Source of the DNA: a virus
Direction: 5' to 3' (one strand)
Length of the DNA stretch: 39,560 nucleotides
Virus record (IMG/VR): IMGVR_UViG_3300049893_002616
Span: 1-39,560 of that record
The notes below the pieces were generated by a model. The model was given only the letters and a program-made list of their open reading frames with translations, did no database searches and was not told the origin of the DNA. Below, piece by piece: positions 1-39,560 of this stretch (its first letter is position 1; each line of letters opens with the position of its first letter). Both the position numbers and the translations under genes were made by a program.

Positions 1-1
1 A

Positions 2-52
2 CCCACAACAATGTGTACTACTTGTAAATATAAGGATATATGCTCATGGTAG
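2..52 (+). CDS. C-terminal end of an upstream gene (partial)
   Basis: An open frame enters from the left edge and stops with TAG at 50-52. It encodes about sixteen residues ending MCTTCKYKDICSW, with three cysteines including a CxxC pair. No ribosome-binding site precedes the ATG at 11, so this is read as the tail of a gene that begins outside the window. It overlaps the next start by a few bases, as is usual in this block. The fragment is too short to identify. Confidence 0.4.
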   Translation, partial: PTTMCTTCKYKDICSW

Positions 53-372
53 AAGATTCAATAATGGCTTCTGGTGTGATGTTGTCAGATTCAGGAATAC
101 TTCTTAATCGTAGTCAAGAATTAGGACATTGGGAATACTGGGGTACTCCTCCTACTGGAGTATTTATTCCGAATCTACATAGTCCACTGTTCTATAGAGG
201 ACTTGTAGACAATATTGTAGCCAGCCTGGCGCTTGATAGAGAACGTGAAGTTGTAAACGTTAATGTAGAGGCTCGTCTAGTAACACCAATCGACTATGTA
301 AAAGAAGTTGATATCTTATTAGGTCCTCCAATCGAACCAGCTCCACTAGTAGATTTATCTTGGGAGGACTAA
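46..372 (+). CDS. hypothetical protein
   Basis: Unrecognised protein of about 108 residues, without membrane segment or cysteine motif. An AAGGA box at 32-36 is nine bases from the ATG at 46 but only three from the ATG at 40, so 46 is the preferred start. The stop TAA (370-372) overlaps the ATG of the next gene, which suggests translational coupling in the plus-strand block. Function unknown. Confidence 0.7.
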   Translation: MVEDSIMASGVMLSDSGILLNRSQELGHWEYWGTPPTGVFIPNLHSPLFYRGLVDNIVASLALDREREVVNVNVEARLVTPIDYVKEVDILLGPPIEPAPLVDLSWED

Positions 373-374
373 TG

Positions 375-581
375 ATGAACCAGAAGGATAGATTAGCATT
401 TATAGAACAGTTAGCTATGACCAATGAAAGCTTGAAAATGGCTATGTTCAGAGGTGCTGAACTAACAATTGATACTCAAAAACAGAATGTTAAAATATGT
501 ACATGCGACAGTAATTGTTTATGTCGTATGGCTGAAAACGAAACAATAACAATAAAGGTGATTTATGGTGTTAAAATTTAA
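375..581 (+). CDS. small cysteine-containing hypothetical protein
   Basis: A 68-residue unknown protein. The box GGGAGGA at 362-368 lies six bases before the second of two tandem ATG codons (375); the first, at 372, would be only three bases away. A short cluster CTCDSNCLC (four cysteines) sits in the second half and could bind metal, but no family is recognised. The end overlaps the next gene by 17 bases. Confidence 0.65.
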   Translation: MNQKDRLAFIEQLAMTNESLKMAMFRGAELTIDTQKQNVKICTCDSNCLCRMAENETITIKVIYGVKI

Positions 582-750
582 AACTCGTAATGGTGAGATA
601 AAAGCCATTCTAAAAGATGAAGCTTCTGAACCAGAAGGCTTTAAATATTTAGAAGGAGAAATTCCAGAAGACTTTATTATTCCAGAAGGAGTAAAGTCAC
701 TTGAAGAAATGGAAGATTTAATTGACAATAAAGACGGAGAATTAGAATGA
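565..750 (+). CDS. small acidic hypothetical protein
   Basis: A 61-residue strongly acidic protein, rich in Glu and Asp, with no recognised motif. An AAAGGTG ribosome-binding site (554-560) precedes the ATG. Its stop overlaps the start of the following gene by four bases (ATGA arrangement), so the pair is probably translationally coupled. Function unknown. Confidence 0.65.
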   Translation: MVLKFKTRNGEIKAILKDEASEPEGFKYLEGEIPEDFIIPEGVKSLEEMEDLIDNKDGELE

Positions 751-1073
751 AGCGATTTTCTGACTGGGATACTCAACAACATGTTCTTCAAAAATTACCA
801 GCGCATGAAGCTGTTAAATGTAAAACTTGTGCATCTGAGTGGTTCGAACAAGTAAAAGCTACAAAGATTGATATGAATATTATTTGTACATTAGGGCAGG
901 CTGCGCCAGAAGATAACTCATTAGCTTATTCACAAATACTGTTACGTTGTTTACGATGTAATGATTTACAGGAACTTCCTGTTAATATGTCTAGTGCTCA
1001 TAAAGCTATTCAAGATAGTTATAGTGACTTGGTTGCAACACTAGAAACACCAGTAGAAAAGAAAAACAACTAA
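747..1073 (+). CDS. zinc-ribbon-like hypothetical protein
   Basis: A 108-residue protein with two CxxC knuckles: CKTC near residue 26 and CLRC near residue 70. This spacing suits a small zinc ribbon, so DNA, RNA or protein binding is possible. This is inference from the cysteine pattern only; no named family is recognised. It overlaps both neighbours by one to four bases (ATGA at its start, TAATG at its end). Confidence 0.7.
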   Translation: MKRFSDWDTQQHVLQKLPAHEAVKCKTCASEWFEQVKATKIDMNIICTLGQAAPEDNSLAYSQILLRCLRCNDLQELPVNMSSAHKAIQDSYSDLVATLETPVEKKNN

Positions 1074-1405
1074 TGCGTTTTCATGTCAAAGACACAAATC
1101 TATTCCTTATTCCTGGCAATCCACACATGTTACATGTGGTTACTATTAGCTATGGTCTACGTGAATTTGTAGGTATGCTAGATAGAAGAACTCAGAAATT
1201 CTATATTGAAGAAGTAGTTCTTGAATCAAAAGATTTTAGTAAGGACGTATTCGCAAACTTTAAGTTTATTGAAGACGATAACCTTGCATTTGATCTAGCC
1301 CAGTTCTGTCAAGAAAAGAATATATTAGATATGAAAAGATTACAAGAAAGGTTAATCGATGAAGAAAGAATACGACTACCCTCGTCTTTCCAATACTTTA
1401 AATGA
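1073..1405 (+). CDS. hypothetical protein
   Basis: A 110-residue protein whose ATG overlaps the stop of the zinc-ribbon gene (TAATG). It is predicted soluble, mixed alpha/beta, with no cysteine or nucleotide-binding motif. The last 47 bases overlap a possible 53-codon reading frame that starts at 1359. Function unknown. Confidence 0.65.
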   Translation: MRFHVKDTNLFLIPGNPHMLHVVTISYGLREFVGMLDRRTQKFYIEEVVLESKDFSKDVFANFKFIEDDNLAFDLAQFCQEKNILDMKRLQERLIDEERIRLPSSFQYFK

Positions 1406-1520
1406 AAAAATACTTGAATTATATATAGAACTACTGGAACTAGAATATGGAATTCACGACGAACGCAAGCAAACTACACAGAAAAGTAGGCGAAATCCTG
1501 AATACGACATTACCTTTTAA
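1359..1520 (+). CDS. possible 53-residue protein overlapping both neighbours
   Basis: ATG at 1359 follows AAAGG (1347-1351) by seven bases, a better ribosome-binding site than that of the following nuclease gene. The frame runs to TAA at 1518-1520. The peptide has an acidic amphipathic middle (NEKILELYIELLELEYG) and a basic tail. It overlaps the previous gene by 47 bases and the next by 74. It could be a true small protein or a leader whose translation opens the nuclease start; it could also be chance. No family is recognised. Confidence 0.4.
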   Translation: MKKEYDYPRLSNTLNEKILELYIELLELEYGIHDERKQTTQKSRRNPEYDITF

Positions 1521-2019
1521 AGCTGGACGTTTATATCAGGAAGTTGCTGTCAGTGAATTATTTCCATCTTATTCAAATAATAAAGATAGATATGATTGGG
1601 TACTTCCTGATTTATTTACAGTTATCGAATGTCATGGTAAACAACACTATCAACCAATTTCATTTGGTAACAAAGCTGAACAAGCTGTAATGAATTTTCA
1701 AGCACAGCAATTTAGAGACAATCAGAAAGAAGAAATAGCTCTACTACATGGCTGGACATACGTGATTATTCCGTATACAGATGAAAAACTTCTTACTTCA
1801 GAGTATTTGATTGACGCTTATACAAAGGCTTTCAATCCAAATACTTTAATAAAGAAAGAAGTAGCAGCCAAACCCGACTGGTTAATAGCTAAGAAAAAAG
1901 AAGCTAACCAGAAGGCTAAAGAATATCGGAAACAGCAATACCAACGTATGAAGGAATTAAAACATGGATATTACAAATCTAGTACCAACTCTTCCAACTC
2001 ATCCGAAGAAGAAGCCTAA
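1447..2019 (+). CDS. PD-(D/E)XK-like endonuclease
   Basis: A 190-residue protein with the layout of small PD-(D/E)XK nucleases of the DUF559/Vsr-like type. An N-terminal helix (KLHRKVGEIL) is followed by DWVLPDL near residue 55, then IECHGKQHY near 65, supplying the Asp and the Glu-x-x-x-Gln pattern of the active site, and later FRDNQKEEIALLHGW, a typical terminal helix-strand element. The last 40 residues are basic and probably bind nucleic acid. It lies directly before the endolysin and overlaps it by 56 bases. A free-standing homing endonuclease or a repair nuclease are both possible. The start is the first ATG with a weak GGA box. Confidence 0.65.
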   Translation: MEFTTNASKLHRKVGEILNTTLPFKAGRLYQEVAVSELFPSYSNNKDRYDWVLPDLFTVIECHGKQHYQPISFGNKAEQAVMNFQAQQFRDNQKEEIALLHGWTYVIIPYTDEKLLTSEYLIDAYTKAFNPNTLIKKEVAAKPDWLIAKKKEANQKAKEYRKQQYQRMKELKHGYYKSSTNSSNSSEEEA

Positions 2020-2626
2020 AGTTCGTAAACTAAGCGACATTAAGAAGATTGTCGTCCATACAACTGACTGGAACATCCAGCCATTGGAGTTAGCTAAATA
2101 TGATATTGGACCTAATCATATCGATTCTACAGGTTGCCCTACAATTACTTATCACTATTATATTGGACAGTCTGGAGAAACTTTCAGAACTGCTGATGAA
2201 ACATGGGTCACATGGCACGCAGCATTACATAACAGTAACTCAATAGCTGTTTGTTTAGCATATAAAACAGATCCTGCATTTGAATCTGGAAAAACAAAAA
2301 TTCCAGAAGCAGGTAAGATACCTTCTAAAGAAATGATGCAATCACTTTATTCTTTATTGGTTCATCTTTGTAAAACATTAAAAATCTCTCCATTAGAAAT
2401 CTGGGGTCATAGAGAGCTCTTTGGTACAGGATTTATCTTAATTAAAGGTCATAAACAACTTAAAAAAACTTGTCCAGGCATGAGCATTGATCTTGATAGC
2501 TTACGTAATATGACAGTAATTACCCTACAAACAGAAATGAAAAACAAAGGTTTATATACAGGCCAGATTGATGGAAGTTGGGGGCCTAAATCTCAACTTG
2601 CATTTATTCGTCTAGTAAATAACTAG
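1964..2626 (+). CDS. endolysin, N-acetylmuramoyl-L-alanine amidase
   Basis: A 220-residue lysis enzyme that should cut the amide bond between MurNAc and L-Ala in peptidoglycan. The Amidase_2/PGRP fold shows as KIVVHTTD (His32), TYHYYIGQSG (Tyr63-Tyr66), WHAA (His85), GHREL (His149) and GHKQLKKTCPG (His163, Lys168, Cys170), matching the Zn-His/His/Cys and catalytic Tyr/Lys of T7 lysozyme-type amidases. The C-terminus (QIDGSWGPKSQLAFIRL) resembles part of a peptidoglycan-binding repeat. No signal peptide is seen, so export would need a holin, which was not found in this window. AGGA at 1951-1954 sets the start. The end overlaps the opposite-strand gene by 23 bases. Confidence 0.9.
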   Translation: MDITNLVPTLPTHPKKKPKVRKLSDIKKIVVHTTDWNIQPLELAKYDIGPNHIDSTGCPTITYHYYIGQSGETFRTADETWVTWHAALHNSNSIAVCLAYKTDPAFESGKTKIPEAGKIPSKEMMQSLYSLLVHLCKTLKISPLEIWGHRELFGTGFILIKGHKQLKKTCPGMSIDLDSLRNMTVITLQTEMKNKGLYTGQIDGSWGPKSQLAFIRLVNN

Positions 2627-3029
2627 ATACATCTGTATATACATTAGGGATCATAGTAGTTATATTCGCTATTAAATCTATTTGTTTCCAACCTAAATAT
2701 ATAATTTCTTCTGAAATAGGTTGAGTAAGATATAAATAATCCCACAATATTAAATTATAATTTGCAGTATCAATTGCTAGCATTTTATTTACAGCACTAT
2801 GATCGTTAATAAAAATGAAAGATGATACTGGTATATTAAAGTTATACGCAATTTTATGTCGTATAAGCGCTGTAGGAATACCAATAATTATTGGCTGATG
2901 CACCAATTCTGACAATAACGATAAGCCCATTTGAACTGAATCAGCAATATGAATATTTAATGGACATGCTGGATTAAGTGTCAACATATCTGTTATTGCT
3001 GTATTAACAATCGCACGTGAAGATGACAT
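2604..3029 (-). CDS. hypothetical protein on opposite strand
   Basis: A 141-residue protein and the only minus-strand gene inside the plus-strand block. The composition is protein-like (many Ile, Leu and Asn; LNIHIADSVQMGLSLLSEL; NLILWDYLYL), suggesting an alpha/beta fold, but no family is recognised. It converges with the endolysin and is divergent from the nuclease at 3092. The ribosome-binding site is weak. It could be a transferred single-gene insertion (moron). No adjacent plus-strand frame competes for this stretch. Confidence 0.6.
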   Translation of the reverse strand: MSSSRAIVNTAITDMLTLNPACPLNIHIADSVQMGLSLLSELVHQPIIIGIPTALIRHKIAYNFNIPVSSFIFINDHSAVNKMLAIDTANYNLILWDYLYLTQPISEEIIYLGWKQIDLIANITTMIPNVYTDVSSYLLDE

Positions 3030-3031
3030 GG

Positions 3032-3039
3032 TATAAATA
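3032..3039 (+). promoter_or_regulatory. candidate T4-type late promoter box
   Basis: Exact TATAAATA, the -10-like element of T4 late promoters, lies 52 bases before the ATG at 3092 and on the correct strand. No -35 hexamer is visible, as expected for that promoter class. By chance about four copies per strand would occur in a window this AT-rich, so position rather than sequence alone supports it. It would drive the nuclease and the sigma-like gene that follows. Confidence 0.4.
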
Positions 3040-3091
3040 CTTTTCTTTATAGGTCCTGTATAATCTTTAATATAAACAGGAGAATAAGTTT

Positions 3092-3709
3092 ATGTTTAGA
3101 GCAAAAGTTGTGTGGTCACCAATTGAAATTGAATACTTACAGACAAATTTTAAAATACTTCCTAAAGATCAGCTATGTATTGCTTTAGCTAAAACTCGTG
3201 GAGCTTTAGATAAGAAAATTCGTGAATTAAATGGTGAAGTAGTCTCTAATAAAAATATTGCTTTTCAGTCAAAAATAGGTCAACGTGAAGATCTTGGAAT
3301 TTTTGTTAGATCAGGTTGGGAAGCTAATATGATGAGGCTTTTTAAATCAGGGCTAATTGCTTTTAAGTCTCCTGAATATGAACCAGAAACATTTTCGTTT
3401 ACTGATTTTGTACCACCTAAAGGTGCAGCTCTTTCTTATACTCCAGATTTTCGTGTTACTAAAGGTAAAAAGAAAATGTGGGTTGAAGTGAAAGGAAACT
3501 GGTTACGTGGTCAAGATAAAACTAAACTACGTAGATTCAAAAAGTTTTATCCAGATGAATTCAAGAAACTTATTGTTGTAGTAAGTAGTAAAGCTACTAA
3601 AACTGCTAAGTTCTTTATTGAAGAACTTGATTTATCTGAAGATCAAGTATTGGAATACAATACATTTAAAAAGTTATATTCTGGTAAAGTGCCTCACTGG
3701 GAGTCTTAA
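3092..3709 (+). CDS. SANT-like plus PD-(D/E)XK endonuclease
   Basis: A 205-residue two-part protein. Residues 5-48 resemble a Myb/SANT-like DNA-binding helix bundle (VVWSPIEIEYL ... LAKTRGALDKKIREL). Residues 70-165 carry a PD-(D/E)XK nuclease core: RSGWEANMMRLF (Glu78), YTPDFRV (Asp119) and VEVKG (Glu132, Lys134). The enzyme probably cleaves or nicks DNA with Mg. AGGAG lies eight bases before the ATG. It shares the N-terminal module type with the phosphoesterase at 11344-12498. A role in DNA processing, host degradation or homing is possible and is not decided by sequence. Confidence 0.75.
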   Translation: MFRAKVVWSPIEIEYLQTNFKILPKDQLCIALAKTRGALDKKIRELNGEVVSNKNIAFQSKIGQREDLGIFVRSGWEANMMRLFKSGLIAFKSPEYEPETFSFTDFVPPKGAALSYTPDFRVTKGKKKMWVEVKGNWLRGQDKTKLRRFKKFYPDEFKKLIVVVSSKATKTAKFFIEELDLSEDQVLEYNTFKKLYSGKVPHWES

Positions 3710-3715
3710 CTTATT

Positions 3716-4438
3716 ATGGGAACCAGGAAACGTAAAAGAAAAAAGAAACATTGGCGTGATCATTTAGTTAACAATCTTTTACCAGCACGTTTCCAGCTTG
3801 TTCAGTTTAAACCATTGATTCAAAAAATTGTCAAAATAATAAGTGGTGAAGAAATATATCCACTTGATATTTATCAACGTTTTTATCGAAGCTTGAATAC
3901 TAAGCTATACGGTTCAGGAGCATATAAAACTAATACTCCATTATTATTAAAAAGTTACATTACACGCTTGTCTGTTCTTGAGAAAGAAGAAATTGAACAA
4001 CAATGTTGGTTATTCTTAATGGAACTTTGGGACTTTCATACATATTCATGGAGTAAAAAAGGCGCAGCTAGTTCTAGTGTATTTTATGATCTTGCACGAG
4101 CGCAATTAGCTAGATGGATGGGAAGTTATATTGGCAATCAAATCAAAATGATCAATACAGAAACTATAGAACAAATACCGCTTATAGACTGGTATGAAAT
4201 GGATGACCCACAAATTTTTAAATTAGATTTGGGATGGGTTATGCTTAAAGGTCAAAACAATATTTTCAGTTGTTTAACAATTAAACAAAGATATTTACTT
4301 TATTTACGTTATAGTAAAGAATTAACTATCGAAGAGATCTCTATTCTAGTACAGCAGCACCGTGCTAGAATAGAGGAAGAATTTACAAATATTAATAAAA
4401 TACTACACGGAGAAACAAATGACATTGCCCGGACTTAA
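3716..4438 (+). CDS. divergent sigma-factor-like protein (candidate late sigma)
   Basis: A 240-residue protein with a very basic N-terminus (KRKRKKKHWRD). Residues 88-143 (EEIEQQCWLFLMELWDFHTY ... LARAQLARWM) match the pattern of sigma region 2, where a Q-x-x-W-L helix and a W/F-x-x-F-D segment precede the DNA-melting helices. Residues 185-225 (LTIKQRYLLYLRY, then ELTIEEISILVQ) match region 4 helix-turn-helix with the usual LT-x-x-QR-x-x-x-x-LRY lead-in. Its size is close to T4 gp55. It would recruit host RNA polymerase to phage late promoters. It follows the candidate late promoter at 3032 and overlaps the next gene by 20 bases. The match is by motif only and is remote. Confidence 0.6.
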   Translation: MGTRKRKRKKKHWRDHLVNNLLPARFQLVQFKPLIQKIVKIISGEEIYPLDIYQRFYRSLNTKLYGSGAYKTNTPLLLKSYITRLSVLEKEEIEQQCWLFLMELWDFHTYSWSKKGAASSSVFYDLARAQLARWMGSYIGNQIKMINTETIEQIPLIDWYEMDDPQIFKLDLGWVMLKGQNNIFSCLTIKQRYLLYLRYSKELTIEEISILVQQHRARIEEEFTNINKILHGETNDIART

Positions 4439-4673
4439 TCCTAAAACCCAAAATGAAATCGTAGAACAAGAGCTTCAATTAACTACTAATGAAATTACAG
4501 AAACGATAAAGCTTCCTGGTATATCTACTCTTCATATGAAACCTACTGAAGAGATTGCTTTAGTACTTACTAATTTATTGAAGTCTAGATCTAATATCAA
4601 AAGTATTACATATGTGATTGGATCACATATTGAACTTACTTGTGTAAACAATGGCTTCAATTCGACTCGTTAG
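4419..4673 (+). CDS. hypothetical protein
   Basis: An 84-residue protein, the last in the plus-strand block. A GGAG box lies six bases upstream of the ATG and inside the end of the sigma-like gene, suggesting coupled translation. There is no membrane segment or motif. Its end overlaps the convergent gene by 17 bases, so no intergenic terminator separates the two transcription units. Confidence 0.65.
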   Translation: MTLPGLNPKTQNEIVEQELQLTTNEITETIKLPGISTLHMKPTEEIALVLTNLLKSRSNIKSITYVIGSHIELTCVNNGFNSTR

Positions 4674-5064
4674 CAACTGATTCAGTTGTAGCTGTTTCAT
4701 CAGAAGAAGATTCTTGTTGTTCTTGCGATTTAAGAATCTTCTCTTGAACTACATTTTGCCATGCAGTTTCTACTTCTTCGGGTGTACAAATACCCTTCTC
4801 TTTTAAGAAGTTAAGAGCAAGATAAGCTTGTCCACTTACAAATACAAATTGTTGCTGCATTTCTTCGTGGCGTTGAACAAGAAGTATTAAATCTGACATC
4901 ATTGCTTGCAATACGTCAGATTGTTGTTCAACTAGCTTACCTAGAGATTCTACTAAAGTAGTTAACTCACCGTATCCAAGTTTACTAATATTTGCGGCAG
5001 CTAAAAGGCTTTGTACTTTATTTCTAGATTCTCGATAAGCTAAAAAATCTGTTACATTATTCAT
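4657..5064 (-). CDS. hypothetical coiled-coil protein
   Basis: A 135-residue protein with a long helical, partly coiled-coil middle (LVESLGKLVEQQSDVLQAMM, then a LILLVQRHEEMQQQ segment) and an acidic, low-complexity Ser/Glu/Thr tail. Its start overlaps the stop of the dUTPase gene by one base, so the two are probably coupled. Function unknown. Confidence 0.7.
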   Translation of the reverse strand: MNNVTDFLAYRESRNKVQSLLAAANISKLGYGELTTLVESLGKLVEQQSDVLQAMMSDLILLVQRHEEMQQQFVFVSGQAYLALNFLKEKGICTPEEVETAWQNVVQEKILKSQEQQESSSDETATTESVANESN

Positions 5065-5507
5065 TATTGTTGTCCTGTACTTCCAAATCCACCAGTACCT
5101 CGTTCTGTCTCAGAGAGTGCATCTACTAGTTCAACTGTTACTTCAGGAACTGGACATACCACAAATTGACAAATTCTCTCTAATGGTCGAACAGTAAACC
5201 ATTGATTCGAGTGATTGATTAAAATAGCTTTACATTCTCCACGATAATCACTATCGATTGTCCCAGGAGAATTAAGTACAGTTATTCCTTCTTTAAGGGC
5301 TAGACCTGATCGAGGTCTAACCTGAATTTCATATCCAACAGGAACTTCTACTGAACAGCCAAGAGATACAGCTACACGTTGTCCTGGCATAACAATTAAA
5401 GGTTCATTAATACAAGCAGTCATATCAAAACCAGATGCAGTTTTAGTAGCTTGTTTAGGTAACGTAAAAGCATGATGAAGCTTTTTAAATTTTACATTAA
5501 CAGTCAT
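5064..5507 (-). CDS. dut: dUTP diphosphatase
   Basis: A 147-residue trimeric-type dUTPase that converts dUTP to dUMP and pyrophosphate, keeping uracil out of phage DNA and feeding the ThyX reaction. All five family motifs are present: ASGFDM, RPRSGLA, GTIDSDYRGE, RICQ and the C-terminal RGTGGFGSTG arm that closes over the active site. Length is normal. It belongs to the minus-strand nucleotide-metabolism run with thyX, dNMP kinase and GMP reductase. Confidence 0.95.
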   Translation of the reverse strand: MTVNVKFKKLHHAFTLPKQATKTASGFDMTACINEPLIVMPGQRVAVSLGCSVEVPVGYEIQVRPRSGLALKEGITVLNSPGTIDSDYRGECKAILINHSNQWFTVRPLERICQFVVCPVPEVTVELVDALSETERGTGGFGSTGQQ

Positions 5508-5783
5508 TTAATCCTCAAATAATTCTAAGTAATCTTTATTCGTATTTTGTATTGTTTGTTGTTCTATTTCAGTAACATTACTGTTCTCTAAATTTAATGG
5601 TAAAGGTAATAATGGTAAATATTCTGGATGAGTTGGATGTTGACGAGCCTGTTCACGTGTTACTTTAGCTATAAGTTTCGTAGTTATCGGCGGGCCCCGA
5701 CCTCTAATATTGTCAAAATTCAAAGAATCACCAATTTGTTTAAAGGCTTCTTGAATTGCTGCAAATTCTATATCATTAATCAT
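5508..5783 (-). CDS. hypothetical protein
   Basis: A protein of about 91 residues. The ATG at 5783 (MINDIEF) is preferred over an in-frame upstream TTG because a GGAG box lies nine bases before it. It contains a basic RGRGPP turn and a Pro/Leu-rich segment (YLPLLPLPLNL). No family is recognised. It is packed between dut and the WGR-domain gene. Confidence 0.65.
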   Translation of the reverse strand: MINDIEFAAIQEAFKQIGDSLNFDNIRGRGPPITTKLIAKVTREQARQHPTHPEYLPLLPLPLNLENSNVTEIEQQTIQNTNKDYLELFED

Positions 5784-5785
5784 AT

Positions 5786-6046
5786 TTACCAAATCTCCAA
5801 ATAATCAAGCTTCTTATTAATTGGTTCTTCTTTTTCTTTATAGCCCTTATTTATTTTAGAGCGAATAATTGCTCTTACACTAGTAGCAGCGTCAATTATA
5901 TTTTTGAAGTCTGTTTTCTTTTTTGTAATACCTGAAGATCCAATACGACCCCAACGAGTAGTATACTCAGCTTTATTTGGTGTCCATGAAATTTCCCAGA
6001 ACTTATTATTACCATCGTCTGTATTTTCAAAATATCTAGTAGGCAT
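5786..6046 (-). CDS. stand-alone WGR-domain protein
   Basis: An 86-residue protein consisting almost wholly of a WGR domain: RYFEN near residue 4, NNKFWEI, AEYTTRWGRIGSSG (the name-giving Trp-Gly-Arg near residues 32-34), then KGYKEKE. WGR domains bind nucleic acid and are best known from poly(ADP-ribose) polymerases, with single-domain forms in bacteria. It follows phoH with adjacent stop and start. The role in the phage is unknown; nucleic-acid end binding is a reasonable guess. Confidence 0.85.
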   Translation of the reverse strand: MPTRYFENTDDGNNKFWEISWTPNKAEYTTRWGRIGSSGITKKKTDFKNIIDAATSVRAIIRSKINKGYKEKEEPINKKLDYLEIW

Positions 6047-6925
6047 TTATTCCTCAAATGTATCAGCAAAAAGTTCACTCAATGCAGAGCGTTCACTTTT
6101 AATCAATTGTATATGAGAAGTTAAGGGTGATTCTTTCATTTTTTTACTGTTGATAATATGGTAAAGACCTGTATCTTCACGAGCAATATCTTCATCACGT
6201 TGACCAAGATCACCCATGATAACCAATTTGGAACCTTCACCTACACGAGTACCTAGAGTAAGCATTTCATGTTTATCACATACTTGTACTTCGTCTGCAA
6301 TAATAAATGCATTAACCCATGAAGCACCACGGATAAGCTGCATTGGCATTGCTTCCATCTTGTACATTTGAATAATGTCACGGGCTGTGCCTTTATTATT
6401 TCCACCTAACTGTTGAATATTGGAAACATAATTTTCTAAGTAAGGTCCGAATTTTTCATTAACATCACCAGGAAGAGCACCCAATTCATATTTACCTACT
6501 TGCGACATAGGTCTAGTGATAATAATGCGTTCATATTTTCTTTCATCCATCTTTTGAAGAGCGGCCGCAATTGTTAGTAAAGTTTTACCAGTACCTGCAC
6601 GACCTGTTAAAGTACAAAGTTTTATTTCATCATCTAATAGCCCACACAAGGCCATTGTCTGTTCTTTGTTTTTTGGACGAATTTTAGATGCTTGTATATC
6701 CTTATCACGAATTAAAATTAATCCACTTTTATCAGAATTTACTCTAGTAATAGCTCCTGCCTTATCAGAAGTATCATTAGACTTTAAATAAACATATTGA
6801 TTAGGATACCAACCCATACGCTTATCAGGAATTTCAATTTTTCCTTTAGCATAAATTTCATCAATAAAAGTACGGGAAATTTCGAGAACTTTAACACCAG
6901 TATAAGAGTCGTCCTTTTTCTTCAT
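6047..6925 (-). CDS. phoH: PhoH-like ATPase
   Basis: A 292-residue PhoH-family ATPase. Walker A GRAGTGKT is at residues 108-115, the ITRP motif near 136, and Walker B IIADEVQ with the acidic pair at 211-212. The N-terminal 80 residues resemble the linker region of longer PIN-PhoH proteins, but no PIN nuclease domain is present. PhoH proteins are common in lytic phages and are thought to act in RNA metabolism, though their exact role is unsettled. AGGT lies seven bases before the ATG. Confidence 0.9.
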   Translation of the reverse strand: MKKKDDSYTGVKVLEISRTFIDEIYAKGKIEIPDKRMGWYPNQYVYLKSNDTSDKAGAITRVNSDKSGLILIRDKDIQASKIRPKNKEQTMALCGLLDDEIKLCTLTGRAGTGKTLLTIAAALQKMDERKYERIIITRPMSQVGKYELGALPGDVNEKFGPYLENYVSNIQQLGGNNKGTARDIIQMYKMEAMPMQLIRGASWVNAFIIADEVQVCDKHEMLTLGTRVGEGSKLVIMGDLGQRDEDIAREDTGLYHIINSKKMKESPLTSHIQLIKSERSALSELFADTFEE

Positions 6926-6951
6926 TCAGGTGACCTACCTTTGTTCTAATT

Positions 6952-8022
6952 TCAATCCTTAAAATGAGGATGATTTTCAATTTGAGTGGCACTAGTTACT
7001 CGAACAAATTTTGCTCGTTCAGTAAATTCTTTAAGAGTATGCACTCCAGAATAAGACATTGCAGACTTAACGCCACTCACAATATCTATAATAACAGCTT
7101 CTGTAGATCCAGTAGGCAAACATTTAATTGTTTTAGAAACGCCTTCAGAATAAATATCTTCTTGATTGACATCTGCTTTAGATTCTTTAGAAGCCATCCC
7201 ACGATAAGTAATAAGTGGCATTTCAGGAAAAGTACTTCCACTGACTCCTTGTCGGGCATAAGCTAGTCGTTCATTATAATCGATCATGGCCTGATCCCAT
7301 CCAGGAGTACAGTCAGTACCTGCGAGCATTCCGCCAATCATTACAGCTTTAGCTCCAGCTGCTAAAGCTTTTGCTATATCACCAGGAGAGCGAATACCTC
7401 CATCCGCAATGATTGGTCCTGCTTCGCTACAATTTGTAATAGCAGATAACTGTGGAAATCCACATCCAGTTTTAATACGTGTAGTACATACACTTCCTGG
7501 ACCTATTCCTACTTTTACTATAGTAGCTCCATGTTCTAATAAACAACGAGTGGCTTCTGGAGTGCAAACATTACCTGCAATAATAGGATTAGTAAAATTT
7601 CTATCACGAATAAAATCTAATGTATCTATCATATGTTTTGAATCGCCATGGGCTATATCAATACAGATAATATCTGCATTTTGAATTGTCCATTCAATTC
7701 TTTCTTTATCGTTTTGTAGTGCACCAACAGATACTGCGATAGGGAAATTAGGAGGATTGTGCCAATCATTTCGAAGTTGTTTATAAACTTCTAAACTACA
7801 ACGTCGATGATGGATGCCTAGTCCTCCTAAGGCATGCATTTTATTCATCATTTTATCACCACAAATTTTATCCATATTTGCAGCAATAACAGGAACTGTA
7901 AATTTAAACTGATCTAATGTCCATGATAAGTCTGCTTCAGATCGAGACATTAGTGTTGAATATTGAGGTATTAATAGTACATCATCAAAAGTAAGAGCTT
8001 CTGAAAGATTAGTAAACTTCAT
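6952..8022 (-). CDS. GMP reductase / IMP dehydrogenase family protein
   Basis: A 356-residue TIM-barrel enzyme without CBS domains. The start LTFDDVLLIPQYSTLMSR, IIAGNV, and the active-site loop KVGIGPGSVCTTRIKTG (catalytic Cys179) identify the IMPDH/GMPR family. Lack of CBS insertion, length near 350 and the ending (KEFTERAKFVRV) favour GMP reductase, which turns GMP to IMP with NADPH; a CBS-less IMP dehydrogenase is the alternative. In a phage it would adjust purine pools during replication. The start overlaps the phosphatase stop (TAAATGA-like junction). Confidence 0.85.
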   Translation of the reverse strand: MKFTNLSEALTFDDVLLIPQYSTLMSRSEADLSWTLDQFKFTVPVIAANMDKICGDKMMNKMHALGGLGIHHRRCSLEVYKQLRNDWHNPPNFPIAVSVGALQNDKERIEWTIQNADIICIDIAHGDSKHMIDTLDFIRDRNFTNPIIAGNVCTPEATRCLLEHGATIVKVGIGPGSVCTTRIKTGCGFPQLSAITNCSEAGPIIADGGIRSPGDIAKALAAGAKAVMIGGMLAGTDCTPGWDQAMIDYNERLAYARQGVSGSTFPEMPLITYRGMASKESKADVNQEDIYSEGVSKTIKCLPTGSTEAVIIDIVSGVKSAMSYSGVHTLKEFTERAKFVRVTSATQIENHPHFKD

Positions 8023-8534
8023 TTATTTCCACCATAATTTGGTAGCTTATTTACATCTAACACTTCAGTACTTTCTGCATATTGGAGAGCGGCCTGTAAG
8101 TGTTGAGGAAATGGATGTACAAAAGGACGTACAGCTATTACTTTATTATAAGCTTCTAAAAGAGTAAGACCATCAAGTTTCATTAATACAGCAATTACGA
8201 CACTAGCGCTTCTATTGATTCCAGAATAGCAATGTACTAATATCTGGTTATTAGTAGGAGTGGTTTGCAGCAACTCAATTACTTTATCTGCTGCAGCTGC
8301 TAAAAGACCTGGTTGATCTGCGCCATACCCAGGATCATTAAGACGATATTCAAAATCTCCTACAACAGGAGAATCCCAAGCTACAGTAACAATTATAAAT
8401 TTTTGTGCTTCGCTACGGTCTGGATGATCACGATGTTTAGGTTGTGCTGCAAGCTCTAAAATTCTTTCTGCATCTTTCCAAGATCCAAGCCATAAACGTG
8501 GACGAATTAGGCTTTCATTCATTCTTTCGCTCAT
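8019..8534 (-). CDS. dual-specificity phosphatase-like protein
   Basis: A 171-residue protein with the cysteine-phosphatase loop HCYSGINRS (Cys102, Arg108), followed by the usual helix and the LLEAYNKVIAVRP segment of dual-specificity phosphatases. It should hydrolyse phosphate esters on proteins, or possibly on nucleotides or lipids. The likely general acid is in the WDSP segment near residue 54. It overlaps the GMP reductase-like gene by four bases and the upstream gene by four, so it is embedded in one operon. The target is unknown; a host signalling factor is possible. Confidence 0.85.
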   Translation of the reverse strand: MSERMNESLIRPRLWLGSWKDAERILELAAQPKHRDHPDRSEAQKFIIVTVAWDSPVVGDFEYRLNDPGYGADQPGLLAAAADKVIELLQTTPTNNQILVHCYSGINRSASVVIAVLMKLDGLTLLEAYNKVIAVRPFVHPFPQHLQAALQYAESTEVLDVNKLPNYGGNK

Positions 8535-8956
8535 ATAAATAATCCATATCCACCAATATCAATGCATTCAAAACTTAATCTTTCATATTCGAAGCTTGAA
8601 TCACCTTTCTGAACAGTAAAGACATAGATATTGGCAAACTCATCAGTAGAAAGACTAAATGAATCATCGTCATCAAGCTGGCCATGTTCCTTGGCATAGT
8701 TATAATTCCAGCAATTTTCTGGATCCCAACCAGCTTGCTTTAGAATTTCAAATTGTTTTTTAGTGAGACTATTATCTTCATAGTCTGCGCAGCATTGAGT
8801 GATATCTAATTGGATTTTGTTAGTGCCTTTTCTAAAGGCAATTTCAATTTGTTCAGCAGATAGATTAGATCTGATATGAATAGTTGTGTGCTTATCATGA
8901 CCGTCGCCACTAGGATCACCCATTAGTAATTCTACGATATATTTGAGTTCAGTCAT
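8531..8956 (-). CDS. hypothetical protein
   Basis: A 141-residue acidic protein with a helical middle and a DDDDSF stretch. No catalytic motif or membrane segment is seen, and no family is recognised. It overlaps the phosphatase start by four bases (ATGA), which suggests the two are made together. Confidence 0.65.
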   Translation of the reverse strand: MTELKYIVELLMGDPSGDGHDKHTTIHIRSNLSAEQIEIAFRKGTNKIQLDITQCCADYEDNSLTKKQFEILKQAGWDPENCWNYNYAKEHGQLDDDDSFSLSTDEFANIYVFTVQKGDSSFEYERLSFECIDIGGYGLFI

Positions 8957-8957
8957 A

Positions 8958-9674
8958 TTAATGTCCTAAGAACACAACATTCTTTGAAGTTCGGTCTTTC
9001 ATAACACACAATTTACATTTCTCACATGCTGCATTTAATTCAAGTTTTCCATTTGTTACTGGACAAACAAATGAGTTAGCTGGTAATTCAGCTTTATGTT
9101 CCCATGGTCCAAATGCTTGTTTTATTTTATATTTGTCAGCAAACACTTTTGCTGCAATAGTATTAAATGGATCAGTAGAGGCCCATCCACTTACATTTGA
9201 AAGTGCTAATAAATTCTTGAAGTCCAAGTGGAAACTACGGGTATAGAACCAGAATTTAGTGTTTGGTCTAGCTCGCGCAACTTGTGTCCAAACTTCCACT
9301 GCAAATTGGCTATCAAAGTCTCCAGATTCGTGAATGCGAAAAATGGGATCATTATGGGCAATGATATCAAGTAGGTGATCAGCAGCACCGGCAATATCAT
9401 TGCGTGCAGCAAAATAAGACAAAGTAATCCAATTTTTAACCATAACTTTCTGAACATTTTCGAATATATGTCTACCTTTTTGTGCATAACAGTCCTTACA
9501 TGCTTCAGTAGCTCCAGGACAAGTAAAGTCTGGGCCTGCTGGTAAAGAAAAAGCGAGCTTCTTTGAGCCCGCTATTTTCATTGGTGCTGAATTTTGAAAA
9601 CCAAAACCTACAGTATCTACTTGATCAACTATCTGTAAGGCTTTCTTTCGGTATGTGGTATTAAATTTAGTCAT
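8958..9674 (-). CDS. GP88-family cysteine-cluster protein
   Basis: About 238 residues. The N-terminal cluster TCPGATEACKDCYA (Cys52, Cys59, Cys62) and the C-terminal cluster (Cys204, Cys217, Cys220, Cys223) match the phage 'gene product 88' family, which looks like an iron-sulfur, possibly radical-SAM-like, enzyme; its reaction is not established. The ATG at 9674 (MTKFNTTYRK) is preferred over an upstream TTG because it overlaps the stop of the previous gene as ATGACTAA. A second Fe-S candidate lies at 20170-21201. Confidence 0.75.
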   Translation of the reverse strand: MTKFNTTYRKKALQIVDQVDTVGFGFQNSAPMKIAGSKKLAFSLPAGPDFTCPGATEACKDCYAQKGRHIFENVQKVMVKNWITLSYFAARNDIAGAADHLLDIIAHNDPIFRIHESGDFDSQFAVEVWTQVARARPNTKFWFYTRSFHLDFKNLLALSNVSGWASTDPFNTIAAKVFADKYKIKQAFGPWEHKAELPANSFVCPVTNGKLELNAACEKCKLCVMKDRTSKNVVFLGH

Positions 9675-10023
9675 CTTTTGATGTATCTGTTTCAAATCTA
9701 AATTTATTAGGCACTCCTATCATGACATTGAATAGTTGTTTAATTTCACTAGTCGATACATCAACTATTTCAGAAGGTAATTCTTTTGCCGTCATAATCT
9801 GCACCCACTTGGCATGTCCTGCGCGGGCCTCTTCTTCATTCTTATATTCTTCTACGATAATCCATTTTCCAGCATTGTAGTTCTTATGTTTAACAGCAGT
9901 TTCGAGTGGATTCTTTGAATCAGTAACCCATACTGTTGAAACATATAGACCATTTGCTGGATCTTCGTATCGGTTTACTTTACGACTTTCGTAGTTGTCA
10001 GTCATGCTAAAAAAGTTAAACAT
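9667..10023 (-). CDS. hypothetical protein
   Basis: A 118-residue protein. AGGAGA six bases before the ATG supports this start. It has a beta-rich first half (YVSTVWVTDS ... KWIIVEEYKN), an EEEARAGHAKW helix, and no recognised catalytic motif. It lies between thyX and the GP88 gene, overlapping the latter by eight bases. Function unknown. Confidence 0.7.
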   Translation of the reverse strand: MFNFFSMTDNYESRKVNRYEDPANGLYVSTVWVTDSKNPLETAVKHKNYNAGKWIIVEEYKNEEEARAGHAKWVQIMTAKELPSEIVDVSTSEIKQLFNVMIGVPNKFRFETDTSKDD

Positions 10024-10025
10024 AC

Positions 10026-10955
10026 TTATTCTCCTGAAAAAAAATATTCTACTAGTTTGCTTTCTTGCTTTTCTCTCGTAGACATATCTGGATGATTATC
10101 TATTAACCATTGCATTCGAGACTTGAAATTCTGTGGTAATGCATCTACTGGTGGTTCTATTTCTTTTTGTTTATTACCCAGAAGTGTATCTCTAATAATT
10201 TCAAGTTCATATTTACTAATTTTTGGATCCTCAAGAATATAATCCTGAAATGCTTCTAATGCAAATGGAAGGTCACAACATTCACTAATAATTTTATAAA
10301 TGGCGTCGGCGAATACTCGAACTTCTAATTGTGCATGTTTATCAAGGCGTAGTTTAAGAAAATGCATCAAGTTCCAGAGATTAACAGTCCAGTAAAACTC
10401 AGTGTAGAGAGATACTGGTAAAACACAGCGTGCTAGTTCTCTTGCAGTACCATTAGCTAAAAGAACTTCATAGTCATGATATGCATTATTAGTTTTATTT
10501 TCAAAATAAAACTTTGGAGAAGTATTTGGGTAACCTGTTTCAGTGATTACTTCAACTACTTCATCACTGCTGCCTTGTCTATTACTAGTAGATTGTTTTC
10601 TAAGTGGTGAAGGAATATAGAACTCATCTTTCATTACTGAGTAGCGTGCACTTACCTCATTAAAACTACCTGTTCTGTGACGCATCCATTGTCGGGCTAC
10701 AAAGATTGGCAACTTAACGTGAAATTCAAATACTACTTTTTCAAATGGAGTAGTATGTAAATTCTTCATTAAGTATCTAATTAAATGCCTATCAGACTGA
10801 ACAGCTTTAGTTCCTTGTTGATAAGAAACACGAGCAGCATCTACAATACGTTGATCGTTGCCCATCCAATCTACTAAATGTACAAAACCATGATCCAAAC
10901 AATTAACCCATAATGGGTTAGTTGCATTAATATCTACATCTTTAGGGTCTAACAT
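10026..10955 (-). CDS. thyX: flavin-dependent thymidylate synthase
   Basis: About 309 residues. ThyX makes dTMP from dUMP using FAD, NADPH and methylene-tetrahydrofolate. The ThyX motif RHRTGSFNEVSARYS (canonical RHR-x7-S) is at about residues 92-106 and the fold-typical TTPFEKVVFEFHV lies just before. It is longer than most bacterial ThyX proteins, with an extended C-terminus. ATG 10955 has GAGG eight bases upstream and is preferred over a GTG two codons earlier. With dUTPase it forms a dUTP-to-dTMP route. Confidence 0.93.
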   Translation of the reverse strand: MLDPKDVDINATNPLWVNCLDHGFVHLVDWMGNDQRIVDAARVSYQQGTKAVQSDRHLIRYLMKNLHTTPFEKVVFEFHVKLPIFVARQWMRHRTGSFNEVSARYSVMKDEFYIPSPLRKQSTSNRQGSSDEVVEVITETGYPNTSPKFYFENKTNNAYHDYEVLLANGTARELARCVLPVSLYTEFYWTVNLWNLMHFLKLRLDKHAQLEVRVFADAIYKIISECCDLPFALEAFQDYILEDPKISKYELEIIRDTLLGNKQKEIEPPVDALPQNFKSRMQWLIDNHPDMSTREKQESKLVEYFFSGE

Positions 10956-10971
10956 AAACACAACCTCAACA

Positions 10972-11166
10972 TTATCTGCCTACTCTATTCATCCATTTTT
11001 GGACTATTCGAGCCATATCCTTAACTAAGGTACTATCATATCGACATTCGTCATTAGATCCACCAGGTAAACCGTCTTCAATATATGCTCGTATTTCTAA
11101 ACCCAGACCTTCTTCTATTAATTCAAGTGCTTCATCAAGGTCCATCTTTATATACCGATCCTTCAT
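10972..11166 (-). CDS. small hypothetical protein
   Basis: A 64-residue acidic protein (MKDRYIKMDLDEALELIEEG) with a helical start and no motif. It overlaps the upstream small gene by 32 bases and precedes thyX by 16. Function unknown. It is small but in keeping with the packing of the operon. Confidence 0.55.
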   Translation of the reverse strand: MKDRYIKMDLDEALELIEEGLGLEIRAYIEDGLPGGSNDECRYDSTLVKDMARIVQKWMNRVGR

Positions 11167-11347
11167 CTTTAATTGCTGTTAGTAATAATTTTTCAATACG
11201 ATGTAGTTCGTTAAATGCTTCATTAGTACGTTCGCGGGCTTCTCGCTCAGTGCAGCGTGCTTGTAGTTCAGTCGTATATGCTTTTTCATATGCGGCACTT
11301 GCGCGACTATATGCTTTAATTAATACATCTACTTCTGGATTACTCAT
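11135..11347 (-). CDS. small helical hypothetical protein
   Basis: A 70-residue protein that is almost entirely helical, rich in Ala, Glu and Arg (RCTEREARERTNEAFNELHR), possibly a coiled coil. Its start overlaps the stop of the metallophosphoesterase gene by four bases (ATGA). Function unknown. Confidence 0.6.
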   Translation of the reverse strand: MSNPEVDVLIKAYSRASAAYEKAYTTELQARCTEREARERTNEAFNELHRIEKLLLTAIKDEGSVYKDGP

Positions 11348-12498
11348 TCATTACTCCACTCAAAACAACCTACTTGATTGATAGGCTGTTCTTTACGTAC
11401 TATTAACCAGCCTTGACGAGGAGGGTCCCAAACACCCATGCGTTCTGATAAATCATCATCGCCAGGAAGTGATCCATTCTTCATAACTAATTTACCAAAT
11501 TGAGTTCCGACTTCCCAGTGATGCCAGTGTCCATGACACATGAAGTCAAACTGTTTTGTATATATCCATCCTGCTACTTTAGATTGCATTGCTGGAGTAC
11601 CTAAGTGTTTAGTTCCATGATGGAATAACAGTCCTACTTTATCTTGAACTGGAAAAGTTAAGAATGCATCAAAGTTAACTGTGATACTAATGTCAGGGTC
11701 TAGGCTCATTGCTACTAGATAACCGAGAGTTTGATAAATAATATTATCCCAATTAGTTTTTTCTGATGCAACTTTACTTACTCTACCGTGATTACCAGGA
11801 CAAGTTACAATACGAACTCGTCGACCAAATGTATGTTTAAGTTTTAAGACTAAATTCCAAATAGTATCGACAGCAACTTGTATTTGATCAATAGCTGGCA
11901 TCTCTAAATTATGTGCTTGAGTTTCATAAATATTTTCACCTTCAAGCATATCACCCGCTAACATCACAACAAATTCTTCTAAATCACGTGGAAGTGGAAT
12001 TTCAGATTGAATTTTTTCAGGGATAGTCATTAATCTATCAATAAAAACTTCTTTATTAAAACTTTTTGTATGTTTACCAATGTGAGTATCAGATAATAAA
12101 ATACAAAATGACGATCCAGAAGAAGGTGCATATACACGAGCAGGCACTATATTTGTTGATTGATTAATCAGTCTGTTAACAAACGTATCAAAGTCTTCTC
12201 GATCTTGTGATGAGGCTATAGTTCGTCTGGATCTGCGATCTAATATTGTTCTTAGTGGATTTTCTGCTTCCACTAAAGGCTGTGATACGTCATTTGGAAT
12301 TTCATTGTCTTCATGAATAGCAGTATTTAAAAGAGCTTGAGCATTATTAGCAGCTCGAATTCTACGTACTTGACGTTCAACTGCATCAAAAGTTCTGCTG
12401 GTACCAAATCGTGAGGCATATAGCCTATAGCGTTCATTAGAATTAAAAGTAAGAGTATTTTGCAAAAATAGAATTTGTTCATTTGTCCAAAAAGACAT
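11344..12498 (-). CDS. SANT-like plus calcineurin-type metallophosphoesterase (SbcD/Mre11-like)
   Basis: 384 residues. Residues 1-50 form a Myb/SANT-like helical module (FWTNEQILFLQ ... AVERQVRRIR). Residues 130-360 are a binuclear-metal phosphoesterase: SDTHIG (Asp137, His139), AGDMLEG (Asp183), GNHGR (Asn236, His237), FHHG and CHGHWHH (His322, His324). The order matches SbcD/Mre11-type nucleases. No SbcC-like ATPase partner is seen in the window, so the SANT module may supply DNA targeting instead. It lies downstream of the polymerase and a tiny membrane protein, consistent with replication or repair. The GAGAGG box supports the start. Confidence 0.8.
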   Translation of the reverse strand: MSFWTNEQILFLQNTLTFNSNERYRLYASRFGTSRTFDAVERQVRRIRAANNAQALLNTAIHEDNEIPNDVSQPLVEAENPLRTILDRRSRRTIASSQDREDFDTFVNRLINQSTNIVPARVYAPSSGSSFCILLSDTHIGKHTKSFNKEVFIDRLMTIPEKIQSEIPLPRDLEEFVVMLAGDMLEGENIYETQAHNLEMPAIDQIQVAVDTIWNLVLKLKHTFGRRVRIVTCPGNHGRVSKVASEKTNWDNIIYQTLGYLVAMSLDPDISITVNFDAFLTFPVQDKVGLLFHHGTKHLGTPAMQSKVAGWIYTKQFDFMCHGHWHHWEVGTQFGKLVMKNGSLPGDDDLSERMGVWDPPRQGWLIVRKEQPINQVGCFEWSNE

Positions 12499-12509
12499 GT
12501 ATACCTCTC

Positions 12510-12671
12510 TTATTTGGTGGTGTTATCGTCTATAAATAGAGTTGCGCCCATAGCAATGGCGATTATGATTAATAGCGGAGCAGCAAAACACAATACTATT
12601 ATCAGCCCACCAATAGCAAAAAGATTATTTCCTAAGCTGCTTGTAGAAGGTTGTTCGGAATGTTCGGTCAT
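12510..12671 (-). CDS. 53-residue single-span membrane protein
   Basis: ATG at 12671 opens a frame of 53 codons to TAA at 12510-12512. The peptide has a short polar N-terminus (MTEHSEQPSTSSLGNN), one hydrophobic span of about 27 residues (IGGLIIVLCFAAPLLIIIAIAMG) and an acidic tail. It overlaps the end of the polymerase gene by 47 bases and fills the space before the phosphoesterase gene. An AGGT box lies nine bases before the start. It is probably an inner-membrane micro-protein; its role is unknown. Confidence 0.65.
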   Translation of the reverse strand: MTEHSEQPSTSSLGNNLFAIGGLIIVLCFAAPLLIIIAIAMGATLFIDDNTTK

Positions 12672-15264
12672 TAGATATACCTATAAGATTTGTTGGTGAA
12701 ATAACAGTATCACTATTAGTAATGAATTTGAGTCTTAATAATTCATTACCAGTTCCTACTTTATCTAATGTTTTCTTTAAATGCAAAATATTTGGTATAT
12801 CTAAAGGAACTTCTGCAGTTATTTCGTGAAAAACAGGAGCACCACTACCAATAAGTTCAAGCCCTTGAACAACTAAAGAAGGAATAGTTATTATTTCTCC
12901 TTCGTCTGTATCAATGTCAGTGTAATCAATTTTAGCCCCTAGTCGTAGTGGAACATTTTTTATTAAAATGTCTGAATGCTTATTATAATTACCGGGGAAA
13001 ATAGCACCTTCAATTGTTCCAGTCATGTCTTCAAATTTTAAAAATGCCATTCGCTTTTTATCTTTAGTTTCTTTTAATTGAATGTCTGAAATAATAACTA
13101 CTAACGTAGCGTAATTAGGACGTTTATTATTTTCACGTAATTCTTGAATTGTCATTGCATTATTACGAGATATATTAGTCAATGGATGACCTGAAATAAA
13201 GTTCCCAGTTAAATCTTTTTCTATACGTAAGATTTCTTGCAAACTCATTTCATTAACAATTATATATTCAGGCTTAAGCGGCAATTCAGGTCGTGTTGGA
13301 ACCTTCAAAGACTTAAGTGGCTTATTTTTATCAGAAAGTTTCTTGGTTCTAATATCTTCTTCGCGCTGATCATAAGCGATTTGTTTTTTCTCGAAGGTCT
13401 CCATCTTATCTTGAAATCTCTTTAACTCATCTTTGTAATTAATTACTTGATCTACTGCCAGAAGCAAAGTAGCTCTATTGTGATGAGTAAAATCAAAGGC
13501 TCCAGCTGAGACAAGTGACTCAAGTTTCTTTTTATTTACTGCACTAAGATCAATTCTCTCGGCAAAATCAAAAAAGTCTTTGAAAGGACCACGAGCATCA
13601 CGCTCATGAATAATCAGATTGGCAGCTTCACCAACGTTTTTAATAGCGTTAAGGCCAAACCTGATTATACCGTTGCGAGGAGTAAATACAAGACCTGATT
13701 CGTTTACGTCAGGAGGAAGAATGGGAATACCCATTCTTTTACACTCTTGTAGATAAATAATTATTTGATCTTGTTTGTCCTCACATGCAAGAGCAGCAGC
13801 CATGAACTCTACTGGATAATGAGTTTTCAACCATGCTGTCTTGTACGTAGTGATAGAATAACCCACTGCGTGAGATTTATTGAAACCGTAATCTGCGAAA
13901 GTTACGATCTCATCCCATAAAGTTTGAGCTAGAGATTCTGAATATCCTTTCTTTTTAAAGCCAGCAAAGAGACCGGCTTTCTGTTCAGCCATCTCTTTCT
14001 CTTTCTTCTTACCTACTGCACGACGTAATAGATCGGCTTCTGCTAGGCTATAGCCTGCCATGTCTCTAGCGATACGGAGTACCTGCTCTTGATAGACTAG
14101 CCAGCCTCCTGTTTCGCCTAGAATGGGCTTCAAGTCAGGATGATGAAAAGTTGGTTCACCTTCTCCTGCTCTCCACTTGAGGTAGACCTGCATCTGATCA
14201 GAGCCTAGTGGGCCTGGACGATACATAGCATTAATTGCTGCAAGATCTTCAATACAAGTAGGACGAACCTTTATTGTTAGATCACGAATACCTGATGAAG
14301 CTTCTAGTTGAAAAATACCAAGATTATTACCTTTGCGTAAATTGGCATAAACTTTATCATCATCTAATAAGAGATTTGTTAAATCAATATTTGTCTTATA
14401 GTTTTCTTTTATAAACTTTAAGGTTAATGCCATTTGACTTAATGTTTTAAGGCCTAATATATCAAATTTAATTAGTCCTACATCTTCAACATTAGTCATA
14501 TCCCATTGAGTAACTACTTCGTTATTCTTACCTTTAGCAAGTGGTATTACGGTATTAAGTGGCTGACTAGAAATCACTATGCCAGAAGCATGAATACCAA
14601 ATGAAGCGATACGGCCTTCAATTTGTTCTGCCCAGCGTAAAATTGTACCTTCATCTGTATCTGAATTACGAAGATCCGCTAAATCAGGAATAGATGCAAA
14701 TGCATCTTTAAGCTTTACTTCTTTTCCATGAATAGGTTTGGGATATAATTTACATAAGATATTTGCCGTATTAATAGGTAAACCTAATGTTCGTGCAATG
14801 CCTTTAATTGAATTCTTGGCTTTAAAGGTACCAAAAGTACCAATTTGAGCAACTTTATCAGCACCATATTTATTGCGGATATATTCAATTACTTCATCTC
14901 GTCTATCTTTTTGAAAATCAATATCAAAGTCAGGCATGCTTATACGAGCTGGATTTAAAAATCGTTCAAAATAAAGATCATATTTAATAGGGTCTACATT
15001 AGTAATACCTAAAGCCCAAGCAGCTAATGAGCCTGCTCCAGAACCTCTACCATCGCCTACTAGAATATCTTGCGCCTTAGCCCAATTAATGAAATCTTGT
15101 ACTACAAGAAAATAACCAGGATAACCCATTTTCTTGATTACTTCGATCTCAAAGGAGAGTCTTTTAAAATACTCTTCATGATTCACTTCGTAAGGGACTT
15201 TCTTTAATCTTTCATTTAATCCTTTACGACATTTGAAGGCAAAATACTCTTCGAGTTGATTCAT
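12625..15264 (-). CDS. dnaE: DNA polymerase III alpha, C-terminal part (palm, fingers, OB)
   Basis: 879 residues covering everything of a bacterial DnaE except the PHP domain. The catalytic aspartates are in MPDFDIDF (Asp112, Asp114) and IKFDILGLKTL (Asp268). GRGSGAGSL near 72-80 and the fingers segments are intact, and an OB fold is seen near the C-terminus (LVVIISDIQLKETKDKKRM). It starts exactly in the linker that joins the PHP and polymerase domains in DnaE (EEYFAFKCRKGLNERL). The PHP part is a separate gene at 15880-16833, with two small genes between. It is the likely phage replicase subunit. Its ATG overlaps the stop of the preceding gene (ATGA). Confidence 0.93.
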   Translation of the reverse strand: MNQLEEYFAFKCRKGLNERLKKVPYEVNHEEYFKRLSFEIEVIKKMGYPGYFLVVQDFINWAKAQDILVGDGRGSGAGSLAAWALGITNVDPIKYDLYFERFLNPARISMPDFDIDFQKDRRDEVIEYIRNKYGADKVAQIGTFGTFKAKNSIKGIARTLGLPINTANILCKLYPKPIHGKEVKLKDAFASIPDLADLRNSDTDEGTILRWAEQIEGRIASFGIHASGIVISSQPLNTVIPLAKGKNNEVVTQWDMTNVEDVGLIKFDILGLKTLSQMALTLKFIKENYKTNIDLTNLLLDDDKVYANLRKGNNLGIFQLEASSGIRDLTIKVRPTCIEDLAAINAMYRPGPLGSDQMQVYLKWRAGEGEPTFHHPDLKPILGETGGWLVYQEQVLRIARDMAGYSLAEADLLRRAVGKKKEKEMAEQKAGLFAGFKKKGYSESLAQTLWDEIVTFADYGFNKSHAVGYSITTYKTAWLKTHYPVEFMAAALACEDKQDQIIIYLQECKRMGIPILPPDVNESGLVFTPRNGIIRFGLNAIKNVGEAANLIIHERDARGPFKDFFDFAERIDLSAVNKKKLESLVSAGAFDFTHHNRATLLLAVDQVINYKDELKRFQDKMETFEKKQIAYDQREEDIRTKKLSDKNKPLKSLKVPTRPELPLKPEYIIVNEMSLQEILRIEKDLTGNFISGHPLTNISRNNAMTIQELRENNKRPNYATLVVIISDIQLKETKDKKRMAFLKFEDMTGTIEGAIFPGNYNKHSDILIKNVPLRLGAKIDYTDIDTDEGEIITIPSLVVQGLELIGSGAPVFHEITAEVPLDIPNILHLKKTLDKVGTGNELLRLKFITNSDTVISPTNLIGISNDRTFRTTFYKQLRK

Positions 15265-15620
15265 CGATGATCCATTTCTAATACTTGTGCATCAATAGCG
15301 ATATTAACAACAGTCTTTTTTCCACTACGTTGAAGTGTTTCTGATTTGTCAGTAACAATCCTTACTTCAGCACATGTAAACGTATAAGTATTACGTTTAC
15401 CATTTGCATCAGTCCAAGAAACTAAAATAACTGGTGCATTATTTCTTTCAGCTTCTTTGCTTTTTTCAATTACTGGTAATGTAAGACGTTCAGATTGTTC
15501 TTTAGTTGTAACTTTTACTGTTTCTACTATTTCAGTAGAACCATTAGAAACAGTAGCAACTGTTTTATCAATCATGTCAGACGTACTTGATGGTGTAATC
15601 TTTTTCTTTCCTCTAGGCAT
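15261..15620 (-). CDS. hypothetical protein between the two polymerase genes
   Basis: A 119-residue protein with a basic N-terminus (MPRGKKKITP), a low-complexity Thr/Val/Glu middle and a beta-rich C-terminal half (VILVSWTDANGKRNTYTFTC). No family is recognised. It overlaps the polymerase start by four bases, so it is probably translated with it. Its place between the halves of the alpha subunit makes a replisome role plausible but unproven. Confidence 0.65.
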   Translation of the reverse strand: MPRGKKKITPSSTSDMIDKTVATVSNGSTEIVETVKVTTKEQSERLTLPVIEKSKEAERNNAPVILVSWTDANGKRNTYTFTCAEVRIVTDKSETLQRSGKKTVVNIAIDAQVLEMDHR

Positions 15621-15628
15621 AGATTACC

Positions 15629-15883
15629 TCATTTAATATTTACAAGTTTAGAATCGCCATGTTCTTCTAATATCTCATTTGCTGCTTCAGTTAACTCTTC
15701 GCGCTGCATGTCTTCTAATTCTTGAATTAGTTGTAACTTTTCTTGTTCTAAAGTTTTAATAACTTCATTATAGCTAGCTACTACAGCTTTTTTATCAGAC
15801 TTTTGAAGTTCAATAGCTTTAACACGATTTACAATTTGTGATTGTAAACTTGCGATCTGTAATTCTTTATTTACTATACTCAC
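15629..15883 (-). CDS. small coiled-coil protein between the two polymerase genes
   Basis: An 84-residue protein, nearly all heptad-like helix (VIKTLEQEKLQLIQELEDM), probably dimeric. The start is GTG at 15883, overlapping the TGA stop of the PHP gene (GTGA), with AAGGAG just upstream inside that gene; translation is almost certainly coupled. It might help hold the two polymerase parts together, which is inference only. Confidence 0.65.
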   Translation of the reverse strand: MSIVNKELQIASLQSQIVNRVKAIELQKSDKKAVVASYNEVIKTLEQEKLQLIQELEDMQREELTEAANEILEEHGDSKLVNIK

Positions 15884-16833
15884 GTACGCTCCTTCAAGAA
15901 CTCGTTATAATCAGGCTCAGTTTCAATATTGAATATTGGTGTCTTATATTTCCCTAATTCAATTTCTATTTGACATAAATTACCAATCTCACAAGCATTC
16001 CAGAATGCTTCTTCACACTTATATTTACGTGCTGCGTCTAACATTTGTTGTGGACTGCGAATAAAAAACCAAGGTCCATATTTCATTTCGCCAGCAGAGA
16101 TATATTCTTGATATGTTTTTTTCAACTGCATAGCCATTAACATTGAATGTAATTCTGATGATTCTACTGTAGTGTAATGAGCATCAGAAGTGATTACATT
16201 AAACAATCCAAGTCGTTTAGCCATGTCAATAACAATTGTGTTATAAGCAAGTTGTTGTCCTGCTACATCATCATTATCTTGAATTTCAAGATAATATTTA
16301 GTTCCAAAAATAGTCTTATAAAAATTAGCTGCTTGTTCCATTGCTTCTATATTTTTATAGATCTTGGTTTCTGGATCCCATTCTCCTACACGACTTACTT
16401 CATTGCCCAGACAGGCACTAGTTGCAATAATGCCTTCTACGCTTTGTATATTAAGATTACTTTTACTAATGCGTGGTTTGCTATAAAAATTATTCAATTG
16501 TGCACGTGACACAAGATCTAATAAATTACGATAGCCTATTTCATTATGAGCAATCATAACTAAATGATAGTTATCTCTAGTACGATCTTCTTTAATTATA
16601 TTATCTGGATCATTCGTGATATATGCTTCTACACCTAAAATTGGCTTTATGTTTTCTTTCTTACAGGCTTTATAGAAATTAAGCGCACCCATCATGGTGC
16701 CATGATCTGTAAGTGCGATTTGTTTCATGCCAAGTTCTTTAGTCCGTTTAATAAACATATCTAATTGGTTTTCACCATCTAGAATTGAATATACAGAATG
16801 GGTGTGTAGGTGAGTAAAATCATGAAGATCCAT
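15880..16833 (-). CDS. DNA polymerase III alpha, PHP domain as separate protein
   Basis: 317 residues equal to the N-terminal PHP domain of DnaE. The metal-binding motifs look complete: HLHTHSVYSILDG (His8, His10, His12), LTDHG, GVEAY, and TSDAHY. This HxHxH form is kept in DnaE proteins with a metal-dependent, possibly proofreading PHP site, whereas the E. coli site is degenerate. The protein ends (EFLKERT) in the linker where the polymerase part begins, so the cut is at a domain border rather than a random frameshift. It lies 25 bases after recA and leads a coupled four-gene run. Confidence 0.92.
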   Translation of the reverse strand: MDLHDFTHLHTHSVYSILDGENQLDMFIKRTKELGMKQIALTDHGTMMGALNFYKACKKENIKPILGVEAYITNDPDNIIKEDRTRDNYHLVMIAHNEIGYRNLLDLVSRAQLNNFYSKPRISKSNLNIQSVEGIIATSACLGNEVSRVGEWDPETKIYKNIEAMEQAANFYKTIFGTKYYLEIQDNDDVAGQQLAYNTIVIDMAKRLGLFNVITSDAHYTTVESSELHSMLMAMQLKKTYQEYISAGEMKYGPWFFIRSPQQMLDAARKYKCEEAFWNACEIGNLCQIEIELGKYKTPIFNIETEPDYNEFLKERT

Positions 16834-16857
16834 TTAAATTTTCCTTAACTGATTGCT

Positions 16858-17862
16858 TCATGTTGGTGTAGCATTAGTTGATTTAATGTTCTTTAATTGC
16901 GCCATAATATGATTAGCTACATCTTCATGTTCTGTTAGATAATTAGCAACATTTTTTTCGCCTTGTCCTAGGCGTTCATTGGCATAACTATACCATGCGC
17001 CACTTTTTTCAATAATATCTTGCTTTGTAGCTAAACGAACAAGATCAAGAGTTTTATTAACACCTTTGCCAAATTCAATTTCAAATTCAACTAATCGATA
17101 AGGAGGAGCAGTTTTATTCTTAATAACTTTTAATTCAGTTTCATTAGCAACTATAGTTTCACCATTTTTAATTTGTCCTCGTCGTCTAACATCTATGCGA
17201 ATAGATGCATAAAACTTTAGAGCATTACCACCTGAAGTCGTTTCTGGAGAACCAAACATTACACCAATTTTGTAACGAATTTGATTGAGCCAAATAATAG
17301 TTACATTATTTTTAGCACATACACCGGTTAGTTTACGTAAAGCTTGAGACATTAAACGAGCTGCCAAACCTGGTAATTGAGCACCCATATCTCCGTCTAA
17401 TTCAGCTTTAGGAACTAAAGCAGCAACAGAATCAATTACAATTAATTGTACTAAATTAGAATTAGATAATTCTTCTACAATATCGAGAGCTTCTTCAGCA
17501 GTATCTGGTTGATTAATAATCAACTCGTCAATATTGACACCTAATGCTTTTGCATAATTTAGATCCAAAGCGTGTTCTGCATCAATAAAGGCACAGGCTT
17601 GTCCGGCTTTTTGCGCTTCAGCAATTGCTGTAAGTGTTAGTGTGGTTTTACCTGAACTTTCTGGTCCAAAGATTTCAACCATTCGACCTTTAGGATATCC
17701 GCCTCCTGTGGCCCAATCTACTGAAGGAATACCAGTAGAAAAACGTGCAATATCGGATACTTCATTACCGGATAAAAAGCTAATGGTACCATTACCATAT
17801 TTTTTGTTAACAGATGATTTGAGTAATTCAATAGCTTTCTGTTTTTCGACGTCCATAGGCAT
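16858..17862 (-). CDS. recA: RecA recombinase
   Basis: About 334 residues, a full bacterial-type RecA rather than a T4 UvsX type. Walker A GPESSGKT is near residues 66-73, Walker [11 protein letters not shown] follows, and MAW-type and L2 segments ([28 protein letters not shown] split over residues 190-220) are present. It forms filaments on ssDNA and drives strand exchange and phage recombination-dependent replication. The start at 17862 (MPMDVEKQ) is chosen because AAGGAT lies suitably upstream. It overlaps the dNMP kinase gene by about 35 bases. Confidence 0.95.
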
Positions 17863-18445
17863 GGGTTTGATCCTTATTAGTAACAATTTGATTAAGTAAA
17901 CGATCGACTTTTTGATATAGCGCAGTCATCGTGTTGTCATTAATTAACACTTCATCCCAATCAGTAAAATTATCTAATGAAGTTTCACTTACATGAGATG
18001 AAAATTCAGTAATTGGTGTGTTGCGATTTACTTTCCACAACAATCCTCCAGGCATTGATCGGATTGCTTCTGCTTCATTAGGAAAACGCACATCTGGTAT
18101 TACAATTTTCAATTGTTGAGTTGGTGTTTTAGCTATTTGATTTTCGATTTTATACTGAAGAGATTTGATCCAAACATTTTGATCAATAACATTACGAAAT
18201 GCTTCAGTGCCGGCTAATTGCAAAACTTCACGAGGAGTTTTATTCCAACGTGGATCTAATACTTCTTTTTGATCACCATATAACTGAGCATTAGTAAAAT
18301 GAAAGATAATTCTACATGCTTCTTTCAATGGATCTGCAAAAGATATTCGCGTGAAACCGTATGCGTCAACTAAGCGATTAGCAACAGTATCTTTGCCAAC
18401 ACCCTTTTTATAGCCAACACCAATAATTATGGGTACATGATTCAT
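17828..18445 (-). CDS. deoxynucleoside monophosphate kinase
   Basis: 205 residues. The P-loop [10 protein letters not shown] (residues 11-20), FADPLKEA, the [14 protein letters not shown] segment and [12 protein letters not shown] match the phage dNMP kinase family (T4 gp1-like), which phosphorylates dNMPs to dNDPs for replication. Length is close to the family norm. It is four bases overlapped with the upstream deoxyribosyltransferase-like gene, making a nucleotide-salvage pair. Confidence 0.88.
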
Positions 18446-18978
18446 TTGATCTCCAAGATTTCTTTTCCTAAATCAATAGTTTTTAAAATAGCTAATTCTA
18501 AGGGCGTGGATATGGCATTATTGATTGGAAAAGATAAATGATCAACACATCCTAAAACCCATCCAGACACCTGTGAAATATCATCAGGACAAAAACCTAC
18601 TACTGGAATACCTAAATAATGTGCTAAGGTTATTTCACCTGCTGTGCCACCACTAGATACTTTATTTACTAGTGCTAACACAATATCAGAGGTATATAAT
18701 TCGTGTAAATCTAGTTTAATAAATTGCCTAGTAGTACTGATGTAACGTTCTCTATCTCGGTATTTAGTTTGAATAGTTCTTTTTAATTCTTTGTATTCTG
18801 TTATATCTCTAAAATTTGCTGCAGTTAAAATACTTTGAGAACTAGTGCATGGATTAAAACTAGTAAATAATCCTGTTTCAGCTAGTTGTCGTTCTGCTAA
18901 TTCACGCCATTCGTGTCCGTTATCATGTGCATATTCCATAGGTCCTGATAGATAAACTTTTAATTTTGAATTAATCAT
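18442..18978 (-). CDS. nucleoside 2-deoxyribosyltransferase-like protein
   Basis: 178 residues. It begins with KVYLSGPM, the nucleotide-binding strand-loop of the nucleoside 2-deoxyribosyltransferase/DUF4406 superfamily, and later has DIVLALVNKVSSGGTAGEI (Asp and catalytic-type Glu) and LGIPVVGF. It would transfer deoxyribose between bases or cleave N-glycosidic bonds in nucleotides. It is coupled by overlap to the dNMP kinase, supporting a salvage role. The exact substrate is unknown. Confidence 0.75.
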   Translation of the reverse strand: MINSKLKVYLSGPMEYAHDNGHEWRELAERQLAETGLFTSFNPCTSSQSILTAANFRDITEYKELKRTIQTKYRDRERYISTTRQFIKLDLHELYTSDIVLALVNKVSSGGTAGEITLAHYLGIPVVGFCPDDISQVSGWVLGCVDHLSFPINNAISTPLELAILKTIDLGKEILEIK

Positions 18979-19337
18979 TAGAATTTCCTTGTTATAGTTA
19001 CCAATCCATCATTCTTTAGTTTTACCTCTAATTGCTGGCTAATTTTATTTCGAACCCAACTAACTTCTAAACCTACAAATTCACAAATTTCGTCTAAATT
19101 AAGTTGACGATCACCCCAATCAATATAATAGTCATCATCAAAAATAAAGCCACTGGCTGTTAGCCAGATTTCATGATGATCTTCACGAGTTTTATTTTTA
19201 AAGGATTGATAATCGTCAACTGCTTGTTTTACTACATGAAGTAACAAAGATTTACATTCATCTAGTTTAGGTTCAGTACGATTAACTTTAACATCATCGT
19301 CATCAGATATGATGACGCCATTTTTATCGAGACGCAC
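18978..19337 (-). CDS. hypothetical protein
   Basis: A 119-residue acidic protein (SDDDDVKVN). The second half (LNLDEICEFVGLEVSWVRNKI) looks like a helix-turn-helix with a recognition helix, so DNA binding is possible. No family is recognised. It overlaps its downstream neighbour by one base and its upstream neighbour by 14. Confidence 0.65.
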   Translation of the reverse strand: MRLDKNGVIISDDDDVKVNRTEPKLDECKSLLLHVVKQAVDDYQSFKNKTREDHHEIWLTASGFIFDDDYYIDWGDRQLNLDEICEFVGLEVSWVRNKISQQLEVKLKNDGLVTITRKF

Positions 19338-19611
19338 TGAGGTCTAATACCTTTTTGTTGAGTTCTTGTATTTGATCAGATAAGATTTTAATATGAGCTA
19401 AAACTGCAGCTTCATCAATATTAAGCTGATCTTTCATTTGAGCATCAACTACTTTTTTAGCAAAATCAACTAGACCATGTAATTCTACAAGGCCAGGATT
19501 TGTGCCATGAATATTAAAAACAAATTCACCATCATCTAATACGGCTGCAGTAAATCCTACACGAATTGTACGTTGAGCAGATTGTTCATTAGTGGAAGTT
19601 TCGTTTGTCAT
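19324..19611 (-). CDS. hypothetical protein
   Basis: A 95-residue protein with a beta-rich first half (RTIRVGFTAAVLDDGEFVFNI) and a long C-terminal helix (ILSDQIQELNKKVLDL) that could be a coiled coil. No family is recognised. It lies one base after the gene at 19613-20173. Confidence 0.65.
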   Translation of the reverse strand: MTNETSTNEQSAQRTIRVGFTAAVLDDGEFVFNIHGTNPGLVELHGLVDFAKKVVDAQMKDQLNIDEAAVLAHIKILSDQIQELNKKVLDLSASR

Positions 19612-19612
19612 T

Positions 19613-20173
19613 TTAGTCCTTTCGGTTTTGTAAATGCTGAGATGCTAAGGTAGCTTTAGCTTCTACAGAATTGTTAATAGTTATATTTTCAATTGCTTTA
19701 CGTTTAAAGTTTAAATCTTCTAGAATATCTTTCCAGAATTTAACTCCTAATTCAGAGTATGACAGACCAGACTCAATGTCGTCAAGATCATTTGATGCTA
19801 AAATTTCTAATGTTTCTTTAGCAGGAAGTTTTTTCTCTTGAGTTTTATATTCAGATACTAAAGCTGTAAATTTATCACGATATTGAGTATCGTAACTTTT
19901 TTTACCTAAAGTATGAGCAGCTTCTGCCATAGATTTTAGAAATGTTACTTCTTGATGAAACTGCATTAATTGCATGTCTAAACGTTTACAGTCAATTACA
20001 TCAGGATTATCTGGAATCTCAATACTAAAATGTTGTTTCCATTGTTCCATTGTACGGCCTTGAATTAAAATTCCAGTACGTACTGTATTGGCAAACATTT
20101 CATGTATATCTTTACCTCTACGCAAACCATTAATCATTTTATCGACTTGATCTTTTGCTGTTAATTCGGTCAT
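19613..20173 (-). CDS. hypothetical helical protein
   Basis: A 186-residue, largely helical, charged protein with many Lys and Glu and one long helix around residues 65-115. Its start overlaps the radical SAM gene stop by four bases (ATGA). No family is recognised. A recombination or replication accessory role would fit the neighbourhood, but nothing in the sequence shows it. Confidence 0.65.
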   Translation of the reverse strand: MTELTAKDQVDKMINGLRRGKDIHEMFANTVRTGILIQGRTMEQWKQHFSIEIPDNPDVIDCKRLDMQLMQFHQEVTFLKSMAEAAHTLGKKSYDTQYRDKFTALVSEYKTQEKKLPAKETLEILASNDLDDIESGLSYSELGVKFWKDILEDLNFKRKAIENITINNSVEAKATLASQHLQNRKD

Positions 20174-21201
20174 TCAAAAATCTCCAAGAAAGAAACAGAG
20201 CGTTTCTTTATGTTTTTATTGTTAGGATCAAGATGCACAGGGATTTTACATTGATCAAATTCATATACTTTACTAGCTTGAGTTAAGTTTTTCAAGAGCT
20301 CATCAATGTTTGTTGCTGAAGGAGTAATCTTATTTTGATTATAAGCACAACCTGTTACAGACCCATCTGGCCAAACCTGAAAGCGGGATACATTACTACT
20401 ACATCCGTATCCAGTAGTAAGAAACCTGTGACTGTCAACAACACATCCGTCTATATAGACTTTATCTTGAATTTTTTGTGGTTGAGTTCTAATAAATCTT
20501 AAAAAATCTTGATGAACTTCAAGAGCTTTAAGATTAAGATATTGACCTGTATTTGGTTTATGAAGTACTAAATAAATAGAGTCCACATGTTCAGCAATAA
20601 TTGGGAAGGTCTTTTTGATCGTATTCATATTCATTATTGGATCTACAGTTAGGTTCCAGTTAATAGACTTTGTGAAATATTTACGTAGTGCATTAAGTTC
20701 TGAGGTTTCTTCACTGATATGAGAGATACTAAGCATATCAATCTTTAAAGATGTGTAAGGCCAATCAAAGTCCATCCATAAATACTCTTTTAAATCACCT
20801 AGGGTATGCACTGTTATATGGAACTCTCCACCAATAGACATACGTTTAGCTTCGATAAATGCATGAAATAAATCCATCATAGTATTTCGTTGTTGACGAG
20901 TAATATCCTGACGATTGTCCATATAAACAGACTTGCTATCTATTGGCCGACGATCTAGAGCAAAAGTGACTTGATTAGCTAATAGAGCAGGAACTGATGA
21001 ACCTTCTTCAGATGAAACACGATTAATTATTTTTAAAATATCTTTAAAAAGTTCAGCTTGTGAGGTTGTAACTTTGTTAATATTTTCAAAACCTTTTACA
21101 TAACAACCATTACAATTGCGTGAACACCATGGAGTGGGCTGTAAGAATAGCGCATTAACATGAGCAAAATATGGATTAATCTGTGGAACTGCTACTAGCA
21201 T
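20170..21201 (-). CDS. radical SAM protein with second cysteine cluster
   Basis: 343 residues. PTPWCSRNCNGCY (Cys26, Cys30, Cys33) is the CxxxCxxC motif that binds the 4Fe-4S cluster and SAM. A second cysteine set lies in the last third (about residues 250, 264, 282 and 315, with FQVWPDGSVTGCAYN), resembling SPASM-type auxiliary cluster domains found in peptide- and protein-modifying radical SAM enzymes. The reaction is unknown. It is followed by a four-base overlapped partner gene. Confidence 0.8.
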   Translation of the reverse strand: MLVAVPQINPYFAHVNALFLQPTPWCSRNCNGCYVKGFENINKVTTSQAELFKDILKIINRVSSEEGSSVPALLANQVTFALDRRPIDSKSVYMDNRQDITRQQRNTMMDLFHAFIEAKRMSIGGEFHITVHTLGDLKEYLWMDFDWPYTSLKIDMLSISHISEETSELNALRKYFTKSINWNLTVDPIMNMNTIKKTFPIIAEHVDSIYLVLHKPNTGQYLNLKALEVHQDFLRFIRTQPQKIQDKVYIDGCVVDSHRFLTTGYGCSSNVSRFQVWPDGSVTGCAYNQNKITPSATNIDELLKNLTQASKVYEFDQCKIPVHLDPNNKNIKKRSVSFLEIFE

Positions 21202-21220
21202 CTTGTCTATCCTTATCTAT

Positions 21221-21967
21221 TTATTTATCGTAAACAATAGCTCTTATTGAACGAGCATTACTTTCATATTTTTCAGCAAGAATATCCTGAGCCTTGCCCA
21301 CCCTCATAGTTTGAATTAGCTCTAAATATTCTCTCTTGATAATATTTCTAATAACTTCTGTAAATTTTTTATATTTATCTGGGTTAGCTAGTGCATTTTC
21401 TCTTCGAGACGCACGTGCTTTACGAAGTACTTCAAGATTTGGTTGAAGTTCGCCTGATTTATATTTCTCTTTAAATACTTTTGACAATTTATCTTTAGTC
21501 GTCTGCTTAACTTTTCTATTTTGATTTTGGATAGGTGTTCTATATCCTGAGGCCCACTCTTCTTTACGAAGTTTAGATATTTTTTCTTTATGTTCTGGAT
21601 GATTTTTATACCATTCATGTCTTTTCTGGCGCATCTTTTCTTTAGTTTCTTGTGAATGCTTTAGTCCAGTAAAATCATTTTTATCTGTTAATCGATTATA
21701 ACCTTTAGTGTATGCTTCATAAGCTCTCATCCAAAAGGCTTCTTTATCGTTTAACACTTCTGGATTGTCATCACAAAGTTCAATAATTTCAAAAGAAAAG
21801 GCAGATGGACCCTGTTGGGTCCAGTCTGCCTGTAATTGTTGATTATGATGTATATTCTGAGCTAATTCACGTTGATGTCTTTTCCATCTAGCCTGGATGT
21901 ATTTCGCTCGACCAATATAAACTCGACCATTGATAGTATTAGTAATTTTATAAATACCTGATTTCAT
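21221..21967 (-). CDS. GIY-YIG homing endonuclease
   Basis: 248 residues. The N-terminal GIY-YIG nuclease (GIYKITNTINGRVYIGRA, catalytic-type Tyr and Arg, then AFSFEIIELC and DKEAFWMRAY) is followed by a NUMOD3-like element (GLKHSQETKEKM) and basic DNA-binding repeats. It would cut DNA at a specific site and spread itself. It has its own sigma-70-like promoter, and a strong terminator-like hairpin lies inside its first quarter. No split host gene is apparent, so it appears free-standing between the radical SAM gene and the DUF2997 gene. Confidence 0.88.
   Translation of the reverse strand: MKSGIYKITNTINGRVYIGRAKYIQARWKRHQRELAQNIHHNQQLQADWTQQGPSAFSFEIIELCDDNPEVLNDKEAFWMRAYEAYTKGYNRLTDKNDFTGLKHSQETKEKMRQKRHEWYKNHPEHKEKISKLRKEEWASGYRTPIQNQNRKVKQTTKDKLSKVFKEKYKSGELQPNLEVLRKARASRRENALANPDKYKKFTEVIRNIIKREYLELIQTMRVGKAQDILAEKYESNARSIRAIVYDK
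21791..21830 (-). terminator. intragenic terminator-like hairpin
   Basis: On the minus strand, arms pair at 21817-21830 and 21800-21812 around the loop 21813-21816, thirteen base pairs with one bulged base (21824) and mostly G-C, followed by TTTTCTTTT (21791-21799). This has the form of an intrinsic terminator but lies 137 bases inside the GIY-YIG gene, near codons 46-58. A translating ribosome would melt it, so it may act as an attenuator. Confidence 0.6.
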
Positions 21968-21992
21968 AGATTAGTTTTCTTTCTCTATAAAT

Positions 21993-22021
21993 ATTGTAAT
22001 TTATTTTACTAATACTGTCAA
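21993..22021 (-). promoter_or_regulatory. sigma-70-like promoter of GIY-YIG gene
   Basis: On the minus strand, TTGACA (22016-22021) and TACAAT (21993-21998) are separated by exactly 17 bases. This is a perfect -35 and a five-of-six -10 at optimal spacing, about 26 bases before the GIY-YIG start codon. It should be read by the host vegetative RNA polymerase, giving early expression. Confidence 0.75.
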
Positions 22022-22040
22022 CTTAAGAAAGAACCTAGTT

Positions 22041-22232
22041 CTATGTGTCCTCTACATAAGCTGGCTCAGAAATTGGGGAATAGTAGTCTTCAGTTAGTCG
22101 TTCGTCTTGAACTAGATGCCCCTTAACGAGAGCTTGTGTAATGTCAGTGCAAGCACCACCCATTACTCCTTCAACTTCAAACTCAACTTGACCTGTTTTT
22201 GGGTTAATTGCAATATGTACTCTCTTAGACAT
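22041..22232 (-). CDS. DUF2997-family small protein
   Basis: 63 residues. The pattern HIAINPKTGQVEFEVEGVMG followed by GACTDITQAL and a late TEDYY matches DUF2997: a beta hairpin, a Gly-x-x-Cys turn, a helix, and a closing T-x-x-YY. In cyanobacteria this family neighbours DUF1257 (Ycf35); here it follows DUF1257 and a Ycf46-like ATPase. The molecular function is not known. AAAGGAT lies before the ATG. Confidence 0.75.
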   Translation of the reverse strand: MSKRVHIAINPKTGQVEFEVEGVMGGACTDITQALVKGHLVQDERLTEDYYSPISEPAYVEDT

Positions 22233-22244
22233 TGTTTTATCCTT

Positions 22245-22646
22245 TCAGCTATAGCTAACTGCTATCATGCGAATCATGCCGTCTTTACCAATTACGCCTT
22301 CGGCATTTTCTTCAATTTCAAAACCCATGCCCAAATCTTCAAGTTTTTGCTTAGCATCTTCAATACCATATGCTACATTTAGATCTTGTTGGAATTGTTC
22401 ATTTTTATTATAGTATTGGCGCAACTTTCCATCAGCATGGTAAAAGTCACCAACCATTGAGTAGGTACCATCTTTTTGTTTAACAAAACCAACGCTTTCA
22501 CTAACTCGAATTTCTGCTGTGTCAGATTGACCATATTGGCTGATTCGAAAAGAGCCTACTTGTGGTTGCAAGCCCATACGTGTAAGAGCCTTACACAATA
22601 TGTCTTGATCATTCAATTGAAGTTTAATTTTTGTCCAGTGTGAAAT
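22245..22646 (-). CDS. DUF1257 (Ycf35-like) protein with probable ATT start
   Basis: About 133 residues. Family features are SDTAEIRVSESVGFVKQKDG, YSMVGDFY and a C-terminal DGMIRMIAVSYS strand. Family members begin MSH(F/W)T; here that start is encoded as ATT-TCA-CAC-TGG (SHWTKIKLQL) at 22646, just upstream of the first conventional start, a TTG at 22616. No in-frame ATG, GTG or TTG precedes that block, so ATT is the likely initiator, with AAAGG upstream. The TTG would delete the conserved N-terminus. It works presumably with the neighbouring AAA ATPase and DUF2997. Role unknown. Confidence 0.75.
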   Translation of the reverse strand: MSHWTKIKLQLNDQDILCKALTRMGLQPQVGSFRISQYGQSDTAEIRVSESVGFVKQKDGTYSMVGDFYHADGKLRQYYNKNEQFQQDLNVAYGIEDAKQKLEDLGMGFEIEENAEGVIGKDGMIRMIAVSYS

Positions 22647-22687
22647 ATAGCTAATCCAACCTTTCTTTATATTTAACTTATTATTGT

Positions 22688-24463
22688 TCAGTCATCAATG
22701 TCAATTGCAGGACTATCAGATACATGTGTTTTAGTATTTTTGTTTTTGGTAGTCATGTCTGGCAATTTGACATCTTTTACGTCCATTTTTTCTTTCTTAA
22801 CCTTCATACGCAAACCCTGTTCGCGCGCCCAACTAGATGCATAGCGATATTTACCACGAGCTTCAGTACGCATTTTATTAATCTTTTCGCCCATAATTTG
22901 AGAAATAGGTTTAGTTTCTTGAAGGGCTTGTTCAACATGTGCAGTTGTAAGCTTTTTGTTTGGACTCTTAAAAGCAAAAGCCATTGCTCGTTTTACAGCT
23001 TTTTCAATTTCAGCACCAGTAAAAGTATCAGATTGATTTACTAGCTCAGTCATGTTAAATTCGTCAACCTTGGCACGTTTTTTACCCAAATGAATTGTAA
23101 AGATATCTTTACGTTCATCAGGACCAGGAAGGTCAACAAAGAAGACCTCACTAAAACGACGAATGAATTCAGGCGGTAATGCTTCAATATCATTAGCAGT
23201 AGCTAGAATTGTTACACCTTGTAGGCCTTCTTCCATTGCAGTTAATAGTGTACCAAAGACACGAGCCATAGTACCACCGTCAGAAAAGTTGCTGGATTTA
23301 GTGCCAGACAGTGCTTTTTCTACTTCATCAATCCAAAGGATACAAGGTGCAATTGCTTCAACTTGTTGAATAGCTGATCGCATTTTGCTTTCAGAACCGC
23401 CGACAAGACCAGTCATTACCTTACCAACATCAAGACGAATGAGTGGCAGCTTCCAGGCAGTGGATACGGCTTTACACATCTGTGACTTACCGCAACCTGG
23501 AACACCAACCATTAAGACACCGCGTAGAGCTTCAACACCAAATTCACGAGCTTCCTTGGTATGGCTGTACTTGTAGTCCTCGAAAAAATCTTTCATCAAA
23601 TCCATGCCACCAATGTCATTCATCGTACGATTAGGTTCAAAGTATTCAAGAATATCAGAACGAGACAAAATTTGCTTTTTACTATCTAACAGAAACTTAG
23701 TATTTACTGTCTTCAAATGATGAATAGATGCAGAAACAGTATTCTTTACTTCCAGGACAGTCAACCCTTGTAGTGCACGAGCAAATTCATTATAGTGTGC
23801 ACTATTGATGACATGCAGATTATTAATTACTGCCAAAGGACGCGTATTTGTTGCATTAGAAACGTTGCCCTGAGGTGTATTGCGTTCAATAACATCATGC
23901 ACTAAGGTACGAATCTCATCTTCAATTTGTTCTACAGTAGGCAATTCAAAATCAAGAACAGTAATTTGTTTTTCCAAAGTAGGAGGCAGACCTTCGTGGC
24001 TGCCACCAGCGCCATAAGCAAGATGGGGGCTTACAAAAACCAATTTAGTACGCTTATCAATAAAAACCTGGAACAAGTCACGAATTTGACGTGGAATAGG
24101 CTCTTGAAGAATAACATGAACGTCACGCATAATGACGATATTACCCTTTTTAATTTCTTTTCTTTCTAGCTCAGCAATTTTATCAAGTGCTAGAGGAGGT
24201 TGCCATGTTTTTTCATATTGACCAGAAGCACGAACACCTTTATCAAATTGAGCAGATGGTACCAAACCTTGCCACATAGACCAGCAATAAGTATCCATCT
24301 TTAGCTTTTTACCAAGTTCAATAATGTCGCCAATAAGACGAGCTTCTTCGTGAGTGCGTACCCATAGAATGGGATTAATCGCTTTAAGACCTACTTCAAT
24401 AGCTTCAAGACTATTCTTATACTTATGAGCAATTGAATCAGGAGTAATAATTTCTTCAGTCAT
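22688..24463 (-). CDS. Ycf46-like AAA ATPase
   Basis: 591 residues. An N-terminal degenerate ATPase-like domain (about 25-250; NPILWVRTHEEARLI, KGNIVIMRDVHVIL) is followed by a classic FtsH/Cdc48-type AAA module: Walker A GVPGCGKS (320-327), Walker B ILWIDE (375-380), sensor ATAN (421-424) and arginine finger FIRRF (434-437). This order matches Ycf46 of cyanobacteria and plastids. The last 60 residues are basic and variable. It probably remodels a protein or nucleic-acid complex. Its gene is followed by DUF1257 and DUF2997, making a conserved-looking module. It overlaps the upstream gene by eight bases. Confidence 0.87.
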   Translation of the reverse strand: MTEEIITPDSIAHKYKNSLEAIEVGLKAINPILWVRTHEEARLIGDIIELGKKLKMDTYCWSMWQGLVPSAQFDKGVRASGQYEKTWQPPLALDKIAELERKEIKKGNIVIMRDVHVILQEPIPRQIRDLFQVFIDKRTKLVFVSPHLAYGAGGSHEGLPPTLEKQITVLDFELPTVEQIEDEIRTLVHDVIERNTPQGNVSNATNTRPLAVINNLHVINSAHYNEFARALQGLTVLEVKNTVSASIHHLKTVNTKFLLDSKKQILSRSDILEYFEPNRTMNDIGGMDLMKDFFEDYKYSHTKEAREFGVEALRGVLMVGVPGCGKSQMCKAVSTAWKLPLIRLDVGKVMTGLVGGSESKMRSAIQQVEAIAPCILWIDEVEKALSGTKSSNFSDGGTMARVFGTLLTAMEEGLQGVTILATANDIEALPPEFIRRFSEVFFVDLPGPDERKDIFTIHLGKKRAKVDEFNMTELVNQSDTFTGAEIEKAVKRAMAFAFKSPNKKLTTAHVEQALQETKPISQIMGEKINKMRTEARGKYRYASSWAREQGLRMKVKKEKMDVKDVKLPDMTTKNKNTKTHVSDSPAIDIDD

Positions 24464-25046
24464 CTTTTTTTCCTTTAAACAAAGTCAGAGAGGTTAAGCC
24501 TAGAAGCTCTATAGCTAATTTAGCAGCATACAGTTCTTCAAATGTGAGTTGAAAGTTACAGGGTATAGTATTGTTATTGGGTATAGGTGAAATCAAAACT
24601 TTTTTACCAAGGATTGTAGTGCCAATCCAACATTCTGTTTTATCTTGTTGGATATGTCTAACCAAATCTTTATTACGTGTTGTTAAATTATGGGCTAAAT
24701 CTTCAGGCTTTAGTTCTAATTGAGTATCTTCTATTAAATTTAATGGTTTATCTTTAAGTTGTTTTAGAATTGACCAAGCTTCTGCACGATAATTTCGATT
24801 TGCTGCAGTATTTTTAAGCTTCGATAATTGAGGAAGATTTACAGCTTGGGGATAATCAGCGCTAACAATATTAAAAGATCTAATTCCAAAACATAACAGT
24901 AAGTCATTTGTTGAAGGCTTGTATTCTGTTGAATCTTGTAATTCTACTAGAAGATATTCTTTTTGTTCAAATACTTGTTCAATAATTGCATTTAACAATA
25001 CTTGTTCATCTTCTAATAGTTTCCATACGTATACAATTATATTCAT
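24456..25046 (-). CDS. hypothetical protein
   Basis: A 196-residue alpha/beta protein (NIIVYVWKLL start; LLLCFGIRSFNIV near residue 50; C-terminal LTFEELYAAKLAIELLGL). No motif points to a family. It overlaps both the AAA ATPase gene and the upstream gene, so it may be part of the same complex or simply the same operon. Confidence 0.7.
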   Translation of the reverse strand: MNIIVYVWKLLEDEQVLLNAIIEQVFEQKEYLLVELQDSTEYKPSTNDLLLCFGIRSFNIVSADYPQAVNLPQLSKLKNTAANRNYRAEAWSILKQLKDKPLNLIEDTQLELKPEDLAHNLTTRNKDLVRHIQQDKTECWIGTTILGKKVLISPIPNNNTIPCNFQLTFEELYAAKLAIELLGLTSLTLFKGKKDD

Positions 25047-25729
25047 AAATCTAATTCAATTTTTGACGTAGATGTAGATGGTACATAGCTTTCTTCATCT
25101 ATATCGTCAAAATCAACATAATTAATATTTGTGGTAGATTTAATATTAAAAAATTGGTTATTGAACGTAATGCCTACATATACTCGAGGACATTGATCGC
25201 GTTTTCTTGTAAAAATAGAAACAATACGTGCAGAATAATAGTGTTGTGCGATCTCACTCATAAGTCTATGCATTGTATTATTGTGAAAAGGAATATACCC
25301 CAAAGGAAATCGAGTAGTATTATACTGTTGGATCAAAGATTCAAAAGCATTAAGTTTAATTTTAGGTTTTGTTAAATCTAATATTATGTTAATTTTAGAA
25401 AATCCTGGTATTTTGCTAGGCTCTAAAACAACAGAATGAGTATCAGTTCCAAGAGCAACCCATGTTTTAAATAAGCCTAATTTTTTTACCTCAGTTTGAG
25501 CTGCAACAATAGCTTGGTATACATCTGATTTAAGAATTGTTGTATTCTTTTCAATACTTTCGCTTCCGGTATAACCAGCAGGTGAAACTTTTACAAATTG
25601 TTGGTTTACATCTATGTAAATACCACGAACTGGTTTTTGTTGATATTGATCAATATATGTATTAACGTTTAAATATTGATACTGTTTTGTTATATTATTA
25701 ACAATTTCTAAAAGTTTATTCATTGTCAT
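25043..25729 (-). CDS. hypothetical protein
   Basis: A 228-residue protein, beta-rich with a central ETEVKKLGLFKTWVAL-like helical stretch and a basic IFTRKRDQCPRVYVGI segment. No family is recognised. It overlaps both neighbours by 4-14 bases within the ATPase operon. Confidence 0.7.
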   Translation of the reverse strand: MTMNKLLEIVNNITKQYQYLNVNTYIDQYQQKPVRGIYIDVNQQFVKVSPAGYTGSESIEKNTTILKSDVYQAIVAAQTEVKKLGLFKTWVALGTDTHSVVLEPSKIPGFSKINIILDLTKPKIKLNAFESLIQQYNTTRFPLGYIPFHNNTMHRLMSEIAQHYYSARIVSIFTRKRDQCPRVYVGITFNNQFFNIKSTTNINYVDFDDIDEESYVPSTSTSKIELDL

Positions 25730-26228
25730 TATCTAATAGTCCTTGAAGTAAATTACGCAAACGGCGATCAGATTCTTGAGAGCGTTCAAAATAATTAGTA
25801 ACTTCTTCATCGCTAAGTTGAACAACTTCAGTAATAATTTTCAATTCATGTTGTTCAATGTATTGCATAAACAATACACTAGACAATGACAATGTTAAGA
25901 GAGCTTGACGAAAAGTATTAGCCTCAAACATAACATTTGCTAGTTCAAGACCGATAAAACGTGGGACAATACTTGTCATAAATTGACCACAAAGTGGAAA
26001 CAGTTGATAATTTACAGGAGTAGTCTCTTCTACACGAAGCTGTTCGTTGACAAAATTTACTAAATTTTCTGCAATTTCAGAAACCAAAATACGATCCCCA
26101 TCTTTATCTTCAAGATAGGCAGTTACTTTGATTTTCTTTTTAGGCATGATTGTAACCATGCTAAAAACATCTTCTGGTTTAAGATCTTGACTAGTTAAAA
26201 AATCTTGCAACTCATCTTCAAATGACAT
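25716..26228 (-). CDS. hypothetical acidic protein
   Basis: About 170 residues from the ATG at 26228 (MSFEDELQDF), which has AGGAG five bases upstream; an earlier in-frame start lacks this. It is acidic at both ends, with a helical hydrophobic middle (LALTLSLSSVLFMQYI-like) that is too broken for a clear membrane span. It lies two bases after the SSB-like gene. Function unknown. Confidence 0.7.
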   Translation of the reverse strand: MSFEDELQDFLTSQDLKPEDVFSMVTIMPKKKIKVTAYLEDKDGDRILVSEIAENLVNFVNEQLRVEETTPVNYQLFPLCGQFMTSIVPRFIGLELANVMFEANTFRQALLTLSLSSVLFMQYIEQHELKIITEVVQLSDEEVTNYFERSQESDRRLRNLLQGLLDNDNE

Positions 26229-26230
26229 AT

Positions 26231-26575
26231 CTACTCCTGTACCCACATTGCTTTAGCTAGTTTCTTAGTCTTTCCATGATCAAGTTTAATTTTGGTATTG
26301 TGGTATTTGCCATCCATTACCGGAACTGAAAGTGCAGTAGCATGTTCAATGTAAAGTACATTGCCTGGTTGAATATAATCATTCTCCCATTTATTAAGAT
26401 CTTGTTCTGGAACCCATACCATACAATTCCAATAATGATAATCGGCTTTACTATCTATAGTTTTGCCTTGTGAAACTCCTTGAAAATTAATAAAAAAACC
26501 CGAGGAGCTCTCGGGTTTTACTATACTTATTTTAGGATCAGATGGGATAGCTAACAGCCCATTGATATGCAACAT
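26231..26575 (-). CDS. SSB-like OB-fold protein
   Basis: 114 residues. The beta pattern INGLLAIPSDP, FFINFQGVSQGK, HYWNCMVWVP, and IQPGNVLYIEHATA resembles the OB fold of single-stranded DNA-binding proteins, including the W-x-x-x-V-W strand and the late 'PGN-V-L-Y-I-E' turn. The usual acidic tail is absent. It lies with RNase H and a Whirly-like ssDNA-binding protein. The first codons 19-27 contain an intrinsic-terminator-like hairpin. The assignment rests on pattern only. Confidence 0.55.
   Translation of the reverse strand: MLHINGLLAIPSDPKISIVKPESSSGFFINFQGVSQGKTIDSKADYHYWNCMVWVPEQDLNKWENDYIQPGNVLYIEHATALSVPVMDGKYHNTKIKLDHGKTKKLAKAMWVQE
26492..26519 (-). terminator. intrinsic terminator-like hairpin inside the SSB-like gene
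   Basis: On the minus strand, a perfect ten-base-pair stem (AAAACCCGAG at 26510-26519 complement, CTCGGGTTTT at 26495-26504 complement) with a five-base loop is followed directly by a run of seven T (26492-26498). It is a textbook Rho-independent terminator, yet it starts only about 56 bases after the ATG of the SSB-like gene. It probably acts as an attenuator that is prevented by translation, or it ends transcripts coming from the RNase H gene. Confidence 0.7.
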
Positions 26576-27183
26576 TAATGTCTCCTAATACCTAAAGCGT
26601 CTTGTGCAAGAAAATTTGCTTCAGTTAAATCAGGTGTTGAATTACGTGGATGCCATTCAATTGAAATTGGAACTGGAAGTTCTTTAGCAAGAGCATGTAT
26701 ACTGTCGAATTTTCGCTGCAATGTAGCATGGTTAATCGCATATTCTTGTTTAAGTTGTTTTACTATAAGTTGAGAATCAGAATGAACAACTACTGGATGA
26801 CGCGGTCTATTTATTGTATTTGCTAAAAACATTAAACCTTCATAAATAGCGTCATATTCAGCTTCGTTATTTGTAATGGCTGGAGTATATTTGTGGAACT
26901 TAGTTACGGAGGTTCCTGCTTCAGGAAACCGTATTACTACACCTATAGCAGATGGTCCACCTGGATTAGTTTTAATGCTTGCATCACATGAAATAATAAT
27001 AACTTCTTCTTTAATTTCTTTTGATGTATCTATTGTGTCCATTGTATTTGTCGTTTCATCTGATTTTGTAAGCATTAAAACATCATTAAGAAGCTTCTGG
27101 GTAGATATCAGCATGTCTTTACCAGAAGCTAAATAGTCTAAAATTAAATTATGTATTGCTTCGAGCTTAAGTTCTGTAGTCAT
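26575..27183 (-). CDS. RNase HI-like protein
   Basis: 202 residues. After a 60-residue N-terminal extension, the RNase H fold shows SCDASIKTNPGG (Asp67), TNNEAEYDA (Glu108) and VHSDSQLI (Asp136). In the last motif the expected A-D-x-LA reads EANFLAQDAL, so the fourth catalytic Asp is Asn190. It removes RNA from RNA-DNA hybrids such as Okazaki primers; activity may be altered by the substitution. It lies between two ssDNA-binding-type genes. Confidence 0.83.
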   Translation of the reverse strand: MTTELKLEAIHNLILDYLASGKDMLISTQKLLNDVLMLTKSDETTNTMDTIDTSKEIKEEVIIISCDASIKTNPGGPSAIGVVIRFPEAGTSVTKFHKYTPAITNNEAEYDAIYEGLMFLANTINRPRHPVVVHSDSQLIVKQLKQEYAINHATLQRKFDSIHALAKELPVPISIEWHPRNSTPDLTEANFLAQDALGIRRH

Positions 27184-27224
27184 ATAAATATTAGACTATT
27201 TTTCAGAACAAAAGTCAACGACTT

Positions 27225-27761
27225 TCACCATTGTAGTGCAGTTGAAATAGCGGTTAACAATAATTGTCTAATAACAATACATTCATCAGGAGATAAAGGA
27301 ACTGTATGACTAAATTTTTCTTCTCCACTTTGTTGCGAAAGCTGCAACATTGCACCTCCATCTAAAATGCCTTTAGGCGATGTTAGATTAAGATACTTCT
27401 TTACGCTACCTTGTTTATCTGTTTTTGCTCCTGGATCATGCATGATTGAAACATCTTTACCAGATGCTAAAAAATGGACAATCTTGCCCATATCTGTTAC
27501 AGATAGTGCAAAGGTAATTTTTCTATCCCAATCGTATTTATTTTGTCCAGTAGTAGGAGCAACTTCTACAAAGATTGCACCTTCACGTTGTCTCCAGCCC
27601 AGATCATCCAACAAGCGTCCATTTTGATCAAGGGCTCGATTGCCATCAAAATCTTTTTCTTTATCTCGGTAATAATGAGCAGGTTGAAAATTTAATTGTA
27701 CTGCTCCAAATTTGCCTGACATTCCCTTATACACTGCATACTGAAGTGGTTTTTGAGCCAT
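27225..27761 (-). CDS. Whirly-like single-stranded DNA-binding protein
   Basis: 178 residues. Two four-strand-plus-helix repeats can be traced. The second carries the Whirly-like signature: KITFALSVTDMGKIV, then IMHDPG, SVKKYLNL, a DGGAMLQLS strand and the ending ECIVIRQLLLTAISTALQW. Plant Whirly proteins bind ssDNA as tetramers with this pattern. A phage member probably coats ssDNA during replication or recombination. It has a good SD (AGAGGA) and directly follows the small gene whose SD lies in a hairpin. An SSB of another fold is the alternative. Confidence 0.65.
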   Translation of the reverse strand: MAQKPLQYAVYKGMSGKFGAVQLNFQPAHYYRDKEKDFDGNRALDQNGRLLDDLGWRQREGAIFVEVAPTTGQNKYDWDRKITFALSVTDMGKIVHFLASGKDVSIMHDPGAKTDKQGSVKKYLNLTSPKGILDGGAMLQLSQQSGEEKFSHTVPLSPDECIVIRQLLLTAISTALQW

Positions 27762-28076
27762 TTATTCCTCTTTTTCTTTATTAGATTTAATTACGTCATC
27801 ATACCAAGTGGTAGTTAGCATTCCTTGTAGCATCATGGCGATACCAACTGTAGGTTTTTCATAAAAATTTTTCTGTAATTCATCTATCGAAGGACCTTCT
27901 GTATTTTTTAATCCTTCAATAGATGCACCAATTGAATAGCCAAGATTGCCATATAACAAAACTAAATCTTGAACTCTAAGTTTATATTTTTGTAATATCA
28001 AAATAATTTCATCTAAGGCTTTAGAAGTTTTTTCTTGTTCTTCTTCTTCGCATAAGATGCGTTCATTATCTGTCAT
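27762..28076 (-). CDS. small acidic protein with structured leader
   Basis: A 104-residue, helical, acidic protein (CEEEEQEKTSKALDEIILIL). No family is recognised. It is the first gene of the ssDNA-binding run (Whirly-like, RNase H, SSB-like). Its GGAGGT ribosome-binding site lies inside a 14-bp hairpin four bases before the ATG, so its translation is probably controlled. Confidence 0.65.
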   Translation of the reverse strand: MTDNERILCEEEEQEKTSKALDEIILILQKYKLRVQDLVLLYGNLGYSIGASIEGLKNTEGPSIDELQKNFYEKPTVGIAMMLQGMLTTTWYDDVIKSNKEKEE

Positions 28077-28077
28077 A

Positions 28078-28125
28078 AATACCTCCAGCTCTATGGGCCC
28101 TAACCTCCATTGAGCTGGAGGTATT
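28078..28125 (-). promoter_or_regulatory. 14-bp hairpin hiding a ribosome-binding site
   Basis: Perfect inverted repeat: 28078-28091 pairs with 28112-28125 over 14 base pairs, loop 20 bases (28092-28111). In the minus-strand mRNA the 3' arm contains GGAGGT (28081-28086), the Shine-Dalgarno for the gene starting at 28076. The loop also carries GGAGGT and a GGGCCC palindrome. No T run follows, so it is not a terminator; it looks like a translational operator or RNA switch. Confidence 0.7.
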
Positions 28126-28315
28126 AACTAACTTGTAAATTATATATATTATAAATAATACCCGTCTATTTATATTGGATCACTAAAGCTAATTAATCCA
28201 ATTTTTACTCGCCGACTGGTTAGACTAATAATAACTGTTAGGTCAGCATTATTAATCTTGTGAAAGCAACATGATCCGTATGGATGATTAATACCTATTA
28301 ATAATAGGCTAAAAC
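28126..28315 (-). promoter_or_regulatory. 190-base non-coding leader with inverted repeat and late-type box
   Basis: No plausible gene fits here. On the minus strand an exact TATAAATA lies at 28167-28174, abutting one arm of an inverted repeat (ATTGGAT 28174-28180 and ATCCAAT 28196-28202, 15 bases apart). A second TATAAATA lies on the plus strand at 28150-28157. The stretch is one of the longer gaps in the window and is probably the promoter/operator of the ssDNA-binding operon, but no sigma-70 pair was found. Confidence 0.4.
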
Positions 28316-28744
28316 TTACCAATCTAAATCAATAAAAATTTGCTGAGAAACATGTTTAGAAATATACCAGTTTAAATCAGTAATTATGTCTTTATATATA
28401 AGCCAATAGATCACAAATTGTAAAGGTGCATTATTAATACTTTGATAAGAAAAATGTTCTTGTATATCTGATTCTGGTATTTCTTTAATAACATTCCACA
28501 ATAGTACAGGAATATTTTCATTTGTTGTTGTTGTAAAATTAGTTGTAATACACCAATGTGGAATATTATTTATCAGAAATAATAATGTAGTTAATGTATT
28601 TATTTGACTATCATTTAGATCTTGTTTTTGATTTACTTGCTGTAATAGGTCGAGCAAATTGTCCCAACAAGCCCTTTCCAGTTGCGGGGTTTTTACGTCG
28701 TTTATCCTTTTTGTTGCTAAAAGCGATTTCGTCAATAAGCCCAT
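28316..28744 (-). CDS. hypothetical protein, start uncertain
   Basis: Up to 142 residues, rich in Asn, Ile, Leu and Trp. From the ATG at 28744 the frame overlaps the clpP gene by 134 bases, which is far more than other overlaps here. No later ATG exists, so the real start may be an internal TTG (for example near the LLDLLQQ segment). No family is recognised. It is the last gene before the structured 190-base gap. Confidence 0.45.
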   Translation of the reverse strand: MGLLTKSLLATKRINDVKTPQLERACWDNLLDLLQQVNQKQDLNDSQINTLTTLLFLINNIPHWCITTNFTTTTNENIPVLLWNVIKEIPESDIQEHFSYQSINNAPLQFVIYWLIYKDIITDLNWYISKHVSQQIFIDLDW

Positions 28745-29324
28745 GATTAAGACATTCCTGTGGATCTAAGTATAGATCTTCTCCTTTAACACCTAATAAA
28801 TGTTCTTCTACTTGCTGTTTATTAGGATATTTAGAGTTAGTTATGTAATGTTGTAGACGACGATTATGTTCAATTACATCACCTTTTAATGTTGCAATTA
28901 GCCTAGAATGACTGCCCATATTCATAGAATGATGTTGATGAATCATCAATGTTGCATGTTCACCCATTACACGGTGATCGCCATTTATAAAAATATCTGC
29001 TGCCATACTCGCAGCACATCCAATACATACTGTATTTACAGGAAGGCGAATAAAATTCATTGTATCTACGATAGCCCAACCAATTTCACATGAGCCACCT
29101 GGACTATTGATTAATAATGTAATAGGTTCGTTGAAATCTGGTCGAAAATGATAAGCAAGCAATTCATTACAAATACCAAGATGATTATTATTAATCATAC
29201 CACTCAACATTAAGATTGCTCGTTCTTTTAAAATTTTAGGTTGACGTAGACTATGTTCTTCTTCAGTATCTTCATCTTCATCTTCGTCGTCAATGTGAGA
29301 ATCACCATTAGATTTACGTACCAT
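28611..29324 (-). CDS. ClpP-like serine protease
   Basis: 237 residues. The ClpP core shows LLINSPGGS (residues 71-78), GCAASMAAD with nucleophile Ser106, LMIHQ with His129, and GEDLYLDPQE with Asp183, followed by HGLIDEIAF. The N-terminus (about 25 residues) is extremely acidic, and a basic tail of about 30 residues follows the core. It could degrade host or phage proteins with a host Clp ATPase, or process capsid proteins as in other phages. AGGAGG gives a strong start. Confidence 0.88.
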   Translation of the reverse strand: MVRKSNGDSHIDDEDEDEDTEEEHSLRQPKILKERAILMLSGMINNNHLGICNELLAYHFRPDFNEPITLLINSPGGSCEIGWAIVDTMNFIRLPVNTVCIGCAASMAADIFINGDHRVMGEHATLMIHQHHSMNMGSHSRLIATLKGDVIEHNRRLQHYITNSKYPNKQQVEEHLLGVKGEDLYLDPQECLNHGLIDEIAFSNKKDKRRKNPATGKGLLGQFARPITASKSKTRSK

Positions 29325-29362
29325 AAATTGCCTCCTATTATTAATACAGGATTTTCAATTAT

Positions 29363-29641
29363 TTAGAAAGCACAAGCAGTTGAAAATCTTTGTTTAATTA
29401 GATTATTTTGTTCATCATCAATAAAGAAATAGTGTAAATATTCTGCTACTTGAAGCTTCCATAAATGAATGCGTAAATCTTCAGTAGGAACAAGACCTAA
29501 CTGGTGCAGTACACTGCGTAAAATAGCTTCTGCTGTTGGGTCTTTATCAATACAAATAGACTCTATATCTTCTGATATTGCTAATGTAGAAATAGCTTCT
29601 AGTCCTTTATTGTAAAGCCAATGTATTTTTACAGTATTCAT
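29363..29641 (-). CDS. hypothetical protein
   Basis: A 92-residue protein with several helices (YNKGLEAISTLAISEDIESI) and no motif. Its start overlaps the preceding gene's stop by four bases. Function unknown. Confidence 0.6.
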   Translation of the reverse strand: MNTVKIHWLYNKGLEAISTLAISEDIESICIDKDPTAEAILRSVLHQLGLVPTEDLRIHLWKLQVAEYLHYFFIDDEQNNLIKQRFSTACAF

Positions 29642-29937
29642 GAACTCTCTATTACTATTTGATTATCAGCATTTAAAATAGTAATTTTGCCATGATCAGT
29701 TTTCAATATAGCAAATCCATCTATTTCATCAGGTTTATGGGTCATTCTTTCAGGAGTTAAAGGCTCTACTTTTAATAAATCTTCTTTTGAATCTGTGGGA
29801 ATAACCCATAATTCTACAGTACCAGTTTCTGTGTCTACATTTTCTGGAAAGACAACTTGATATGGTCTAGTTTGATGTGGTTTTTGAAGAAAAACTTTAA
29901 GATTTTGTTGCAATAATTGCTCACGAGTTAACTTCAC
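29638..29937 (-). CDS. hypothetical protein
   Basis: A 99-residue, beta-rich protein (YQVVFPENVDTETGTVELWV; FAILKTDHGKITIL). No family is recognised. It overlaps both neighbours by 4-17 bases in the operon. Confidence 0.65.
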   Translation of the reverse strand: MKLTREQLLQQNLKVFLQKPHQTRPYQVVFPENVDTETGTVELWVIPTDSKEDLLKVEPLTPERMTHKPDEIDGFAILKTDHGKITILNADNQIVIESS

Positions 29938-30334
29938 TGAATTCTCCTGCGGTTGTTGTAAAAGCAGATAAGTCTAGATTACCATCTTTTTTCATTTTAG
30001 TCTTAGTATTTTCTAGAACCTCAGTTCTAATGCGAGCTATATTTTCTGCAGTTGGTTTACCACGAGCGATTAATGCAACATTAGTAAAAAAGTCTCTACG
30101 ATCTAATCGCTCTAAAGCTCTTTGAAGACCAAATTTTTCAATATTTTCTTGTGTAGGAAAACATTCAATATTTAATTCAGATGGTCCAAAAGTAAACGTT
30201 ACACGAAATGTATTTGGCTCTAAGCGCAATTTGCGTTTCTCTGCTAATCTAGATTCTTTTTCTAAACGATGAAGAGTATCATAGAACTTACGGCGAGCTA
30301 GAAGTCGCTTTTTAATTTTTTCTTTTCTATTCAT
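29921..30334 (-). CDS. hypothetical basic protein
   Basis: About 137 residues from the ATG at 30334 (MNRKEKIKKR), chosen because GGAGAA lies upstream; an in-frame earlier ATG would overlap the previous gene. It is very basic and helical at the N-terminus, then beta-rich (FRVTFTFGPSELNIECF). RNA or DNA binding is possible. No family is recognised. Confidence 0.65.
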   Translation of the reverse strand: MNRKEKIKKRLLARRKFYDTLHRLEKESRLAEKRKLRLEPNTFRVTFTFGPSELNIECFPTQENIEKFGLQRALERLDRRDFFTNVALIARGKPTAENIARIRTEVLENTKTKMKKDGNLDLSAFTTTAGEFSEVNS

Positions 30335-30356
30335 ATTAATTCTCCGATAAATATTT

Positions 30357-30671
30357 TCATATATGATTGTTGCCATCCCAAGTAACTCGAATCTTCTTTT
30401 CTCCTTCAAATACAATTACCATTAGGAGTGGATGAGCTTGCTTGAAATATTTGGCTACTGCATATATTAATGCTATTGAATGTTGATCTGTAAATTGATA
30501 ATCAACTGCTAGATGTCCTTTTTCTGCAAATTCAATAACATGTTTTTCAAGTGTAACACTGTAAGAAATAACTGTAGCTTCATTAAATTCAGATACTTTA
30601 GATTCTTTTTTATAAGATATTTCTTCTCTCTTAGAAAGAGCAATTCTTTTTAGTTCTGAAGGATTAAGCAT
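30357..30671 (-). CDS. hypothetical protein
   Basis: A 104-residue protein with a charged N-terminus (ELKRIALSKREEISYKKESK) and a mixed alpha/beta C-terminal half (LLMVIVFEGEKKIRVTW). No family is recognised. It overlaps the HD nucleotidase gene by eight bases. Confidence 0.65.
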   Translation of the reverse strand: MLNPSELKRIALSKREEISYKKESKVSEFNEATVISYSVTLEKHVIEFAEKGHLAVDYQFTDQHSIALIYAVAKYFKQAHPLLMVIVFEGEKKIRVTWDGNNHI

Positions 30672-31221
30672 GATTTTGTAACCGTTTAAATTCTCTCATA
30701 AATACAAGAGCAACTAAATGAGAATCTATAAATGGGTTAACATTATGATTGGTAAATGGATTACCAATAGAAATATATGTTGTTTCGTTACGTAAATTAG
30801 TATTTTCTATTTCAAAAGCTAAAATATCATAATATTTTAAAATGCTTTGTTCTTTTTTAGTAGGCGGTTCAATATTAAAATGACGATAAATTGCTGTCAT
30901 AATCTTATGTTCTATTTGAGAAATAGTAGGCTTAAGCAATTGTTTAACAGGAGAAGGAATGTCAGAGGTATAAGCTTCATCAGCATCATGTAACATAGCA
31001 AGTATTTGTAATCTTTGAACAACGTCAGGATCACGCTCATTCTGTTTAATCAAATCAGCTACTAACATAGAATGTTGTGCTACTGAATAAGGAAATGCAG
31101 TATGACCAGTGAATCTTGGAATTCGTGATAATGCTACTGCAATATCAAGCAATTCTATTTGCGTACTTTTTGGACATTCTGGATCAAATGATTTTCCACT
31201 AAACATAGTCATATTTGCCAT
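30664..31221 (-). CDS. HD-domain nucleotidase (YfbR-like)
   Basis: About 186 residues from ATG 31221 (MANMTMFSG); a longer frame from 31272 would run into the tRNA-like gene. HD-family metal site: YSVAQHS (His50), LHDADEAY (His78, Asp79), TSDIPSPVK and YYDILAFEIE. This set is typical of 5'-deoxynucleotidases of the YfbR type, which dephosphorylate dNMPs; the phage may use it to shape the dNTP pool. It is the first protein gene after the Cys/Thr tRNA pair. Confidence 0.82.
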   Translation of the reverse strand: MANMTMFSGKSFDPECPKSTQIELLDIAVALSRIPRFTGHTAFPYSVAQHSMLVADLIKQNERDPDVVQRLQILAMLHDADEAYTSDIPSPVKQLLKPTISQIEHKIMTAIYRHFNIEPPTKKEQSILKYYDILAFEIENTNLRNETTYISIGNPFTNHNVNPFIDSHLVALVFMREFKRLQNHA

Positions 31222-31251
31222 TGAATTCTCATATAAAAAAGTAAAAAAGTA

Positions 31252-31325
31252 AGGGTACTGCAAGACTTTCACTTGCTAAATGCTGGGTTGCAACCAGTTG
31301 CTTCGTGTCTTTTAGCTTAGTACCC
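31252..31325 (-). tRNA. tRNA-Cys(GCA)-like gene, non-canonical loops
   Basis: Minus-strand cloverleaf of 74 bases. The acceptor GGGTACT/AGTACCC pairs perfectly, with discriminator T73 as in tRNA-Cys. The anticodon arm (CTGG/CCAG plus a weak outer pair) has loop TTGCAAC, anticodon GCA. The T arm GCAAG/CTTGC has loop TGAAAGT instead of TTC-purine-A; the D loop lacks GG; no CCA is encoded. It ends one base from the CCA of the next tRNA gene. It is read as a divergent tRNA-Cys. Confidence 0.55.
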
Positions 31326-31326
31326 A

Positions 31327-31401
31327 TGGAGCCGATTATTAGAATCGAACTAATTTCTGAGCTTTACAAGAGCCCTGCATCACCATTTATGCTTAATCGG
31401 C
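31327..31401 (-). tRNA. tRNA-Thr(TGT)
   Basis: 75 bases, minus strand. The acceptor GCCGATT/AATCGGC, D arm GCAT/ATGC with GG in its loop, anticodon loop CTTGTAA (anticodon TGT), T arm ATTAG/CTAAT with loop TTCGATT, and encoded CCA are all canonical except A at position 8. It reads ACA/ACN threonine codons. Confidence 0.9.
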
Positions 31402-31500
31402 ACCTCTATATTGTATAGTAATAAATATACAAGATTAGAGATATTATTTAAATCAATTAATTATTGATGTTAATTTGTATGATGTAATATCATAATAAAA
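31402..31500 (-). other. 99-base AT-rich leader upstream of the Cys/Thr tRNA pair
   Basis: No gene is seen. A TACAAT box (31410-31415) lies nine bases before the tRNA-Thr 5' end and is part of an inverted repeat TTGTATA/TATACAA with an eight-base spacer. No matching -35 hexamer was found, so this is only a possible promoter or processing signal. Confidence 0.3.
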
Positions 31501-33729
31501 TTATGTAAGTCCATGCGAAGCGTCAATTAATCGAATATAAGTAGTAAGATCTGAGGTGAACCTGTCATGATTAGGTATTCTAAAACTTACTTCTGACCAT
31601 CGCAATAAAGGATATCTATTGCTTAACTCATTTATTTCATTTTCTATTTTTAATAAACTTTGTGATCGTTGTTGATCAAATGAAAGATTATCAAGATTTA
31701 ATTGTCTACACAAGTTTGTTAACTCTATGTATGTGTTGTACGTATTATCATGATTATTTCTGCTACGTGCGTTCATTAAACGAGTATGAAATTGTCGCAA
31801 TGGCGAATCAGCATGCAAATGACCTGATTCAATTAGAGCAATAATTTGCACTATATTATTTCTAGCATGTTCAGTTTGCAAAGCTATATCATCAAAAAAA
31901 TCAGAATTATTTTGCAATATATTCTCTAAATTAGTTCGCATTAGAGAATGGAGATTCTGCCAATTTTCTTCAATACGCTCGGCCGCATTAATTTTTACAC
32001 CAATAATATTTGTTGATATATCAGTATCAGTCAATCGTTCATAAACATTAAGACTAGATCTAAAATGTCGATTCAATTTTGCATCACTATTAGTGTGAAA
32101 TTTTACTTTAAAATGATCTAAATATACATAATAATATTGTTGATTCGAATCAATTGTTGCTTGATCCCAGTATTCAGATTCATTAAAAGGATGAAAAGGA
32201 TGATTATCTAGATTAGCTAACTGAAATATTTTTCGAGAATGTTTGATATTATGTGGTGCTCCTGTACCTCCTCGTTCAATTACAAGAGGTGTTTGAGCAG
32301 CAAGACTATTGAAATAACTTATAGGAATAGTAGATTCAGTAGCGATGTTTTCAATTGAAGTATGAGCAGTAAGCTTAAAAAGATAAATCTTTTTTACATC
32401 TGGATTGTCTAATAAAAATTTTCGAATACGTAAGATAGGTTTATCATCAGTATCTTGTATGAATAATTTATTTTCATCATTAACTTCAATACGTGTTCCT
32501 ATAGATATATATTTGCTAGAAGGTATTTCAGTATAACTTAATCGTTCAAATAAGCGTGTAGTAAATGCAGGCATATTAGATGCAAACTCTTCACCACCTA
32601 CTCGGCGAAGTTCTTCGAAATAAATACCTGGAATAACAAAACGATAATCAGTAATTGGTTGATCGTTCCAGACAAGCGCGGTTGATATAATTGAATTTAG
32701 TGCACGAAGCTCGCCATATGCAATAAGTTTATAGTATTGTTTAGCTTCTACGATATCTCTTGCATTGCCAATACGAGCATTAAGCTCATTGTCAATTTCT
32801 TGAATAGCTATATCAAAGATTTCTTGAAATGCATGTAAGGTTTTCTTATCGTATTCAAGAGCCTCACGTGAGGCAGCAATAGACATTTTGCCTACTGGTA
32901 CATAAAAATTTATAGGGCATTCCATTAATTTAGCATATTTATACCACTTAGGATGATTTCTAAAATTATCACTAAGAACAGTTAAGTTAATTGGATAAGC
33001 AACATTACCCATAATTACTACGTTTTCTTCACGATGATAAGTAGTAGAATTAACAACTGATGCACGAAGGCCCCAGCTATCTTTACGTAATATATAGTCT
33101 GGAGCTTGAATATTGTCACCTAAATTTAACACTTCAGGTATAACTTGAAAATGTTGATACAACTTTATCGCTGTATCACAGAAATTACCAATATCATTAA
33201 GTTGCACAGCAATAGATATTTTAATACCAGAAGGTTCAATAGTGGGTTCATGTTCAATCTGAGAAATAGCACCTAATCCAGTTTCATCTACATAAGCTTC
33301 ATATACAACTTTATATCCATTATAGTAGCTAGTAATCGTAAAACTATCAGCATAAGAAAAAGCTGCTTTGGAACCAAAACCAAGTTGACCATTTAATTCA
33401 GTACTACCACGTTTAGTAGATGCACCATACATGGTATAAATATTACGAATATCATCTTCAGATAAGCCACTTCCAAAATCACGAATAGTTAAAAATCGAT
33501 TTTGAATAGTAGGCAGCGTTACTTGAATAGGTCTAGTTCGTTGTCCAGATTCAATATGGGCATCACAGGCATTAGTAGAATATTCACGTAATACAGCAAG
33601 AATCTTATTACTGTAAATCTTATTTCTCATTACATTGAAGATATGTTTCATATCTTCTTTGTTTCTAATACCAAAATGACTTTCTTGAAAATCAGCAGAA
33701 TTATATTCTTGCATATTATTGTTATTCAT
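31501..33729 (-). CDS. rIIA: rIIA-like GHKL ATPase protein
   Basis: 742 residues. The N-terminal GHKL (Hsp90/histidine-kinase-type) ATP site has the N box REYSTNACDAH (Asn53), DFGSGLS (Asp84) and the lid GQLGFGSKAAFSYADSF (114-130), the same order as T4 rIIA (725 residues). A conserved PVGKMSIAASREAL block further on also matches. rIIA proteins govern lysis inhibition and phage exclusion, though the chemistry is unknown. No rIIB is recognised next to it; the next gene downstream is a tRNA pair and the one upstream is Pth2. Confidence 0.87.
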   Translation of the reverse strand: MNNNNMQEYNSADFQESHFGIRNKEDMKHIFNVMRNKIYSNKILAVLREYSTNACDAHIESGQRTRPIQVTLPTIQNRFLTIRDFGSGLSEDDIRNIYTMYGASTKRGSTELNGQLGFGSKAAFSYADSFTITSYYNGYKVVYEAYVDETGLGAISQIEHEPTIEPSGIKISIAVQLNDIGNFCDTAIKLYQHFQVIPEVLNLGDNIQAPDYILRKDSWGLRASVVNSTTYHREENVVIMGNVAYPINLTVLSDNFRNHPKWYKYAKLMECPINFYVPVGKMSIAASREALEYDKKTLHAFQEIFDIAIQEIDNELNARIGNARDIVEAKQYYKLIAYGELRALNSIISTALVWNDQPITDYRFVIPGIYFEELRRVGGEEFASNMPAFTTRLFERLSYTEIPSSKYISIGTRIEVNDENKLFIQDTDDKPILRIRKFLLDNPDVKKIYLFKLTAHTSIENIATESTIPISYFNSLAAQTPLVIERGGTGAPHNIKHSRKIFQLANLDNHPFHPFNESEYWDQATIDSNQQYYYVYLDHFKVKFHTNSDAKLNRHFRSSLNVYERLTDTDISTNIIGVKINAAERIEENWQNLHSLMRTNLENILQNNSDFFDDIALQTEHARNNIVQIIALIESGHLHADSPLRQFHTRLMNARSRNNHDNTYNTYIELTNLCRQLNLDNLSFDQQRSQSLLKIENEINELSNRYPLLRWSEVSFRIPNHDRFTSDLTTYIRLIDASHGLT

Positions 33730-33737
33730 TTTATTCC

Positions 33738-34109
33738 TTATAATAACTTTAAATGACCAGTGATTTGATCAACTTTACTTTCTAGTCCTGGTCCAATAGC
33801 ACAACATGTTTTAGTAGGCACACCATTAAACTCTGTGTGGCCTGCGTCAGTAATTAGTTCAACGGGAAGACCTTCTTCTTGGGCTTTTTTAAAGACCTCA
33901 AGCAGCTCTTGTTCTGAATCAACACTGACAGAGATCTTTTTTTGCCCTTGATTCATCCATGTAACTACCTTGTCCAACCAGTGTGTATCCGAACCAGCAG
34001 TTGCATTAAATACAATAGTGGCGCTAGCATGAGCGCCTTGGGCAATCATTTTACCTTTACGCATGTTCAAATCTTTACGTACAACAATAACTTGTTTTAA
34101 CTTAGTCAT
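33738..34109 (-). CDS. peptidyl-tRNA hydrolase, Pth2 type
   Basis: 123 residues. The Pth2 fold motifs are KQVIVVRKDLNMRKGKMIAQ then GAHAS (residues 5-29), an EEL helix, and ITDAGHTEF (Asp88) with AIGPG. This is the archaeal/eukaryal family, unrelated to bacterial Pth. It would release peptides from stalled peptidyl-tRNA. Between rIIA and a tRNA cluster, it may protect translation or recycle phage tRNAs. Confidence 0.85.
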   Translation of the reverse strand: MTKLKQVIVVRKDLNMRKGKMIAQGAHASATIVFNATAGSDTHWLDKVVTWMNQGQKKISVSVDSEQELLEVFKKAQEEGLPVELITDAGHTEFNGVPTKTCCAIGPGLESKVDQITGHLKLL

Positions 34110-34172
34110 AACTCAAATCTATCCAAGGCGATTTAGTTATATTCACCTTATTTTTGTCTTGTTTAAGCAAAT

Positions 34173-34247
34173 TGGAGCCTTCACTGAGAATCGAACTCAG
34201 CTTATCGTCATACCAAAACGATGTAATAACCACTATACGATGAAGGC
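34173..34247 (-). tRNA. tRNA-Thr(GGT)
   Basis: 75 bases. Acceptor GCCTTCA/TGAAGGC, anticodon loop TTGGTAT (anticodon GGT) on the stem TCGTT/GACGA, T arm CTGAG/CTCAG with loop TTCGATT, CCA encoded. It reads ACC/ACU. It lies 63 bases after the pth2 start and closes the second tRNA cluster. Confidence 0.85.
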
Positions 34248-34248
34248 G

Positions 34249-34322
34249 TGGTGCGGGATGCGAGAATCGAACTCGCACATCTAGCTTGGAAGGCTAGCAG
34301 GCTACCACTACATCAATCCCGC
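34249..34322 (-). tRNA. tRNA-Gly(TCC)
   Basis: 74 bases. Acceptor GCGGGAT/ATCCCGC, anticodon stem CTAGC/GCTAG with loop CTTCCAA (TCC), T arm GCGAG/CTCGC with loop TTCGATT, CCA encoded. All arms pair well. One base separates it from tRNA-Thr(GGT). Confidence 0.92.
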
Positions 34323-34328
34323 ATAAAC

Positions 34329-34402
34329 TGGTTGAGAAAGGTGGACTTGCACCATCTTATTAATATTCAGAAAATTACATTTTACGATTAAATTATTTCT
34401 CA
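34329..34402 (-). tRNA. tRNA-Gln(CTG)-like gene, non-canonical loops
   Basis: 74 bases. Acceptor TGAGAAA/TTTCTCA pairs fully (T1-A72, as in Gln tRNAs), with CCA encoded. Anticodon loop TTCTGAA gives CTG; one mismatch closes the stem. The D loop (AATCGTA) lacks GG, and the T loop is TGCAAGT rather than TTC-type, with one T-stem mismatch. It is likely a divergent but possibly functional tRNA-Gln. Confidence 0.6.
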
Positions 34403-34403
34403 A

Positions 34404-34479
34404 TGGAAGGGATAGATTAGAATTGAACTATCATTAACTGATTCAAAGTCAGTTGTCTTAACCATTAGACCATATCCCT
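34404..34479 (-). tRNA. tRNA-Gln(TTG)
   Basis: 76 bases. Acceptor AGGGATA/TATCCCT, D arm GTCT/AGAC with a GG-containing loop, anticodon stem ACTGA/TCAGT with loop CTTTGAA (TTG), T loop TTCAATT, CCA encoded. The T stem needs one bulged base. It reads CAA/CAG. Confidence 0.85.
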
Positions 34480-34482
34480 ATA

Positions 34483-34559
34483 TGGCTGCAGCGGCAGGAT
34501 TCGAACCTACAAAAATGCCAAGTTAACAGCTTGGTGGCTTACCATTCACCCACACTGCA
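34483..34559 (-). tRNA. tRNA-Asn(GTT)
   Basis: 77 bases. Acceptor TGCAGTG/CGCTGCA with T1-A72 and G73 as in bacterial Asn tRNA, anticodon stem CCAAG/CTTGG with loop CTGTTAA (GTT), T arm GTAGG/CCTGC with loop TTCGAAT, CCA encoded. It is first in the second cluster, directly after a promoter. Confidence 0.92.
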
Positions 34560-34568
34560 AGAGTAAGT

Positions 34569-34598
34569 ATTATAAATTAATATTAACTTAATTGTCAA
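34569..34598 (-). promoter_or_regulatory. sigma-70-like promoter for the second tRNA cluster
   Basis: On the minus strand a perfect TTGACA (34593-34598) and a perfect TATAAT (34569-34574) are 18 bases apart. Transcription would start a few bases before the tRNA-Asn 5' end at 34559. This is the best consensus promoter seen in the window. Confidence 0.8.
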
Positions 34599-34621
34599 TT
34601 TTATTTTGTTTATTTAAAACT

Positions 34622-35056
34622 TTAATCAAAGTAATCAAACCAAGCTAAAGGATCTGATTTATATGAAGGTAAACCTACTTGAATACCATTTACATAGAAG
34701 TTTTGATGCTTCAGTTTACCGTTTTTATAAAATACTTCACGAGCAGGACCGTCTTGTGGATCTCGATGATAAGTATTGTTTACCCAATACTCTCGGACGT
34801 GTATTTGTCCATCCTCATAAAAACACTCAACAGCAGGACCCTCTTCTGGGTTTCGATGGTAGTTACCATTTTGTAAAAATCCTCGAAAAGCTATTTGGCC
34901 ATTTGAATAGAATTCTTCAAATGCAGGACCCTCTTTTGAATCTCTATGGTACTCATGATTTATTCGATATGATCTGCGCCATAGTCTTCCGTTTGTATGA
35001 AATACTTCCTTTTTTCCGCCTGGATAAAACACTTCTTTCATATTAAACCTGTTCAT
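34622..35056 (-). CDS. MORN-like repeat protein
   Basis: 144 residues built of about four copies of a 25-30-residue MORN_2/YwqK-like unit. Each has the pattern Y-HRDP-x-x-GPA-x-x-x-FY-x-NG-x-I/L; examples are HRDSKEGPAFEEFYSNGQI and HRDPQDGPAREVFYKNGKL. The ending PLAWFDYF is shared with the next gene upstream, so they are tandem paralogues. An internal ATG at 35041 has an AGG box and is an alternative start. Function unknown; MORN repeats often mediate lipid or protein contacts. Confidence 0.75.
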   Translation of the reverse strand: MNRFNMKEVFYPGGKKEVFHTNGRLWRRSYRINHEYHRDSKEGPAFEEFYSNGQIAFRGFLQNGNYHRNPEEGPAVECFYEDGQIHVREYWVNNTYHRDPQDGPAREVFYKNGKLKHQNFYVNGIQVGLPSYKSDPLAWFDYFD

Positions 35057-35064
35057 TTAAAACT

Positions 35065-35313
35065 TCAATTAAAATAATCGAACCAAGCTAAAGAATCTGG
35101 TTTTGGTTTTAATTCTGGTAGATCTTGTTCTATGTCGTTTAACAACATATTATTTACCCAAAATGCTTTATTACGTATCGTTCCATCTGTATTAAACCAT
35201 ATACGTGCAGGACCGTCTGCAGGATCTCGATGACATATATTATCTAAAAAATAAGTTCTAGATTCTAGTCGTCCACTTGGATAATGAAAATCCTGAATTC
35301 GAGCTATAGGCAT
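35065..35313 (-). CDS. short MORN-like repeat paralogue
   Basis: 82 residues with two MORN_2-like units (ICHRDPADGPARIWFNTDGT) and the closing SLAWFDYF shared with the larger paralogue eight bases downstream. Its ATG overlaps the stop of the sugar transferase gene by one base, so they are made together. It looks like a tandem duplication with loss of two repeats. Confidence 0.7.
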   Translation of the reverse strand: MPIARIQDFHYPSGRLESRTYFLDNICHRDPADGPARIWFNTDGTIRNKAFWVNNMLLNDIEQDLPELKPKPDSLAWFDYFN

Positions 35314-35954
35314 TAGTATGCTCCTTTACCAGTAATTACTGCTGGTATAGTTAAAACTAGAAGCATAATATCAAACTGCAGAGATCTTTTTAGAATATAT
35401 TCACGATCCATTTGCACTTGTTTATCAAAAGGAAGGTTAGCACGTCCAGATACTTGCCAAATACAAGTTAATCCAGGAATAACAGACAAGCGAATTAGGT
35501 CTGATTGACTATATTGAGCTACCTCTTCTTCTAAAGCAGGGCGAGGACCAACTAGAGACATTTCTCCCATCAGTACATTCCATAGTTGAGGTAATTCATC
35601 TAGCGAATACTTACGCAACACCTTTCCTACAGAAGTAATGCGTGGATCATTTTGGTTTTTAAATGTGATACCTGTATGTTGATTAACAATAGTTGTACGT
35701 AGTTGATGTGTATTAGTTTGCATTGATCTAAATTTATAAAATTTAAACAACTTCTTATTTTTACCAACTCTTGTTTGAGAATACAAAATAGGACCTGAAC
35801 TGTTAAGTTTAATCATTAGTCCAATAATACAAAAAAGAGGCAATAACATTAGAAGAGCAATTGATGCTACTGTTATATCTAAAAATCGTTTTACGACAGG
35901 ATAAATATTAATCGGATACAAATTAACACTATTACGTACTACTTGATCGCTCAT
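35313..35954 (-). CDS. membrane sugar transferase (WbaP/undecaprenyl-phosphate type)
   Basis: 213 residues of the bacterial sugar transferase family that starts polysaccharide repeats by moving a sugar phosphate to undecaprenyl phosphate. Seen are VKRFLDI (22-28), a hydrophobic span (29-48), SGPILYSQTRVG, KFYKFRSM, the SLDELPQLWNVLMGEMSLVGPRP core (117-139, Asp119, Glu120) and a C-terminal hydrophobic segment. A phage copy may change the host surface, for example to block receptor use by other phages. AAGGACAG precedes the start. Confidence 0.88.
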   Translation of the reverse strand: MSDQVVRNSVNLYPINIYPVVKRFLDITVASIALLMLLPLFCIIGLMIKLNSSGPILYSQTRVGKNKKLFKFYKFRSMQTNTHQLRTTIVNQHTGITFKNQNDPRITSVGKVLRKYSLDELPQLWNVLMGEMSLVGPRPALEEEVAQYSQSDLIRLSVIPGLTCIWQVSGRANLPFDKQVQMDREYILKRSLQFDIMLLVLTIPAVITGKGAY

Positions 35955-36061
35955 TATTCTGTCCTTATCTAAAATAATTAATTAATATCTATTAAACACA
36001 AATGCTAAAAACTAAGTTTAGGCATTGTCTTTATTGTGTTGAAATTATGTCGATAAATAAA

Positions 36062-36083
36062 AAATCCCGCTAATGCGGGATTT
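36062..36083 (-). terminator. Rho-independent terminator
   Basis: A perfect nine-base-pair stem, arms 36062-36070 and 36075-36083 with a four-base loop, is followed on the minus strand by a T-rich run (36054-36061). It ends the operon of three small genes upstream (36091-36854) and lies 108 bases before the sugar transferase start. The 78-base gap after it has no gene. Confidence 0.88.
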
Positions 36084-36090
36084 GTCAAGC

Positions 36091-36363
36091 TCAATGAGTG
36101 TTTCTATTGGGCCAATAATTTTTATATCCACATATTCTACATTGAACTCCAAGTAGATTTTTTAATGTTCCATAACCATCGTCATGTAACCATTCAAATC
36201 CTTGTCGTTCAGTAACTGGATGCATACAAGTCTTAGATTCTATGTTTTGTAATTCTTGTAATTCTTTTTCATAGGCCCAAAGCTTTTTACGTAATTTACG
36301 TATTTTTGCTTCGATATCTAATATCTTATTAATCCCATCCTTCTTGGAATGTTTCGTCGTCAA
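36091..36363 (-). CDS. coiled-coil zinc-site hypothetical protein
   Basis: A 90-residue protein. A long helix (IRKLRKKLWAYEKELQELQN) is followed by a possible zinc site made of CMH and CRIC near residues 45 and 73-76. No named family is recognised. It is the last gene before a Rho-independent terminator. Confidence 0.65.
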   Translation of the reverse strand: MTTKHSKKDGINKILDIEAKIRKLRKKLWAYEKELQELQNIESKTCMHPVTERQGFEWLHDDGYGTLKNLLGVQCRICGYKNYWPNRNTH

Positions 36364-36550
36364 GTTGAGCTCCTTGATCTTTTAATTTTTCTTGAAACAT
36401 TTTATGTGCTTCAGCCATATTACTTGTAGGCAAATCCATAATCTTTTGTATATTTTTAGATACAGTACCTGAACGAATATGGAGATCAATTAATCCACCG
36501 ACACAAAAGAATACTTCATTATTATCTTCATCGATCCAGGCTTCAATCAT
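36329..36550 (-). CDS. small hypothetical protein
   Basis: A 73-residue acidic protein (MIEAWIDEDNNEVFFCVGG start). There is no motif. It overlaps its downstream gene by 35 bases and its upstream gene by eight. Function unknown. Confidence 0.55.
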   Translation of the reverse strand: MIEAWIDEDNNEVFFCVGGLIDLHIRSGTVSKNIQKIMDLPTSNMAEAHKMFQEKLKDQGAQLDDETFQEGWD

Positions 36551-36854
36551 AAATATCCGTTACAGCTTTGATACGTTCTTGTACATAAGCCTCTAATAAA
36601 TCAGCTCCACTCAAATATGCAGTAGCATCATTATGGTCACTATCTTTCCAGTCGCCGCCGTAACCTCTACTGCGGAGATAACTTCTCATTATTTCTTCTT
36701 GTGGATCAGGAGTCCACGTATCTTCTCTACCGGAGTTGCTCATTGTTTCTTCAGTACGAATCAGTTCATGTTTTTGCCAAGTAGTTTTTGTCCAATCAAT
36801 AGGACGTCCTATTAATCTTTCAACTAATGTGGCATTAATAAAAATATTTGTCAT
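36543..36854 (-). CDS. hypothetical protein
   Basis: About 103 residues from the ATG at 36854 (MTNIFINATL); an upstream TTG is in frame but lacks a good box. The sequence is polar with WTPDPQEEIMRSYLRSRGYGG. No family is recognised. It directly follows the third tRNA cluster and may be expressed by readthrough from it. Confidence 0.6.
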   Translation of the reverse strand: MTNIFINATLVERLIGRPIDWTKTTWQKHELIRTEETMSNSGREDTWTPDPQEEIMRSYLRSRGYGGDWKDSDHNDATAYLSGADLLEAYVQERIKAVTDIYD

Positions 36855-36882
36855 ACAAATAGAAAATCCTGCCAAAGCGGAA

Positions 36883-36959
36883 TGGAGCTAATAGTGAGAA
36901 TCGAACTCACGAATCTCCACTTACGAGATGGGCGGGCCATCCAGTTGGCGCATACTAGC
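36883..36959 (-). tRNA. tRNA-Thr(CGT)
   Basis: 77 bases. Acceptor GCTAGTA/TATTAGC with one wobble, T arm GTGAG/CTCAC with loop TTCGATT, CCA encoded. The anticodon loop CTCGTAA gives CGT on a stem with one mismatch; the D arm has only three clear pairs. It reads ACG. It is the third threonine tRNA in the window. Confidence 0.75.
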
Positions 36960-36960
36960 A

Positions 36961-37034
36961 TGGAGCGGGCACCGAGAATCGAACTCGGGCTTCAACCTTG
37001 GCAAGGTAACAGGCTACCATTACATCATGCCCGC
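36961..37034 (-). tRNA. tRNA-Gly(GCC)
   Basis: 74 bases. Acceptor GCGGGCA/TGCCCGC, D loop with GG, anticodon loop TTGCCAA (GCC), T arm CCGAG/CTCGG with loop TTCGATT, CCA encoded. The anticodon stem has one mismatch. One base separates it from tRNA-Thr(CGT). Confidence 0.88.
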
Positions 37035-37038
37035 AAAT

Positions 37039-37088
37039 GCCTAGAATTAATTCCATTACAAGACTGGAATCGAACCAGTATTCTAGGC
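37039..37088 (-). ncRNA. tRNA-like hairpin element 2
   Basis: A nine-base-pair outer stem (37039-37047 with 37080-37088) encloses a five-base-pair hairpin (37063-37067 with 37075-37079) whose loop on the minus strand is TTCGATT, identical to the T loops of neighbouring tRNAs, and an unpaired 15-base stretch containing AATGGAA. No anticodon arm can be formed. It is probably transcribed with the tRNAs. Role unknown. Confidence 0.45.
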
Positions 37089-37092
37089 CTTT

Positions 37093-37134
37093 CTGTTCTT
37101 CCATTTTAGTTAGGTAATCGAAACCTATGAACAG
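37093..37134 (-). ncRNA. tRNA-like hairpin element 1
   Basis: It has the same plan as its neighbour four bases away: a six-base-pair outer stem (37093-37098 with 37129-37134), an inner five-base-pair hairpin (37111-37115 with 37123-37127) with loop TTCGATT on the minus strand, and a 12-base unpaired stretch with AATGGAA. In both, seven bases separate the hairpin from TGGAA. The sequences of the stems differ, so structure rather than sequence is kept. Confidence 0.45.
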
Positions 37135-37136
37135 GT

Positions 37137-37213
37137 TGGTACCGACGACAAGATTCGAACTTGCACTACTCTGATTCTAAGTCAGATGACTCTACCAATT
37201 GGTCTACATCGGC
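37137..37213 (-). tRNA. tRNA-Leu(TAG)-like, short variable loop
   Basis: 77 bases. Acceptor GCCGATG/CGTCGGT with wobble pairs, A73, D loop with GG, anticodon stem TCTGA/TCAGA with loop CTTAGAA (TAG), T arm GCAAG/CTTGT with loop TTCGAAT, CCA encoded. The anticodon is leucine (CUA/CUN), but the variable loop is only five bases, whereas bacterial and T4 Leu tRNAs have a long variable arm. Confidence 0.8.
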
Positions 37214-37305
37214 TTGTTTGTATCTTTACATGCATCTTGAAACATGTCAATTAAAATGTAGCTACATGTTACTACAACCAAGACACCCATGACTAGCATT
37301 CCCAT
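37204..37305 (-). CDS. 33-residue membrane micro-protein ending inside a tRNA gene
   Basis: ATG at 37305 follows AGGAGA (37311-37316) by five bases. The 33-codon frame encodes one hydrophobic span (MGMLVMGVLVVVTCSYILID) and a short polar tail. Its TAG stop (37204-37206) lies inside the tRNA-Leu(TAG) gene, so the last codons are shared with the tRNA 5' end. It sits between two tRNA genes in about 105 bases. Role unknown. Confidence 0.6.
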   Translation of the reverse strand: MGMLVMGVLVVVTCSYILIDMFQDACKDTNKPM

Positions 37306-37318
37306 TTTTATCTCCTAA

Positions 37319-37396
37319 TGGTACCTACAGTCAGATTCGAACTGACACATAACTTATTTTTGAGATAAGCGCCTCTACCAATTGGGCTATGTAGGC
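37319..37396 (-). tRNA. tRNA-Leu(CAA)-like, short variable loop
   Basis: 78 bases. Acceptor GCCTACA/TGTAGGT, A73, D loop with GG, anticodon stem CTTAT/ATAAG with loop CTCAAAA (CAA), T arm GTCAG/CTGAC with loop TTCGAAT, CCA encoded. The variable loop is six bases, again lacking the long arm of Leu tRNAs. It is first in the third cluster. Confidence 0.8.
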
Positions 37397-37407
37397 TAAG
37401 AATTTCT

Positions 37408-37413
37408 ATTATA
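37408..37413 (-). promoter_or_regulatory. candidate -10 box for the third tRNA cluster
   Basis: A perfect TATAAT on the minus strand lies about a dozen bases before the 5' end of tRNA-Leu(CAA). No good -35 hexamer is found at 16-18 bases, so a phage-activated (middle-type) promoter or a chance AT-rich match are both possible. Confidence 0.4.
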
Positions 37414-37442
37414 TAGTCTTAAATTCATTCATCATACACAGA

Positions 37443-37694
37443 TTAATTAGTTTCGTTTATTATTGCTGTTACTGTTATATGTCCAAAGACTTTATGTCCC
37501 CAATATAAATCTATGACATCATTGATAGATAATGTAGGACCATCACTAATTAAGAATTTAAAAATATTTGTTTTAAGATAAAGCCTAAAGCTCCACATTC
37601 CAGGAGCTGATGGGCAATAACAATTACCAGCAACCCACTCATTTTCTAAAAGTTTGTCGTTATATAACTTATATGTCACTACGTAAAATTTCAT
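37443..37694 (-). CDS. small hypothetical protein
   Basis: An 83-residue beta-rich protein (MKFYVVTYKLYNDKLLENEW ... VFGHITVTAIINE). There is no family. It lies between unknown small genes and the third tRNA cluster. Function unknown. Confidence 0.6.
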   Translation of the reverse strand: MKFYVVTYKLYNDKLLENEWVAGNCYCPSAPGMWSFRLYLKTNIFKFLISDGPTLSINDVIDLYWGHKVFGHITVTAIINETN

Positions 37695-37716
37695 CTAGAG
37701 AATATGCTTTCGTTCA

Positions 37717-37953
37717 CTAGTCATTTCGATCTTTGAATGTATAGAAAGCTTGAGTTAGATCACAGAGCACAAGCTTATCTAGTCTTAATGCTACAGCTAG
37801 TGGATCTACATAACAAAGACAACACCCCTTACCAGGACTCCAATCAATTGGAGCGTCTTGTTCTAGTACTGTTTGTACTGGAGCCTGAAGAATTTCTTCA
37901 AGTTCGCCTACTGAGGTTATATCTTTCTTATTGAAGAAGAATGTAGCACACAT
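37717..37953 (-). CDS. small cysteine-containing hypothetical protein
   Basis: A 78-residue protein with a GKGCCLCYVDPL segment (three close cysteines) after a short acidic helix. Metal binding is possible but not shown. No family is recognised. Confidence 0.6.
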   Translation of the reverse strand: MCATFFFNKKDITSVGELEEILQAPVQTVLEQDAPIDWSPGKGCCLCYVDPLAVALRLDKLVLCDLTQAFYTFKDRND

Positions 37954-37962
37954 TGTTATATC

Positions 37963-38178
37963 CTAGTTATGGAACTCAGTGTCTATCTGTAAGTTTCTAA
38001 CCTTACACTGAAAGCTATTCTCAATAGCACCATCTTGAGCTGGTGTATAGAAAGTTATGTTCTCGGTAAAATATCTAATTTTATCTCGAACAACTATTCT
38101 CATTGCTCGTTCTTCTTCTTGAGTAAGAGTTTGATCTTTGAGGTTAATATCTAGATCAAATGATACTTGTAGTTTCAT
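37963..38178 (-). CDS. small hypothetical protein
   Basis: A 71-residue protein (MKLQVSFDLDINLKDQTLTQ). It is mixed alpha/beta with no motif. Its start overlaps the last base of the ligase gene, so it is probably coupled to it. Function unknown. Confidence 0.6.
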   Translation of the reverse strand: MKLQVSFDLDINLKDQTLTQEEERAMRIVVRDKIRYFTENITFYTPAQDGAIENSFQCKVRNLQIDTEFHN

Positions 38179-39083
38179 TATTCGTAGTCCCTGATAGCTT
38201 TAAAGATAGGAAAGCGGGGCACACCACCATCAGTTAGTTCTTGGAACTTGATAGTAGCAAGTTTGCCAATAGGTGGATTCTTCCAAAATTTTATACGAGT
38301 CTCGTCGTCATAACCACTACCACTTTCGAATGTTCTACCATCAGGTAGTTGAAGCACAAGGCCACCAGCCATTTCTACTGGTGTTTCTACTCCATCCTTC
38401 TTCCAAACACCATCAGAGTGCTCAATAGCTCCAGGAGTGTGAGGAGGTACAATGATCTTTTCTTTGCGAGTAAGTTGATAGACACCAACAATTGGAAACT
38501 CGTCGTCTTGAAAGGTTTTGACCTTCATTAAGTCAGAGGAGCGCTTGCCCTTCTTGTATAATCCGTCTGCATTGCGGATCATCGTTCCTTCATAACCTTC
38601 TTCGTCAAAACGATTAAGGTCTACTTCTTCCAATTCCTCTGGAACAAGCTTACCATCTTCTTGTCGTTCTAAAACTTTAATAGTTTTGAACTTAATAGTA
38701 CGTACTAACTTAAAACGATCAGTCTCTACAAGCCGTGTTTTCAATAGCTTGTATCTTTCACTAAAGGATATGTTCTCTACAGGAGTATCATATACATGAT
38801 ATTGTATGGACAAATCTTCATCGATATTTACTGTCTTTCTGACAGAAGAGATCTGTTCCTGAAAGGTTTTCTCATGATTATACAGTTCACCATCTAGTGG
38901 GAAATCTGCATAGTTCGCCTTCAAAAATTCAACAAGAGTGGGAACGCTTTTGATCTCTTTACCTGTTCTGGATAGTAGTTTCTCTCCAGTCCAAATAGCT
39001 CTCATTCCATCCAACTTAGGTTGCAGATAGATAGGGAACTTTAACCAGGCTGCCTTGAAGGGCTTTGCTAACATTGGTTTCAT
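38178..39083 (-). CDS. ATP-dependent DNA ligase
   Basis: 301 residues. The nucleotidyltransferase motif QPKLDGMR places the adenylated Lys at 23; DGELY gives Glu66; EEGYEGTMIR is motif IV-like and SSDLMKVKTF motif V. The C-terminal 100 residues form the OB domain. It is a small ligase of the type common in phages and seals nicks with ATP, closing Okazaki fragments and recombination joints. It overlaps the upstream gene by four bases. Confidence 0.93.
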   Translation of the reverse strand: MKPMLAKPFKAAWLKFPIYLQPKLDGMRAIWTGEKLLSRTGKEIKSVPTLVEFLKANYADFPLDGELYNHEKTFQEQISSVRKTVNIDEDLSIQYHVYDTPVENISFSERYKLLKTRLVETDRFKLVRTIKFKTIKVLERQEDGKLVPEELEEVDLNRFDEEGYEGTMIRNADGLYKKGKRSSDLMKVKTFQDDEFPIVGVYQLTRKEKIIVPPHTPGAIEHSDGVWKKDGVETPVEMAGGLVLQLPDGRTFESGSGYDDETRIKFWKNPPIGKLATIKFQELTDGGVPRFPIFKAIRDYE

Positions 39084-39430
39084 TTGTCGTCCGGCATTGA
39101 TACTATTACATCCATGATGTCAGGAAACTCTTTACCTGGAGGTTGAAGCAAGCGTGATAACCAGTCGTTTATACAGTCGCAAAATCCGACTGGCCATTCA
39201 AGGCTTCGCCCATACTTGTCAGGCTTAATTATTTCTCCTTTGAATAGAAACTGTATCTCGGTATGTGGAAGCTTACCATCAGCAATAAGTGCTCGAGTAG
39301 CTAGAATTAGATTCTCACTACCTGTCTTATAGTGAGTGAAGCCGCGCTTAAACATATCAAGTACTAGCATTTCTGCCATACCATCAGCTACTGGAATGCC
39401 ATTCAAAGAGTCATATTCAATTGTTAACAT
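39080..39430 (-). CDS. hypothetical protein
   Basis: A 116-residue protein, mixed alpha/beta (VLDMFKRGFTHYKTGSENL). No motif is recognised. It is coupled by a four-base overlap to the DNA ligase gene. Only a weak A-rich box precedes its ATG, so it may depend on the partial gene upstream. Confidence 0.65.
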   Translation of the reverse strand: MLTIEYDSLNGIPVADGMAEMLVLDMFKRGFTHYKTGSENLILATRALIADGKLPHTEIQFLFKGEIIKPDKYGRSLEWPVGFCDCINDWLSRLLQPPGKEFPDIMDVIVSMPDDK

Positions 39431-39431
39431 A

Positions 39432-39560
39432 TTATTTTTTTTCGTTAAAGTTTATAATATATATTAATACTAATAGGAATGATACTATAAAAAGTATAGT
39501 AGTCGTATGCCAACTTGGGACTGCTGCCCATGAATGTGATGCCTCTAAATAAGCACTAAT
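39432..39560 (-). CDS. C-terminal end of a membrane protein (partial)
   Basis: An open frame enters from the right edge and ends at TAA (39432-39434), 42 codons. It carries a single hydrophobic span near its end (ILFIVSFLLVLIYII) followed by a short basic tail. No start codon with a ribosome-binding site is seen, so the gene begins outside the window. Its stop is two bases from the start of the next gene. Confidence 0.5.
   Translation of the reverse strand: MSAYLEASHSWAAVPSWHTTTILFIVSFLLVLIYIINFNEKK

Follow-up and report, generated by a model that had tools for sequence, protein, structure and literature searches.

Can a replicative DNA polymerase of the C family be divided between two proteins at the border of its PHP domain, and if so, what does the detached domain do? 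In all C-family polymerases, PHP, palm, thumb and fingers are said to belong to a single polypeptide chain (PMC3666897), a statement contradicted by the locus described here. It lies in a stretch of 39,560 nucleotides (the window; positions 1 to 39,560 of IMG/VR record IMGVR_UViG_3300049893_002616) from an uncultured virus of bacteria, and all features given below are on its minus strand. The product of the PHP gene (15880-16833; 317 residues) is a PHP domain on its own, belonging to a DNA polymerase III alpha subunit of DnaE type, while that of the POL gene (12625-15264; 879 residues) has the DnaE palm, thumb, fingers, HHH domain and OB-fold but no PHP. Between them lie the genes of an 84-residue coiled-coil-like protein (15629-15883) and a 119-residue protein (15261-15620). 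A RecA gene (16858-17886; Pfam RecA, 1.3e-112) stands directly upstream of the PHP gene, and a metallophosphoesterase of the SbcD/Mre11-like exonuclease family (11344-12498; PHROG 284, 7.5e-43) is encoded downstream of POL. As the initial annotation had proposed, PHP and POL are separate intact genes, and jointly they equal one DnaE-type alpha subunit: the Pfam domains agree with the coverage of PHROG 405, the full-length phage DNA polymerase III family, in which PHP spans 43-342 and POL 336-1053. The GTGA/ATGA overlaps it described hold at two of the three junctions (GTGA between PHP and the 84-residue gene, 15880-15883; ATGA between the 119-residue gene and POL, 15261-15264), the two small genes being 8 nt apart.

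Both halves are recognizable at the level of sequence and fold. PHP matches Pfam PHP (E=9.6e-45) and the PHP domain of Thermus DnaE (9.5e-43), and its AF2 model, made for the protein alone (pLDDT 89.8, pTM 0.85), retrieves DnaE PHP domains as the top Foldseek hits, at about 1e-23 versus 1e-7 for free PHP enzymes. It also matches 4gx8 and 4gx9, which are E. coli PHP-epsilon chimeras, i.e., PHP without its polymerase. An origin of PHP in another polymerase family, the objection that the annotation had raised against itself, fails because sequence and fold both mark the protein as DnaE-type; the tree likewise rules it out. POL contains DNA_pol3_alpha (3.1e-91), finger (1.9e-50), HHH_6 (1.2e-28) and OB-fold (9.6e-05) Pfam domains and no PHP. 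It aligns to PDB DnaE from residue 28 onward (1e-167), with a second phmmer stretch against Thermus DnaE at 676-805, and its model (pLDDT 83) finds DnaE by Foldseek at 8.5e-57. The OB fold at residues 720-767 follows the HHH domain, which is the order of DnaE and not of PolC. Palm/thumb and fingers of Pol III alpha thus come with the aspartates of a C-family, DnaE-type enzyme, D112 and D114 (MPDFDIDF, 14923-14931) and D268 (KFDILG, 14461-14463). All three are invariant in the POL alignment A3, and we take them to be catalytic, as in the homologous E. coli DnaE. Where that enzyme has its beta-clamp motif, POL has a long conserved helix (597-639), and a clamp gene was found in none of the contigs examined.

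The break falls at the PHP/palm border, as had been noted, yet it is not a clean cut within the linker, since PHP ends with the linker helix and POL begins with it again. The first copy is formed by PHP residues 302-317 (NIETEPDYNEFLKERT, 15883-15930), in which D308 and F312 do not vary across the clade alignment, and the second by POL residues 1-16 (MNQLEEYFAFKCRKGL, 15217-15264), where the AF2 model of POL has a helix at 2-20. The linker between the domains hardly varies among fused enzymes, at 17-19 residues (140 fused loci), whereas members of the split clade have a PHP tail of 16-29 residues and, in addition, about 14 residues at the head of POL. The region between the two genes showed neither an intron nor an intein end, and no promoter-like site on the same strand. 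Rfam returned only tRNAs in the window and no match around the break in this or four other loci (L007, L017, L089, L257), which speaks against a group I or II intron, and a domain search of the PHP, POL, 84- and 119-residue proteins gave no Hint/intein match.

The split recurs well beyond the window. It was found in 17 lineages including this one (20 contigs), all metagenomic and without isolates, and three lineages were recovered twice from different samples; in 333 other loci PHP and POL are fused. In the POL tree, the 17 split lineages group with two POL-only contig ends in one clade (SH-aLRT 99-100), and 14 split lineages likewise make up a single clade in the PHP tree (support 99). PHP lies upstream of POL, in the same order and on the same strand, in every split case, and reading frames and active sites are kept at about 40% identity. 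The split thus had a single main origin and was then retained, and the gene order that the annotation had suggested looking for in related phages is indeed there. Two further split cases lie outside the main clade or at its edge. L355 may represent a second origin: its inclusion in the main clade was examined by an AU test with a reduced set, which returned p 0.086 against it. L305/L306, which group with the PHP-fused L023, are probably a distinct case whose POL is broken into several further pieces. Because the split recurs in 17 lineages, some of them found twice in different samples, it is not a local frameshift, and the intervening genes likewise rule out a sequencing error. An assembly artefact or a decaying, frameshifted fused gene could be suspected for a metagenomic contig, the more so as the N-terminus of PHP is interrupted in two relatives (L006 and L011, where decay or an assembly error could be the cause), but whole genes between the parts and the intact frames and active sites across the clade make this scarcely credible and refute it for practical purposes.

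Could a single protein still be made from the two genes, through frameshifting, stop read-through or trans-splicing? PHP and POL overlap in different frames in L002, L010, L011, L012, L088 and L355, inteins are common in PHP/POL genes, and the PHP piece of Staphylococcus phage S-CoN_Ph14 ends in a Hint domain. However, in the window, L007 and most other lineages at least one complete gene, and in some several, separates the parts, PHP and POL of the window lack both a Hint domain and an intron, and joining the two would double the linker helix, as each part has its own. Even in the overlapping lineages a frameshift fusion was rejected, given a spacing from F301 to G15 of about 80 nt in L011 versus about 54 nt in fused genes, and loci of the window type exclude it. 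We consider such joining very improbable.

Separate proteins may nevertheless have parted in function. PHP could have left the replicase and become a free nuclease or phosphatase, with POL replicating without it; YcdX, RNase AM and PolX-derived exonucleases are free PHP proteins with such activities (PMC9226535), and in many lineages other genes stand between PHP and POL. This is improbable in our view, since PHP is far closer to DnaE PHP domains than to the free enzymes, always adjoins POL and keeps the linker helix in its tail. In addition, the two halves have diverged together (Mantel r 0.75 between PHP and POL distances, 0/5000 permutations). RecA-PHP-POL is the order in most of the clade, mostly followed by a predicted metallophosphoesterase. 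The genes between PHP and POL vary by lineage, the interval often being empty and elsewhere holding unrelated genes. The idea that the 84-residue coiled coil bridges the parts therefore does not hold as a general one: it has a homologue (47% to an 88-residue ORF) only in the closest relative, L007, and no Pfam or PHROG match. The same is true of the 119-residue protein as a bridge, with 38% to a 125-residue ORF of L007, the only homologue seen, and no match in cultured phages.

The metal site of PHP is intact, as had been claimed. Its nine ligands are H10, H12 and D19 (16777-16806; invariant in the PHP alignment A4), and, from the PHP alignment and the ligand table, H44 (TDHG, 16702-16704), E69 (GVEAY, 16627-16629), H90 (16564-16566), C141 (SACLG, 16411-16413), D217 and H219 (DAHY, 16177-16185). 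The annotation had listed HLHTHS as ligands; the motif is intact, but the zinc pair is H10/H12 of HLHTH and not H8, since dozens of fused homologues vary at H8 while keeping the other ligands. The set HHDHEHCDH is conserved in 16 of the 16 split-clade PHPs complete in that region and in 200 of 256 fused enzymes, whereas E. coli has RHDFDHGDR. PHP thereby carries the nine-ligand motif of active DnaE1-type PHP exonucleases, HHDHEH[C/H]DH (PMC12926913), which in M. tuberculosis DnaE1 forms a trinuclear zinc proofreading exonuclease (PMC5636811). As most fused phage enzymes also have intact ligands, the split itself is uninformative on PHP activity; PHP is about as conserved here as in those enzymes.

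Based on these features, we propose that PHP and POL probably constitute a two-subunit C-family replicase in which PHP assembles in trans, probably acting as the proofreading exonuclease. An ancestral phage dnaE gene would have broken in the PHP-palm linker, with the linker helix retained in duplicate, once on each half. Co-transcription and, in several lineages, overlapping start and stop codons would keep PHP and POL in proportion. Most likely PHP folds alone, docks on POL at its usual site, next to thumb and palm, and provides zinc-dependent 3'-5' proofreading at that place. In E. coli Pol III, damage to PHP costs stability and activity (PMC3666897), so POL should need PHP in trans.

The same E. 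coli enzyme, whose PHP is inactive while stability depends on it (PMC3666897), also suggests a lesser role in which PHP binds POL as a scaffold only, with an idle or minor metal site, and proofreading is left to a DnaQ-like protein of phage or host or to the SbcD/Mre11-like metallophosphoesterase encoded after POL in most of the clade. No DnaQ-like (RNase_T) gene was found in the window or in most relatives, in line with the annotation for this record, but three other clade lineages have one at PHP/POL: in L006 and L087/L094 it lies upstream, immediately next to PHP, and in L257 it separates PHP from POL. PHP is thus possibly not the sole proofreader there, and may also serve as a docking platform for DnaQ. 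Still, RNase_T had no match in clade contigs of up to 126 kb, nine ligands invariant over deep divergence are needless for a pure scaffold, and the E. coli ligands exemplify the erosion that occurs once DnaQ takes over. We regard a scaffold-only role as unlikely, if less so than the readings above. More tentatively, a free-standing PHP acting in trans could be a zinc-based counterpart of DnaQ/epsilon, possibly one that comes and goes or, where a lineage encodes both, shares the fork with DnaQ.

Polymerase III splits of other kinds are already known. Group 2.2 jumbo phages encode a minimal Pol III alpha as separate proteins thought to reassemble, but their cut divides the catalytic part itself between distant genes, PHP is absent, and the phages have a family B polymerase besides (PMC7824862); the break described here falls at the PHP border, with POL whole and PHP adjacent. 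The C-family polymerase is likewise in pieces in cyanobacterial split DnaE and in S-CoN_Ph14 and L165, where, unlike here, intein ends splice the pieces. Similar to Pol III alpha with a separate epsilon (DnaQ), or archaeal PolD with its Mre11-like DP1, polymerase and proofreader would be separate proteins, yet the candidate here is a PHP domain whose zinc site is unrelated to either. Bacterial DnaE1 and phage DnaE (PHROG 405) share the domain order and the intact polymerase aspartates, and DnaE1 of Thermus and M. tuberculosis also the active-type PHP ligands, but they are encoded by one gene, compared to two genes and a doubled linker helix here. With PHP as a separate gene in 17 lineages, this is therefore a split variant and not a standard C-family DnaE. 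Cultured phages were queried with a junction sequence joining the end of PHP to the beginning of POL, which gave 1277 records and 1278 places, and all 60 matches listed are single uninterrupted pieces; by annotation and domain scans, none of S-CoN_Ph14, 6ec, Ro157lw, PB1, ECML-117, 2S-4 and AB434P2 is split at the PHP border. We found no published report of such a split, although an earlier mention in the literature on dsDNA virus replication is possible.

In bacterial replicases, damage to PHP also harms the polymerase, which makes the role of the domain difficult to study (PMC3666897). Since the replicase is cut here between PHP and the polymerase body, its probable proofreading part becomes open to study as a free subunit that can be added, omitted, mutated or swapped, which makes structural role and proofreading separable. 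The lineages with and without DnaQ provide a ready comparison of PHP-plus-DnaQ and PHP-only proofreading. Other POLs without PHP could be found in PHROG 11165, a family of 782-residue polymerases that starts at about POL residue 6.

Within the window, a 39,560-base IMG/VR virus record that is probably a fragment, the DNA polymerase III alpha subunit (DnaE) appears as two genes in a run on the minus strand. A stand-alone PHP-domain protein of 317 aa (PHP, 15880-16833) is followed by an 84-aa gene (15629-15883), a 119-aa gene (15261-15620) and the remaining polymerase body of 879 aa (POL, 12625-15264), with a RecA gene upstream (16858-17886) and an SbcD/Mre11-like metallophosphoesterase gene downstream (11344-12498). 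PHP covers positions 43-342 of PHROG 405 and POL positions 336-1053; jointly they span a complete DnaE-type alpha subunit. Stop-start overlaps had been proposed to join three of the four genes: those of 4 nt at PHP/84-aa and 119-aa/POL are present, but the two small genes lie 8 nt apart. No same-strand promoter-like site was found between the PHP and POL genes in the window. The metallophosphoesterase, possibly another proofreading or recombination nuclease, lies 3' of POL in most of the clade described below, and also near the polymerases of two further contigs (L023, L104).

IMG/VR was scanned for both proteins, using queries as well as alignments, and every locus was classified mechanically. 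PHP and palm share a single frame at 333 loci, and the main split set comprises 17 lineages on 20 contigs, same-contig repeats removed: the window, L007, L002/L003, L006, L010, L011, L012, L017, L299, L087/L094, L088, L089, L090/L098, L095, L096, L257 and L258 (slash pairs are one lineage seen twice). L008 and L339 carry POL alone, at contig ends. Identity to the window's parts is 40-65% (13 lineages compared). In all split cases PHP lies 5' of POL on the same strand. Between the PHP stop and POL, the extremes are an overlap reaching 34 nt (in L002, L010, L011, L012 and L088) and a gap of about 2.9 kb (L257). This recurrence, with the coverage of PHROG 405, bears out the split at the PHP border that the initial annotation had read from the window.

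An 80-row POL tree placed the 14 split lineages known at that stage in one branch with L008 (SH-aLRT 100%), and the PHP tree likewise united the 14 lineages (99%); in the enlarged locus set, the 17 lineages, L008 and L339 again form one branch (99%). Bacterial DnaE proteins are placed outside it. Two cases need separate consideration. L355 is split with a clean 17-nt overlap, and joining it to the main clade gave a p-AU of 0.086 against (reduced set). In L305/L306 POL is in several more pieces, and this case groups with L023, in which PHP is fused. Given the single split branch and these cases, the main clade reflects a single fission at the PHP border, which perhaps occurred again elsewhere. 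The PHP distances among clade members correlate with their POL distances (Mantel r 0.75, a value reached by none of 5000 permutations), and PHP conservation at a given POL divergence is about that of fused enzymes with intact ligands.

The linker was measured from the conserved F/Y ending PHP (F301) to the conserved G starting POL (G15). At 140 fused loci its median length is 18 residues, nearly always 17-19. The PHP tail of the split clade runs 16-29 residues beyond F301 with the pattern D-Y-x-x-F-L-x-W, in which D308 and F312 are invariant, and POL starts with x-L-x-x-Y-F-x-F-K-C-x-K-G-L. PHP F312 and POL Y7 both align to the same linker tyrosine of fused enzymes, so that the linker helix is present twice, at the PHP end and the POL start. 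The earlier view that both genes meet in one inter-domain linker thus holds for the position of the break, but each part has its own helix copy.

Active PHP domains of DnaE carry the motif HHDHEH[C/H]DH (PMC12926913). The window PHP has H10, H12, D19, H44, E69, H90, C141, D217 and H219, and the nine-ligand set is complete in 16 of 16 split PHPs read through the region, L355 and L305 included; L006, L011 (interrupted) and L299 (contig end) are incomplete there. Among fused loci, 256 could be aligned at all nine positions and 200 of these carry the full set, whereas E. coli DnaE reads RHDFDHGDR, so that the contrast with E. coli originally noted is confirmed. Modelled singly from the clade alignment, PHP gave a confident model (pLDDT 89.8) whose top PDB matches are DnaE PHP domains, while RNase AM and other free PHP enzymes rank far lower. 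The POL model (pLDDT 83) corresponds to the remainder of DnaE.

The 84-aa coiled-coil protein had been suggested to bridge the parts. This idea is not general, since the intervening genes differ among lineages or are absent: homologues of the 84- and 119-aa proteins were seen in L007 only, and elsewhere PHP and POL are separated by nothing, by a gene like GP88 of the window (L006, L087), by a phosphoesterase-like ORF (L090, L095) or by other unrelated ORFs. In L257 a 199-aa DnaQ-like exonuclease lies between them (7527-8126; RNase_T 6.3e-10, PHROG 192), and DnaQ-like genes stand just upstream of PHP in L006 (4051-4641; RNase_T, PHROG 192) and L087/L094 (L087 7103-7591; RNase_T). In agreement with the initial annotation, the first DnaQ search of 21 records gave no RNase_T match in the window or in 16 others, which is weak evidence of absence because the contigs are fragments; the L104 record has one match, distant from its polymerase. 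No beta-clamp gene was found among 22 related records. POL residues 597-639 (window 13348-13476) form a long conserved helix, flanked by HHH and OB-fold, at the place that the clamp-binding motif occupies in E. coli DnaE.

The observed starting point of the proposed mechanism is a pair of intact genes that keep one order, their reading frames overlapping in several lineages. PHP would then fold alone and dock on POL; both the model and the E. coli PHP-epsilon chimeras that have been crystallised (4gx8/4gx9) support independent folding. By analogy with the M. tuberculosis and Thermus enzymes, PHP would excise mispaired primer ends with zinc, the comparable site of M. tuberculosis DnaE1 being a trinuclear zinc proofreading exonuclease (PMC5636811). 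In lineages that have DnaQ, it may additionally be held by PHP, as in E. coli. That POL functions regardless of PHP seems unlikely, because PHP damage weakens E. coli Pol III (PMC3666897).

The PHP-border split is a new form of a known enzyme. We found no description of it in the literature searched, nor a case among the cultured phages inspected or the matches listed. In one jumbo phage group, Pol III alpha lacks PHP and is cut inside the catalytic part instead (PMC7824862), and cyanobacteria have intein-type DnaE breaks (PMC3919608). Staphylococcus phage S-CoN_Ph14 (L165) also has an intein-type break: its C-family polymerase occupies at least four ORFs (1690-6649), and the piece with PHP has a Hint domain at its end, after which comes a LAGLIDADG piece, likely a split intein inside PHP. 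The C-terminal polymerase part of Escherichia phage Ro157lw is annotated as a second gene, and the polymerase of phage 6ec (L411) as one 4968-base gene. In L023 (7125-10531), a phage contig of 188 kb, PHP is fused to the palm but the C-terminus with the OB-fold has an ORF of its own (239 aa), which marks a further point of fission in phage DnaE.

Intein/Hint domains (Pfam) occur in POL of L002 (8965-12774) and L258 (2627-5521) and in PHP of L096 (6648-8768), and putative intein-like insertions in POL of L017 (7989-11402) and L088 (8954-13687) and in RecA of L006 (2553-4118). The minus strand of the window further encodes eleven tRNAs within 31252-37396, an ATP-dependent DNA ligase (38178-39083) and an rIIA-like protein (31501-33729). 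The window also has a bacterial sugar transferase (35313-35954; Pfam Bac_transf 2.9e-64), which is unusual phage cargo.
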